Part shown: positions 1-64,000 of the stretch, piece after piece
How the letters are laid out: every line of letters starts with the position of its first letter
Position numbering within the stretch: the first letter of the stretch is position 1
NCBI RefSeq assembly: GCF_040954645.1
Contig: NC_092804.1
Span: 147,383,108-147,447,107 of the forward strand
DNA: 64,000 nucleotides
Origin: Diabrotica undecimpunctata
Taxonomy: Eukaryota > Arthropoda > Insecta > Coleoptera > Chrysomelidae
Reading direction: 5' to 3'
Made by a program: the position numbers and the translations under genes
The notes under the pieces: generated by a model
Seen by the model: only the letters and a program-made list of their open reading frames with translations
Told to the model about the DNA's origin: nothing
The model's database searches: none

Positions 1-540
1 CACATTCTATAAGAAAAAACCTCAAAGAAAGTGCACGTGGCTATCCCCAGCCTGTGTAACAAAACACAGATATCACACAGGACGTATAATATATATAGAT
101 TATAACAGTAATAAATACGGAGCCAATAAGTAGCGATCACCGAATAGTTAGAGCCAAATTAGAGATAAAACATAATAAAAATAGAAATAAATTTAGAAAA
201 ACTTGGAAAATAGACACATATAAACTAAAATCTAATACAGAACAATATAAAAGCAAGTTAAAACCCACGTAAGTATTAAACCTAGATAAACTTAGCTTAA
301 ATAAAATTACTAAAGTCATAACAAAATCAATATTAAATGCAAGCTTAGAAATGGCAACCGCTAACAGAAAATGAAAATCCAAAATAAGTGTAGAATCACA
401 ATGCTGAACATACTGAAGCAAAGAAAAGATCTTCTGAGACAAAATAAAAGAGACACTGCAGAATTTAAGTAACTTAATCGAGTAATAAAAAAACCAATAA
501 AAGAGGACATTAAAAAACATCAAGAAGACCGTATAGAACA

Positions 541-2226
541 AGTCATAGAGAAAAACCGAAGTCTCAAATGCACCAAACCGAAACTAGAAAAGAAAAACAT
601 AATAACTATTAAAAATGAACAAGGACAACTAGAAAAAAGTAAATCTGATATAGCAAACCTAATTAAAAAGGTCTACGTCGATATGTATCGTTCCAGAAAC
701 GATCCCCCCAACTCCTCAAAGCAGAACTTGAAAAGGCAGATAACAAATGTTAACTCAGAAGTGATGCCCGAAATAAACCACGAAGAAATAGAAAGAGCAG
801 TGAAAGAATGCTAAAAATGCTATTTAATAAATGTCTATTCGAAGGCAACATACCCGAACAATGTAATACTGCTAAAACAATACTAATACACAAAAAGGGA
901 GACACCACAGACCTGAAAAATTATCGACCAATTTCCCTTCTTTCACAACTTTACAAAACCTTTACAAAGATTATTACAAACAGGTTAACAATTAAATTTG
1001 ACGGATATCAACCAATAGAGCAAGCTGGATTTAGAAAAGCACAGCACCTGTGATTATCTATATGCTTTAAAAATCCTAATAGAAAAGACTAACGAATACA
1101 ATCTTTTATTATGTCTGGGTTTTATAGATTATGAAAAAGTTTTTGGTAGTGTAGAACTATGGGCAATAGAAGAAGCATCAGTCAATAACCGGATCTACCT
1201 AAGGTGAGAGTATTAATACATAATATTTACGAACAAGCTGAAATGATAGTGACGTTGGGTAATGGAATCGAAACAAGACCAGTAAAAATCAACCGGAGCA
1301 TAAGACAAGGAGACACAATATCTCCAAAATTATTTACAGCTACCCAAGATATCTTTAAGTCAATAGACTGGGACAATAAGGGAATCCCTATTAACGGAAG
1401 ATACTTGAACAATCTTAGATATGCAGATAATGTAGTACTAATAGCCGACACGTGGAATGTACTGAATACGATCATTGAGGAGATACACACAGAATCCCTA
1501 AAAAAAGGACTGAAGTGAATTTTAGCAAAACTTAACTAATGTCAAACAAAGATGACAAACCTATGATAAACATCCAAGGAACAGAGATAAAACACGTAGA
1601 TGAATATACAAATTTGGGTCAAAATGTCAAGGCAAGCAAAGAAAATCAGACTACCGAAATAAGCAGACGTGTAAAAATGGGATGGGCAGTATTCGGAAGA
1701 TTCTTATAAGTCCTAATAAGGTGTCCTGTAACTTCTATAAGTCTTAAAAATAAAAATATACCTCAAAGACTGCGAATCAAAGTGTTTAATTTCTGTATCC
1801 TACCTGTACTTATATATGAAACGCAAATCTGGACATTCAGTAAAATAAACATGGAGAAGATCAGAACAATTCAGAGAGTTATGGAACGACATACGCTGGG
1901 TATCTCACTCAAAAACCATAAAACCAATGAAGACATTCATAATAGAATAAAAGTAAAAGATGCTTTCGAACAGGCAGCTAAACTGAAATGGAAATGGGCT
2001 GGACATAACGAACGTCTTAAGGATGGCCGATGGAATAAAGAAATCGGGAATTGGCGGTCATATGAAACCAAAAGACCACGAGGAAGACCTCAAATGGGCT
2101 GGAGCGATGATATTAAAAGAACTGCAGGACCAATGTGGAAACGTCTTACAAACATCAGATGAATAGCCAGAATTAGGAGAGGCCTATATTCAGCAATCCG
2201 AATAGAGAGAAGGGCTTAAAAAAAAA
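541..2226 (+). pseudogene. RTE-like non-LTR retrotransposon relic, RT domain
   Basis: This is a decayed reverse transcriptase of an endonuclease/RT retrotransposon. Linker-like sequence is readable from about 547. A frame break near 810 coincides with loss of the usual 'GKAAGxD' segment. Readable blocks follow at 808-1053 (HKKGD...NYRPISLLS, QAGFRKAQH), 1204-1518 (RQGDTISPKLF) and 1782-2162 (thumb and C-terminal region with RPRGRPQMGWSDDI). The catalytic motif reads RYADN in place of YADD, so the second metal-binding Asp is lost. Stops and frame changes separate the blocks. A run of A at 2218-2226 may be the 3' tail. The endonuclease domain is missing. Confidence 0.85.
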
Positions 2227-2274
2227 GTTAGAATAGCTATGTTCAAATATAATTGAATATAAAATGTACCGTAA

Positions 2275-2289
2275 TTTCGGGTGACTTTG
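2275..2289 (+). repeat. 15-bp motif, inverted partner at 5360-5374
   Basis: The 15 bases TTTCGGGTGACTTTG occur here and, in inverse orientation, at 5360-5374; the next bases remain similar (ACTCA against GCCCA). The pair could be the ends of an old DNA transposon of about 3.1 kb into which the two RT relics at 2812 and 3777 inserted. No target duplication or transposase was identified, so this is only a lead. Confidence 0.35.
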
Positions 2290-2663
2290 ACTCACTTTCG
2301 AAGTTTAATGTGGATATCATTTTTCCGAATATAAGAAATTATGTTTCTTAATTTATTTGAATGTGAACTTTTTACAAAAGTTGCATTAAAGCATAACGGG
2401 GCACTTACTTTATTATAAAAAAATTAAAATATAGTGTGCAAAGTCAACTGCTTTGTCTCAAGGTACATTTTACATTTACCCTATGTAATTATTATTGTTT
2501 ATGCTAAGTCGCCTTACAAGATGAATTAGATGAATTAGATGAATTAAATTAAAAAATATTTATTTAAATTAAAAAAAAAAAAACAATTAAAACTAGCATG
2601 AAACTCTACATAGGGACCTAGATTCACAAAGAAATGAACAATAAAACGATTTACAAGCTTTTT

Positions 2664-2779
2664 GTAACGATAAGATTACCAAAGAGAATTGAAGTACTAT
2701 TATAAAAATAATACTTCAATCAACCATGGGAGCTTATCGTCTATGCTTTGCCTAGCTCAGTATCTCAAGTGTGAGTTCG
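2664..2779. repeat. Dispersed repeat, inverted copy at 49156-49262
   Basis: This stretch, including 'gcttatcgtctatgctt' and 'ctagctcagt', returns in reverse complement near 49156-49262 with scattered differences. No coding potential is visible. It is probably a short interspersed element or part of a MITE of unknown type. Confidence 0.6.
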
Positions 2780-2811
2780 TCTACTTAAACTAGGGATTGA
2801 ACCTCAGCTCT

Positions 2812-3141
2812 TCTTCTTCTTCAAGTGCCATATCCGCGGCGAAAGTCGGCAATCATCATAGCTATTCGGACTTTTGAGACGGCTGCTCTGAACAGTTCAT
2901 TTGATGTACATCCCTACCACTCTCTCAGGTTGCGCAGCCATGACGCCTCCCTCCTTGGATCTTTCCCTGCATAATCAGTTGGAGCAAGGTGTATTTCTGT
3001 CCACGTGTAATATGTCCGAGATATTCCAATTTTCTTGTTTTAATTATATTTAAAATTTATATTTCTTTATTCATCCTTCTCAGAACCTCTTTGTTTGTGA
3101 CGTGTTCTGTCCACGATATTTTCAGAATTCTTCTATACACT
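2812..3141 (-). pseudogene. 3' end of a GAA-tailed RTE-like retrotransposon
   Basis: Read on the minus strand, this encodes the C-terminal tail of the common insect RTE-like ORF: YRRILKISW, then LEYLGHITRGQKYTLLQLI, SWLRNLREW and RIAMMIADFRRGYGT, with stops and a frame break. The protein end is followed by a short (GAA)n run, seen as cttcttcttcttc at 2809-2821, which marks the 3' tail. Everything upstream in the element is missing, so it is a 5'-truncated insertion. At least six more copies with the same tail lie in this window. Confidence 0.75.
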
Positions 3142-3776
3142 ATAGAGCTCTTAGCTGATAGCAAATAAAACAAATTTTAACCAAACATATTTATTAAAAA
3201 AAAAATAAGAAACAATAATCAACGCTGCCAAAGCTTAACAATAATTAGTAAGGATGAAACTTATGGTATCGATGAGCTGCTTGTGTGTCCTTAATTAAAT
3301 GTTATGTCCTCTGGGGAGCTACAGTTGTAATATGTGGACATGGCCTCCTAATTTAGTGGTTAGTAAATTCTTGAATATGGTCAATAAATACAAGAGAATT
3401 TTGTAGACCATAAAAGTGAATCTTATAATAATGTTTGCCTTCTTTTATAATTTTCTAAAAGAGGCAAAAAAATATATTCCCACTACGATAGAAAAGTTGA
3501 CTAGGCAGAAAGTAGGTGGACTGAATGAAGTTAGCACAGATGTCATAGGATGTTAAATTTAAAAAGAAATATTGGTTATGTCCAAGTTTCAATGGCTGTG
3601 CCAAATCCAAATGGTAGGATTTTCTTATGGCGACTTTGGGCCATTGCCATAAACTTCTTTCACCCAGTACCATTAGTTGCACCCAATCGTAACAGTTACT
3701 ACCTCTTAAAAATCCATCGAATTTTCCTGAAAAGCTGTCGAAGTAGTCGGATACTATTACGAAGTTCCAATGGAAA
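3142..3776. other. No identified gene
   Basis: The sequence between two RTE ends contains overlapping open frames on both strands around 3455-3925. Their translations show no family motif that I recognise, and they run into the adjacent retrotransposon. I see nothing that supports a gene. Confidence 0.5.
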
Positions 3777-4705
3777 GCTCTTCTTCTTCTTCTCATTGCG
3801 TCGTCTCCTTTCAAAGGTTGGCGATCCAAATGGCAATTGTAGTTTTGGAAACTGCTGCGAGAAAGATCTCTGCAGATGAGCGGTCGAACCATCTCCTCAG
3901 GTCTTTCAGCCACGAGTTCTGGCATTTTCCTACTGATCTTTTGGCCTGTACTTTTCCTTCCAGTATAACTTGAAGTAATTCATATCTTTCGCCTCTCAGC
4001 ACATGACTCAAGTATTGCATTTTCCTCTCTTTGATTATTCTTAGTAATTCTTTTTGTTTACACATGCGACGAAGTACCTCAACATTAGTAACTCTTTGTA
4101 CCTATGAAATCCTCAACATTCGTCTGTATATATATATCTCAAAGGCATCTATTCTTTTTTCTATTTCAGAGTCCATTGTCCAACTTTCACAGCCATACAG
4201 TAAGACAGAAAAAACGTAACATCTTATCATTCGGATTCTAAGCTGTAGACTAAGGTCTGATCTTTTAAAAAATGTTTTCATGCTCATGAATGTTTTCCTT
4301 GCTTGTTCGATTCTTGATAGGATTTCTTTTTTTGGATTACACTGACTATTGATATTTCTTCCCAAATATTTTATGGAATTTACCTGTTCTATTATTTGAC
4401 CCTTGGCATACACCTATACGTTTATTGGTGTCTTCGAAAATACTAAAGTTTTGGTTTTGGAAACGTTTAGATGTAAACCGAACATTTCGCTGTGGTAAAC
4501 TACCGCATTTATTGTATTTTGTAGTTCTTGTGCGTTGCTTGCTATTAAGATGGTATCATCAGCATATCTGATGTTGTCTATGCTGATTCCGTTAATCTTA
4601 ATTCCGCCTTGGACCTCGTCTAATGCTTTTCTGAATATGGACTCCGAATACAAATTAAAGAGTAGTGGTGATAAGACGCAACCCTGTCTCACTCTTCTAG
4701 ATCTT
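3777..4705 (-). pseudogene. RTE-like RT, 5'-truncated, two TAG stops
   Basis: The minus strand keeps one reading frame from about 4705 to 3811. It covers RT motif B (RQGCVLSPLLFN), an intact RYADD catalytic box, thumb sequence (KYLG, LLYGCESWT) and the C-terminal region (LSHVLRGERYELLQ...SWLKDLRRW). Two in-frame TAG codons (4414-4416 and 4102-4104) break it; the second stands where relatives have Trp, so a TGG to TAG change is likely. The end carries a GAA-rich tail (3777-3796). The copy begins just before motif B, so fingers and endonuclease are missing. There is no frameshift, which suggests a fairly young insertion. Confidence 0.85.
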
Positions 4706-6146
4706 CGTTATTACTAAAGCTCCCATTAGATGCAGAATTAGACATAGTATTTGTAGTGCTTCAAAAATCTTGTATTTTATTTAAACGTTGTGGTTTTTTT
4801 ACTGTTTTATGTTTAGGCACTTCACTATAGCCAGCTGCATCAATGGTCGCTTTTCAGAGATATCTTGATCTAGGCTACTGTCAAGTACAACTTCGTTATT
4901 AACATCTCCGAGGATATTGTAGATTTTCTTTCTCCGTTTCGCAAATCTGATTATTAGCTTGATTACTTGCCTCTTTAGTTTTCTTTTCAATGTTTACTTT
5001 TGCTATCATTGCAGTTTTTGTTTATAATTTTCTTTTAGTGTCATTTTCTTTTACTAGCTTCTTCTTAGCAGTTTTTATTGCAACTGCAGCGTCTTGTTGG
5101 CCTTTAACGTTTTTAGCACATATATTTTTCCTGATGGAATTTATATTTTTCTTTTTCGTTTAATAACTCCGTCAGCTGTGGACTAAACTTTCCTTTTTTC
5201 TGCAAGAAAATTTAAAACAAAGTCAGTTACTTTCGAAGGTACTTGCGCAGCATTATTTTAATAGTATAAAATTCTGGTTAGTTCATATTCTGCGTTTAGG
5301 GGAATAATGTTACATTTTCTATAGCCACTTTGCAAAATCCGACAACCAACAAACTGGGCCAAAGTCACCCGAAAACCATTAAATTATGTAGCACTGTGCA
5401 AATTTTCAATATGCAACTATGCAACTAATCTTACTTTTGGAAGTATTATTGGTTGTATAAAACATTACTTTAAATTTGCCAATTTGAATCAAAAGTATTA
5501 GATAATTATTTCTAATGAGATCAGTTATGCTATTTATTTCTTTTTTCGTAATATTTAACGTAAAATATTCCAGTTTTAGAATCATAGTTTCATTAAAAAT
5601 GATAATTAATTTTGTGAGTATGAGCTTGAATTCCAGTTGTTCCCCCTTAGGGTTAATGAAATATTTGAATGAGATTATCAATCAAAATCCAGTCATGTAA
5701 CTAGTTTACGATCGTGATATGAATATATAGTATCAATCAATACTACAGCATCCGCAGACACAAATTCTACATTAATTAGAGACAGCATACTCATAATACC
5801 TCAGGAGTAAATTTATAGGTAGGGTGATACGGAATTTTAAGTGTCGCTGACAAAATCAGTAGACATAGTTATGTACTTTAAACAACATATATTACCTCTA
5901 TATTTGATTATATAATACGAGAGGACTATACTGAAGAGTGCCAAGAGGTAATTCAAGGGTGATTTATATATACAATGTAACCTACGTTTTTCGTGCATTT
6001 ATAGCTCGTGTAATACTTAGAATACTTCTAAAAAAAGTTATTATTTCACTGACGCAAATAAGTTTACACAGGTCGTTAAGGAGGTATACTCTACATTTTT
6101 TAAATAAACACATATTTTATAGGAATAAATAAACACATATTTTATG

Positions 6147-6148
<2 letters not shown>
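4706..6148. other. AT-rich stretch without a recognised gene
   Basis: Short open frames occur (for example a Lys/Arg-rich one at 4799-4990 on the minus strand), but none shows a family motif that I recognise. The minus strand near 5270-5355 reads as a possible transposon remnant, tied to the inverted 15-mer at 5360-5374. No splice-supported gene is visible. Confidence 0.4.

Positions 6149-6213
<65 letters not shown>
6149..6213. repeat. (TA)n microsatellite
   Basis: Uninterrupted AT dinucleotide repeat of about 65 bp, directly abutting the 3' end of the RT relic at 6240. Confidence 0.95.
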
Positions 6214-6215
<2 letters not shown>

Positions 6216-6239
6216 CAATAACCCTTCTACCCTAAGGTG

Positions 6240-6960
6240 TTGGGTGTAAAGTCTCTTTTTAGGTTTCATATACAAACTTTCTTCAATTCTTCTTGTTGCT
6301 TGCCAATTTCTTCGCTTGCTCCTTGGTGACTCCTCTCCTGTCTAGGATGGCGGCAATTTCATCGTCCCAGATCTTCATGGGTCTGCATCTCGGTCTTTTC
6401 AAGGTTCTTCTCGCTTCCCACACTTGTTTTACTTGGCTTTTTTTATCCATCCTTACCATGTGGCCGTACCATCTCAGTTGGGCTTCTTCGATTTTCTTCT
6501 CTATTGATTGGACTTTAAGGCGTTCTCTTATTTCATCGTTCCGTATTCTGTCCATTCTGGTCACCCCTAGTACTCTTCTTAGATACTTCATTGAAATACT
6601 TTGCAGTTTATTTTTTAGTCTGGTGGTAAGCGTCCAGCTTTCACGTCCAAATGTTAAGATGTTAAGATAGGTACAAAAACTGTGTTGTAGATAGCTATCT
6701 TCGCTTTTTGGGATACTTCTTTTTTCGATAGGAATGTGCTCTTAATTGGGTGGTATATCCGGGAAGCGTTTGCTATTCGATTGTTTATCTCTGCTTCTTG
6801 TGTACCCCTACTCTCTAGTTGCACTCCCAGGTATTTAAAGGTTTCGACTTGTTCTAGAGTATAGTTATTTATTTTAATGTTTGTATGTTGGTCTCTTTTC
6901 CCACATACCATGACCTTGGTTTTACTTTCATTAATTCTCAGATTACGTTTTTCGAGTGCC
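6240..6960 (-). pseudogene. RTE-like RT C-terminal half, frameshifted by an 8-bp duplication
   Basis: The minus strand encodes the region after the catalytic box: LRINESKTKVMV, NYTLEQVETFKYLGVQL, then LRRVLGVTRMDRIRNDEIRERL, QLRWYGHMVRM and a basic tail. The two readable blocks (6654-7049 and 6283-6591) are in different frames. The break coincides with a perfect tandem duplication of GTTAAGAT at 6653-6668. The copy is truncated upstream at about 6960. It belongs to a different subfamily from the GAA-tailed copies and abuts a (TA)n tract. Confidence 0.8.
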
Positions 6961-7579
6961 AAAAATATAATAAAGTATAAAATACAATAATAAAACAGAA
7001 TTCTTAGATGAACATTAAAAGATACAAAGAGAAAATTCATTTTAAGCACTTTCTGTTTGATTTTTATAATGCTGGCATTCTAAGCAAATGTGTGTGGTAA
7101 TCGCATGCTCTTAACATGCTGGTTTACTGCATCTTTGGCACTTTATTGTGGTTGCTTAATTTTTTTTTTTCGAAAGTCTCGCGAAAACTCGCAACATGAA
7201 CGTACACACCGGCGAAGTTCCAAATTCAGGAAACCGCACTGACACAGGGGAATCGCCAGCAACGGTCCAAGCCGGGAAACAGGCTAGTTAATTTCTAGAA
7301 CCGTTTATTAAAAAATATACGGTGACAAGGGAGTATTGACAATTGGCACTGTACTGGAACTCCTCGACGTAGAGCCGTACCGAAATAGGCAAGTGCATAC
7401 TTAACTCAGGTAAAGTCAACAGGCAGACACACACACGCACAAACTCATACACACACACTCAAACTCTCAAGCATACACTTACAATTTACGCACATTGACA
7501 CAAATTCAGACACTTACTATTTACCACACCAACATAATTCATATACATATAATTTACACCAATTCATACACTTACTAAT

Positions 7580-7690
<111 letters not shown>

Positions 7691-7751
7691 TACACTTTCA
7701 AATTACACAATTCATACACACATAAACACACTCAACCACATACTACACCAA

Positions 7752-9067
7752 CATGTCACGAACACAATTAAAAGCACGAAAACAGAAACAACCACCAAAA
7801 TCACCAGACACAGAATAGGACACTGATTCAGATACACATTCCACATCATCACACACATCACAAGTGTCTATCACCATAGATGGACATGCACCAAGGTCGC
7901 CACAGGAATGGCAGTAGGCTCTTGGAGAGATCTGCCACCAAAACCATGAGGCGGCCAGCATACACTTCACACCAATAGCACAAAAAATACAAAAACATAG
8001 AGGAAATCATCACTCACATCCAAACAAATCAAACAAATAATAACCAATTTCCCCAACCAATCCAATAAACACGAAAACCCTCTCCCTCGCCTCCAACCCG
8101 ACCATCCACACTCATACCCTCACCTACACCAAGAAACCCCGCCACAAAACAGACACTACACATACACATATACTACATCACAATAATCCCGAAGAAATTT
8201 TCTAGCCACAGAAAATTTCTCTTAACCTTCAAAAACCACAATCTCCTTGGAGATATCCCTTTCAGCCTGGAAATGGAACCTTCCGAAAACCAGGCCATCC
8301 TCTACACAACAGGTCCTGTTCCCAACATAAGAGAGTAGAAGGAGGATCTAAAAGCCTTTACAGACCACAGTCACATATCCATATCAAAGCGAAAACCTGC
8401 AGAATACATAGATACAAATAATACAACACCAAGAATACTTACCACACCAAAGAATACACAAAGCAACACATACACAGAACAACACAACTCTACCCTGTCC
8501 AGATCCAAACCAGATATCCTTTACTACGATCCTCCATCCCTTAATCCCAGTAACCACACTCCCTCACAATTACAATACTCACTCTCACCAACAAACAATG
8601 AACCAACACCATCACCCACACACACACCCACACATACACCCACCCCACCTCAACAAACAACACTCTCTTAACCTCAAACCGCAAACACATAACAACCACC
8701 ACTTATCCATAATTACACAATCGAGCATATCCCCTCAGATATCTGCCAGCAGAGACCCTTCTTCCGCCTCATCCAAGACCACAACCTCATCCTCCAATTG
8801 AACTCAATCAAAGTCCTCTCATCCTAAAAGGCAGCCTCTATGCGCGCTACCAAACTCCTAGACATCCACAACATCACGGCAAAACTCCGAAAAATCACTC
8901 GAGATAACACCATCTCACTATCAGCACACAGATCTAGCAAACCCCATAATCAGCACCCCGCTCCAAGTGATCCACAAACCTTTCACTTAGTCATAGCCGG
9001 AGTCGGAAAAAACCTTTCCCAGAAAACCATCGAGGATAACTTATCCGAAAATAGATTTCCTTTAACG
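7752..9067 (+). pseudogene. Gag-like ORF1, N-terminal part
   Basis: A possible start at 7752 ([12 protein letters not shown]) leads into a low-complexity, Pro/Thr/His-rich region with several stops (for example 'TPTHTPTPPQQ' near 8630). Better conserved sequence resumes near 8840, with TKLLDIHNITAKLRKITRD and then a domain reading TFHLVIAGVGKNLSQKTIEDNL. This resembles the region ahead of the zinc knuckles in I/Jockey-type ORF1 proteins. The frame is cut by the RTE insertion and continues at 10090. The product would bind nucleic acid in a retrotransposon particle. The antisense open frame here is a shadow. Confidence 0.55.
9053..9067 (+). repeat. Target-site duplication, left copy
   Basis: AGATTTCCTTTAACG here and again at 10090-10104, flanking the RTE insertion exactly. 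Confidence 0.9.
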
Positions 9068-10064
9068 CATCAGCCTCATAAAAAAGACGTTGCAGGGTTC
9101 AAAAGCCGCAGTCAGAGTAGATGGAGAACTGACTCCCCTGTTTAACATCAACATGGGAGTAAGACAGGGAGATGCCCTATCAACCATGCTATTCAACCTA
9201 GTTCTTGAGGCAGTCATTAGAAAAACCAATATAACCGGCAATATAAACACTAAATCAGTAGAAATTACTGCATATGCAGACGATGTAGCCATCATTAGTA
9301 GGAATAAGCCACGACTAATGAAAGTGTTCAAACAAATTGATCCTGAAGCAAGAAAAAGAGGTCTCAAAATAAACGAAGCAAAAACGAAGTATATGACAGT
9401 CAAAAGAATAACTGACAATGAAAATAATATCACAATAGACAACTATACTATCGAACGAGTGGATGCCCTTACATATCTCCGCACAGATATCAATCAGAAG
9501 AACTCCGTAAGTAGCGAAATTAATGCACGTATTTCTAGCGGGAATCGTACATACTATGCTAATAAAAGATTGATGACATCGAAATTATTAGACAAAAGAA
9601 CCAAAATGACTATCTACAGAACACTGATTAGACCCGTAGTAACCTATGGATGTGAAACTTGGGTAATGACGAAAAAAGATGAAGCCCAACTCAGGACATT
9701 CGAGAGAAAAATACTGAGGAAAGTATATGGCCCGGTACAAGAGGAAGATGGCACATGGAGAATCAGAAGAAACGACGAGGTTAATGAGTTAAATGAAGGT
9801 TATGACATTGTAAGATTTGTAAAAAGTCAAAGACTGTCATGGCTGGAACATGTGCAGAGACAAAACGATGCAAAAACAACAAAGAAAATGTTACAATGGA
9901 AGCCCATAGGAAGGCGAAAAAAAGGAAGGCTTAGAACGAGATGGTTGGATGACGTGGAGGACGACCTGAAAACAATGAACATAAAACAATGGAGAAGAAG
10001 GGCACAAGAGAGATCTGAATGGAAGGACACAGCCAGACAGGCAAAGACCCATCAAGGGTTATGA
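9068..10064 (+). CDS. RTE-like reverse transcriptase, C-terminal 330 residues
   Basis: An uninterrupted frame encodes the last part of an RTE-like RT. Counting from the TTG at 9090, RQGDALSTMLFN precedes an intact AYADD box near residues 62-66. Then come a Lys-rich thumb, VTYGCETWVMT, LSWLEHVQRQ, a basic RRKKGRLRTRWLDD block and the usual terminus AKTHQGL. The fingers, motif A and endonuclease were never copied because of 5' truncation, so it cannot act alone and any start codon is fortuitous. The terminus matches that of the copy at 63608 (AKTHEGL), so both probably belong to one subfamily, different from the GAA-tailed one. Confidence 0.9.
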
Positions 10065-10089
10065 TGCCAAAAAAAGAAAGAAAGAAAGA
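9068..10089 (+). mobile_element. 5'-truncated RTE-like insertion, (AAAG)n tail
   Basis: About 1,020 bp inserted in the gag-like ORF, bounded by perfect 15-bp duplications. It starts inside the RT domain and ends with a microsatellite-like (AAAG)n tail at 10069-10090. It keeps an open frame throughout, so it is younger than its host element. Confidence 0.92.
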
Positions 10090-10707
10090 AGATTTCCTTT
10101 AACGAAAGTAGTTTGCATAATTGCCCGCTCCAAAAACCAACCCACCTCATATAACAGGGTTTTCACGAACTTCGAATCTAAATTCTCCGATGCATTTTCG
10201 AACGGTATCAAGGTCAAGGGAGAACGACTATATTGCGAGAATCCAAGATCTAGCAATTCCATTCCAGTTCGATTGAAATATTGTTTGAAATGTTGCAAAA
10301 GCTGACATCTCAGCAACGAATACTCCAAAAAATCATTCACTTGTCCATTCTGCGGACTAAAGCATAGGTCTACTTTATGCTCTACGATATCTGTCCCCAA
10401 ATGCCCGTAATGGTCCCCATCTCGCCTTTTCTCACCAAGGTGTCCACACTGCAACACACAACCCAAAAACTACAAACAAACCCAACCTGTATACACTCCT
10501 AAACAAATCCCGTCATACGACCTTTTCTCAAATATGAAATCCTTAATATACTTTATGTCCATAATCCTTTTTAACGTCTTCCCTCAAAAGAGGAACGACA
10601 CCATCCAATATCACAACCAAATGTTCAACAGACTATATGGATACGCCATAACCACCTCCTGTTTTAATAACCTAATAAACCAAACCGTCACCCAACTCCG
10701 TACATAA
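10090..10707 (+). pseudogene. Gag-like ORF1, zinc-knuckle C-terminal part
   Basis: This continues the ORF interrupted at 9067 in one frame to a stop at 10705-10707. KVVCIIARSKNQPTS and a segment ending RLKYCLKCC lead into Cys/His motifs: a first knuckle with its last Cys changed to Tyr, a second reading CPFCGLKHRSTLC, and a degenerate third ending CPHC. In-frame stops at 10303-10305 (TGA) and 10408-10410 (TAA) disable it. C2HC knuckles of this kind are typical of ORF1 proteins of non-LTR elements. A hydrophobic segment and YGYAITTSCFNNL follow. The antisense open frame 10059-10466 is a shadow. Confidence 0.7.
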
Positions 10708-11345
10708 ACACACAACACTAAACCTACATGCACACCGATATACACATACCAAAACCCACACACATCATTCAAATACACACTTACCATTTATCTACATATA
10801 AACTTTACCTTCACCAAGCTCACATTCATAAACATATAGAAAAAGCCAACAACACACAACCAATAACTATACTAACATTCCACATTCATAAACACCTAAT
10901 CACACCAAATAATAAACAGTGAGTTAAACACTTAAAACAAATAATAAAGACACTCCTTAAGAGTCGAATTCAAATCACAAGGACAGGGGGAGATTGGTTT
11001 TCTGTGGTTTCCCAATCTCACTGCACAACGATAGCTGATCCTAGGTGAGGACATAGCCATAGCTATCATCCACGCATTTTATCCAAACAAACAAAAGACC
11101 AACAATCTGAAAGAAACCGTTTTCACATGGAACTTGTACTTAGTAGCGGGCTTGGTCCACACGGCTCCAAAAAGGAGGAAATAACTCTTCTGACACTCCT
11201 GCTTTACAGTGGTCACACCTGTCTCGGAGGACAGCAGCTCACAGCTCCCACCAACTAAAATACCACCCTTGAAGAAGCACAAAGCTTAAACAAGGTAAAT
11301 ACAAAGTACTTACTTTTTTTCGACCGCACTGGGTAGACCTTCCTC

Positions 11346-12034
11346 GGGTTTTTTCGGGTAGTTTTGGAGTCTCAGTCTCAGTCCCTCTGTTACAAATGGG
11401 GTGTCTTTAGAGAAACTGCCAATTTTTAAAGAAATGTCTGTGACTCAGTGTCTTATAGCAATTAGTGGTGTTAAATAAAATATTCCTTGGCACAGAGTGA
11501 AAATTACAAAAGTAGGTTATTTTTGGAGATGTACCACATTAACAAAAATAAACAAACTTTAAATTATAAAACAGACACGGGGCAATAAGCAACATATATT
11601 GCAATATATTAAACAAAATTTAAAACTACACTCACCTTAATGATTAATCATACTAACTAGCCTTAATGATTAATTAAAGAAATACTATTCCTCTAATGTT
11701 TTCTTACATTGTTATTTTTTGCATTTTGAAATAATTTTTACTTGTTCCATCTTATTTATTGTTAACGAACGTGCTCAAAGATATTTTAAATTTTAACATG
11801 CATTTTATTAAATGTACAGTTTCATCAACAATAATGTTATTTTATTATTCAATTTTATTTATGTGTATAATCTTTTAATTTCTGTAAGTATTGTAAATCT
11901 AAGTGTACGTCAGTGTTTTGAAATGTTTGTTTTTTACAGTTACTCCCGATGAAGCTATTAAATAAATGGCGAAATATTGCGCTTTAGAAAAAACAAAGAT
12001 TTTTATTTAATATAGACCACATACCCGATATTTT

Positions 12035-12086
<52 letters not shown>

Positions 12087-12879
12087 ACTTGTAAATAAAA
12101 ACAAATATTGATAGACCATGTTGTGATAATTATAATTATTAGTTATCAATGTTTTGTTGATCAATACACAAGTTAAACAAATTTATTAATAAATTTAAAT
12201 TTTTTATAAAATAAAATTAAAGTTAAAATAAAACGTAAGAAATAATAATTAATTATTATGATTATATTTTAATGACGGAATATTTTCACATAGTTTCTGC
12301 AAAATATTAATCTTTAATTTCATTCTAAAATATTTATAGAGCACGATCTTTAAATTCTTAAAATTGAAAGGCCAGATGAGAGTAAATGTTTATAGCATTG
12401 TTCATTTCAGTAGGTACACAAGTGGTTTGATATACCTGGCACATTTAGAGAATTGAAATATACATTACATCCGTGTATTTCGAAAACATGTATATCCTGG
12501 AAAATTGCGATGCAATTGTTCTCGTAATGGAACAAAGGATGAGATAAAAGTTCCTATAAATTGCTTTTGAATAAATCGAAGAATAGACATTGGTTAGTGG
12601 GAACTAAAACTATAATGGTGTAACTCATGCTTGCTTTAGTAAGTATAACTTGATTCTTTTTTAAAACTAAACAAAATTATTTCTTATAACCTATTTATAT
12701 AAATATATTTTTCTAAAACTATATTCCTACATTATTTTACACTAAATATTTTATATTTTTGGAAAATTATAAACACTGATTATAATTAAAATTAGACATT
12801 TGTGACATATCGATCTTCATTATCGAATTTGCCTTCAATCAAATGTAAAATATTAGAAGTAATATAAAAAAAAATTAAA
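11346..12879. other. AT-rich intergenic DNA with (TA)n tract
   Basis: No coding potential is seen. It contains the hammerhead-like core at 11946-11974 and a (TA)n tract at 12039-12082. The segment 11875-12040 resembles 34187-34350 and probably belongs to the same Penelope-like family. Confidence 0.6.
11946..11974 (+). ncRNA. Hammerhead-like core (degenerate)
   Basis: CCGATGA, then GCTATT pairing with AATGGC (one G-U), then GAAA. It follows the hammerhead layout CUGANGA - stem II - GAAA with one core change (U to C). The same sequence, with an intact core, recurs at 34254-34282. Such cores are known in terminal repeats of Penelope-like elements. Confidence 0.4.
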
Positions 12880-14537
12880 GACCATTCTAAATACAAAAGG
12901 AGAGAAACTTAACGAGAAAGAGAGAAACTTACTGGAAAATACCTAGAAATAATAGAAAACTATGTCCAAAAAGAACTTAAAATTTTTATCGAGGAGTAAA
13001 AAACACATGAGTGACAAAAAAGAAAAAGTACAAAGTTCTGGATATATAATGATGGTATGTTACTATTATAGAAGCCAAGTCAGAAAAATTAAAAACTAAT
13101 AGGCCATTAAGAGGCAACAGAAGTAATAGGAGACCTAAAGAATAATAAAATTACGAAAGACAGCAAAAATATTTAAAATAGGAGGAGATATGCTGCGTCG
13201 AGGAAAATAAAAGTTTAAAGGTGCTAAAGAGATGTCAAGCTCTAGGTAAGAAGAATATTGTTAAGCTCGCAGATCGAAATGGAAAAGTGGTAACAGATAA
13301 AGGTAGGATAATTAAGGTAGTTGAAGAATTTTACACAGAATTATATACAGAAAGGGGAAGAAAGACGGCACCAAGTTGAGAAAAGTCCAGAATGTGGGTT
13401 CAGAGAATATCCGAGAAATAGCAATCGAAGGAGTCTCAAAGTCATTAAATCGAATGAAAATCAATAAAGCATTTGGTGATGACCAAATCGTTATTAAGGC
13501 AGTTAAAGCAGGAGGAAAGACAGTATTGAAAACATTGACACAATTACATAACTTATGCCTTTCAAAAGAGGTTACACCATCTCATTGGAATAAAGCTGTT
13601 ATAGTTGTCATGCACAAAAAGGGAGATATAACAGAACTAATAGACCTATTAGCTTGTAATCTCACGTTTATAAGTTGTTTATAAAGATAATAAATAAATA
13701 GGTTGACATCAAAACTAGACTTCTATTAACACTCTCGCCGCCAAGTGTAACATTAATGTGCACTCTGTATTGACAAACGAGTAACAATAATTTACACTTA
13801 CAGCGTTTTACGTTAACAAAATAATATAGCTTTGGCGCACGACGAAAAAATTTAAAATATCATTGGCGGCGAGAGTGTTAACATTGCGAGCAAGCAGGAT
13901 TTACAGCTGGATACGAAATAAATGATCATTTGCAAACCATTAAGTCGTTGATTGAAAAAGCCATTGAATATAATAGACCCCTGATACTTTTTTTTGTCGA
14001 CTTTGAAAAAGCATTTGATACGGTCAATCAAAGTAAAATGCTCCAAGCTCTAACACAATGTAGAATATATCACCGATACATATCCCTCATCAGATACATC
14101 TATCAGCATGCTACAGCCTGTGTAAGACTTAATGAAACCTTTTGTATTGAAAGAGGCGTTTGGCAAATAGAAATAGAGGGCAAAATTGTAGAACAAGTAA
14201 TGAAATTTAATTACCTAGGAGTAAAGATCACTAGTGACAGGGATATAAGAACAGAGACTCCAAGGTAAGCATCAAAAGCGGCAAGAGTAAGTGGTTGAAT
14301 CCGAGAAACCATATGGAGAAACAAATATCTGACCACGGAAAGCAAAATGAAAGTATACAAGACAACAGTAAGACCAATCCTAACATATGCAGCGGAGAAA
14401 AGGACCGATACAAAAAAGACGATACCACAAATCAACAATATCGAAATGAAAGTATTAAGATCAATAGCGGGCATATCATTAAGAGACAGACAAACCAACA
14501 GAAGTATACGCGAACAATGCAAAATTCAAAATATTAA
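12880..14537 (+). pseudogene. RTE-like retrotransposon relic with nested MITE
   Basis: Decayed RT on the plus strand. Linker sequence (KKNIVKLADRNGKVVTDKG) is followed at 13376-13684 by a fingers region ending VVMHKKGDITEL. From 13885 comes EQAGFTAGY and a motif A reading FFVDFEKAFDTV. Most of motifs B and C is missing. Thumb sequence (VEQVMKFNYLGVKI, VYKTTVRPILTYAAEK) continues to 14537. The gap around 13726-13881 is a 148-bp MITE, and coding resumes on the far side. Stops occur between blocks. Confidence 0.8.
13730..13877. mobile_element. piggyBac-type MITE with TTAA duplication
   Basis: A 148-bp element with 14-bp perfect terminal inverted repeats (CACTCTCGCCGCCA at 13730-13743, inverse at 13864-13877). 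It is flanked on both sides by TTAA, the piggyBac target site. It has no coding capacity and interrupts the RT relic between the fingers and motif A. Confidence 0.85.
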
Positions 14538-14632
14538 CAGGTCGATTTTTAGGTCCCTTCCGTCAATCCCTCTCCTCTTCAGCACTTCCCTCATTTGTTT
14601 ATGCCTGACTCTATCAAAAGCCTTCTTGTAGT
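14538..14632 (-). pseudogene. Short RT fragment (motif A)
   Basis: On the minus strand this reads FCIDYKKAFDRVRHKQMREVL, a motif A segment of the GAA-tailed RTE-like family. It directly abuts the plus-strand relic. Confidence 0.65.
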
Positions 14633-14749
14633 CAATGCAAAAACATGACCGTAATTGACCAATTCAATTCTACTTCGACAAAATTATATTGACACTACCA
14701 AATAATTTTAAATATTTTCGGCTGTAACCTTTTAAAAAATATATTATAA

Positions 14750-14860
14750 TATTGCCAGTAGTTAAAACAAGATAGTTTAAATAAAAAAATATTTCGACAA
14801 AAATAATATAAAACAATATTTACGAAACTCTCCAATTTTAAATCTAAATTTACTCAGAGT
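14750..14860 (+). repeat. Dispersed repeat, copy 1 (copy 2 near 15805-15900)
   Basis: 'ctaaaacaag', 'aaaaaaatatttcgac' and 'ataatataaaa' recur in the same order near 15805-15900. The repeat has no coding content. The second copy is followed near 15990-16100 by weak Tc1-transposase-like C-terminal sequence (EWKNKQPEVIHRL). Confidence 0.5.
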
Positions 14861-15279
14861 TTACACATGTCACTATTATATCAACTACCGATAATATGAA
14901 AAGTGACAAGAAGATAAACAATTTTCCATTTGCCCTATATTTTAGCCAAACAAAGTAAGCAACCGTTTATTTTGAGAGAACATTGCATACAGCAAAATGG
15001 TCGGGTTGTAGAAAAACAATGCGTCAGCAGTTGGAACAGCCGGATTGAATAGATAACTGGCTAAAGACTTCAATTAATTTGTTTTTGCCGACAGAATTGA
15101 TTTTTGCGTGTGTTGGAAGCGATACGAATATTTTTATGGGGTTCGGATTGGAGTTTATCCTTAAACCGTATGTTTAATGGGATTATTGTCATTTTATAGA
15201 TATAAATTATGTTCAGTTAAATAACACACTATACGAGGGTTCAGAAATTATCGTTTTAATAGAAAATACAATGAGTTAA

Positions 15280-15420
15280 TATTTTAGTCAATAAACGATA
15301 AGATAAGACTAAGCAAGCTTATACGTCTATAATTATCGAAGTCGGTAATGTCTCCTTTTTTGTGCATTATAGCAATATTAGCATTTAACCAATGCGGTGG
15401 AATTTTCCCTTCAAATAATT
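15280..15420 (-). pseudogene. RT fragment (fingers)
   Basis: The minus strand reads LFEGKIPPHWLNANIAIMHKKGDITDFDNYRRISLLS in pieces; the HKKGD...NYRxISLLS signature identifies RTE-like RT. No other part of the element is adjacent. Confidence 0.7.
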
Positions 15421-16633
15421 GTTAAATAGAGTTTTTTTGCCTTGATAAGCTTTTGATCTTCCTATTTTTTTTGTCTCTATTACAAGCTATCCTTACGCAA
15501 TATCTTGTTATTTTTCATCCTTTCAGAGCTGATATAATTTTATCTTCTCTTATATCGAAGATATGTTCTAAACCTTGGTTTAAAATTTTGTCGTACGTAA
15601 TTTTTGTTACCTGTCCGTTTAACAATAAGCTTTTAGCTTAATTTTTTTAACATTTTGCTGGTGGTGCCTATTGCTTTCAGTATTGACTTATTTTGTCTTA
15701 ATCTATAATTACTGCAGACCACTTATCTCTGGCAATATCCAATAATGTGTACATGACTTTAAATAATGGCCAGTTCTGGTAAAAGCTGTTAAAAGCATTG
15801 TATTATTGTCAGTAATTTGTGTAACTAAAACAAGAAGGTTTAATTAAAAAAATATTTCGACCGATAATATAAAAAAATATTTATGCAAACCTCGTTCGAA
15901 CTGTCTAAAGTTTCGACAAAAATACAATTGAGTGCATATGGGAATTTCTTAGCACAAGCATTTGGAAAAGTTTAGCAGCAGCACAAATCAGTCATACACT
16001 CACAGATGTTCTGAAAGAATGGAAAAATAAACAGCCGGAGGTTATCCATAGGCTTACCAGAAGTACGCTGTGATGATGTGCTTCAAAGATTCAAAAATTA
16101 ACATTGAAGAGAACACAAGTTATTTAATTACAAATAAACATATTTTGGTGTAAGTATTCGTTGGCAACAATTATTTAAAAATTTAAATATATTTATTACT
16201 ATACGCCTGCTAGTTAATTTATATTTATAAAATTTAACAAATGCTTAATAAACTTTCGTGAATTCATTTTTACTTTAATTTGGCTAACTTAAATACGTGT
16301 TTCCAATATTAGTTAAAATAAATGATTTACCAAAAACTCTTTACTATGGGAGAATAAATTATGGAAAGAACTTATCCCTTCAACCACTTTCGTAATCTAT
16401 TTGAGAAAAGACCTAGGGCAATATCTCAGTTAGTTAATTCTTCATTAAAACGTTAATTAACAGTGATTTAATATAATCATGTCCACAGACTTGCCCTATT
16501 TAGGATAAACCAAAACACCTCAATCAATAATTTAATAATAACATGTAGCCCTAGTTTGATAAACTAAATATCCAATAAACCGCTTTCCAGAAAATCCGAT
16601 CAGGATACTGTGTGCAAATATTACAATTATATC

Positions 16634-16635
<2 letters not shown>
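15421..16635. other. AT-rich DNA, little recognisable
   Basis: No supported gene. There is a small possible Tc1 transposase end at about 15990-16100 (plus strand) and the second copy of the repeat at 14750. The rest is anonymous. Confidence 0.4.

Positions 16636-16690
<55 letters not shown>
16636..16690. repeat. (TA)n microsatellite
   Basis: TA dinucleotide tract. The Tyr/Ile-alternating open frames over it on both strands are artefacts. Confidence 0.95.
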
Positions 16691-16692
<2 letters not shown>

Positions 16693-16754
16693 CAAATTTA
16701 TATGGAATCACCATGTATTTAAAACCAATATTTCTTTTGAAAAAACTTCTTTTT

Positions 16755-17170
16755 TTTTATGTAGATGTCTCTGTCTGTTTTTCAATGTGCCTTCAGTAAG
16801 TTGTCGTTCCATCTTTTTCGTGGTCTTCCTACGGATCGTCTTCCTATTGGGGAACCGTCTCTTGTCGTCTTTATTACTCTATTTATTATTATTCGGCCTA
16901 TATGATCGTTCCATTCTACTCTTCTATTTCTTAAACAGTTCTTGATGTCCTCCACCTTGCATCTAATTCATATATCTGTACTTATAGCTTTGTCCCATAA
17001 TATCTTATCATCAATTCTTCCTAGTGTTCTTATCTCTGCCGTTTCTAACATCCTTTTTGTTTTCTCTGTGTCAGGTCGTGTTTCTGCCGCGTATGTCATT
17101 ATTGGCATGATGACTGTTATGTAAATTCTGCCTTTCATATCTCTGACTTGATCTACTACTTGTTGTTATT
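16755..17170 (-). pseudogene. RTE-like RT C-terminal end
   Basis: Minus-strand translation gives QVRDMKGRIYITVIMPIMTYAAET, RTLGRIDDKILWD, RRVEWNDHIGRI and RRSVGRPRKRWND, the thumb and tail of an RTE-like element. Its relatives are not the GAA-tailed copies. The plus-strand frames are shadows. The copy lacks everything upstream of the thumb and contains a stop near 16966. Confidence 0.75.
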
Positions 17171-17627
17171 GGTCATTGTCGTTTTCTTTATTGTTTGAGT
17201 CTTGTTATTTTCTGGGCCGTATGCTATGATGATGTTTAGGTCTACAGCCACATACACGTATAGATCAAACATATCTTATTGTTGGCGATTCTGGAAGCAA
17301 AAGATACGTTATTTCGACCAATTAGTGAACCGACCGTTATAATGTACTCATAAACTTTAGTTCCTTTGATACTGGAAAGAACTATCGCTTGATCTTTTGT
17401 TGGATCTTTGAATGTGTTGAGAACACATGAGATGTGAGGTGAAATGTGAAGGTATTTACGGTGTTATTGGAAGTCATGATTACTGCAAGGCCGGCCCTGT
17501 CACCGGTTCAAAAACTAGTGTGGATCCTGATCCAAAACTTGTTTTATTCCTTGCCGACAGAAATTTCTAGGGGTCCCCCTCCGATATAAAAAGACCCGTT
17601 TACCTGAATTCTGATGAGTCACCCACG

Positions 17628-18073
17628 ATTTCCAGACGACGGCATGGCAGAAAGGGAGAATTCAAGAATGGCTTACAGAAAAGGGGATTGCATACGAAGA
17701 ATCAACGCTCGAAATTCAGCTACTTGACATTGTACAGTTAAGGAAAAGTGAATATCTTAAATATGCAGTGGATAAAACTGCAAAAGATTATAGTGTCAAA
17801 GTTCTGCGTCTACCACCTTATCATTGCGAACCTAATCCCATTGAACTTATCTGGGCACAAGTGAAAGGAGAAGTAGCACACAATAACAAAACGTTAAAAT
17901 TAAACGAAGTTAAGGAACTTTTAATTCAAGCAATCATCCATGTAACTCGACAGAAATGGGCTAAATGTATAGGCCACATAATTAAAGAAGAACATCGTAT
18001 GTGGGAACTTGACACTCATGTCGAGGTTTTACTAGACCCAATTATAATTACACCAGGTGGATCACACTTATGA
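17628..18073 (+). pseudogene. Tc1/mariner-type transposase, C-terminal part
   Basis: The frame from about 17640 reads WQKGRIQEWLTEKGIAYEE, then VLRLPPYHCEPNPIELIWAQ and a conserved tail VTRQKWAKCIGHIIKEE before the stop at 18071-18073. 'PPYHCxxNPIELIWAxxK' is the block ahead of the last catalytic acid in DDE_3 transposases. The N-terminal two thirds, including DNA binding and the first two catalytic residues, are missing. No terminal repeats were found. A hammerhead-like core follows at 18325. Confidence 0.75.
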
Positions 18074-18324
18074 TCTTGTTAGTTCTCGGCAAATACTTAA
18101 TTTTTTACATAAGTTTTTTACACACTTTTTATATTACATGTACTATAACCACATGGTCTTTTGCTGTGCTATGTTGGAATCAAATTGTAAACTGTGTTTA
18201 GTTTCAATTGATTGTATATATAACCTAAGCATTTAATGTCTAGTATCTTTAGCTTCTTTATATTTTACACCATTGACTGCTACATGTCTTTTTAAGGTAA
18301 CACATTTATATTGACTTTTCAATG

Positions 18325-18393
18325 GATGTTGGTTTTTCATATTGTGCTTTTTAGATAAACTGATGATGCTTTCTGATTAGAAAGCGAAACATC
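18325..18393 (+). ncRNA. Hammerhead-like motif with stem II and candidate stem III
   Basis: CTGATGA (18360-18366) is followed by a 6-bp perfect stem II (GCTTTC/GAAAGC, loop TGATTA) and GAAA. GATGT at 18325-18329 could pair with ACATC after GAAA, which would make stem III. Stem I is weak. This is the best hammerhead candidate of the series in the window. Such ribozymes are known from Penelope-like elements; no Penelope RT was found here. Confidence 0.5.
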
Positions 18394-19549
18394 TTCAAAT
18401 AAATAGATGAAGTAGCCTACTTCTTTGTCTTTTTTCTCCACGTTTTGACCGAAAAACCCACCACTCTTCGAGTGATCCTTATTTATATTGGATTAACGGT
18501 CGTACTCCTTTTTTCGATTCCGCGATCAGATGAATGAAAATTACTAAGTTCTCGGGAAAAACCACATTGAGAATTTAATATCCGACGGTTCGGCAGCCAT
18601 TTTGAAGCCATTATCAAGAGTGATATGGTTTCGTTCGAGTTCGGGGTCTTAATATGCCTACTCCCCTCACTCGAGACGTACCAGTATCGTGTTCTGTATA
18701 AATACAAGAACCGTCAAACGGCACTCAGACCTCAATCTGCCTCAGTGTCGTGTGACTTGACACTGAGGAGTAGGCAGGTTGTGACCTCAGTACCGAAACT
18801 TAGGTTTACAGGGTGGTCCTTAAGTAATTGTACAAAAAGAAAAAGTAGATTCTACATTTTAAAATATTACGATTTAAGCCAAATTGCTTTAATAAAATGT
18901 TGATATTAAGAAAGATACAGGGTGTTAAAGTGCAAATTTAAAATTTTATTTTTCGCTATAACTTTCATGTTTGTAAATATTTATGCATAAAAATTTAGAA
19001 CTGGGTACTTTTAAATATGAGAAATTATAATTTGATGCACACTTTGATATAGCTGATAGAGGGCGCCACATATGCCACATACGTGACATAAATTTGTACG
19101 TAACTTTTTTGCTCTTCGGGTTACCTGTATTTGTAATAAAAAATATTAAAGATACATTATTTTAACAAAAAAAGGTATACTTATTAATAACTTTAAAACT
19201 CAACAGTTTTCGAGATAATCACATTTTACAAATCAGCTGCATAATTCTGATTTAAGGCAATTACTCCAGGCAACGAAGGAAAAATAGACAAAAACATTAA
19301 TAAATCTAAATTTTTGTATAAAGTAACTTCAACTAAAGTTAATAATTAACGAAATATTAAAAAAATAAATATAGCAGGATGATTAATAATAGGATTTGAC
19401 AAAATAACAGAATAATAGGATTTTGCATCAAACATTTTACGTTTTATGTTAAATTAAAATCATAATCAAAACATTTTGTTTACAAACCGAATTAAGAAAT
19501 ATTTAAACTAAATAACATAATTTATTGTCCAAGTAAGTGTTCGATATAT

Positions 19550-19757
19550 TCACCATTTTCTTTAATTTATTTGTCAATATTTTCCATAAAAGATCGTCTC
19601 ATATTAACTAGCATCATTGCTTCTAAAGAAACTGCTGCAGTATTAATTTCTTCCCATAGTTGGTTGCAAATGTTTATGGGATTCTTATAGACACGTTGTT
19701 TTAATACGCCCCATACATCAAAATCAAGCGGATTAAATTCTGGGCTACGTGGTGGCT
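19550..19757 (-). pseudogene. Mariner-like transposase, C-terminal fragment
   Basis: The minus strand reads PPRSPEFNPLDFDVWGVLK, then VYKNPINICNQLWEEIN, MRRSFMENIDK, a stop, and ENGEYIEH. 'PPRSPxxNPLDFxxWG' is the motif around the final catalytic Asp of mariner-type DDD transposases. The earlier catalytic residues are not recognisable upstream, so only about 70 residues survive. Confidence 0.75.
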
Positions 19758-20419
19758 ACAATGTATAATGGATGAATATATTCTTTTGAAAACATATCCA
19801 AATCTTATGGTATATTATGGAACTACATCTTATTTGTCGCAGAGGTTAACTAATTTATTAACCTGTGGTGTATCTCATTCATTGGTTACTTATATACACA
19901 CGGAATAACCTATCGATGACATTACTTATTTATATGATAAGGTTACAGCTTACGAGTAACTATAATTACATTTCGAACAAATCGACTGTTATGATTAACT
20001 AACGAACTAATATTATGCTGAAATAAATTGCCTGTATGTTTACTATATGTATAACAATATTGGTTTTTAGGCCAACGATGATGTTTTTGTAAAAATGCTG
20101 AGTCTTTAAGGTTAGATTTGTAGCAAAAGTATTATGAATCAAGACACATATGTGTTATTCAATACCTGTGCTTTAGTTTCTAATTGTCCTAATAAAAATG
20201 AATAAACAATTTACGTAATGAATAATAAGTACTCTTTTGGGATTTTTTATAAATTATATAATTATATCAATATCTCACCGCATTGCCAAGGAATATGACT
20301 GCAACGACCAATCCAACGTTCAGAAAAGTTACACTTAAGTACGTTCACCCTGCCTTCTCTCTATAATGTGGTAGTGTACCATCTTACATAAACCACATAT
20401 TTTGGGTTTTCGGCATTTT

Positions 20420-20552
20420 ACTATAGGGAAAAAGTAATTCAACGCCAGTAGGTACAGAAACTTAAGTAGCGATAGAAAAGGGAAATTGTAAACATGATGA
20501 CGTCCAACGTCTGAATACAGACACGCCACCTAAAGAAGAAGATCAAGAATAT
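20420..20552 (+). pseudogene. 3' end of a GAA-tailed RTE-like element
   Basis: Reads NLSSDRKGKL, then a decayed 'MMxxNVxIxTRHLKKK' and a GAAGAAGA tail. Bases 20422-20452 (actatagggaaaaagtaat, caacgccagta) recur near 44601-44632. Confidence 0.5.
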
Positions 20553-21137
20553 TTTCTCCAATTAGACATTTAGCAGCCATAACAAAATTTTTGTAATGTT
20601 ACATTATCATCTTTGAGTTGTTTTAATAAGAATAAACTATGAATTATGCTTATTTACAGGTATTCAGTGCTTTACCACACAAAAATCACAACTAAGAATT
20701 ATGATGCAGCTGGCTTATAAAATGCGATTATCTCGAAAACGGTTAAATTTTGAGGTTACTAACAAGTATACCTTTGCTTTTTAAAAATAATGTATCTTTA
20801 ATATTTTTTAACACAAATAGAGCTAACATAAAGAGCAAAAAAGTTAAGCGCAAATCTATGCCACGCATGTGGCGTATGTGGCGTCCTCTATCAGTTACAT
20901 TAAAGTATGTATAAAACTATAATTTATCCTACTAAATAACATCCAATTATAAATTTTTTGTCTAAAAATATTTACAAACGTAAAATATATAGCGAAAAAG
21001 AAAATTTTAAATTTCCACTTATAACATCCCGTATCTTTCTTAATATCAACATTTTATTAAAGCAAGTTGGCTTAAATCGTAATATTTTAAAGTGCGGAAT
21101 CTACGGTTTCTGTTTGTACAATTACTTAAGGACCACC

Positions 21138-21141
<4 letters not shown>

Positions 21142-21176
<35 letters not shown>
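21142..21176. repeat. (TA)n microsatellite
   Basis: Directly follows the right TA duplication of the mariner-type element. Confidence 0.95.
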
Positions 21177-21185
<9 letters not shown>

Positions 21186-22073
21186 TATTCAAAAAACAAG
21201 TAATTAGATTAAATTAAATATAATATAATATAAAATAAAGATGTTTCTGCGTTATTATCCCACGAAACGAAGCCAAAAAATCACTTTAGAAATCGAAAAA
21301 TAACTGGGCGCTATTTTTTAACTGGAATATCTGGGGGAAGTCAATAGAGAAGGCATATATCTCGTGATTATAGAAACTTTTAGTGCGTCATGACTTTTAA
21401 GCAAAAAAAAACGACTTTGTTCGTTGATTTCAATATTGTGAAAAAACGACGCATTCTAGATAAATACAGATGAATTTTTTGAAAGCACTTGCTCTTGAAA
21501 ATGAGATCTTTTAAATGAAAAAATGTTTATAAACAAAACAGTTATTGCAAATTAAACCCGAAAGTAAGCTTGTTTTTCAATTGTTTATAATTATTAAAAT
21601 CAACAATAAAAACATTTAAAACACATTTCATATAGAATTTTTCATATAAAAATACTTGCACGTCACAATTTATATAAAGTGACGTCACTTATATTTAAAA
21701 TTTCCAGAACGTCAACATTAGAGTTCAAATTTTCCTAACACATCTAATAATACGAAACCCATACGGAACTGCTCGATCTTTCATAGGAGTCAACATGGTA
21801 TAATAATCAGAAAAATAAAAACATTATTATATTGAAAATTTTAGAATTATATTGATTAAATATCCAAAAAGCTTTGTTATTATTAATAATATAAATTTTA
21901 TGAAATAAGTCTTTAAGTCTAATATTCCACAAAATAATAATTTTAATTAAATAAATTAGACAATTGTACGCAACTGATTCAGGAATACTTCAAATTTTAT
22001 TGACAGTTCATCGTGTGGCAAAAGTGTATAAAGTGTTGCCGCTTTTTTAGAGTAAGAATTTTGTTTATGTTAT
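21177..22073. other. AT-rich DNA, nothing recognised
   Basis: No open frame with a recognisable motif and no repeat relation that I could establish. Confidence 0.5.
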
Positions 22074-22077
22074 ATAT

Positions 22078-25000
22078 CGCACCTCTGTTGCAATACCGCC
22101 ATAAGTAAAAATTGGTAAATTTTACAGGAGAGCAGTTTAAAGTTTTACTGTTCAATAAAACAACTTGTATAGAAACTAAAAAACGTATATTGTTTTATTT
22201 TTGTTGATACATTGCATTCTTTATAATCTTATTGTAATTGTAGAAATACAAAACAAGCAGTAACTGATTAAATTATTATAATTTTGAATATTTTAATAAT
22301 TAAATATGAGATGTGGCAGTCTTGCATCACGGAATGGAGTATGTTTTAGTCAGACGTAACTTAAAACCGACGATTGCTACATACAAAACTGCAATAAAGT
22401 TTTGTTTTACACCAGAATAGATTGTCAAAAAAAATTACTAATTTCACAAAATGTTAAATAATTGTAAACGTAATATTAATTATAAAAGTATGAAAGTATA
22501 AAAATTGATTGATAAAAATTAGTATTATAGAATAATTATTAGAAATAGTTAACTATGCCCAATTAATCTATTTTTTATCTACAGTTCAAGCTTTAAGATT
22601 TCAGGCTGTAATAAAAAGGATGGTAGCTCTTTGGTATGACATTGGATTCACAGAGGGAAACTAAATCTTTTTTTTTTTCAGCAGAAATTTTTGGTGGAGT
22701 AACAAAAGCTTTTTTTAGTACAACATTTGAACCACGTGTAGTACGCCGAATAACTACTGTTTTAAAGGACTCGTTTTCATCATACGTATACTTATATTGA
22801 AAACTAGTAGACTGTTCCTTTGTAACACGCAATATTTTTATATCGTTCCATCTTACTTTATTACCACAGACATCGACATTATAATTAGTTCCATATTGTT
22901 GGGATAAATCTTTTAAGTCTACAATATCTGCTGTTTCCATCTCCGTAACAGAATATGGTTGCCCAGTTTTTTTTGCCGTTTGAATTACAGTTACCCACTG
23001 TGCAGGAATGTATATGGGTCCAGATTTGAGGGTTCTTTTCTTTTGTTTTTCTACAACGGAGTGCATGCTGTCTCCTTCATTCTGTCCATGTCCTACAGCG
23101 AAATATTTGTGGGTAATAGATGGTATATCATACTTTCCTACACAAAATATATACAAAGCTAATATCATTCTATTCTTATTCTGACCGATACAGTTATCCG
23201 AATAGAACACAACATCTTGACCACGACTGTGTTCTGATAGAAACTTCATCACAGAACTTCCAATTTCGTTAGATCCTCTATGTGCCACTGACTCACTCCA
23301 AAAATAGCAATAACCGTTCATGGTTCCTACATTATATATTGTAAAATTATAAGAAGATAATCGACGTTTATAATAAAAAATTTAAATTTCCCCAACAGGA
23401 GATGGCAAAACAGCTTGAAGGTCATAACAAGCCATAACGATTTTTCCCTGTTTAGCTTCTAAAGCATCTTTTTCCTTTTCTTTTCGAGAATCATTTTTTA
23501 ATTTTATATGTTGCTCATAATTTTCTTTCAAGTCATCTTTACATTCTGCGTTTTTGTAGACTGTGCAGATCGAGCACTGATCTTTTTTTGGCACGAAAAA
23601 ACCGATATTAAATTCCGTATTAAAAATTTTCGAATATAAATGTATATTTGCTACCTCTCTACCCTCCTTTTCACATCTCTCTCTGTACAATTTATGCATT
23701 TATGCAAGGTTTAGCCCTCCATCGATATATTCCCGCGACGTTTGCGCCCTCAAATAGTGAGACTCTATCCTAGGGATACTATTAATATGATCAAGTATAT
23801 CATTTTTAAGTTCTGCTGCAACTGTTTTGTGATTTTGATGCTTTCCTCTGAAATCGTGTTCAATTATAGAATTTTTACATTTATCTCTAACACTACGAAT
23901 GAACCTGTCACCTATGTCAAATGTGCTCATAAACATTTTTTTGCAGATTCTAATTTTTACACTATTAACAGTAACATAATAAGCTGAGTTTAATTGTCTT
24001 GGTGTACTACAACCTGAAGATCGATACTTCGGTTCAATTGAAACCATACAGTCTTGCAAATAATACCTTTGTTGTGTTACATCTCCAATTTGCCAGAATT
24101 GACACAGTAACATCTGCCTATCAACGTCAGATAATTTATCTCTACACTTCATAGAACATTTGTCATTACATGGTGGTTTCAGAGAACGTGCAGGAACATT
24201 ATTACCTTTTGCGTTAGTATATTCCTTGCCTGTATTTCGAAGTCTTTTTCTAATATTTCGTGTCCACTGATCCTTGTTCAACAGTCGCTTCTTTCCACGT
24301 TTAACACCATCTGAAACAGCAGTCGATAAAGTCAAACAGACAAAGCCAAAAGCTTGTGGATAATAAGATGGCATTGAGTGAAAAATAAAAGTATGAACTT
24401 ACCTGTCTTAACTTGTTCTGATTTTTCTGGTAACAAATTTGTGCTTAACAATTCCTGTTCTGATGTGACAGGTTCCAATGTGTGATCAGCATTTGCTTGG
24501 TTGTCTGAATCAGTATCTGATAACTCCCTTTCTGATTCTAAAGGTCCCAACGTACAATCAACATGTGGATCATCAATCGCTTGATGATCAGAATCAGTAT
24601 TTGCTAACTTTAGTTCTGGTGATAATATAGGTTTCCATAACATCTCAGCGTATGTCTCAACTACATCGCTATCTGGGATATCTCTGTCGTTCGATGTAAA
24701 AATAGGCACCCCCAATTCTGTTTCTGTTGTGATTCCTATATCTAAATCCACACAATTACAATCAGAGGAGGGACAATCTTGAATTACATCTAATAATACC
24801 TTAGAGCTATTATTAATATTTTCTATGATCACATCCTGCAAACCAGAAATGAATAAGAATTAATAACACAATTAATAACACAAACGCGTTTCAAATAGAT
24901 ACCGGGTTAGCGTAATATAAAAATGTATACTAAAACACCTTACAAACAAGTAATTCACAAATAACGGCAGGTAGTAAAAGATTTTTAAAATTTTTGTTAG

Positions 25001-25509
25001 GTTAGAAACACTTACATACCTCTACACTATTATTAAGGCTCCTATATTCATCAGTTTCTTGTAAAACAAGATTTAACATTATTTTTCCTCTTGAATATCC
25101 ACTCATTTTTTTCTAAAATCACTCTACTTTACTAAACAATATGTTATAAAACACCGAAAAACACTAAAATAAAGTACACGTGCACGCTAAAAAAACGGAA
25201 ATGAGACTGAATACAATCCAAACGACTGATGCAATACCGCCATAAGTAAAATGTGGCGGCATTGTAGTCGACTAGACTGATATCTCCTTGTGCAATACTG
25301 CCGCAATTCATAATGTGGTAGTATTGCAGGTTGTGATTTTAATATTTTTAAAATGTCATAAAGACACTTTATATTATACTGTGGACATTTATTGAATTTT
25401 CATTTGTGGCAGTTTTGCAGCACATAAATTGACGTTTTTGTAGATGTTCTAGACCAAAAAACCGAAATTCAATTTTTCGGAGTTGTGGCGGTATTGCAAC
25501 AGAGGTGCG
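22078..25509 (-). mobile_element. TIR-bounded DNA transposon carrying an SDN...GQNKN protein gene
   Basis: A 3,432-bp unit with 24-bp perfect terminal inverted repeats beginning CGCACCTCTGTTGCAATACC (22078-22101 and 25486-25509). Immediate flanks are ATAT at 22074-22077 and 25510-25513, consistent with a 4-bp duplication in AT-rich DNA. The inner part of the TIR (TGGCGGTATTGCA-like) recurs as subterminal copies: inverted pairs at 25231-25266 and 25291-25329, and singles near 22313 and 25404. The only gene inside is the three-exon minus-strand gene at 25106-22593. I infer that this gene encodes the transposase. A second, diverged unit lies at 49673-52945. Confidence 0.8.
22593..25106 (-). pseudogene. 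Three-exon gene, SDN...GQNKN (DUF7869-like) protein; likely transposase
   Basis: Exons read on the minus strand: 25106-25020, 24835-24403 and 24310-22593. The donors are GAG|GTATGTAAG and CAG|GTAAGT and the acceptors are TTTGCAG and TTTCAG. The exons total 2,238 nt, a whole number of codons (745 residues). Exon 2 is acidic. Exon 3 has a Cys cluster (PCNDKCSMKCRDKL), a CSICTVYKNAEC pair, CYDLQAVLPSP, VVFYSDNCIGQNKNR and GHGQNEGDSMHSVVEK. The acidic residues in DLQ, SDN and EGD are spaced about 75 and 42 codons, fitting a DDD/E RNase H-like core. Two TAA stops (23700-23702 and 23382-23384) lie in frame without any frameshift, so this copy is recently dead. Family recognition is from memory; transposase function is inferred from the TIRs. 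Confidence 0.75.
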
Positions 25510-25513
25510 ATAT

Positions 25514-26521
25514 TATTATTATTTATTGTAATATATTAATAAATTGTATTTATAAATACATATTAAATTTAGATTAATAGCTTTAAAAACTAATTTTTTT
25601 TGTGCAGTGTGATTGTGCTATGCCCCAAATAAATAAATAGTCTGTAGAAAGCTGATAAGCTTTCAACTAAGATAGATTATTTTGACCAAGAAATAATGAC
25701 GGGATGTTTTTACTATTAAAGCCCTAAAAGAGGTAAGTTTAAAATTTAGAATATATAATTTTGTATTAAAATGTTTTTTAATGGATTTTAGTGTGTTGCA
25801 GTAGTCTTAAAACTAAGTGTATTTACTGTTAATATAATAGATTGACAAATAGTTGACATTTTAAAAATTCCTCATTTACTAACAACTATTCTGATGTTTT
25901 GGCAACGCTGTGGGGTTCTGACGTCGTAGATCTTGAATGGCGTGCAAGCATTTTTATATGAAAAATGCTATAGTGAGTCTTTATGTTGTTACCGTATTTC
26001 CGTATTTCCGAGAAGGTTACAATAGGTCAAGTAGTTTTTAAACAATTATATTTGTTTATCTCGTTTGAGAGAACTAAGGTCATTTTCAAATGGCTGTACA
26101 GGTACTTTGTAAATACTTAGAATGTTTGTTTTTTGGTCTAATTATCTTTATTTTATAAGGTCTCACATTTTCATCCTTTTCAAAAACTATAATAATTTTT
26201 AATTGTTTACTTACCAATAATTGATGCAGAATGAAGTTTTATTACCATTATGTTGGCAATATCCCTAACTATGCCACGCAGTATATATTCTAACTTTAAC
26301 TTTAACAGTTATTTGACGTTTTTCTTAAAATTTCTATGAAATGTTTAATAATATTCTGAATAATTCGTAAAAGTAGTGGTGGTGTTTAAGATAAACATTT
26401 TATATAAATTTTCTACAAACTTTAGGCAGATGCACAGACATAAATAATTACCTACATAATACTCATGCGAAACAAAGAAACGACATCTAGTACCTAAAGT
26501 AATACCTACTGTTATACTCAC
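25514..26521. other. AT-rich DNA, probably intron or flank of the receptor gene
   Basis: No exon-like open frame was recognised. The sequence lies downstream of the guanylate cyclase exon's donor site, so at least part is expected to be intron of that gene. Confidence 0.45.
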
Positions 26522-27231
26522 CCTCCGGCTGTCAGCAATTTGGGGGAAAACGAAATCCGTCGCGGTCAGTAACACTTTATACGGGCCTTTCGACACCCTT
26601 TTTTTCAACAGTTGATTACGTGCTAAAATGACGACACCAAAAATTAACGAAACGAAGAGACACGAACATCCCAAAATTATAACGACACTCAAAATTTTAT
26701 CAAAACTAGTCCTACAATCGTCACATTCTTCTAATTGAATATGTTTTAATAACCATTCTTCTAAATTGTTACTGAATTTTTCTATAAAAAACTCCGAATT
26801 ATTGCCCGTTATCACTAAAAGAGGCCGGAGTGTATCATTATTTACAAAATCACATAATACAAATTCTAGGGCACGTGAACGATTAAAAAAAGTCGATGTT
26901 AAGTGGGACACTATGTAACTTTCTCTACTTTTTGGAAGCTGTTCATATTGAACACCGGTCGTGGTATTCATCGTGTGAGATCCACTAGCAGCCTCAAGTT
27001 TGGACTGTTCTACAAATATCAAGGCGTTTCTCTTAATTACACTATTATTGTTCTCCGTGGCGTTAATACCTTCTTGAAAATTCGAATAGTTTCTAAAAAA
27101 ATGTAGCCAATCAGGAACGTTGGAAATGTCTATAAAACTAAAAATGGAGTTATGATTGTGGAGCTGTAGATCATCAAGGATGTTAGCAATTATTTTTCCG
27201 AAGTCATCTGCAGTAGAACATACTACAACAG
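26522..27231 (-). CDS. Internal exon of a receptor-type guanylate cyclase (juxtamembrane and TM region)
   Basis: A 710-nt exon bounded by an acceptor (TTATTTCAG before 27231) and a donor (CGGAGG|GTGAGT after 26522), open throughout its 236 codons and ending in phase 0. It encodes the end of an extracellular ligand-binding region (VVVCSTADDFGKIIANIL), two Cys just outside the membrane (ECDDC), one hydrophobic membrane segment at about residues 178-203, and an intracellular start RVSKGPYKVLLTATDFVFPQ. The last block resembles the segment between the membrane and kinase-homology domain of retinal-type receptor guanylate cyclases. The other exons, including the cyclase domain, are not in the window. 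It shows no damage and is the only clear host gene part here. Confidence 0.75.
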
Positions 27232-27413
27232 CTGAAATAAATAAAAAAAATAAATTAGAAATATATTTATAGTAGTAATAACATTTTAGTTATACAAAGT
27301 TATACAGAATAATATAATAAAAATTAGTAATTTAAGAAATTTACTAAATACTTCAGTCGTCCGACGATATGAACAAGCTGAATTTTGTTGAGAATATCTA
27401 TTTTGGTATCCCT

Positions 27414-27424
27414 ATATATACCCG
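27414..27424 (+). repeat. Target-site duplication, left copy
   Basis: ATATATACCCG, repeated at 29950-29960, flanks the RTE copy between them. Confidence 0.8.
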
Positions 27425-28196
27425 ATGGCAGAAAAGTCGGATGAAGAGTTCGAACAGTTTTATAATCAATTACAACAAGCTTTAGAAGTAACCAAGTCTA
27501 GAGACGTTATAATAGTCATGGGAGATCTAAATGCAAAAATCGGTAGAGGAAGTCAAGGTGATTTTATTGGAAACTTTGGACTGGGCACCCGTAACGAGAG
27601 AGGAGACAGATTGGCTTAATTCTGCCAAGAGAACGATTTTATTGTCGCGAATACTTATTATGATCTGCCGCCCAGGAGACTCTATACGTGGAAATCTCCA
27701 GCAGACAACCCACATAACGTCATCAGAAACCAAATTGACTACCTTCTCATCTGCAAACGATACCGAAATTCCATAAAATCAGTAAAATCATACCCCGGAG
27801 CTGATGTGAGATCAGATCACAACCCAGTTATAGGAAGGTTTAGAATTAATCTAAAAAAGCTTGTGGCTAAAACTAAAGTAGAGAGGATACAAGTATCCCG
27901 TTTGAAAGATTGATCAACAAAAGAGCAAGGCACACTAAAAATTAAAGAAGAGCTCACCAAAATAGAAATTATTCCTACTGAAGATGCGAACAGGAAATGG
28001 CATATATTAAAAGATGCTCTTATACGCACATGTGAGACAACACTAACACCTAAGCTGATCAAGAACAAAAATAAATGGTTGACCGATGAGATCCTGGATC
28101 TCATGGAAGCAAGAAGATCCTATAAAACCAAAGACAAAAACATGTATAATATTATACACACAGAAATAAGGAGAAAGATCAGAGATGCAATGGTAT
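27425..28196 (+). pseudogene. AP-endonuclease-like domain of the RTE element
   Basis: Reads in one frame with stops at 27617-27619 and near 27913. GDLNAKIG (catalytic region), RRLYTWKSP, RNQIDYLLICKRYR and DVRSDHNPVIGRFRI are the conserved blocks of the apurinic-type endonuclease of non-LTR elements. This enzyme nicks target DNA for target-primed reverse transcription. The N-terminal part of the domain is missing. Confidence 0.85.
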
Positions 28197-29938
28197 AGTG
28201 ACAGATGCGAAGAGATTGAACAGTTGGTAGAGAAACATGATAACTTAAACCTTCATCAAAAGATTAGGGAAATAACAGGCACTAATATTAAAAAAAAATT
28301 AAACATACTGCTGGATAAAAATGGCAAAATAATTATAGACGTCAGTGAAAGGCTTAAAAGATGGCAGGAATATATTCAAAAGCTATTTAAAGACAAACGG
28401 ACTAAGATAGTACTAGAGCAGGAAAAGTTCGACAACGGCCCAGAAATAACAGAAGATGAGGTATTAGAGGCAATAAAGCGAACAAAGAACAACAAGGCAA
28501 CAGGTCCTGACGAAATACCTGTAGACATAATACGGTTAATAGAAGAACAGCAAATTGAAATATTTGTCGACTCATTCAATACACTATAAAGTACAGGAAT
28601 CATTCCCAGAGATTGGCTGATGTCAACATTCATAACACTACCAAAAAAACCAAATGCAAAAGAATGTTAAGACCACTGGATAATAAAGTTTAATGAGTCA
28701 TACGCTCAAAATATTTTTAAAAATTATACACCTGAGAATACACAACTAACTTGAGCAGGACATAAGTGACACACAATTTGGATTAAAAAATGCACTGGGA
28801 ACAAGGCAAGCTCTGTTCGCTGTGAATGTACTTGTGCAAAGGTGCATGGATGTTAATCAGTCAGTATATATGTGTTTCTTGGATTACAACAAAGCCTTCG
28901 ATAAGGTCAGGCATAACCGTCTTATCGAATTACTTGAAAAGAAAAACTTAGATATGAGAGACATCAGGATCATTAGCGCTATCCATTATAATCAGATCGC
29001 TGTGGTAAAAGAGAACAACGTCTTTTCAAATGAAATACAGATTGAGGGAGGCGTCAGGCAGGGCTGTGTCCTGTCTCCTACTTTGTTTAATTTGTATTCA
29101 GAAGAAATAATCCAGGAAGCACTAGAAGAACTAATTATGGGAATAAAAGTAAATGGCCGACCAATCAATAATATACGGTTTGAAGCCGACACTATTTTAT
29201 TAGCGGAATGTCTTGAGGATTTACAACAAATGGTTGACAGAGTGGTAGAAGTCAGTGAAGAAAACGGACTGTCCCTAAACACAAAAAAGACACAATTTAT
29301 GGTAATTACAAAAACCCAACAGCGCCAAGAAAACATAACAATAGATGGAGAACAAATTAAAAAAGTTGAAAAATATAAATATTTGAGTACAATAATTAAC
29401 GAAAATAATGAGTACACAGAAGAGATTAAGGCAAGAAATTCTTTCAACAAACTGCAAAAAGTACTCTGCAGCAGGGACATTTTAATTTCTTTAAAGATAA
29501 CACTTCTGAGATGCTACGTGTTCTCCGTATTATTTTATGGGTTAGAGGCTTGGACTTTAAAGAAAGATGTTTCGCACAGATTGCAAGCCTTCGAGTTATG
29601 GGCCTACAGAAGGATATTAAGAATAAGTTGGGTGGATAGAGTCACGAATGTCGAGGTGTTGAGAAGAATGGGAAAAGATAAAGAGGTTTTAAATACAATT
29701 AAAGTCAGAAAACTGCAATATCTGAGACATGTCATGAGGGGTTAGCATTATAACTTGTTGCAATTAATAATGCAAGGAAGAATATAGGGTAGAAGAAGTC
29801 GCGGAAGAAGATGCATCTCTTGGTTAAATAATTTGAGAGCTTGGTTTAACTGCACTTCTGCTGACCTCTTTAGAGCAGCGGCGTCGAAAGTGCGAATTGC
29901 CATGATGGTTGCCAACCTTCTTAGAGAAGATGGCACGT
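28197..29938 (+). pseudogene. Reverse transcriptase of the RTE element, catalytic Asp lost
   Basis: 28185-28589 carries the linker and early fingers (NNKATGPDEIPVDI). A frame-broken stretch follows. An open frame at 28822-29745 contains motif A (CFLDYNKAFDKV), motif B (GGVRQGCVLSPTLFN), the thumb and SVLFYGLEAWTL. The catalytic box reads FEAD where relatives have YADD or FADD. Two substitutions change Ala to Glu and the first Asp to Ala, so activity must be lost. Frame-broken C-terminal sequence (FRAAASKVRIAMMVANLL) runs to the GAA tail. Confidence 0.85.
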
Positions 29939-29960
29939 GAAGAAGAAGAATATATACCCG

Positions 29961-30416
29961 GAAGACTGTTGATTTTAATACTAATTCCTGTAATAGTATT
30001 AACCTTAGCTCTAGGCTTAATTGTACTAACCACGGAAATCTTTCGGAACAATATCCCGCGACACTAAGCGATAGCCTACAATTACTCTAACAAGTAATTA
30101 AAAAATGTGACTAATGAATACAATACGATATTCGAATTGTACGAGGTGTAAATCAAATACACCGTTTACCGATAAGAAAATCAAAATAATATCAGTGCAC
30201 AACATTTTGATAACTCTCCTTACATTTTAATGGGTAATATGTGATCTTTTTCAGTGCGCTAACTGTAACAACAGACGACTTTACGATACGTTTTAGGAAA
30301 TTAATATTTGGTCAGCACAGTTTATGCGAAATTTGAATTTTTTTGAGACAGTTCTTTTAATAAATAATATAATAATAAATATAATATTAAAATAAAAATA
30401 GATATAAAGGTTTTTT
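29961..30416. other. AT-rich flank, no gene recognised
   Basis: Contains a short hydrophobic open frame (IPGRLLILILIPVIV onward to about 30064) that would join the sequence left of the RTE insertion, but it has no recognisable family or start. Confidence 0.4.
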
Positions 30417-30428
30417 CGAATAATTTTC

Positions 30429-30612
30429 TTAGATTTTCAACCACCATTTTCTTTAATGCATTTATCAATTGGTTCCATAAAAGACCGTCTCATATTAAAT
30501 ACTATCATTGGTTGCTATTTAATATAAAAAAGCTGAATGTTTACGGGACTCTTATAGGCACGTTGTCTCAATGCGTCCATACACCAAAATCGAGAGGATT
30601 AAATTCTGGACT
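30429..30612 (-). pseudogene. Mariner-like transposase C-terminal remnant
   Basis: The same region as 19550-19757 (reverse of 'aaagaccgtctcatattaa' and 'gaggattaaattctgg'), with further damage. It identifies this stretch as a second copy of the long-TIR element. Confidence 0.6.
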
Positions 30613-30916
30613 TCTTGATGGCCAAAGAAAATGACTACCACTAAAAAATGTTAATAGTGCACACCATTCAAATTACGTGGTAACTGATATGACCCCAAAA
30701 AATGATTACCAATGATTTCACATCATACGTTTATTTGAAATTTATGTTAAAAATGCCTTTCTCTCTTAACATGAGGATATTTAGTATCCCAGAAAAGATT
30801 AAATTAAAAACACCATGGCCTGTTAATGTAGCTTGGTCCGTTAATATTATTCTATAAGGAAAGAGTGGTCAATATTTTACCGTTTACTGTTTCGGTTAAC
30901 ATAAGCAAATATGCTG

Positions 30917-31275
30917 AAGAATGCTAAGAAGAATGCTGAGAATATCATGGACAGCAAGGATCACGAACAAGGAAGTTCTAGAAAAAATGAAGAAGGACCC
31001 AGAGATTGTGTTTACGATCAAACGCATAAAATTGCAATATCTGGGACACGTTATGAGAAATCAGCACCGTTACTCCCTGCTGCAGTCTATATTGCAAGGT
31101 AAAGTCAAAGGTAAGCGAGGACCCGGTAGAAGGAGAATATCATGGCTGCGGAATTTAAGAACATGGTTTAAGAAAACCTCAACGGAGCTGTTTCGAGCCG
31201 CAGCGAGCAAGGTCATGATTGCCAATATGATTTCCAACATCCGAAACGGATAGGAACCAGAAGAAGAAGAAGAAG
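30917..31275 (+). mobile_element. Very short 5'-truncated GAA-tailed RTE insertion
   Basis: A 359-bp insertion flanked by AAGCAAATATGCTG at 30903-30916 and 31276-31289, with a (GAA)n tail at about 31258-31275. The open frame 30921-31253 encodes only the last 110 residues of the family: RRMLRISWTARITNKEVLE, LQYLGHVMRNQHRYSLLQSI, ISWLRNLRTW and FRAAASKVMIANMI. There are no stops, so the insertion is young. It is not translated as a functional protein because all catalytic domains are missing. Confidence 0.88.
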
Positions 31276-31589
31276 AAGCAAATATGCTGGTAATAAATTT
31301 TGTAAAAGGGTAAGATTGAAAATGCTCTCGGTATAGGGTTTTTAAAACTATTTTGCTGATTCCTAACGCTGAAGATAAACGTCATGCACTTTCTTGAGAA
31401 TCATCGTCAATGCAAACCATCTTCTTGATAAGGAGTAATGATTTTCTGTTTGGGTATCTTTTTAAATATTCCTTTTTCGCTGAAGGCCAGTTAAAGTGTT
31501 GCTGGCAAAAAATAGCAATCATACCTCTCATATCCAAATATTATGCCTCGGCACTTTCTAATTTTCCATTTTCTTATTAACGCCACTCA

Positions 31590-32548
31590 AAAATATTACG
31601 AACAAGAATTACTTAAAGAAAATATTAAGAACATAGAACTTTGCAAGAATTAAAATGGGACAAGAAATCACCTCTCCTTTTCAAACAACAAAGGGACTAA
31701 GACAAGGCTGCTGTCTGTCACCCACCTTATTTAAAATCTATTTGGACAGATCCTTAGTGAAATCGGTAAAAAAATGTAGAAACATGGGAATAGCGGTGAA
31801 AGAAAACAAGCTATATACACTTTTCTTTGCGGATGACCAGGTAGTAATTGCCGAAGACAGCTACGATCTTAGCTATATGGTAAGAAAACTGCAAGAAGAA
31901 TGTGAGGTGGCAGGTCTAAACATGAATATTACAAAATGTGAATATCTATCAGTGGGAACAGATGAAATATGTGACCTAGTCTTGGAAGACGACAAAATCA
32001 AAGGCGTGCAATCCTGCAAATATTTGGGGGTCATTTTCAACAAGAAGGGAAATAGCGCAGATGAAATCAGGGGAAGATTAAACAAAGGCAGAGCAGCGAC
32101 CCGTGTCTTAAACTCTATTCTCTGGTAAAAAACAATTCGACGAGAAACCAAAAAACACATTTACGGTAGTATAGTCCAAAGTATTACACTTTACGGTTCG
32201 GAAGTACGGGACGTCACCAAAGCTAATAGAAACAAACTTATGACGACAGAAATGGATTATCTGAGACGAAGCTGCGGTAGATCGAAACTGGAGAGAGTTA
32301 GAAACGAACAAATAAGAAACGAAATGAAAATGGAGAGAAATATCAATGATGACATAGAAAGAAAACAATTAATCTGGTTCGGACATGTTAAAAGAATGCC
32401 AGAGTACAGATGGCCTAGAAGAGTACTGGAATGGATCCCTCCTGAAAGAAGAAAGAGAGGACGACCACAAAGAAGTTGGCGCAACGATATTGATAAAGCA
32501 ACTTAGAAACATATGAAAGAAAAAGATGGAAATTGGGATCGGAGATTC
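31590..32548 (+). pseudogene. RTE-like RT, third subfamily (FADD type)
   Basis: One frame runs from 31655 to 32506 and is broken by a single TAA at 32126-32128. It encodes motif B (GLRQGCCLSPTLF), an FFADD catalytic box, thumb sequence (VQSCKYLGVIFNKKG), then MDYLRRSCGRSKLERVRNEQI, LIWFGHVKRM and RRKRGRPQRSW. It is 5'-truncated before motif B. It lies inside the second mariner-type copy, whose sequence resumes at about 32549. No duplication was identified. Confidence 0.8.
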
Positions 32549-32787
32549 GGTGTTTTACCGCACAAATATCACAACTAAGAACGATTAATAAGAATTAAGA
32601 ATTATATGCAGCTGATTTATAAAATGAGATTATCTCAAAAACTGTTAAGTTTTGAAGTTATTAAGAAGTATACCTTTTTTTGTCAAAATAATGTATCTTT
32701 AATATTTCTTTACAAAAGTACTGCTTAGTTGAAGAGCAGAAAGCGCAAATTTATGCCACGAATGTAGCATATGTGGTGCACCCTATC

Positions 32788-32795
32788 AGCTACAT
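32788..32795 (+). repeat. 8-bp target duplication of the hAT element, left copy
   Basis: AGCTACAT, repeated at 34058-34065. Confidence 0.85.
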
Positions 32796-34057
32796 CAGCG
32801 ATACTCAAAGTGTGTTCCGCGGAACCCTAGGGTTCCGCGATACCCTTGTAGGGGTTCCGCGAGAATTTAGAAAAAAATTCAAAACACGTCTCTCTGATCG
32901 ACTGTTCTGATGCGGCATAGTACGATTCACGAGGCGCAGTCGAACTTAGTTGCCTTGTACAATTTTACTATGCCTGCCACTGCCCATATCTCTTGTGAGC
33001 GCGCAGTCCTCGACGACCGCGCCTCTACATTTGACACTTTGACACCTGCTATAAAAATGTTTATACAAACAAAGTGTTTATTGTTGTACTGCTGTATTCT
33101 AATTGTATCAGTTTTGTACATTTCTTCTTTGGACTAAACTGTTCTGTAGTAACGGTCGTGAGTTATTTTGTTGTTTTTAACAAAGAAGAATGGAACGTTG
33201 GCTTAAAGTTGGCGAATGTTCGAAAGCAGTACGCGCAGAGTATACAGCAATTACTGATCAAGACGATTATGCAACAATGTCAAGTTCCACGGTTTCAAAG
33301 GCGAAAAAAAAAGGAAGTATGATGAATTATATATCAGTTTCGGATTTTTTAATTCCAATGGCTCAATTCTCTGCATCCTATGTAGTAAACTGTTTCCTAA
33401 TAGTTCCATGGCACCTGCCAAATTGCGCCGACATTTAGAAACTGTGCACCCCGAGTCTAAAGATAAGAATAAAGAATTTTTTCTACGTAAGAACAGTTAT
33501 TGGAAAGTCAAAAAACTATGATACATGTAACTCAAACTATCAATGAAAAGGTCACAGAGGCATCATATTTAGTTAGCTATCGCATTGCACAAGCAAGTGA
33601 TTCACAATATCGTTGAAAATTCAATAAAACCATGTGTGTTATACATAACAAAATGTATGCTTGATGAAAAATCTGCAAAGTTATTTTCTACTGTGCCGCT
33701 ATGGAACGATACTGTTTCACGGCGAATTCATGATTCGAAATCATGAAAACACCACAAAACACCACCCAAAAAATCACAAAATACCGCAATAGACTGGACG
33801 CCGAACCTGATATGAGACCTTAAATGTCCTCTATCAACCAATTGATGAAAAATAAAAAACAGTCCCATACTTCCCATTAGTTAGAGTTTTCTTATTTAAT
33901 ATCTTCTATTAATATACTTGTTATGTAAGCAAGTACTAAGTTACTGTTACATTGTACTAATAATACACTTTTAAAAACTACTGTTTTATTGTAGGGTTCC
34001 GTCAAGTATTTCGCTTTCCAAAAGGGTTCCGCCACCAAAAAAGATTGAGAACCGCTG
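32796..34057 (+). mobile_element. hAT DNA transposon, internally deleted
   Basis: A 1,262-bp unit whose ends read CAGCGATACTCAA and, inverted, CAGCGGTTCTCAA, the usual hAT terminal pattern. An exact 8-bp duplication flanks it. Subterminal GGTTCCGC motifs cluster at both ends (32817-32865 and 33995-34032). It keeps the BED-finger part of a transposase but not the catalytic core. Confidence 0.9.
33190..33760 (+). pseudogene. ZBED5-like hAT transposase, N-terminal part
   Basis: Starts MERWLKVGECSKAVR (33190). After a frame shift comes a BED-type zinc finger reading CSKLFPNSSMAPAKLRRHL followed by VHPESKDKNKEFF. Later segments read VTEASYLVSYRIAQASDS and KSAKLFSTVPLWNDTVSRR. These are the blocks of the ZBED5/SCAND3-like branch of hAT transposases. 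The catalytic DDE region and the dimerisation domain are deleted, so the copy is non-autonomous and decayed. Confidence 0.75.
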
Positions 34058-34253
34058 AGCTACATCAAAGTGTGCATCCAAATATAATTATTCATACTCA
34101 AGAGCACCCAGTTGTAAATTTGTATACATAAATGTTTATTAACATGAAAGTTATAGCAAAAAATAAAATTTTAAATCTTTTAATTTCTGTAAGTGTTTTT
34201 TAAATGTATTTGTACGCCTTTTATTAATGTTAAAATTGTTTTACATTGTACTC

Positions 34254-34282
34254 CTGATGAAGCTATCAAATAAATAGCGAAA
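34254..34282 (+). ncRNA. Hammerhead-like core with intact CUGAUGA and stem II
   Basis: CTGATGA, A, GCTAT/ATAGC stem with a 7-nt loop, GAAA. The surrounding 34187-34350 resembles 11875-12040. No catalytic test is possible from sequence alone. Confidence 0.45.
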
Positions 34283-34383
34283 TATTGAGTTTCTTAGAAA
34301 AAACAAAGATTTTTATTAGAAACCTCTGTACCTGATAATTCCTATGTACTTATAAATTATTTTTTGGTCGAAATAATCACTTG

Positions 34384-34384
<1 letters not shown>

Positions 34385-34437
<53 letters not shown>
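34385..34437. repeat. (TA)n microsatellite
   Basis: TA tract just before the long palindrome. Confidence 0.95.
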
Positions 34438-34438
<1 letters not shown>

Positions 34439-34467
34439 AGAAATACTGGATATTATTGACTGTCGAT

Positions 34468-34965
34468 ATAAATAAACAACACAGTTTATTAGGGCTGCAG
34501 TCAGCAGCCCTAATAATGATGTTATAGAAACACTCTTTTGACTTTTGGTCGAGCTTTCGGAATTTTTTTATTCCTTCTTCAAAACACTGTAATTAGAAGA
34601 AAGTGTAAATATTTACAACATATCTCAAATTGTCATTACAACTTACTAGTCGTTGAGATTATGTTTCTAAAGCTTCGATACTCAACATTAAAAACACACA
34701 TATAAAATTTTAAATTTTAAATTTTAAATGTTATATTTTATATGTGTGTTTTTAATGTTGAGTATCGAAGCTTTAGAAACATAATCTCAACGACTAGTAA
34801 GTTGTAATGACAATTTGAGATATGTTGTAAATATTTACACTTTCTTCTAATTACAGTGTCTTGAAGAAGGAATAAAAGAATTCCGAAAGCTCGACCAAAA
34901 GTCAAAAGAGTGTTTCTATAACATCCCGGCCAAACCTACTGACTGCAGCCCTAATAAACTGTGTT

Positions 34966-34974
<9 letters not shown>
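34468..34974. repeat. Long palindrome with hammerhead-like cores in both arms
   Basis: Arms of about 240 bp (34468-34710 and 34732-34974) are near-perfect reverse complements around an AT-rich centre of about 20 bp. Each arm carries TTGAAGA, a GGAAT/ATTCC stem and GAAAGCTCG (right arm 34861-34892). TA tracts lie on both sides. It resembles head-to-head terminal repeats of a Penelope-like element; no protein is encoded. Confidence 0.7.

Positions 34975-35011
<37 letters not shown>
34966..35011. repeat. (TA)n microsatellite
   Basis: TA tract at the outer edge of the palindrome. Confidence 0.95.
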
Positions 35012-35013
<2 letters not shown>

Positions 35014-36559
35014 TAAGATCCTAATAAAATTTTCTTATATATAATTCTTTTATAAATAAATCATCATAAAGTAGATTTTTTCATTATATTGTCATTTTAC
35101 TTCAATTTTTTTTTACAAAAAAAGAAAAAGCATGAAAAACTAAGATTCATTTAATCCATAAAATGCAAGTATCACTTTTTTTTAACGCATAAGGTAAGTA
35201 ATAATATATAATAAACAATTTTTAATTTTGTATTCCTTTAATTTAGTTCAAATTTGACATTTAATAATCAATGTTTTTATCGGTCGGTAAACTATAGTGC
35301 TTTTTGAGAAAGTCATATTTGAAAAAGTCATATTGATACCTTTTTAGTAGTTAATTTTATTTTTACAAAATTGATTTATAGATTGCTTGGAGTTATCTAT
35401 TCAAGAAAATCTTTAATTACCGGAAGGAACAAGTTGTGATAAAGGTACTGAATAGCTTGAAAATTTTGATAAATTGCGCTTTTATTTATATTACCATGAA
35501 GGTATTTCTCTTGTAGAAAATATGCCTTAACATCTAACTTAATCCAATTGCATATAAAACGAGCATTTTATGTGGTGTGCACAGAATTGATGTGTCCTGA
35601 TGAGGCTGCAAGAAAACTTAATTATCGTTTATATGGATATCAAATAGATAATTTAAACATTAAAATTAAAACTTTTTAAAGCTTTAAAGTCTCCAAACAC
35701 AGACCTAATACCACCATGTGAATGTAAATATTGTCACGTTGTCACAAACCGTTTTTACATTTAAAAGTGTAATCAATAATACGGCTAGTACTACAAATAA
35801 AATGTTTAAAATTTTCTTCCATTTATTTCTAATGTTCACAATTTATTTCTAATGTTCATATACTCTCATCGCAGCTAATTTGCTTCGAATACAATTAATA
35901 TCAGTGTCTCTATCACGAGAGTTTTAAACCGTAAAATCAAAGGCGAAAGAGAAACAAAGAGAAAATTCAACAACAAGTACTTTAAATTAAATAAAGCGGC
36001 AGAAGTTAACAGTAGATAATACAATTTGCACTTTTAGTATAACACTAGTATGGAGGTGAATTTTCGTCCGTTTTCAATTAGCTGTATATTTCCAAAGCCG
36101 AAAAGGCCATTTCCACTGTTAACCAATTTACGAATCATTGTTACACGCTTCAATGAATGACGGAAATCATTTAAACTTTTCCTTTTAGCTGCTAAAATTC
36201 AAAAAGTTAAATTGGATGATGCAAGCGTCGTAAAAATTTTACTTTGATGAGATGATAAACCCTATTTTTTGCAAGATATTTTAAAAAGTAGTGTGTATTT
36301 GTAGTTGAGTTATTTTTAAACTCGAGATAAAATCCTGACTTTTTTTACCTTTAGTATGTTCTTTTTTTTATTTTATTGATAACAGCATTAACTACTTTGG
36401 GTTATTAGCTGTACTATAGTTATACATAGTAGTTTATTACACAGATACTTAAATCTAAAACAATATTTTTGATTAATTGCTAGATTTACAGTAAGGTTAA
36501 AATGTCATATTTTACAATTATTGTAATTAGAGTTTACAAAACATTAATAGTTACAATTT
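35012..36559. other. AT-rich DNA, nothing recognised
   Basis: No coding region with a recognisable motif and no repeat partner identified within the window. Confidence 0.5.
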
Positions 36560-37290
36560 GTTTAAAACATTAATATCTTTCAGATAGTTAAACATATTTG
36601 TAAATTTACAATGTGCAGCTAAGACTGCTCTTATATTGTTAGGTAGTAAGTGTTTTTGTCTTTCACTGATATATTTACATTTACACTATTAAGATATATT
36701 CTACATTAATGTCGCAGTTACATAAGTAACAAATAGATTTGATTTCGAGATTAGGTAGCTGTGAGTTGGTCTGCTTTGACCCATATCTAAAGGGGTTAGC
36801 TTAACAAACAGCTGGCGATGTGTAGAGTCGATTGTAAAAGATTCAATTCGTTTTTCCATTCATTTGTCACTTTTTCTTTAAGGAACGATTTGTAATCGAC
36901 AACAGACACTGAGTTCACTAACACTAAAGAGGCTCTGTGTATTGCTTTCCTGGCATGAAAATTTGCATGTTTTCTTGAAGTCCAATATATGATGGAACCC
37001 ACATAAAGCGTGCTTGCTGCTTCGCGTTGTTTAGCAAATGTAATTGTTCTTTTATTAAAATACGTACTTATGGGATTACTTGTATATCGTATCTAATGCA
37101 CTCAGTGAGTCGGCAATTATGACAGAATTTGGAATTTTTTGGGTTCGTATATAAATGGGAGCTTGCAGAATTAAATATAGTTCTCCAGAGTAATTACTGC
37201 AACTAAAAGATAATTTAAACTATAATACAATGTTCGGAGTTATAACTGCTGATCCCACACCATCAAACTGTTTGTATTTGTTTAGTGTAG
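36560..37290 (-). pseudogene. RNase H and C-terminal region of I-like element A
   Basis: Minus strand: VGSAVITPNIV, YSGELYLIL and IADSLSALDTI correspond to RNase H blocks carrying the catalytic Glu and Asp. TFAKQREA, VTNEWKNEL and a CYLCNCDINVEYILI zinc-like end follow, with stops and frame changes. RNase H after RT places the element in the I group of non-LTR elements. It joins the RT parts at 37690-38888 and the endonuclease at 40140-40790. Confidence 0.7.
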
Positions 37291-37370
37291 TGTTATCTTC
37301 AACTTTATTGTTAATTGTATGCTTATGACATTCTGGGATTGTTGGATAGCCCGAAACTGACGAAATGCCT

Positions 37371-37400
37371 CTGAGGATGCTCTAGTGAGCGAAAGTACTT
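37371..37400 (+). ncRNA. Hammerhead-like core (CTGAGGA)
   Basis: CTGAGGA (allowed as CUGANGA), GCTC/GAGC stem with a TAGT loop, then GAAAG. It lies in a short insertion of about 140 bp between the RNase H and thumb parts of element A. Confidence 0.4.
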
Positions 37401-37689
37401 GGGCAAGATTTAATTAATAAAACTGTGCTCGATATCTGCCTTTAAGTTAATAAAATAATTGTTGCATGAGGGGTCTCAAGCTTATTGTATTTAAAAAGAG
37501 TTAGATCACATATTGCAAGAGGAAAGGTCCAAGGAAGAGGTGTGACTGTATTTGTCTGATCAAAAAATTTTGGGAATTGAATATTATAGAGAGAGAGAGA
37601 TATCTTCTGAATCTCTCGTAAAATGGAGGGTGTGTCTTTTTTTTATTTATATAAGTTTCTTTGAAACGTTCAGCGATAGTATGATGGAA

Positions 37690-37965
37690 AGTGGGATTCG
37701 ATTTTATCGCACATATGGATGATGCTCATGTTCTTAAATTTAAAGGTGGTTCAACGGTTAAATATTGTAGACTTTTAATGGGGCTAGTACCAAATGCTTC
37801 TGTAGCTATTCTTAGTACTGTATTTTGCATGACTTCTAGTTGCGCAAGAAGAGTCTTCTTTGCAGATGAGTATACAACTGATCCATATTCGAGTTTTGAT
37901 CGTACTAGTGATTTATAAATATGAATCAGACTTTTAAAATCTGAGCCCCAATTACAATTGCACAT
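37690..37965 (-). pseudogene. RT thumb region of I-like element A
   Basis: The open frame reads LIHIYKSLVRSKLEYGSVVY, QLEVMQNTVLRIATEAFGTSPI and LQYLTVEPPL, the strongly conserved post-catalytic block of Jockey/I-type RTs. The plus-strand frame over it is a shadow. Confidence 0.85.
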
Positions 37966-38099
37966 AATTAAGCATTAAATTAAGACCAGATTGACAAGAT
38001 TGTTTAATTTGCATAATATGGTAGTTCCAAGATAGTTTCTTATCAAAGATCATTCCTAAAAATTTTAAGTGTTCCAAATAAGTTAAGTTGTTTAAATAT

Positions 38100-38888
38100 T
38101 AATGAAGATCTGGATTTGTAGAGTGCCGTTTTTTTGAGAATAAAATACATTGGGTTTTTGTTTGTAGAAAATTGCGATCCCATAGCTTTTGACTAGTTTT
38201 TAATTTGATTTATTGCAGATTGTAAGTTTTTCTGTATAGAAAGAATGTTTTTTTCTCTTGAATATATAACCAAATCATCAACGTACAATCTCGCCTTAAC
38301 AAGTTTTGGAAATTTTTCTAAAATTTTGTTTATCGCGACTAAAAATATTATTGAACTATGTAATAACGAATCCTTGAGGTGTTCCATTTGTTTGATCTTT
38401 AGTGCTGGATATTGTACCATTTATCTTAACTTATCTATAAATTATCTATGGCGGATCTACTTCTGCGAAAGCAGCTTTGTTCATTGATTATTAATTTATT
38501 ATTTTCCAAAAACCATCTTAGTCTATAATTCACCATTTTTTCAAAGCTCAAAGCACACAGATTTTGCACATTGTATTGGAAAGAGAAATTGCCTATATGA
38601 ATTAGGATCACTTCGTGATTTATTTGATTTAACTAATGGAATTATTATCGCCTGTGTCCATTTTGTGGGGAACTGATTATTTGTCCAAATTCTGTTGTAT
38701 AGGTTAAGAAGATATTTTTTTCCATTATCTGGTAGCTTTTGTAAGAAACTAACAGGAATATCGTCTGGTTCTGGCGATGATTTTTTGCTGGTACTTAAAG
38801 AGTGATTAAGCTCTTCCGTGGTAAATGTTATATTAAGAAGATTATCTTTAATGAAATCCATTAATTGATTTTTCGAAATCATTTTAGT
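38100..38888 (-). pseudogene. RT fingers and palm of I-like element A
   Basis: The frame from 38882 gives FTTEELNHSLSTSKKSSPE, FPTKWTQAIIIPLVK and a damaged 'NSYRxI'. After a frame break, WFLENNKLINNEQSCFRR is readable. Motif A is missing. A frameshifted NGTPQG motif B is followed by LYVDDLVIYSR, the catalytic box with Tyr-Val-Asp-Asp intact. The sequence is cut on its upstream side by the palindromic insertion at 38900-39616. Confidence 0.8.
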
Positions 38889-38959
38889 ATTGATAAAATT
38901 TTGAATAAAATCCTTTATAAAAAGGTATATAAAACCCAGTTGGGCTATGTTGAATTGAC

Positions 38960-38992
38960 AAAACGTTTTCGGAATAAGTATTCCATCATCAG
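38960..38992 (-). ncRNA. Hammerhead-like core, left arm
   Basis: Reverse complement of the motif at 39471-39500: CTGATGA, GGAAT/ATTCC stem, ACTT loop, GAAAACGTTTTGTC. Confidence 0.45.
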
Positions 38993-39137
38993 TGTCTAGT
39001 TAATACATGGATGTAGCCACTAAATATGTGGGTAAAAACCCTTTAAAAATTATTAAATAAAATTTAGTTTACATTATGTCTAATTTACAGTTGAGATGTT
39101 AAAGTTACCGTTGGATTGGTAACATGGCGACATATAA

Positions 39138-39139
<2 letters not shown>

Positions 39140-39195
<56 letters not shown>

Positions 39196-39246
39196 GCCAT
39201 GTTACCAATCCAACGGTAACTTTAACATCTCAACTGTATAACATAA

Positions 39247-39331
<85 letters not shown>
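39140..39331. repeat. Two (TA)n tracts
   Basis: TA repeats at about 39140-39192 and 39251-39331, separated by the partial third arm. Confidence 0.9.
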
Positions 39332-39334
<3 letters not shown>

Positions 39335-39470
39335 GCCATGTTACCAATCCAACGGTAACTTTAACATCTCAACTGTAAATTAGACATAATGTAAACTAAA
39401 TTTTATTTAATAATTTTTAAAGGGTTTTTACCCACATATTTAGTGGCTAAATCCATGTATTAACTAGACA

Positions 39471-39500
39471 CTGATGATGGAATACTTATTCCGAAAACGT
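39471..39500 (+). ncRNA. Hammerhead-like core, right arm
   Basis: CTGATGA (39471-39477), GGAAT/ATTCC stem with an ACTT loop, GAAA, then ACGTTTTGTC, where GTC could serve as the cleavage triplet of a type I hammerhead with a very short stem III. Confidence 0.5.
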
Positions 39501-39628
39501 TTTGTCAATTCAACATAGCCCAACTGAGTTTTATATACCTTTTTATAAAGGATTTTATTCAAAATTTTTTAATATATGGTATACAGCCAAATACAGGAAC
39601 TTTGTTTCCTTGTGGATATTGATAAAAT

Positions 39629-40122
39629 CTTTACAAAAGTTTACAGAACTTTAGTAGTTCTGCTATGTCGTTATTAGATGTTATTATCTGTTTCTTTTTG
39701 CATAAGAATGGAATCCTTTTATGTGTATTGCTTAAAGATATTTTTCTAACATTTTCCCATACGGTGCTTATATGCATATTGGTATTAATAGAAGACATAA
39801 ATTCTTGACAAGATTGTTTTCTGTTCTTTTTAGTTATATATCTAGCTTGACCCCGTAATTTGTTATATTCTATTGTATTTTCAGTTGTTTTGTGAAGTAT
39901 TAATTTGTTAAAGGACTTTTTATATTTTTTTACTATGTAAGTACACTCGGCGTTCCACAATCGCAATGAATTTCTGTTATGTAGAGTTTGTGTTTTACCT
40001 ATATGTCTTTCACCAGCAAGATGGATTAGTGGCATAAACGAATTAAGAAGTTCATCTATGTGATGATTTCCGGTGACTTCTTTTAAGGTATGGCAGTTCT
40101 GTTGGATATACTTTTTGAACAA
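39629..40122 (-). pseudogene. Endonuclease-RT linker of I-like element A
   Basis: The open frame of about 163 residues is rich in Lys and Asn: HIGKTQTLHNRNSLRLWNAE, YKKSFNKLILHKTTENTIEY, LRGQARYITKKNRK and ISTVWENVRKIS. This matches the variable linker between endonuclease and RT in I/Jockey-type elements. It continues across the palindromic insertion into the RT at 38888. Confidence 0.7.
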
Positions 40123-40139
40123 ATAGATAGCTTTCTTTA

Positions 40140-40790
40140 GATTCTATTTTGGAATTGGGGTTGTATTAATATCTTCATAATTATTATTGAAAGAGATTTT
40201 GATAGCATAATGACCACTTTTATATTAAAACGGGATTACATCCCATGAAAACTTTGGTGATGAACCTGTATGAATATTATGTCGTGTTGATTGTCCATCA
40301 TTCAGCAAATTTAGGTTTTTTAAGGTAATTATGTTTTCAAAAATGTTTCCTTTGAAATTTATTCCGAGAAATCCCCATATTGGATTGTGACTATTATCAC
40401 CAACAATTATTCTAAGAGTAGGAATTTAATTTAATACATATGAAATATCTGCTTCTGTGATTGGTAAATAAGGTGGAATTTATATATTACAGATATTTAT
40501 TTTTGTGGAAAGGACACTGATACTCCTACTACTTCTAATTTACTATTGATTAATAATGCTTCCGATTCATATTTTTTGTTAACATATGTAAGAACTCCTC
40601 CACTAGCAATATTTGCGTCGTTCCGGTTTTTATGGAAACAAGAATAATTCCTTAAGTCATAACTATGCTGTCCTTTAAAGTTTGTTTCTTGTAAATAAAT
40701 AATTGATGGCGAGATTATTGAACATAAATGTTTAAGCATTATTAAACGGATATAGAACCCGTTAACATTCTATTGAAGAATTGGATCGAA
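40140..40790 (-). pseudogene. AP-type endonuclease of I-like element A
   Basis: The frame 40739-40497 reads MLKHLCSIISPSIIYLQETN and FHKNRNDANIASGGVLTYV, the N-terminal metal-binding Glu and the mid-domain blocks. Damaged sequence to 40140 retains IIVGDNSHNPIWGF and a C-terminal 'SxHYAI' block, where intact enzymes have SDHxPI. Several stops separate them. Upstream 'NVNGF' near 40770 suggests that the domain start is present. Confidence 0.75.
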
Positions 40791-41283
40791 GATTTTAGTT
40801 TATTTCTTGAGATGAATTTGTTGTAGTATCACTGTCTTGATTAACGGCATCATCTGAGTCTAGCATTTTTTGTATTTTGTGTATTATTTTAGTGCATTTG
40901 CTATTTATGCTTTTTTTCTGTAAAATACGGCTTAATTGTTGATATCATATTCATAAGCATTCTCTGCCACATTTGAAAAATTGCAGAATCAATACTATTA
41001 TCAAAATGTAAGAACTGTAATATTATTTTTATAGATACATAAATTTTGTTCTGTTTTATTTTGTTTTTTAATTCTTTTACTACTTTATTATGTGTTTTTT
41101 ATGTAATAATTTGTGGTATACATTTTGTTTTATCTTTTTGCGTTTAATGTTTTCAAACCATTATAACAGATTAAACCTATGTAAATATTAGTTTTGTTAG
41201 TCTTACATTTGCAACTTGTATTTACATAATTTAAGATATAAATGCAATGAAGACTTTCTATATTATTTGAAAACATTGACAAA
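40791..41283. other. AT-rich; 5' flank of element A and 3' UTR of element B
   Basis: No open frame with a family motif. Placed between the C-terminal stop of element B (41284) and the endonuclease start of element A. Confidence 0.4.
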
Positions 41284-41658
41284 TTAAGGTTTATTGGAAA
41301 ATTTGGAAGGATTTATTAATTCCTTATCTGTAATCTTAATTTGTAAATTACATTCTAATATAATATGTATTAGATCTCCTATTTGGCCACAAGTATGTAC
41401 AATATTGTGAGTAATTGAAAAGTCGATTTCATGCATGTAAGGTGGCTTAAGAGCATGATTTGCTCTCAACCGATGAATAGTCTCTATAAAATGTCGATTA
41501 GATTCTATGTAAAACCATCTTCTAGAGAGCATTCTATGTTCTTTGCAACAGCGTCGACTCGTTTTACACTCCATTAGGTTTTGGAGCGTTGGATTCTGTT
41601 CATAATTAATAAACGTATGTTTTTTAATTCCATCTACATCTGACCATGCTTGTTCCAT
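41284..41658 (-). pseudogene. C-terminal zinc-like region of I-like element B
   Basis: This open frame reads RRWFYIESNRHFIETIHRLR, ANHALKPPYMHEIDFSITH and VHTCGQIGDLIHIILEC. The 'RLRxNH ... C.xCG...L.HI...C' pattern is the C-terminal end of I-like ORF2 proteins. It follows endonuclease sequence (41680 on) directly, so the whole RT and RNase H have been deleted between them. Confidence 0.7.
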
Positions 41659-41679
41659 CGTGGTTTTAAGATATGACCT

Positions 41680-42178
41680 TTTTCCTTAATGGAAAAATAT
41701 TTTGGGAAAGCGATGTTGGCTGACTGGTTTTATATTTACGGACAAACCTTGTAATAAAAATAACTAGCAGATGATTAGATCCATAAGGTTCTTGTAGAGT
41801 ATTTCAATTAAAATGAGAGGCAATATTTTGGAAACAAATGGTTAAGTCGGCAGCAGAAGGTTTTTTGGAAATAGCGAGAGTGGGAGACAGATCATTTAAA
41901 TATTCTAAATTACAGAATTTTATATCATCTGAAAAATCTTTACTTAATCTTTTATTGACTTCGCAGCCCCACGCCAAGTTGTGTGCATTAAAATCGCCTC
42001 CTATTATAAATGGTTTCTGAATATTTTTTTAAAAATTGATCTATTGTTGAAAATTTTGTTTCTAGATTCATTATATAGAGAAATTATATGTCAAGCTTTC
42101 TCTAAAGGTGAAATTTTTATTGAAATTTACTTATATGTATACGAATACCTATTTCGACAAATTAGTTCTTCACATTTT
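41680..42178 (-). pseudogene. Endonuclease of element B, C-terminal half
   Basis: Minus strand: ECELICRNRYSYTYK-like sequence near 42165, then KPFIIGGDFNAHNLAWG, a middle block and DLTICFQNIASHFNWNTL...GSNHLLVIFI. GDFNAHN and the final 'S(D/N)H' are endonuclease active-site blocks (Asp changed to Asn in the last). The domain is split by an RTE insertion at 42179-44147 and resumes at 44163. Confidence 0.75.
42164..42178 (+). repeat. Target-site duplication, left copy
   Basis: AGTTCTTCACATTTT, repeated exactly at 44148-44162. Confidence 0.92.
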
Positions 42179-44147
42179 GGAATTTTGGATACATACAGGA
42201 AAGAAATGAAGCGCATAAGAATTACATACTCAGACGTACTAGAGAGAGAAAAACAGAACATGAGAACAAAAGACGAAGAGCAGATAAACTGTGCAGGCAG
42301 CAAAAGAGAAAGTATGAAAACCAACGGATACTAAACATAGAGAGAGAGTTTAAGGAAAACGAAACACGTAGCGCATACCAATTTATCAAACATCTAAGAC
42401 AAGGATACAAACCGAGGACTAGCCTCTGCAAAAATAAGAAAGGTGAAATCATTAGCGATATGGACGAAATTAAGAGAACCTGGATGACATATTTTAAGGA
42501 ATTACTAAACAAAGGGACACAACTACCATTACAACAACAGTGGCAGCAGCAGGCACGACAGGAGGTACAACAACAAGAACTGGGGAAAGATGGAGAAGAA
42601 AATGAATTAACTAGACCCCCAACGCTAGAGGAGGTCCAAACGGCAATCCACATACAAAAAAGCCATAAAGCACCGGGAATAGATAAAATACCGGCAGAAC
42701 TATTCAAGCAAGGAGGAAGGAATTTGACACAACAGATGTACCAGCTAATACGAGAGATATGGATAGAAGAAGAAATTCCCCAACAATGGAAGAAAAGTAT
42801 AATATGCCCTATTCATAAAAAAGGAGACACACTGTTGTGTCAGAATTATAGAGGCATCTCTTTACTTTGTTCGGGATACAAAATACTCACAAACATCATT
42901 AATCGAAGACTACAACCTCTCACGGAAAAAATCATCGGGGAATATCAAGCAGGGTTTAGGCAAAATAGATCTACCATTGACCAACTATTTACAGTTAAAC
43001 AAATACTAGCCAAAGCATGGGAATATGACATGGACGTTTACAATCTCTTTGTAGATTTTAAACAAGCCTATGATTCAATAGATAGAACAATTCTACCTAA
43101 TATACTGAAAGAATTTGGCATACCATAAAAATTAATACGGCTAGTGCAAATGACAATGACAGAAACAGAAGCACAGGTATGTATTCAGGGACAGATTACT
43201 GATGCGTTTACGATAACGCAAGGACTGAAACAAGGCGACGGACTAGCTCCAACGCTCTTTAATCTTGTTCTGGAATATGTAATTAGACGGTTGACGGTGA
43301 GCGGAAATAACATACTTACAAACAAGTCTACCCAATTAGCAGCATACGCAGATGACATAAACATAATGAGCAGAACAATGAATGCAGCGGAAGAAACCTA
43401 CGTTGAGTTGAAACAGAGTGCAGAAGCAGTAGGGCTAGCAATAAATACAAATAAAACAAAACTACTCATACAAACCAGATCAAATAGACCGGTGCAACAA
43501 CACTTTATTGACCATATAGAACATGTAAATAGATTTACATACCTAGGAATGGATCTGGTCGCAAGCAATGAAGAAGAACCGAAAATAAATAGAAGGCTTG
43601 TGCTGGCAAATAAAGCCTATTTCGCGATGGGCCACATATTCAAATCGCGAGACGTACACCGGAAAACAAAACTCCGGGTCTATAAAACAATAATCAGGCC
43701 CATAGTAAGTTATGGTTGCGAAACATGGGTGGTGACACAGAAATCTGCCAATGCATTAGATGTGTTTGAAAGAAAAATATTACGTAGGATCCTGGGCCCA
43801 ATAAGTGAAAACAACAACTGGCGAATTAGGTACAATAGAGAAATATACGAGCAATATACCGAACCACCTCTAGCACAACATACTAAACTGCAGAGATTAC
43901 GATGGGCAGGGCACGTGGTCCGCATGCATGAGAATAGAATCCCCAGAAAATTATTAAATGCAAGAATGCAGGGAAAAAGACCTGTTGGAAGACCTAAAAA
44001 GAGATGGGAAGATGAAGTCGATGAGGATGCCAGGAACTGCCTGGGAACGCGTTCATGGAAAAGAACAGCGGTAAATAGAGATGGTTGGAGAAGCCTGTTG
44101 AAGGAGGCCAAGGCCCGATTTGGGCTGTAGCGCCATTGGATGGATGG
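42179..44147 (+). mobile_element. RTE-like insertion with (GGAT)n tail in element B
   Basis: A 1,969-bp insertion with a perfect 15-bp duplication and a short GGATGGATGG tail (44138-44147). It is 5'-truncated in the linker and almost intact from there. Confidence 0.92.
42203..44130 (+). pseudogene. RTE-like RT, one TAA stop
   Basis: A single frame of about 640 codons from roughly 42203: a basic linker (RRTRERKTEHENKRRRADK), SHKAPGIDKIPAELFKQG, HKKGDTLLCQNYRGISLLC, motif A FVDFKQAYDSID, motif B GLKQGDGLAPTLFN, an intact AAYADD box, the thumb (NRFTYLGMDLV), VSYGCETWVV, LRWAGHVVRM and a terminus KARFGL. Only the TAA at 43126-43128 interrupts it, between motifs A and B. The endonuclease is missing through 5' truncation. 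A Gln-rich stretch near 42540-42590 is unusual. The minus-strand open frames are shadows. Confidence 0.9.
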
Positions 44148-44162
44148 AGTTCTTCACATTTT

Positions 44163-44240
44163 ATATTGCATTTTAAAAGGATGGCACAACCGCCATATAT
44201 ATCAGGGTGGTAAGCTCGAAAACAAATTAAATTCGTTAAA
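44163..44240 (-). pseudogene. Endonuclease of element B, N-terminal half continues
   Basis: FRAYHPDIYGGCAILLKCNI on the minus strand joins in frame to the endonuclease sequence on the far side of the RTE insertion ('YGGxAI' is a conserved mid-domain block). Upstream of about 44240 the domain is not readable. Confidence 0.65.
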
Positions 44241-45373
44241 ATTAAAATATTTTTCCGGTTTGAAGCAGGTTAAGATAGCTTAAGCAGGTTTCAGATAATA
44301 GAGCTATATCCGAATATGCTGGTGTCTGATCGGCCTATGGTGGAGCAGTACGGCAAGAGATAAGGGCTTGCGGCTCGGTGATACTCCTCCATAGATCCCT
44401 ACCGGAAGGGCGTGACGCCTAAAATACCGGGTATATATATTTTCATGCAGTTTTTAATTAAAGTCTGTTTAGAATAAATATATCATGACTAGAAACGACT
44501 GATGTAGAGTAGTTAAGCGATGTGAAGACCGTTATTTTTGATGCTACCGGTGACGCCTTCTTGTGGTGCTAGTTCCGTGACCTCGCTTTATCATGTTACT
44601 ATAGAGAAAAAGTAATACAACGCCAGTATAGAAGCTTCGCTTCAAAATTTTTCTAAATTAATCACAAATAATGAAAGTTTAATAAAAAATTTCAATAAAC
44701 TTTCTCTATTTGATTATCCGTACATTGAAATCCCATTTTTTTTATTAATCGTGTCCCATACAAAAACTAAATAATGAAACATAAAAACAATAAATTAAAG
44801 TGCCAACCAGAAGACTTTAAAAATTGCGTTTCAGTGATAAATTTTTCAGTAAATTTCCCAGCTCTAGTTATTAAATGCAAGATAAATGCTTGGGAAAATT
44901 TATAGAGACATCATATATTTACTCGCGCTCTAAACGAATACATCATCACTAAAACGATTATCAAATGCAGCCAGACATAGGTGTGTGATGTACGTGATTT
45001 GAATTTTGATTAGGTCTGTATAATAAGTTTATTCCAAACCACCCGATATTTTACTTTACCTCGGTAGGGAGAAGATGGGGAGAATACGCAAATGATAACG
45101 TATAAGCAGATTGAAAGCTTAGCTTGCAACAAGTTTATATAGGTACAAATTTCTAATTATTTTGAAGTAAAAACTTTGTAAATTATTTATAATTTTTTTA
45201 TTTTATGTTATTTATTATAATTTGTTGATATAGTTCATGTTGTCAGATATAGGCAAATTAGAATTTTACACCTGGACGTATGTTTTTTAATCCTGCACCT
45301 AGGCAATTGCATGTAGTTTTACCGGTAAATAGAATATATTTAATACGAAACTCTTAACTTAATTTACATTTCT
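44241..45373. other. No gene; short repeat shared with 20422-20452
   Basis: Mostly AT-rich. Positions 44601-44632 (actatagagaaaaagtaat...caacgccagtat) match the RTE end near 20422. The GC-richer part 44290-44440 may be the 5' leader of element B. Confidence 0.4.
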
Positions 45374-45389
45374 AGTAGCCGTCATGTAT
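45374..45389 (+). repeat. Target-site duplication of RTE copy C, left
   Basis: AGTAGCCGTCATGTAT, repeated at 47651-47666, spanning the entire nest. Confidence 0.92.
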
Positions 45390-45798
45390 ACAATGCATGT
45401 GAAAGGTACGGACTGCAAAGGAATCTCAAGAAAACGAAATCAATGATATTCTCAAAAAAACCACAAAATGTAGATAACCTGATCAACAATAATACAATGA
45501 TCGAAAGAGCAACAACATATAAATATTTAGGAACGTGGCTAACCGAAGATAGAGATCAAACAAAAGAAATCAGATCTAGAATAGAAATGGCAAGAAACAC
45601 GTTCATAAAATTGAAGAACTTCCAAGTGCACAAGAACTTGAAGATCCATACAAGAATGCTACGTTGTTACGTTTTTTCTACTTTACTATACGGCATGGAA
45701 GCGTGGATAATAAAACAGTCTGAAATCAAAAAATTAAACTCCTTTGAGATGTGGTGCTACAGGAGAATCCACAGAATATCGTGGAATGAAAAAGTAAC
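45390..45798 (+). pseudogene. RT thumb of RTE copy C
   Basis: Reads GLQRNLKKTKSMIFSKK, TTYKYLGTWLTEDRDQTKEI, CYVFSTLLYGMEAWI and WCYRRIHRISW, the post-catalytic region of the GAA-tailed family. It continues after copy D (NNIEVLQIMKKEFEV, LGHIMRGEKYVLLRLI, 46054-46220) and after copy E (47509-47650, ISWLRNL) to the GAA tail. Confidence 0.85.
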
Positions 45799-46047
45799 CA
45801 TTCAAATGGAATTGGGCAGGCCATGTAGCGAGAATGCATGACTCATGATGGACGAGTAAAATTACACATTGGTGGCCAAGAGCAGACAAACGTAATAGAG
45901 GAAGACCACCTACACGTTGGGCTGAACAAATCAGGCGTATCACGAAAAATTAACAACAAAGAGCACAAAATCGCAAAGAATGGAGGAGTTTAAGGGAGGC
46001 TTATCTCCAGCAGTGGACGTGACAAATGAAAGCTGGATGATGATGAA
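45799..46047 (+). mobile_element. RTE copy D, 3' end with (GAT)n tail
   Basis: Encodes only the basic C-terminal end of another RTE subfamily: WNWAGHVARMHDS, THWWPRADKRNRGRPPTRW, QNRKEWRSLREAYLQQWT, then a GATGATGATG tail. The flanks (aatgaaaaagtaac and gttgataaaaaactaaa) look like a diverged duplication. It interrupts copy C in frame. Confidence 0.75.
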
Positions 46048-46209
46048 GTTGATAAAAAACTAAATAATATAGAAGTGTTACAAATAATGAAGAAAGAATT
46101 TGAAGTCATAAAAACTGTTAAAATTAGAAATATTCAATATCTGGGTCATATAATGAGGGGCGAGAAGTACGTATTACTTAGGTTAATTATGCAAGGGAAG
46201 ATACAAGGG

Positions 46210-46220
46210 AAGAGAAACCC
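46210..46220 (+). repeat. Target-site duplication of RTE copy E, left
   Basis: AAGAGAAACCC, repeated at 47498-47508. Confidence 0.9.
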
Positions 46221-47497
46221 TTCTTCTTCTTATGGTGCCGTGCACCTATAGTGCGTTGGCGAATTATCTTAAGGTCAGACGTCTGTCTTTTGCGGCATGC
46301 AAAAGTTCGCCAGTGTTAGTTACGACTGTCCAGTTCTTTATATTTCGCAGCCACGACATTTGTTTGCGACCTACTCCTCTCTTGCCCTCAATCTTTTCTT
46401 GGATAATTAGTTGAGGGATTGCGTATTTTTCCCCTCTCAGGATGTGGCCCAGGTATCCAATCTTTCGTGCCTTGATCAAGCTGAGCAATTCTCTCTCAGT
46501 ATTTGCTCTTCTTAGGACTTCCTCGTTTCTCACCCTATCTGTCCATGGTATGCGGAACATTCTTTGCAAGGTCCACATTTCGAAGGCTTCCAACTTGTTA
46601 ATGGAAGATATTTTCAACGTCCATGTCTCCATGCCGTATAACAATATGGACCATACATAGCACTTAACCATTCTGTAACGGAGATTGAAGGAAAGATTGC
46701 GGTTACAAAGTAGCGGTTTAAATTTAAGAAAAGCTTGTCTTGCTTGTTCGGTACGGCATTTTATTTCTTGTTGAGGATCCCATTGGTCATTCACCATCAT
46801 TCCCAAGTATTTGAATGTTTTCACTTGCTCGATTGGAGCGTTATCTACGTGCAGTTGTACTCTGAAAAATGCGCCCTTTCTTATTGTCATGCATTTTGTT
46901 TTTCCAGCATTTATCTTCAGGCCATATGTTTTTCCTGTGGTGTTTATTTTATTTAGTATCAACTGCATATCATGTTCGTTATCTGTGATTATTGCGGTGT
47001 CGTCAGCGTAACGAATGTTATTTATCGGGTACCCGTTGACCTTTATACCACAATCAGTGCCTTCAAGTGCCTCTGCAAAAACATTCTCCACATAGAGGTT
47101 GAACAGCATAGGAGACAAAATACACCCCTGTCGCACCCCTCGTAAAATTTCGAATTCCTCTGTGTTTGTTGATTTGTTTAGCCTCACACGTGCCTTTTGA
47201 TTCCAATAGAGATTCTGGATAACTCTTATATCTTTCTCATCGATATCAGTATTGTGTAGCATTTTTATTATTTCATCGTGTTTTACGGTGTCAAAAGCTT
47301 TTTCGTAGTCGAGGAATGTGATGACTATATCTTTTCGTTGGTCCATACAGTTTTGTACCAGGGTATTCAAGCAGAATGATGCTTCGCGCGTCCCGAGTCC
47401 CTTCTTGAAACCAAATTGTGTCTCGCCGCTCAGCTCTTCTAGTTTTCTGAACATTCTTGTGTGGAGTATGCGAAGAAATATTTTAAGTAAATGACTC
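46221..47497 (-). mobile_element. RTE copy E, GAA-tailed, youngest of the nest
   Basis: A 1,277-bp minus-strand insertion with an 11-bp duplication and an (AAG)n tail (cttcttctt at 46221). It sits inside copy C, so it inserted after C. Confidence 0.92.
46264..47497 (-). CDS. RTE-like reverse transcriptase, intact 410-residue frame
   Basis: An uninterrupted frame begins in the fingers (FGFKKGLGTREASF). It has motif A FLDYEKAFD (about residues 62-70), motif B RQGCILSP (123-130), an intact RYADD box (163-167), the thumb (VKTFKYLGMMV), SILLYGMETWTL and the C-terminal LGHILRGEKYAIPQLI...MSWLRNIKNW. Only the final few residues look shifted relative to relatives (ending DRRLTLR). The endonuclease and first part of the fingers are missing, so the copy is not autonomous. 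The long antisense open frames at 46264-47011 are shadows. This is the best-preserved GAA-tailed RT in the window. Confidence 0.9.
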
Positions 47498-47983
47498 AAG
47501 AGAAACCCAGGATGACGTAAAATATCCTGGCTAAGAAATTTGAGAGAGTTATTATTGAGAGGTAGAATTATTCAGAAGCGCGGCCAATAAAATTAAAATA
47601 GCGATGATGATTTCCAACCTCCAATAGAAGAAGGAACCTGAAGAAGAATAAGTAGCCGTCATGTATGGCTCGTTTTTAAAGGATTTCATGCATCAAGGAT
47701 TAAATAGTGATATTGTGTGTTTTCTAATAATTGTCGTTCGATCAGATTATCAGTGAGCGTGAGGTCAATTACAGTTGTGATTTTTTTAGATGTTAAACCA
47801 CATTGACAGTTGTTTTAGACTTAGTAAAATAACAAAAATGCCAGGAAATACTATTTCTGTAGAAAATCAACATTGTGTTTGTTCTGATCAAGTTATTTTA
47901 TAAGAGTGTATATTAACAGAACACCTAGTAGAACGCTTAACTCTTAACTGGCGTCGTGGTTTATTCTGCCGTTAACTGCGTCC

Positions 47984-48002
47984 TGGGGTCTAGCAGACCC
48001 CA
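47984..48002. repeat. Short palindrome near a piggyBac-like end
   Basis: TGGGGTCTAGCAGACCCCA, a near-perfect palindrome typical of the ends of some insect piggyBac elements. TTAA occurs at 47944 and 47972. Confidence 0.6.
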
Positions 48003-48313
48003 TTTTTTTGTGAAACTAATAAAGACATAAATTATTATTTTGTAATCATTTAAGCTGGAATAAAACCATATAAGCCCATTTTCTATTTATTTTTCATTAA
48101 TAATGACAAATGCTAAAAAAATGTAACATAGGTAACTTATTTTTCAATGTTTTCTGACAGCAGAACATAATTTCTTACAAAATAAATATAAAAAATAAAA
48201 TCACTATTTCTTTCTTGATTTTTTCATTTCATATCGAACTAAAATATACAAACTCTCTAATTAACATATATTATTATCAACAAACCTGCAAACTATTCAC
48301 AAGTAACATTTTT

Positions 48314-48560
48314 CTAAATGCAACTCTTGCAAACATATGCAGTGCAGTCGCTTCACATGGGTCGGGAACATTTTCTGCACGACATTTTTGTTTTTTTGTC
48401 ATTCTTTCGATCACAGATACCACACCTCTTTCGTTTCTGATTCTGATTATATAATTCTTCTTTCTCTGCTTCAGGTAAAGCTTTCTTTATTCTATTGGTG
48501 TGTAGTTAAAATTTATAAAAGAATGAAATAAGAAATCCCTAATGTTCATTTTGTGATCTG
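48314..48560 (-). pseudogene. piggyBac-like transposase, C-terminal Cys-rich end
   Basis: Minus strand: KRCGICDRKNDKKTKMSCRKC and then, past a TGA where a Cys codon (TGT) is expected, SDCTAYVCKSC and a stop at 48314-48316. Spaced Cys pairs preceded by a basic stretch are the C-terminal zinc-binding domain of piggyBac transposases. The DDD catalytic core is not recognisable upstream. Together with the palindrome at 47984 it marks one end of a decayed piggyBac element. Confidence 0.7.
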
Positions 48561-49155
48561 CAGAAATCTCTTTCAGGAAAGTACTTTCATTGTAACCTAT
48601 ATTTTTTAATTCTGACAATATTTTCAATATTCATAACCTTACTTCTTCCAAAGTCACGTTTTCGATTTTATGCATGTAGTAATCTTACAAAACTTAACTA
48701 ATTTTAATAATAATTCTATTTCACTTCATTATCTGCTATTTGTTTAATTGTGATTTTGTAAAATAATTGGCAAGAAAGTTAACCCCTTTTGATGTCTCTC
48801 TAATACACCCTGTGTTATATTCTAGTTTATAGGATAGTTTATTTAATAAAATGATGGAATAACCACATATAAAACTGACCAACTTAGACTGCAGTTGTCT
48901 TCAAGACCCCTCAAATGGCAAACACCTAAGACCTACCCATATAATCTGGAGAAAGCAACATCCCATACAGAAGCAAGCAACCCATCGATGCCATAAGTAT
49001 TATTTGATTTTATTATAAAGCTCTAGGCAGGGTTTGCTTGTGCAAACTAAGTATAATTATTTTGTTTTATGCTAAATAAATATAACTAGTTAATTTATTG
49101 TTTTATTTGTTACCAACTGAATTTTCATTGTTTAATTTATAGTTTAAGACAATAC
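48561..49155. other. AT-rich DNA, no gene
   Basis: May include more of the decayed piggyBac element (a weakly readable stretch to about 48660). Nothing else recognised. Confidence 0.4.
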
Positions 49156-49262
49156 GAATTCACACTTGAGCGACTGAGCTAGGTGAAGCATAGACGATAA
49201 GCTTTCATAGTTGGTTGAGGTATTATTTTATTTCAATTCTCTTTGGGAGTCTTATCGTTACA
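49156..49262. repeat. Dispersed repeat, inverted copy of 2664-2779
   Basis: 'gctaggtgaagcatagacgataagc' in parts and 'ctttgggagtcttatcgttac' mirror the earlier copy. Confidence 0.6.
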
Positions 49263-50057
49263 CATTGACCCCAACGCCTGTTTACAGGATGAAGGATGCC
49301 ATATTGTTACAAACATGGTTTAGTCATACGTGTTTTTTCGAACGATCCATATTTTTTGTAATTTTTTTATTAAACGTTCAAATCGATTTAAATTGCAGGC
49401 CAATTCTCATTTTCGTTTAAATAGTTTTGTAGAGCTTTTTAGTTTGTAAAAACCTTTTAATTTAAAACAACAAAATTATTTTGGTAAAAAATTAAGCGAA
49501 TTATGGCCAAAACATGATTTTTGACGTTTTATGGAATTTTAAGGTTATGTGTCAATATTTTGGGCTAACATTTGGTGAATCTTCTTTTTTTGACATTTCA
49601 AACAATACCCCAAAATATTCAATTTTTGAAATATGGAATTGCCTTCCCTTTCCTTCCCTTGGTTAATTTTAAAATTGAATCGGTCATTTCAAAAAGTGCA
49701 TAAGTCCAAAATTTTCAGAAACTAACATTTTCTGCGGAATAGACTCCTCTAAGATAAACTCACGTTGTGTGCAAAAACGACACCAGTCCGTAAATAATCT
49801 GTCGAAATACTCTACAACTAAAATTGAAGGTCTGTGCAAAAACAACGCGAGTTCAGGGCGTATGCAGTTTTTGTTGTGAATTTGTAAACATAATTTCTAA
49901 GAATTTGGTTGGTAGCCGAGATCGTATGATTGTTAAGTCGTTTATGTTACCATGTTTTTATTTCAGTTTTTATTAATGTCTTGTGTTGTGAGGTTAAGTG
50001 CTTGACAACGATTAATTTAAATTTATTGGTTTTTTGTTATTTAAACAAAGAAATAAT

Positions 50058-52560
50058 ATGCCTACTTCATCTGACGATAGTGTACATGAACATTTACCCT
50101 TAAAAAAGAGAAAACCCAATCCAGATAAATACAGAAGGAATGTCAGTAATGCCGTAATGCCAAAGTTAAAGGTTTACAACACACTAACTCTAAAGGAAAT
50201 ATTGTACCAGCTAGATCTCTAGGACCTAAATGCACGTAAGTAATAATTTATGCTATTATGTGGTTTACAGAGGTTTGTTTATAACTGTTTTTATTAGCAA
50301 TTTTAATATTTCATTAATAAAACCATATTTTTTTCGCAATAAATAAACAAACTACAATAATTTAATATTGTAGTAAAGGTTCTTATTTTGCAAAATTTAA
50401 AAATATAAACTTAGTGTCAATTCAATAAACACTTGTTCCAAGGATAAAAATCTGAGTTTTTTGTAATATTAATGAGAGGTTTAATATCACTATACAGGAA
50501 TTTATTAGCTACAAACTTATTTTATGTTATAGTGTTCTAGAAATTTCACCGTTTCTTAAAAATCTCTTTTCTTTTTAGATGCAGAGCAAAATATTTCCAA
50601 AAATTTTCTGAAGAAGAATTGGCTTTTTGTGTTGACACACTAAACAACTTTTCCACCAAAAATGAGCAAGATATATTCTTGCAGCAAAATATCGAAAAGG
50701 TGCCTGTTCAGAGACACCGTGCCCGAAAAGAAGAAGCAGTGTTGAAAGAATTTCAAGTCACCTATCATGTTCCAACTCGAAAGAAGAACGAAGAGGTCTA
50801 TAAAAAGGCTTTTACTTTGATTTATGGGATATCAGAAGGTCGTGTAACAAGAATTTGCAGCTTGCTTCTTAAGGCCATGATCGACAGGCGAGTAAAACTG
50901 CGGTTTTGTGGCTCGTCGGTAAAGCTCGTCAGTGTATCATTGCAATACCGCGGTTTTATATACCTACGAGCCTGGCTCGCGGCTCGTCAGTTTGTTTTAT
51001 TTTTTACTTGGCTCGTCATTTAAAACGCGCGTGTATCACTACTGGTGAGCAAAACCGGCAGTTTTCAGCGACCGTTGAAGTGAAAAGATCAGTTTTTAAT
51101 CATGGATATGCGTACTCTCAGCCACGACTTTTTATTAGAATTTATATATTGTTGACGAGAATGTGTTTGTTTATGGAAATGTACATCGCCAGAATACAAA
51201 CACAAAACAACTCGACTTAACGCATATGTTAAACATTTAAATACTCAACGTCTAGGACGTCTCCGCTTTTTTTTTGTAATTTCGTAGTATGCTATAGCGA
51301 GGTAATATAAAACTTCACTTTCAGTTGAACACGACATGTTAGCTGTGGACGGTTGACAATGGCTGTTTTGCTCGCTAGTCGATCAGCACTAACGAGCCGC
51401 GAGTAAAACCGTCGTTCTTAAAACCGCGGTATTATGGCTCGCTCGTCGATCACCAACTTTAAGTATTTGACCCCCTGTGATAGGCGAGGATAACACCCGA
51501 AATGGAATACCAAATAGATGTCAAAACCATGCATAGTCTTTTTAAAGAAAAACATCCAAATGTGGATGTTAAGAATAAATACTACGCAAAATATTTTAAA
51601 TTCTTTGCGTTTTGGTGGACCCCAAGTTGATACCTTTATTAAGTGCGAAGAATTGGTTACAAAAATCAACAGCTAGTTCCTAGGAGCACATGCCAAACGT
51701 ACCGCAGAAGCTAAACTAGCGGTTCATAAAAGAAGATAAATTTTGTAAGAGATATTTGTGAAAATTGAGAGGCCGCAGTTGTTCTCACGTTCGATTTTAT
51801 GCAAAATCTTCCTCTGGCCTGTATATCGATACGAAAGATATTTTATTTGCGTCAACTATAGGTGAACTGCTTCGGTACAAAAAATGTTAAAACCAAGGAA
51901 TCTGTGTTTTACGTTTATCAAGAAGGTCAAGCCAATAAAGGCGCTAATGAATTTTGTTCCATGTTGTCCCATTATTTTGAAACTTTTTTCCCCGATAACG
52001 TACAAGAAGTATTTTTGTTCAGCGACAACTCTCCTGGACAAAATAAGAACCATACGATGATCCGGTTTTTGTGCTCATTGACGGATACAGACAGATTTTT
52101 CAAAATAATCCATTACTTTCCAATCAGAGGACATTCATTTTCGCCGAATGATCGAGATCTTGGGCTGCTGAAATCAAAAATTAGGAAGCATGACACAATT
52201 TATGTGCCAGACCAATATTATTGCCTTATGGCTGGAGCTGGGACAAATTTTTCCGTTTTTGGGTGGCTAACATATTACAAGCGAAACTGCCTCTCAAATG
52301 AAAGCCTAGGTTCAAAGGTACAAAAGCAACAAAACGCAGCTTCTCTCCATCGTCGTTTGTGTCATTTCAATACGATAATCATGCAAAAGGTACAGTTGTG
52401 ACTCACGATTTTATTGACGGTTTCGTTAGTCATACGTTTCGTCTTTCCAAAACCAAAGGCCCCGTGTTGCTACCAACACATTAGCTTACCCAAATAATGC
52501 TGTAGCCATTAATCCCAAAAAAATTGCAAATATCAAGCAAGTTTAAAACAGCATTTTAGA
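50058..52560 (+). pseudogene. SDN...GQNKN (DUF7869-like) protein gene, copy 2, decayed
   Basis: Probable exon 1 at 50058-50235 (MPTSSDDSVHEHLPLKKRK onward, frameshifted before VPARSLGPKC) ends at GCAC|GTAAGT. Exon 2 starts at 50579 after CTTTTTAG, with CRAKYFQKFSEEELAFCVDT and YKKAFTLIYGISEGRVTRIC. After the MITE comes MHSLFKEKHPNVDVKNKYYA, CEELVTKINS, VVLTFDFMQNLPL, a TAG at 51859-51861, VFLFSDNSPGQNKNHT, IRGHSFSPNDRDLGLLKSK and a C-terminal INPKKIANIKQV...YKPFYEKIFQWP. Asp codons at 51793, 52024 and 52150 are 77 and 42 codons apart, close to copy 1. Stops and shifts show that it is dead. Confidence 0.75.
50878..51452. mobile_element. MITE-like insert with TGATCGAC... inverted ends
   Basis: A 575-bp insert in the coding region. 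Its ends, TGATCGACAGGCGAG (50878) and the inverse TGATCGACGAGCGAG (51452), match at 13 of 15 positions. Internal GGCTCG, CCGCGGT and CTCGTC motifs recur near both ends. A possible CCA duplication (50875-50877, 51453-51455) flanks it. No transposase is present and the superfamily is unknown. Confidence 0.65.
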
Positions 52561-52945
52561 AAAATATAAACCATTTTACGAGAAAATTTTCCAGTGGCCT
52601 ACCAGTATGAATTTGATTTTGTTCCATAATATTATTATTTAATAATTACCAGTTTTTGTAGTTACTATACTTTCGAAATAAAAAAATAAATGGTTGTATT
52701 TCTGTTTTTATTTTTCGTTTCATGCAAAAATAGCATTAGTCCAATATTTTAAAAGTCATTTTTCAAAAAACCTTTATTTTTTTCGAGACGATTTGTAGAT
52801 CAATATGATAAGAAACACAATTACAATATAACTTTGGATTTTAAGGTCATCAATTTCATCCATCTTTCAACTATTTAGTTTTTTTGCTCTCCTGTAAAAT
52901 TAGGAATATGTGACTTGTGTTGTTTTTGAAATGACCGATTCAATT

Positions 52946-54589
52946 GTTATCCGGCTATGCCCTATCAACTAATTATCTAGTTAGAAATGGAACATTACTG
53001 TCACGTGTGCTTCTACTTTTTTATCGGCTTTCAAAAACATCAGTAATAATAAATGGTTTCTTTGGTTGTGTGAGCAACTATCATTTTATTATTTCTATTT
53101 TTCACTACACACTGTTTTGCGACTAGCTATTTACTTTTCTATATATACATTTCATTGAAACAGACACTTTGAAGACCCTAAATCACGATAATTTTTTAAA
53201 AATCTCACCTCACCAAAATTTGATAAAAAAAATACTAACCTACTTTTAAAAACATTTGATATTTTTCATTGCTGATTATTTTAAAAAAAAACATTCAATT
53301 TAATTAAATAAATGAATATTTAAAATTTAAATTAAATAAACTAAAATAAATTAAAAATAAACGTGTGTGTATATATAAATATAATAAATTTCAATTTACT
53401 GTCATCCTATTTTATAATTTTATACAAAAACAGGCTCTATTTTTCATTCCGTGTTTTCGCTAAATCATGATTACTGGGACGAAAGAACTTTGTTACCGAT
53501 TATCTACTGACCGCAATTTCCAGAAACTGGAAACGCCGAAGATTTCTTAAAGAAAAGGTTGGTTTTATTGTACAACAGGCCATAAAGAATATTTAAGAGT
53601 ATTTCTGAAATTGAATTTCGGTTAAATTTAAGGAACGAATCGTTCTGTATCATAAAATTGCTGTAAATAAAAATCAAAAGACTGAGATTTAAGAGCCAGC
53701 GGGGTTACTTTTCGCATTTTCTTTGAATAGGGTAAAATTGAAATTTAATTTTCCGTTAATAATTATTATGGTTTACGAAATACTCCCTATTAGTTATACT
53801 AAATGTTTTAAAATATTCTTATTATTTAATTTTTAAATATTTAATTTTAGACTTGAACGATTTAAATCAACTCTACTAAAAGTTTATAAGTTTTATTTTT
53901 CCGTGTTAATGAACACTATTTATAACATATCTACAAAAAAATTTAAAGTTTTTCAAAAAATGTTTGAATTACGACGTGGTGCTTATACGCACCATTGGCC
54001 AAATCTAAGAACATAATTTGTACAAACAAAAAAAAATTCATTTAATTTCTGCTGTAAAATTTTTCAAAATTATCTGCGTCTAAATGTACAGCTGGTTCTA
54101 AAAAAACTGATACGACTTTTAGTAAGATTTGATCATTTTGAGCAGTGTATTTGATTGGTCTGACATTGTATTATATTTATTATGATAGACAAATAATAAA
54201 ATAAACAAACAAACAACAAACAATTGATTACATATGTTAATTCATAAATTGTAATAAGTATTAAGTCCTAAATTTTGTTATTATTTTGAATTCCTGCATT
54301 TTATAAACAGTATATAAATGATAGTTTTTACATAAAATTGGGTTGTTGTTATTATTTTTATTATTATTATTAAGGAATAAAACAAAACGACTTAACTCAA
54401 TAATATATTAAAGCAAAAATTGTAACCAAATTAAAAGATAACTGGACACTCTCATAGACATAGGCAGCAAAACATTTTAACACAAGCAGAACTACAGTTT
54501 TTCTATTAATTAATTTTTTTGGTTAAGACCAAAACTATATTAAATTTATGTATGTAAAAATTAAATTATTATTTTATAATATCAGTTTG
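52946..54589. other. AT-rich DNA, nothing recognised
   Basis: No open frame with a recognisable motif; no tandem array. Confidence 0.5.
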
Positions 54590-55140
54590 CGACAGTTTGT
54601 AGTCTTCGGTCCATCTGCGTGAAAGGAACTATGGAATTGTCTTCTTCAGAGGGTTCTTCCCAAACCTGTTGTGTACCGTGCCACAGCTCTTGTTGTTGTT
54701 ATGTTGTTATTCTTGAGCCACTGGTATATTATATTTGCAGTGTGAACATGTGAACAGCATAATTATCTTGTTGGAGGATAAAATTATTTTCTGGATACAA
54801 CTGTTCTACACTGGGAAACATGATGTTTTCTGGAATATTTAGATAAGTCTGCCCAACCATCCATCAATACAAAATACCATCCCCATTCCTCTACATAAAA
54901 TCCATGCCCATACATTGGCGCTAAAATGATCAGCTGCTCGATATCTATCAACATATAGAGGATTAAATCTATTATTATCTGGTATATACACCATAATTTT
55001 ACTCTATTTAGAAGATTGAAAAATTTTCTCACCTGTAAATATTACCCTGTCGCAAAAATCTTCTGATGGAATAGGTTCTCTTGGTGGCCTCCAAATACTG
55101 GTACATTTTGTAGCATCATCTTAACAATTTATCAGACAGA
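54590..55140 (-). pseudogene. Tc1-like transposase fragment, first catalytic Asp lost
   Basis: Minus strand: RIWRPPREPIPSEDFCDRVI, then FTGEKIFQSSK, NRFNPLYVDRYRAADHFSA, NVWAWILCRGMGMVFCIDGW, IMFPSVEQLYPENN and QQDNYAVH. Relatives read FTDE at the first catalytic position, so Asp has become Gly here; the second Asp (QQDN) is kept. Frame changes and stops occur (for example before SKIMVYIPDN). No terminal repeats were found. Confidence 0.75.
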
Positions 55141-55188
55141 CTGCCAAATAAAATTTAAACTTTAATTAAGACATGGCTCCTGTAACAC

Positions 55189-57735
55189 TCAAGCATGCAA
55201 GCCTTTGTGTGCTACTGAGCAATCGAATCGCCCCGGACTGTTTTTGTTCCACCACGCCACTGAACCATAAGTTATCATGGGCCTTATAACCCTTGTGTAC
55301 AACCAGAGGTTCATTTTAAGATTTAACCCCCAATTCTTACCACACATTCGTCTACATGTGTTCAGGGCCATAGTGGCCTTCTGTGTGACTTTATGAATGT
55401 GTGCATTCCATGTCAGCCTCTGGTCGAATATTACACCTAAGTACTTGGCCTGACTTGTGAATGGGATTTCTACTCCCTTGAGCACTAGTGGCTGTAAGCC
55501 TTGCAGTGCTCTTTTTCTGGTGAAGGGAACAACAGATGTTTTTTTAGGGTTAACCTTCAGGCCTTCTTCCTCACACCAGCTGTCCACCACCCTCAGAGCG
55601 ACTTAAAGTCTCTCCGAAATTATTTTGGTAAAGCGTCCTCGGACTACAATTACCAAATCGTCCGCATAACCCAGACAGTAAAAACCCTCCCTGGACAGTG
55701 TATTAAGTAGGTCGTCCATAAGCGTAGCCCACAGTAATGGGAATAAAACTCCACCTTGTGGGCAGTCGCTTCCTGCCTTCGCTTCAATAGTGGCTTCACC
55801 TAACGAGGACACAATGATCCTGTTTGTTAAGGTCGCCTTTGTCCACTAGCATATGAAGGCAGGAACTCCTCTTCTTTTAAGCGCGTCCGTTACAGACTCG
55901 AAGGAGACGTTATTAAACGCTCCCTCCACGTCCAGAAACGTCGCGACCGCTATCTCCTTGTCATCTAGCTACTTTGAGAGCAGTCTGTTAAGATCATCCA
56001 GCGCCAAGTCAGTTGACTTTCCTGGCTGGTATGCATATTGGCGATCGCTAAGTGGATTCTCCATCAGCACGTCGTCCCTAATATACCTGTCTATCAATCT
56101 TTCCAGCGTTTTTGCTAGGAAAGAGGATAGACTTATTGGTCTGTATGACTTGGGGGTCTGGTCCATTACCCTACCAACCTTGGGGATATATGTGACTTTC
56201 ACCCTTCGCCATGCGGTTGGAATATATCTCCATGCCAAACTAGCTTTGAAGATCTTTGTTAGATGCGGGATGATTACATCCTGTCCCTTCTGTAGCAAGG
56301 CTGGATAAATCCCGTCCATTCCAGGTGATTTGTATGGCTGGAATTTATTGATGGCCCACCTGACTTTTTCCGGTCTCGTGATGTCGGTAGCTAACTTCTA
56401 GTCCGCCTTAGTAGGCCTTCTGGGATGAGCTACCTCTACCGAAGGATTATTGTCAATGGATGAGCTGGAAAAATTTACCTTGGTGAGCATTATTAAGCTT
56501 TCCTCCAGGGTTTCTACATACTTTTCGTCCTCTTTCTTCAAGAGGCCGACCTGATTCGCAATACTATCCTTAGCCAGGACCTTGTGGATTCTGGAACATG
56601 CGGGAGCCTCTTCGACTTCCTCGCAGAACTTTCGCCACGAGTCTCTTTTGGCTTTTCGGATCTCCTTATTATATTGCGTCAGTTTTTCTCTATAAATGGC
56701 CCAGTCCTGGTTGAATTTGGCTTTATTGAATAGCCTTCTTACATCTGCCCTAAGCTTTTGTAAGTGTTCATTCCACCAGGGTGTGTTTTTCTTTCCTTTC
56801 TTTTCTCTCTCTGGACAATTCTCCTGGTAAGCGACCAGAACAGCTCCCCTCACCGTTTCGACTGTCAGTTCGAGATCTTCCGTATTTTTTATGGTGCCGA
56901 TTCCTCCCTCAAGAGACTTCTCGAGTGAGCCTCTATAGCCTTCCCAATCCGTCTCTCTCGGGTTCCTGAACCTTGCCACCATTCGAGTCGAAGTAATTAA
57001 ATCAAATCGAATGTGCCTATGGTCGGAACATGAAGGTTCCTCTGACACATGCCAATTCTTTATAGTATCGTACGTTTTTTCACTGCAAAGTGTTACATCT
57101 AAGACTTCTTTGCGCGTGGCTGTAACGAAGGTAGGTTTATTTCCTATATTGGCTATTTCTAAACCCATGCTTAAGATGAACTGTAGTAAAGACTCACCTC
57201 GACTGTTGATGTTCGTACTCTCCCATGCCAGATGGTGGGCATTGGCATCACATCCCAGTATTAGATGAAGGTTCTCCCTTCGGCTGTAGGTTATAACGTC
57301 CTCTACTATGCCTGGGCGGAAGACCTTCTCTCCAGCGAAGTAGGCAGAACAGACCAACCATCTTTTACTACCTTCCTCGGTGAAAGCGGTTAAAATACCT
57401 GTAACAAAGTCTCTGGAGCAAAGATCCGGAATCAGTGTACAGTTTACTTCGTTACCATATACAATGCATGCTCGAGGTGTCTCTCCTTTCGCATCGTATA
57501 GTAACTTACCTTGTTGCGGCTTCAAGCCTGCAATATTCCCTCCGTGGAGCCATGGTTCCTGCAGTAGGGCCAAGTCCAGGCCTTCCATGTCAAACCTTCT
57601 GCACAAAACCGCCGACGCAGCTTTAGCATGATGAAGGTTGACCTGCAGGACCTTTACTCTGCCTTCCTCTAAACTGAAGGCTAACTTTCGGGTTTTCCCG
57701 TGTCCTCTACCCCTTCCATGGGAGCGGCCACCCGC
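55189..57735 (-). pseudogene. R1-like non-LTR ORF2 (endonuclease and RT)
   Basis: One reading frame runs from 57735 to 55189 with four stops and no frameshift: TAG at 56398, 55969 and 55846, TAA at 55603. The endonuclease has VLQVNLHHAKAAS, LALLQEPWL, LGCDANAHHLAWES, LDVTLCS and SDHRHIRF. The RT has YKSPGMDGIYPALL, KSYRPISLSSFLAKTLE, FLDVEGAFNNV (motif A), CPQGGVLFPLLW, the GYADDLVIV box and the thumb KYLGVIFDQRLTW. It ends at MITYGSVAWW, so the 3' part of ORF2 is missing. Gene order and motifs fit the R1/Loa group. The plus-strand open frames here are shadows. Confidence 0.88.
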
Positions 57736-58350
57736 TCAGTGGCTTCTAGCCTTCTGGGCGGGTTTGTAGCACTCCCCTGCAAGTTGGTACGGACTTCCTT
57801 TCGGGATTATTCCTTCTTTAGCTCCTTCCCTCGACTTATCATCCTTAGGGCGAGCCTTGTGTTTGGTCGAAGTGTTAACCTTCTTTGGCGCTGCTTTAGA
57901 GCTTTGCCTCTCTGAAGGTTTTACTTCTTTTCTTTTTTGCTTAGCCTTGACTGCCGAGGTTGCGACAGTTACGCCTTGCAACCCCGATGATCCGGCCTCT
58001 GCAGCCTTCTTATAGTACCCATCATCCTTGACACGGAATTTAATTCTTCCGATGCCAAAGTAAGGACACATTTGAAGTTTGTTGAGTTCCTCAAAGGACT
58101 CTTTGTCCATTGAGAGGACCCATACCTGCCCTTTTTCTGCAGGTGTTTTGCCCAAAACGGTCCATATAAGGGTGTTGAGCTTTCGGTTGCTGACCCTTAA
58201 TCGAGTCAGCACACTTTCCGCCTCCAACCTCTTTCCGTCCTCGTCTGGGATGTAGACATTGAAAACTGAAGTTTTAACTCGTTTCAAGGATGACCTAAGG
58301 ACAGCAGTGGTGAAAAGTGGTAGCGGTGGAAAAAACTCTTCCAACTTCAC
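57736..58350 (-). pseudogene. ORF1 of the R1-like element (DUF4780-like)
   Basis: Encodes about 204 residues: FNVYIPDEDGKRLEAESVL, KLNTLIWTVLGKTPAEKGQV, WVLSMDKESFEELNKL and CPYFGIGRIKFRV, which fits the DUF4780 domain found in ORF1 of such elements as I remember it. A Lys/Ser-rich basic tail (KAKQKRKEVKPSERQSS) follows. The frame ends with TGA at 57736-57738, directly followed in the same frame by an Arg/Gly-rich segment (GGRSHGRGRGHGKTRK) that leads into ORF2. No ATG is evident at the 5' side (GTG at 58348), so it is 5'-truncated. It probably binds element RNA. Confidence 0.7.
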
Positions 58351-58574
58351 ACCTCACTTGCAGTAAGGTGTACAATTTTTGCGTCCACGACTTAAAACGA
58401 GCTAAGGTCGTTGAGATTGCAAGAAACGGGCATCTTGCACACTTAAATATATTGAAACGTTACCTTTAATTATTGAGAATATGTAATTGCAGATAATAGA
58501 ATAAGAGTGCTCCTATTAAGACAATTGTAGAGTCAATAAATCACCATTTATTGACTCGACAATGATTGAGTGTC
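58351..58574. other. No gene recognised
   Basis: Includes a small inverted motif 'gagtcaataaa...tttattgactc' at 58531-58556. Nothing else. Confidence 0.5.
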
Positions 58575-59470
58575 AGGTCATTTCTTTATGATCCATGGAT
58601 CCAGAAATAGACCTACTCTATTATTATTTTTGTTTTTATCAGATATTTGCCTTCAAAGTCTATATCTTGAGGGGTTACCGTGAGGATTGGCACATGGAAT
58701 GTGACCAGGATTGTGCCGTACTTGCTAAAGCTTGGGTATTAGTTCCAGAGCACTGATGAAAAGTTGTGAAAAAAGCTAGTAGGAACTTTCTTATTGTCGA
58801 TATAGCAGATTCTTACCTCTTTATAATAGCCACGTGATAAATTACTTGTTGCAAAAATAATCGGTATACAGAAGATGGTATTGTTTCTTTTACCTTGCTG
58901 TACAACAAAATTTAATCAATCCAGATAAGTACAAAGATCTTAATATTATATAATTAAGGTACAATTTATCAAAACTTTTACAAAGAACTAACAACAGCTC
59001 ATCCCAAGAACAGGAGGAAGAAGAAGCAAGTTGCCGACAATGATGTTGAAGAACAAGACAACATATTTTTTACAGACAATGAATTATAAATCATCTGTTT
59101 TTTTTGTAAAATATATTGTTATCAGAGCTAACTCTGGTTTTTAGTACCAATACCCTTTTTTCATAGGACAAGATGGATAAGCGCTTTATCTTATGCGAAT
59201 ATTTCTAACAGTAGCATTTTGATTGACGGGTGAAGATGACCGTGTTTTCTTTATGAGACCCGTCTCATACCCACCCGTCAATAAAAATCCTCCTAAAACA
59301 TGGTGTGTCAAAAATGTTTGCTCCAACCCCTGCGCCAATCCCCGCGCCAATTCTCACGCTAACCCCCAAGGTATATACTTTGAAGGCAAATATCTCATTA
59401 AAATAAAAATAATAGAGTAGGTCTATTTCTGGATCCATGGATCTGAAATCTAAGTAATGACACAAAGAAA
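58575..59470. mobile_element. Inverted-repeat element, non-coding
   Basis: 58585-58690 and 59315-59460 are reverse complements over more than 100 bp ('gatccatggatccagaaat', 'agacctactctattatt', 'atatttgccttcaaagt'). Within the right side are repeats of 'gcgccaat', and a smaller inverted pair ATTGACGGGTG/CACCCGTCAAT lies at 59222-59232 and 59273-59283. No transposase was recognised; superfamily unknown. Confidence 0.6.
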
Positions 59471-59567
59471 TGTTTCTAGAATCCAAGATAGCGAAATGAT
59501 ATTTTTCAAAAGAGTGAAAGAAATTACAAAACTCTGCCATATAGAAATATTTACTCGATTCATCAAT

Positions 59568-62176
<2,609 letters not shown>

Positions 62177-63590
62177 CAGGGTGTCCAGAAACTCTCGTGA
62201 CAAACGAAGACCGAAAATTCCTCAGATAATTTTAAGATAATTTAACCCAATTCACCTAGTTAGAAAATGCTTCCTAAGGAAGCTAGAGCTCTTTGAAGAT
62301 GACGCCTTATAATTTTTTTTAATACCACGAGAACGGTTTTAGCTAGTAAAACAAAAACATCCATAGTTGAATCGATTCCATTTATTGCGAATTTGCGGTA
62401 CCGTGTCCGTTTTGGGTAGGTCTACGGTTATTTTACCGCATAACTTTTTTGTCTTAAATTTTAAGCATTTATTATACTATATTATTGAATTTTCGGGTAT
62501 TCTAGTACTAAAAGGTATTCTTAATCGGTAGAATAGACCGTTCTTTAGAAAAATCGATTTGAAAATTTTTCTTTTTTTCGTCATGAAAGTTAAATTAATA
62601 CGTACTTTAATTAATTTCATAAATTATCTTTTGTTTCAATAAATCCAAAAATCCAAAAATTTTGGTAAAAGAAGAAAAAATTTAATTGAAACAATTTTTT
62701 TTAAAGAGTTTGAAAAACAAAGTATTTATTACGAATATTATGGAATGAAACTAACACAAAAGAACAAGTATCAAAAGTAGATAGTTACAAAAATGCTCTA
62801 TGTTGATGACCATTACTGTTTATGTATAAATTTGCCCTTTTGCTTAGAAAACGCTGAATTATTTGAGTTATTTCTAAATTCGTTGCAAGCATCTTGTATC
62901 CTTAGCCAGAGTTGTGCAGGATTTTGTACATTCCTGCTAAAGTGGGCCGGACAGCCGTTATGTAGAAACCATAAGTTTTGCCGAAAATGCACATGATCTA
63001 ACGAATGAAGTAAAACATTTTGCAGGAAATGTAAGTAATCAGCACCATTTAAACGAGCAGACAATTCCACATGCCCAGGTAGATAATCGTTGACTAATCC
63101 TATCCAAACGTTTATAATAAACGCTGATGCTTAAATTCTTGAACAACGTGGGGATTGTTATCAACGTACGAATAATATTGTGCATTATGCACAATAAAAA
63201 TTCACATTTTTTGTGAATATAGCTTTGTCGCAAAACAAAATGTATCTGAAAAAATCTTTTTAATTTTTCTGATTTTGTAACCATCTAGCGAATTCTTCAC
63301 GAGCAGAAAAAATTCCTTGTAGCAGTGCTTGTACCTTTGTAAAATAATAAAGGTTTAAATTTTCGCTGTGTAAGATATTTTCTATGGAAGATTTTAAAAT
63401 TGTCTGATACATGGCAGATAATCTTCGAACACTAATTTCTGGATTTTACTCAACTTTTATTAAAATAACATTTTTATGTGCTGCTGTTACATCATCATCT
63501 CGCCCATTATTTTTTGAAACCACTGAACCTGTTTCTCTTAATTGTTGATGAAGAGCTGTACAAATTAATTGAGTGGGATCACTTACTTAT
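62177..63590 (-). mobile_element. Mariner-type element (CAGGGTGTCC end), other end not seen
   Basis: Begins TA-CAGGGTGTCCAGAAACTC at 62175, the usual left end of mariner-type elements with HTH-type transposases. The transposase lies inside on the minus strand. The opposite end is not visible; an RTE insertion begins at about 63591. Confidence 0.75.
62813..63570 (-). pseudogene. Mariner-type transposase, frameshifted
   Basis: In minus-strand order: GRDDDVTAAHKNV, NPEISVRRLSAMYQTI (helix-turn-helix region), LNLYYFTKVQALLQG, FARWLQNQK, NVWIGLVNDYLPGHVELSAR, LNGADYLHFLQNVLL, NLWFLHNGCPAHFSRNVQN. After an internal deletion comes DACNEFRNNSNN. Relatives have 'HDGAPAHF', so the second catalytic Asp is Asn here (HNGCPAHF). 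The block with the third acid (PPRSPDLNPLDF) is deleted. Several frame changes. Dead copy. Confidence 0.75.
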
Positions 63591-64000
63591 TTACTTACTC
63601 CTTGGCGTTACAACCCTTCATGGGTTTTAGCCGACTCGACAACATGTCTCCACTGTTTTCTGTCGTGAGAAACCTCCATCCAATTCTCCATGCCCATAGT
63701 GCTTAGGTCTCCTGCTATATTATCTCGCCACCGGAGAAGAGGGCGTCCACGTGGTCTCCCTTCTTCAGTCTTCCTTTGTTTTATGATGTTGGCGTTTGGG
63801 TACTTAAGTTCTTCAAGCTCTTTGTTAGTTTTTATCCTATATTGTCCTGATGCTTCATCCAGCACAGGACCAAAGATCTTCTTTAGGATTTTTTTTCCCA
63901 AACACAGAGTCTCTCTTCGTTTGCTTTTGTTATCGTCCACGTTTCGCTTCCATAGATCACAACGGGTCGTATGATTGTTTTATAGACTTGCATCTTCGTA
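63591..64000 (-). pseudogene. RTE-like RT C-terminal end, runs off the window
   Basis: Minus strand: VYKTIIRPVVIYGSETWTI enters from the window edge. A one-base slip in an A8 run (63892-63899) shifts the frame. The next frame reads KILKKIFGPVLDEASGQYRI, ELEELKYPNANI, RPRGRPLLRWRDNI and the end AKTHEGL (stop 63608). The usual 'LRWLGHVxR' block is deleted. A TTACTTATTTACTTACT tail (63591-63600) marks the 3' end. It belongs to the same subfamily as the copy at 9068. Confidence 0.85.

Follow-up and report, generated by a model that had tools for sequence, protein, structure and literature searches.

The unit at positions 22078-25509 of the window, by which we mean the whole 64,000-nucleotide stretch of DNA that was analyzed, is a true DNA transposon of Diabrotica undecimpunctata; it probably belongs to a recently multiplied family, most probably a Sola (Sola2-like) one, with a DUF7869 protein as its DDD transposase. 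As a transposon the unit is unremarkable; its value lies in the functional assignment of DUF7869, a Pfam domain of "unknown function" to which the evidence likely assigns a transposase role. The mechanism of the DUF7869 group is not known to have been studied so far. If DUF7869 proteins are transposases, many annotated "genes" of insects and other animals would be transposon copies. An earlier note on this DNA had read the unit as a transposon and the protein as its transposase, and this reading gains support from same-ended copies, 4-bp target-site duplications (TSDs), an empty site, terminal inverted repeats (TIRs) around relatives and the predicted fold.

Architecture of the window unit

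The perfect 24-bp inverted termini claimed in the earlier note are exact, and ATAT is present at either end of the unit as described (Table 1). The TIR, CGCACCTCTGTTGCAATACCGCCA, has two matches in the window at up to three mismatches, one on each strand at the ends of the unit, and none over 100 shuffles of the window. A 13-bp motif, TGCAATACCGCCA, occurs eight times in the element at up to two mismatches, against a mean of 0.03 and a maximum of 1 in 300 order-1 Markov resamples; two of the eight copies lie inside the TIRs, which are the source of the motif itself. The motif copies are possible transposase-binding sites. The unit is enclosed from outside by a 35-nt inverted repeat, 91% complementary (21631-21665 / 25938-25972). 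This outer repeat was ruled out as the true transposon end, being external to the unit and only 91% complementary; the DUF7869 element may be nested within an older, palindromic one roughly 0.9 kb long.

Table 1. Features of the window, with positions counted from its first letter
Feature	Position	Strand	Basis or remark
Left copy of 4-bp TSD, ATAT	22074..22077	.	All family copies compared; empty-site test on sister copy L056
Left TIR, perfect over 24 bp, 27 bp long if one mismatch is allowed	22078..22101	+	Inverted-repeat match
13-bp motif TGCAATACCGCCA, left end: 22089 (within TIR), 22314	22089..22326	.	Motif count
Predicted transposase gene, exon 3, with predicted DUF7869 catalytic core and two in-frame TAA stops	22593..24310	-	Pfam scan; translation
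Putative catalytic Asp 3, D413, residue 3 of helix 411-429, motif GHxQNEGD	23070..23072	-	Model and alignment
Putative catalytic Asp 2, D371, end of the strand preceding the QNKN helix, motif YSDNCxGQNKN	23196..23198	-	Model and alignment
Putative catalytic Asp 1, D296 of P0001, end of strand beta1	23421..23423	-	Model and alignment
Segment absent, with identical end points, from all four short copies (element 1992-2945)	24069..25022		
Predicted transposase gene, exon 2	24403..24835	-	GT/AG splice sites; exon 2/3 junction as in P0002
Predicted transposase gene, exon 1, ATG at 25106	25020..25106	-	GT/AG splice sites
13-bp motif TGCAATACCGCCA, right cluster: 25230, 25254, 25291, 25316, 25407, 25486 (within TIR)	25230..25498	.	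Motif count
Right TIR	25486..25509	-	24 bp perfect / 27 bp with one mismatch
Right copy of 4-bp TSD, ATAT	25510..25513	.	Family copies compared
Second DUF7869 transposon, more decayed; TIR GAATCGGTCATTTCAAAAA, 19 bp perfect	49677..52941	+	Inverted-repeat scan
Remnant DUF7869 reading frame of second unit	51862..52398	+	PF25273, E 3.5e-7, 30.4 bits, cut-off 26

The three exons all have GT/AG splice sites and total 2238 bases, or 746 codons including the stop. The exon 2/3 junction is the same as in P0002, an annotated D. undecimpunctata protein that covers 50% of the query at 99% identity. The three-exon gene and the whole number of codons given in the earlier note are reproduced, but there is no open 745-residue frame: two in-frame TAA codons in exon 3 had been overlooked (23700-23702 and 23382-23384; X203 and X309 of P0001). 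These stops render the window copy inactive, and the label "autonomous" has to be withdrawn for it. The family itself, named in the earlier note from an SDN...GQNKN signature, is confirmed by a PF25273 (DUF7869) match in the window gene (E = 1.1e-8; 35.3 bits, the cut-off being 26). No mariner family was matched when three frames of the gene were scanned against Pfam, and a PDB sequence search with its C-terminal frame returned no match at E <= 1.

The second DUF7869 transposon of the window is flanked by AATT (49673-49676 and 52942-52945). Around its remnant reading frame, a single inverted repeat exceeds the scan threshold, and its 23 perfect bases comprise the TIR and the AATT flank. This TIR opens GAATCGGTCATTTC and is a sequence of its own, unlike that of the window family. 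Other elements are also seen in the window. Inverted stretches of about 440 bases, 85% identical (18807-19245 and 20701-21142), together with a further piece at 32587-32797, are probably another repeat family. Remnants of non-LTR retrotransposons, with RVT_1, Exo_endo_phos_2 and DUF4780 frames, lie at 9066-10064, 28750-29745, 42166-44130 (42166-43128 called by eye), 46264-47571 and 56398-58353.

Genomic copies and target sites

The window occupies 147383108-147447107 of contig NC_092804.1. The 1.74-Gb assembly of the host, D. undecimpunctata, contains 27 matches to the TIR at up to three mismatches (20 perfect, six with one mismatch and one with two), while the reversed TIR gives none in the same search. 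Eighteen of these pair into nine two-ended units on several chromosomes (L049-L057, with L051 the window copy). The same-TIR copies anticipated in the earlier note are thus present, each with a 4-bp duplication, which is ATAT in all nine. Five units measure 3397-3432 bp, and the four long copies other than the window's are 97.6-99.6% identical to it. The remaining four, of 2464-2485 bp, share the same missing segment (Table 1), so one internal deletion derivative has seemingly multiplied at several sites, as would be expected if the short copies were mobilized in trans. The other nine TIR matches are one-ended; their flanks, judged by eye, are ATAT (4), AAAT (3) and TATT (2), with two of the three AAAT cases in one flanking sequence and both TATT cases likewise.

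None of six long copies checked (L051, L054-L058) has a fully open frame under the window exon model. They carry 2, 2, 21, 1, 58 and 2 internal stops, respectively, the count of 58 possibly stemming in part from the alignment, and three have lengths not divisible by three. A genome search for DUF7869 yields 8,786 first-look candidates, and all 150 that were scored pass the cut-off, giving a lower bound of at least 150 DUF7869 places. Three further groups have identical open-frame lengths within each (619, 578 and 539 residues), which marks them as recently multiplied families. With copies that are nearly identical and frames that stay open at a constant length, such beetle families are candidate active elements.

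Because ATAT is palindromic, the window family alone cannot separate a TSD from an extension of the TIR. Sister copy L056 sits in a repeat. A query made of its two flanks with one ATAT between them gave 396 first-look candidates, of which 40 were scored as matches. Each spans the junction, 37 across the full 240 bases, at 90-92% identity. This empty-site test on one copy indicates a TSD: the three sites that were aligned have four ungapped bases at the ATAT position, with a 6-base gap elsewhere. These bases read AAAG, so the actual L056 target copy must have differed.

Three copies were fetched from each of the other groups. Their TIRs are unlike those of the window family and measure 30-34 bp (one copy measured per group). 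The exact 4-bp duplications are ATAT in all three copies of the 619 group; AATT, ATAT and AATT in the 578 group; and ATGT, AAAT and AAAT in the 539 group. AAAT and ATGT are not palindromic, hence the TSD is real. When the left flank of one copy is set against the right flank of another, only two of six pairs are equal in each of groups 578 and 539, so equal flanks characterize each individual copy; in the 619 group every copy has ATAT. In total, an exact duplication flanks 18 of 18 fetched two-ended copies of the four families, and 19 of 19 with the second window unit. The target reads A-W-W-T in 18 of the 19 beetle sites, ATGT being the exception. These 19 copies and the empty site substantiate the 4-bp duplication, and the empty site together with the AAAT, ATGT and AATT sites of the other families rules out ATAT as part of the TIR.

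Predicted fold and distribution of relatives

The earlier note had tied its transposase reading to an RNase H fold, and the DUF7869 protein does model as an RNase H/integrase-like fold (AF2 and VIA-align), an assignment based on a second look at the predicted structure with VIA-align. Foldseek against PDB and BFVD finds no match at E <= 0.001; Mos1 is among the structural matches listed for the model. The predicted triad, D296, D371 and D413 (Table 1), is invariant in all 13 bacterial and animal proteins aligned, the third acid being D and not E. The model and the alignment indicate a DDD transposase with an RNase H-like core.

Under this reading, a DUF7869 transposase made from spliced mRNA would recognize both ends through the TIRs and the 13-bp motifs next to them, and the element would be cut out by an RNase H/integrase-type active site formed by the three aspartates. 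Its ends would be joined to the target at A-W-W-T with a 4-bp stagger, the window family preferring ATAT, and gap repair would produce the 4-bp duplications. Mobilization in trans, excision ("cut-and-paste"), DNA binding and the chemistry of the enzyme are what we infer from these features.

A protein search with the window query recovers 756 relatives at E <= 0.001. Among the matches listed, names are uncharacterized, hypothetical or unnamed, and the hosts include insects, sponges, a coral and molluscs. "Transposase" appears in no name displayed among the 240 relatives listed, most of which are unnamed, with names abbreviated. No relative in viral contigs was confirmed, and a bacterial DUF7869 query matched no plasmid or phage.

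Bacterial records hold 11 DUF7869 loci, one of which is insect-like and suspect. This locus (L001:2-367), on a contig binned as Gemmataceae bacterium, encodes an insect-like protein fragment and is likely eukaryotic contamination or a chimera. All six bacterial proteins scanned pass the PF25273 cut-off. The bacterial genes also lie within TIRs, and the left ends read GGGG, GAGG or GGGA in seven of eight units and GGCG in one. AWWT is found on 15 of 16 sides; the two 4-mers are identical in three of the eight units and unequal in five (L002, L007, L009, L010 and L011). Among 297 genomes drawn evenly from the phylum of Desulfocicer, the domain occurs in one, Desulfocicer itself, so carriers are rare in that phylum. 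Bacterial relatives offer intron-free systems for DUF7869 biochemistry.

Alternative readings and known systems

DUF7869 elements could instead make up a separate, yet unnamed superfamily of DDD transposons alongside Sola, although we think this unlikely. It would accord with a full-text search in which none of the papers covered names DUF7869, with an NCBIfam scan in which none of five bacterial proteins comes near a cut-off or matches a transposase model, and with the difference between beetle ends (CGCAC, GAATC, GAAGC) and most bacterial ends (GGGG, GAGG, GGGA). Such ends weigh less given that Sola termini are themselves very variable, according to a review that also lists the Sola features found here (PMC10741241), and the AWWT duplications equal those of amoeba Sola2 (PMC3627910). 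In its boldest and likewise unlikely form, this would be an ancient non-Sola DDD superfamily of bacteria, fungi and animals, hugely amplified in the beetle, that has kept its preference for AWWT targets in bacteria and insects alike; the frequently differing flanks of its bacterial branch would hint at an unusual joining step.

It is more doubtful still that the enzyme is a replicative DDD transposase, of the copy-out or circle-forming kind, rather than a cut-and-paste one. Unequal sides in five of eight bacterial units, despite AWWT, would be odd for simple cut-and-paste; the flanks are nevertheless equal in all 19 beetle two-ended copies, and eukaryotic TIR elements of such layout normally move by cut-and-paste. 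The window ends can also be read as CG|CACCTC...GAGGTG|CG, that is, as an EnSpm/CACTA-like element with a CAC start and a 2-bp CG duplication, but CG is constant in all nine two-ended copies at unlike sites and so belongs to the element, and the aligned empty sites have four bases at the ATAT position without CG; we consider this reading exceedingly improbable. The reading as a host gene that fortuitously lies between inverted repeats, or as a domesticated one, has the spliced gene in its favor and nothing further, and is made scarcely credible by same-ended copies on several chromosomes, the TSDs, the empty site and the 150 of 150 scored DUF7869 places over the cut-off.

Set beside known systems, the DUF7869 protein has a predicted RNase H-like core with three aspartates in common with mariner/Tc1 elements, of which Mos1 encodes a DD34D transposase. 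It differs in its large extra domains, and the beetle duplication is a 4-bp AWWT rather than TA. EnSpm/CACTA elements have CAC...GTG ends and 2-3 bp TSDs, plant members with clustered sub-terminal repeats. The spliced gene and end-clustered repeats are alike, whereas the 4-bp TSD and the CGCAC start are not. piggyBac elements target TTAA. Kolobok elements use TTAA as well (PMC9587614). Both resemble the beetle families in having a 4-bp duplication, but none of the 19 beetle sites is TTAA; 18 of them are AWWT.

The Sola superfamily (Sola1/2/3) reportedly goes back to Bao et al. in 2009. Sola2 termini read GRG, as against CGCACC in the window family and GAATC or GAAGC in the other beetle families. 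The review describes Sola elements as having a DDD transposase, a 4-bp TSD, very variable termini, TIRs of 11-1124 bp and lengths mostly of 2-9 kb, in bacteria and metazoans (PMC10741241). The DUF7869 elements share the DDD transposase, 4-bp TSD, TIRs and bacterial and metazoan range, a likeness to the published description, and the beetle TIRs of 27-34 bp (one copy for each of four families) and lengths of 2.25-3.43 kb lie within the Sola ranges. In amoebae, Sola2 has AWWT TSDs, ATAT included (PMC3627910), as in the beetle families. The earlier guess of a Sola-like element fits these published features (DDD, 4-bp TSD, AWWT, host range), and the window unit, likened in this way by description, is most probably a Sola2-like member of the Sola superfamily and a new family within it.
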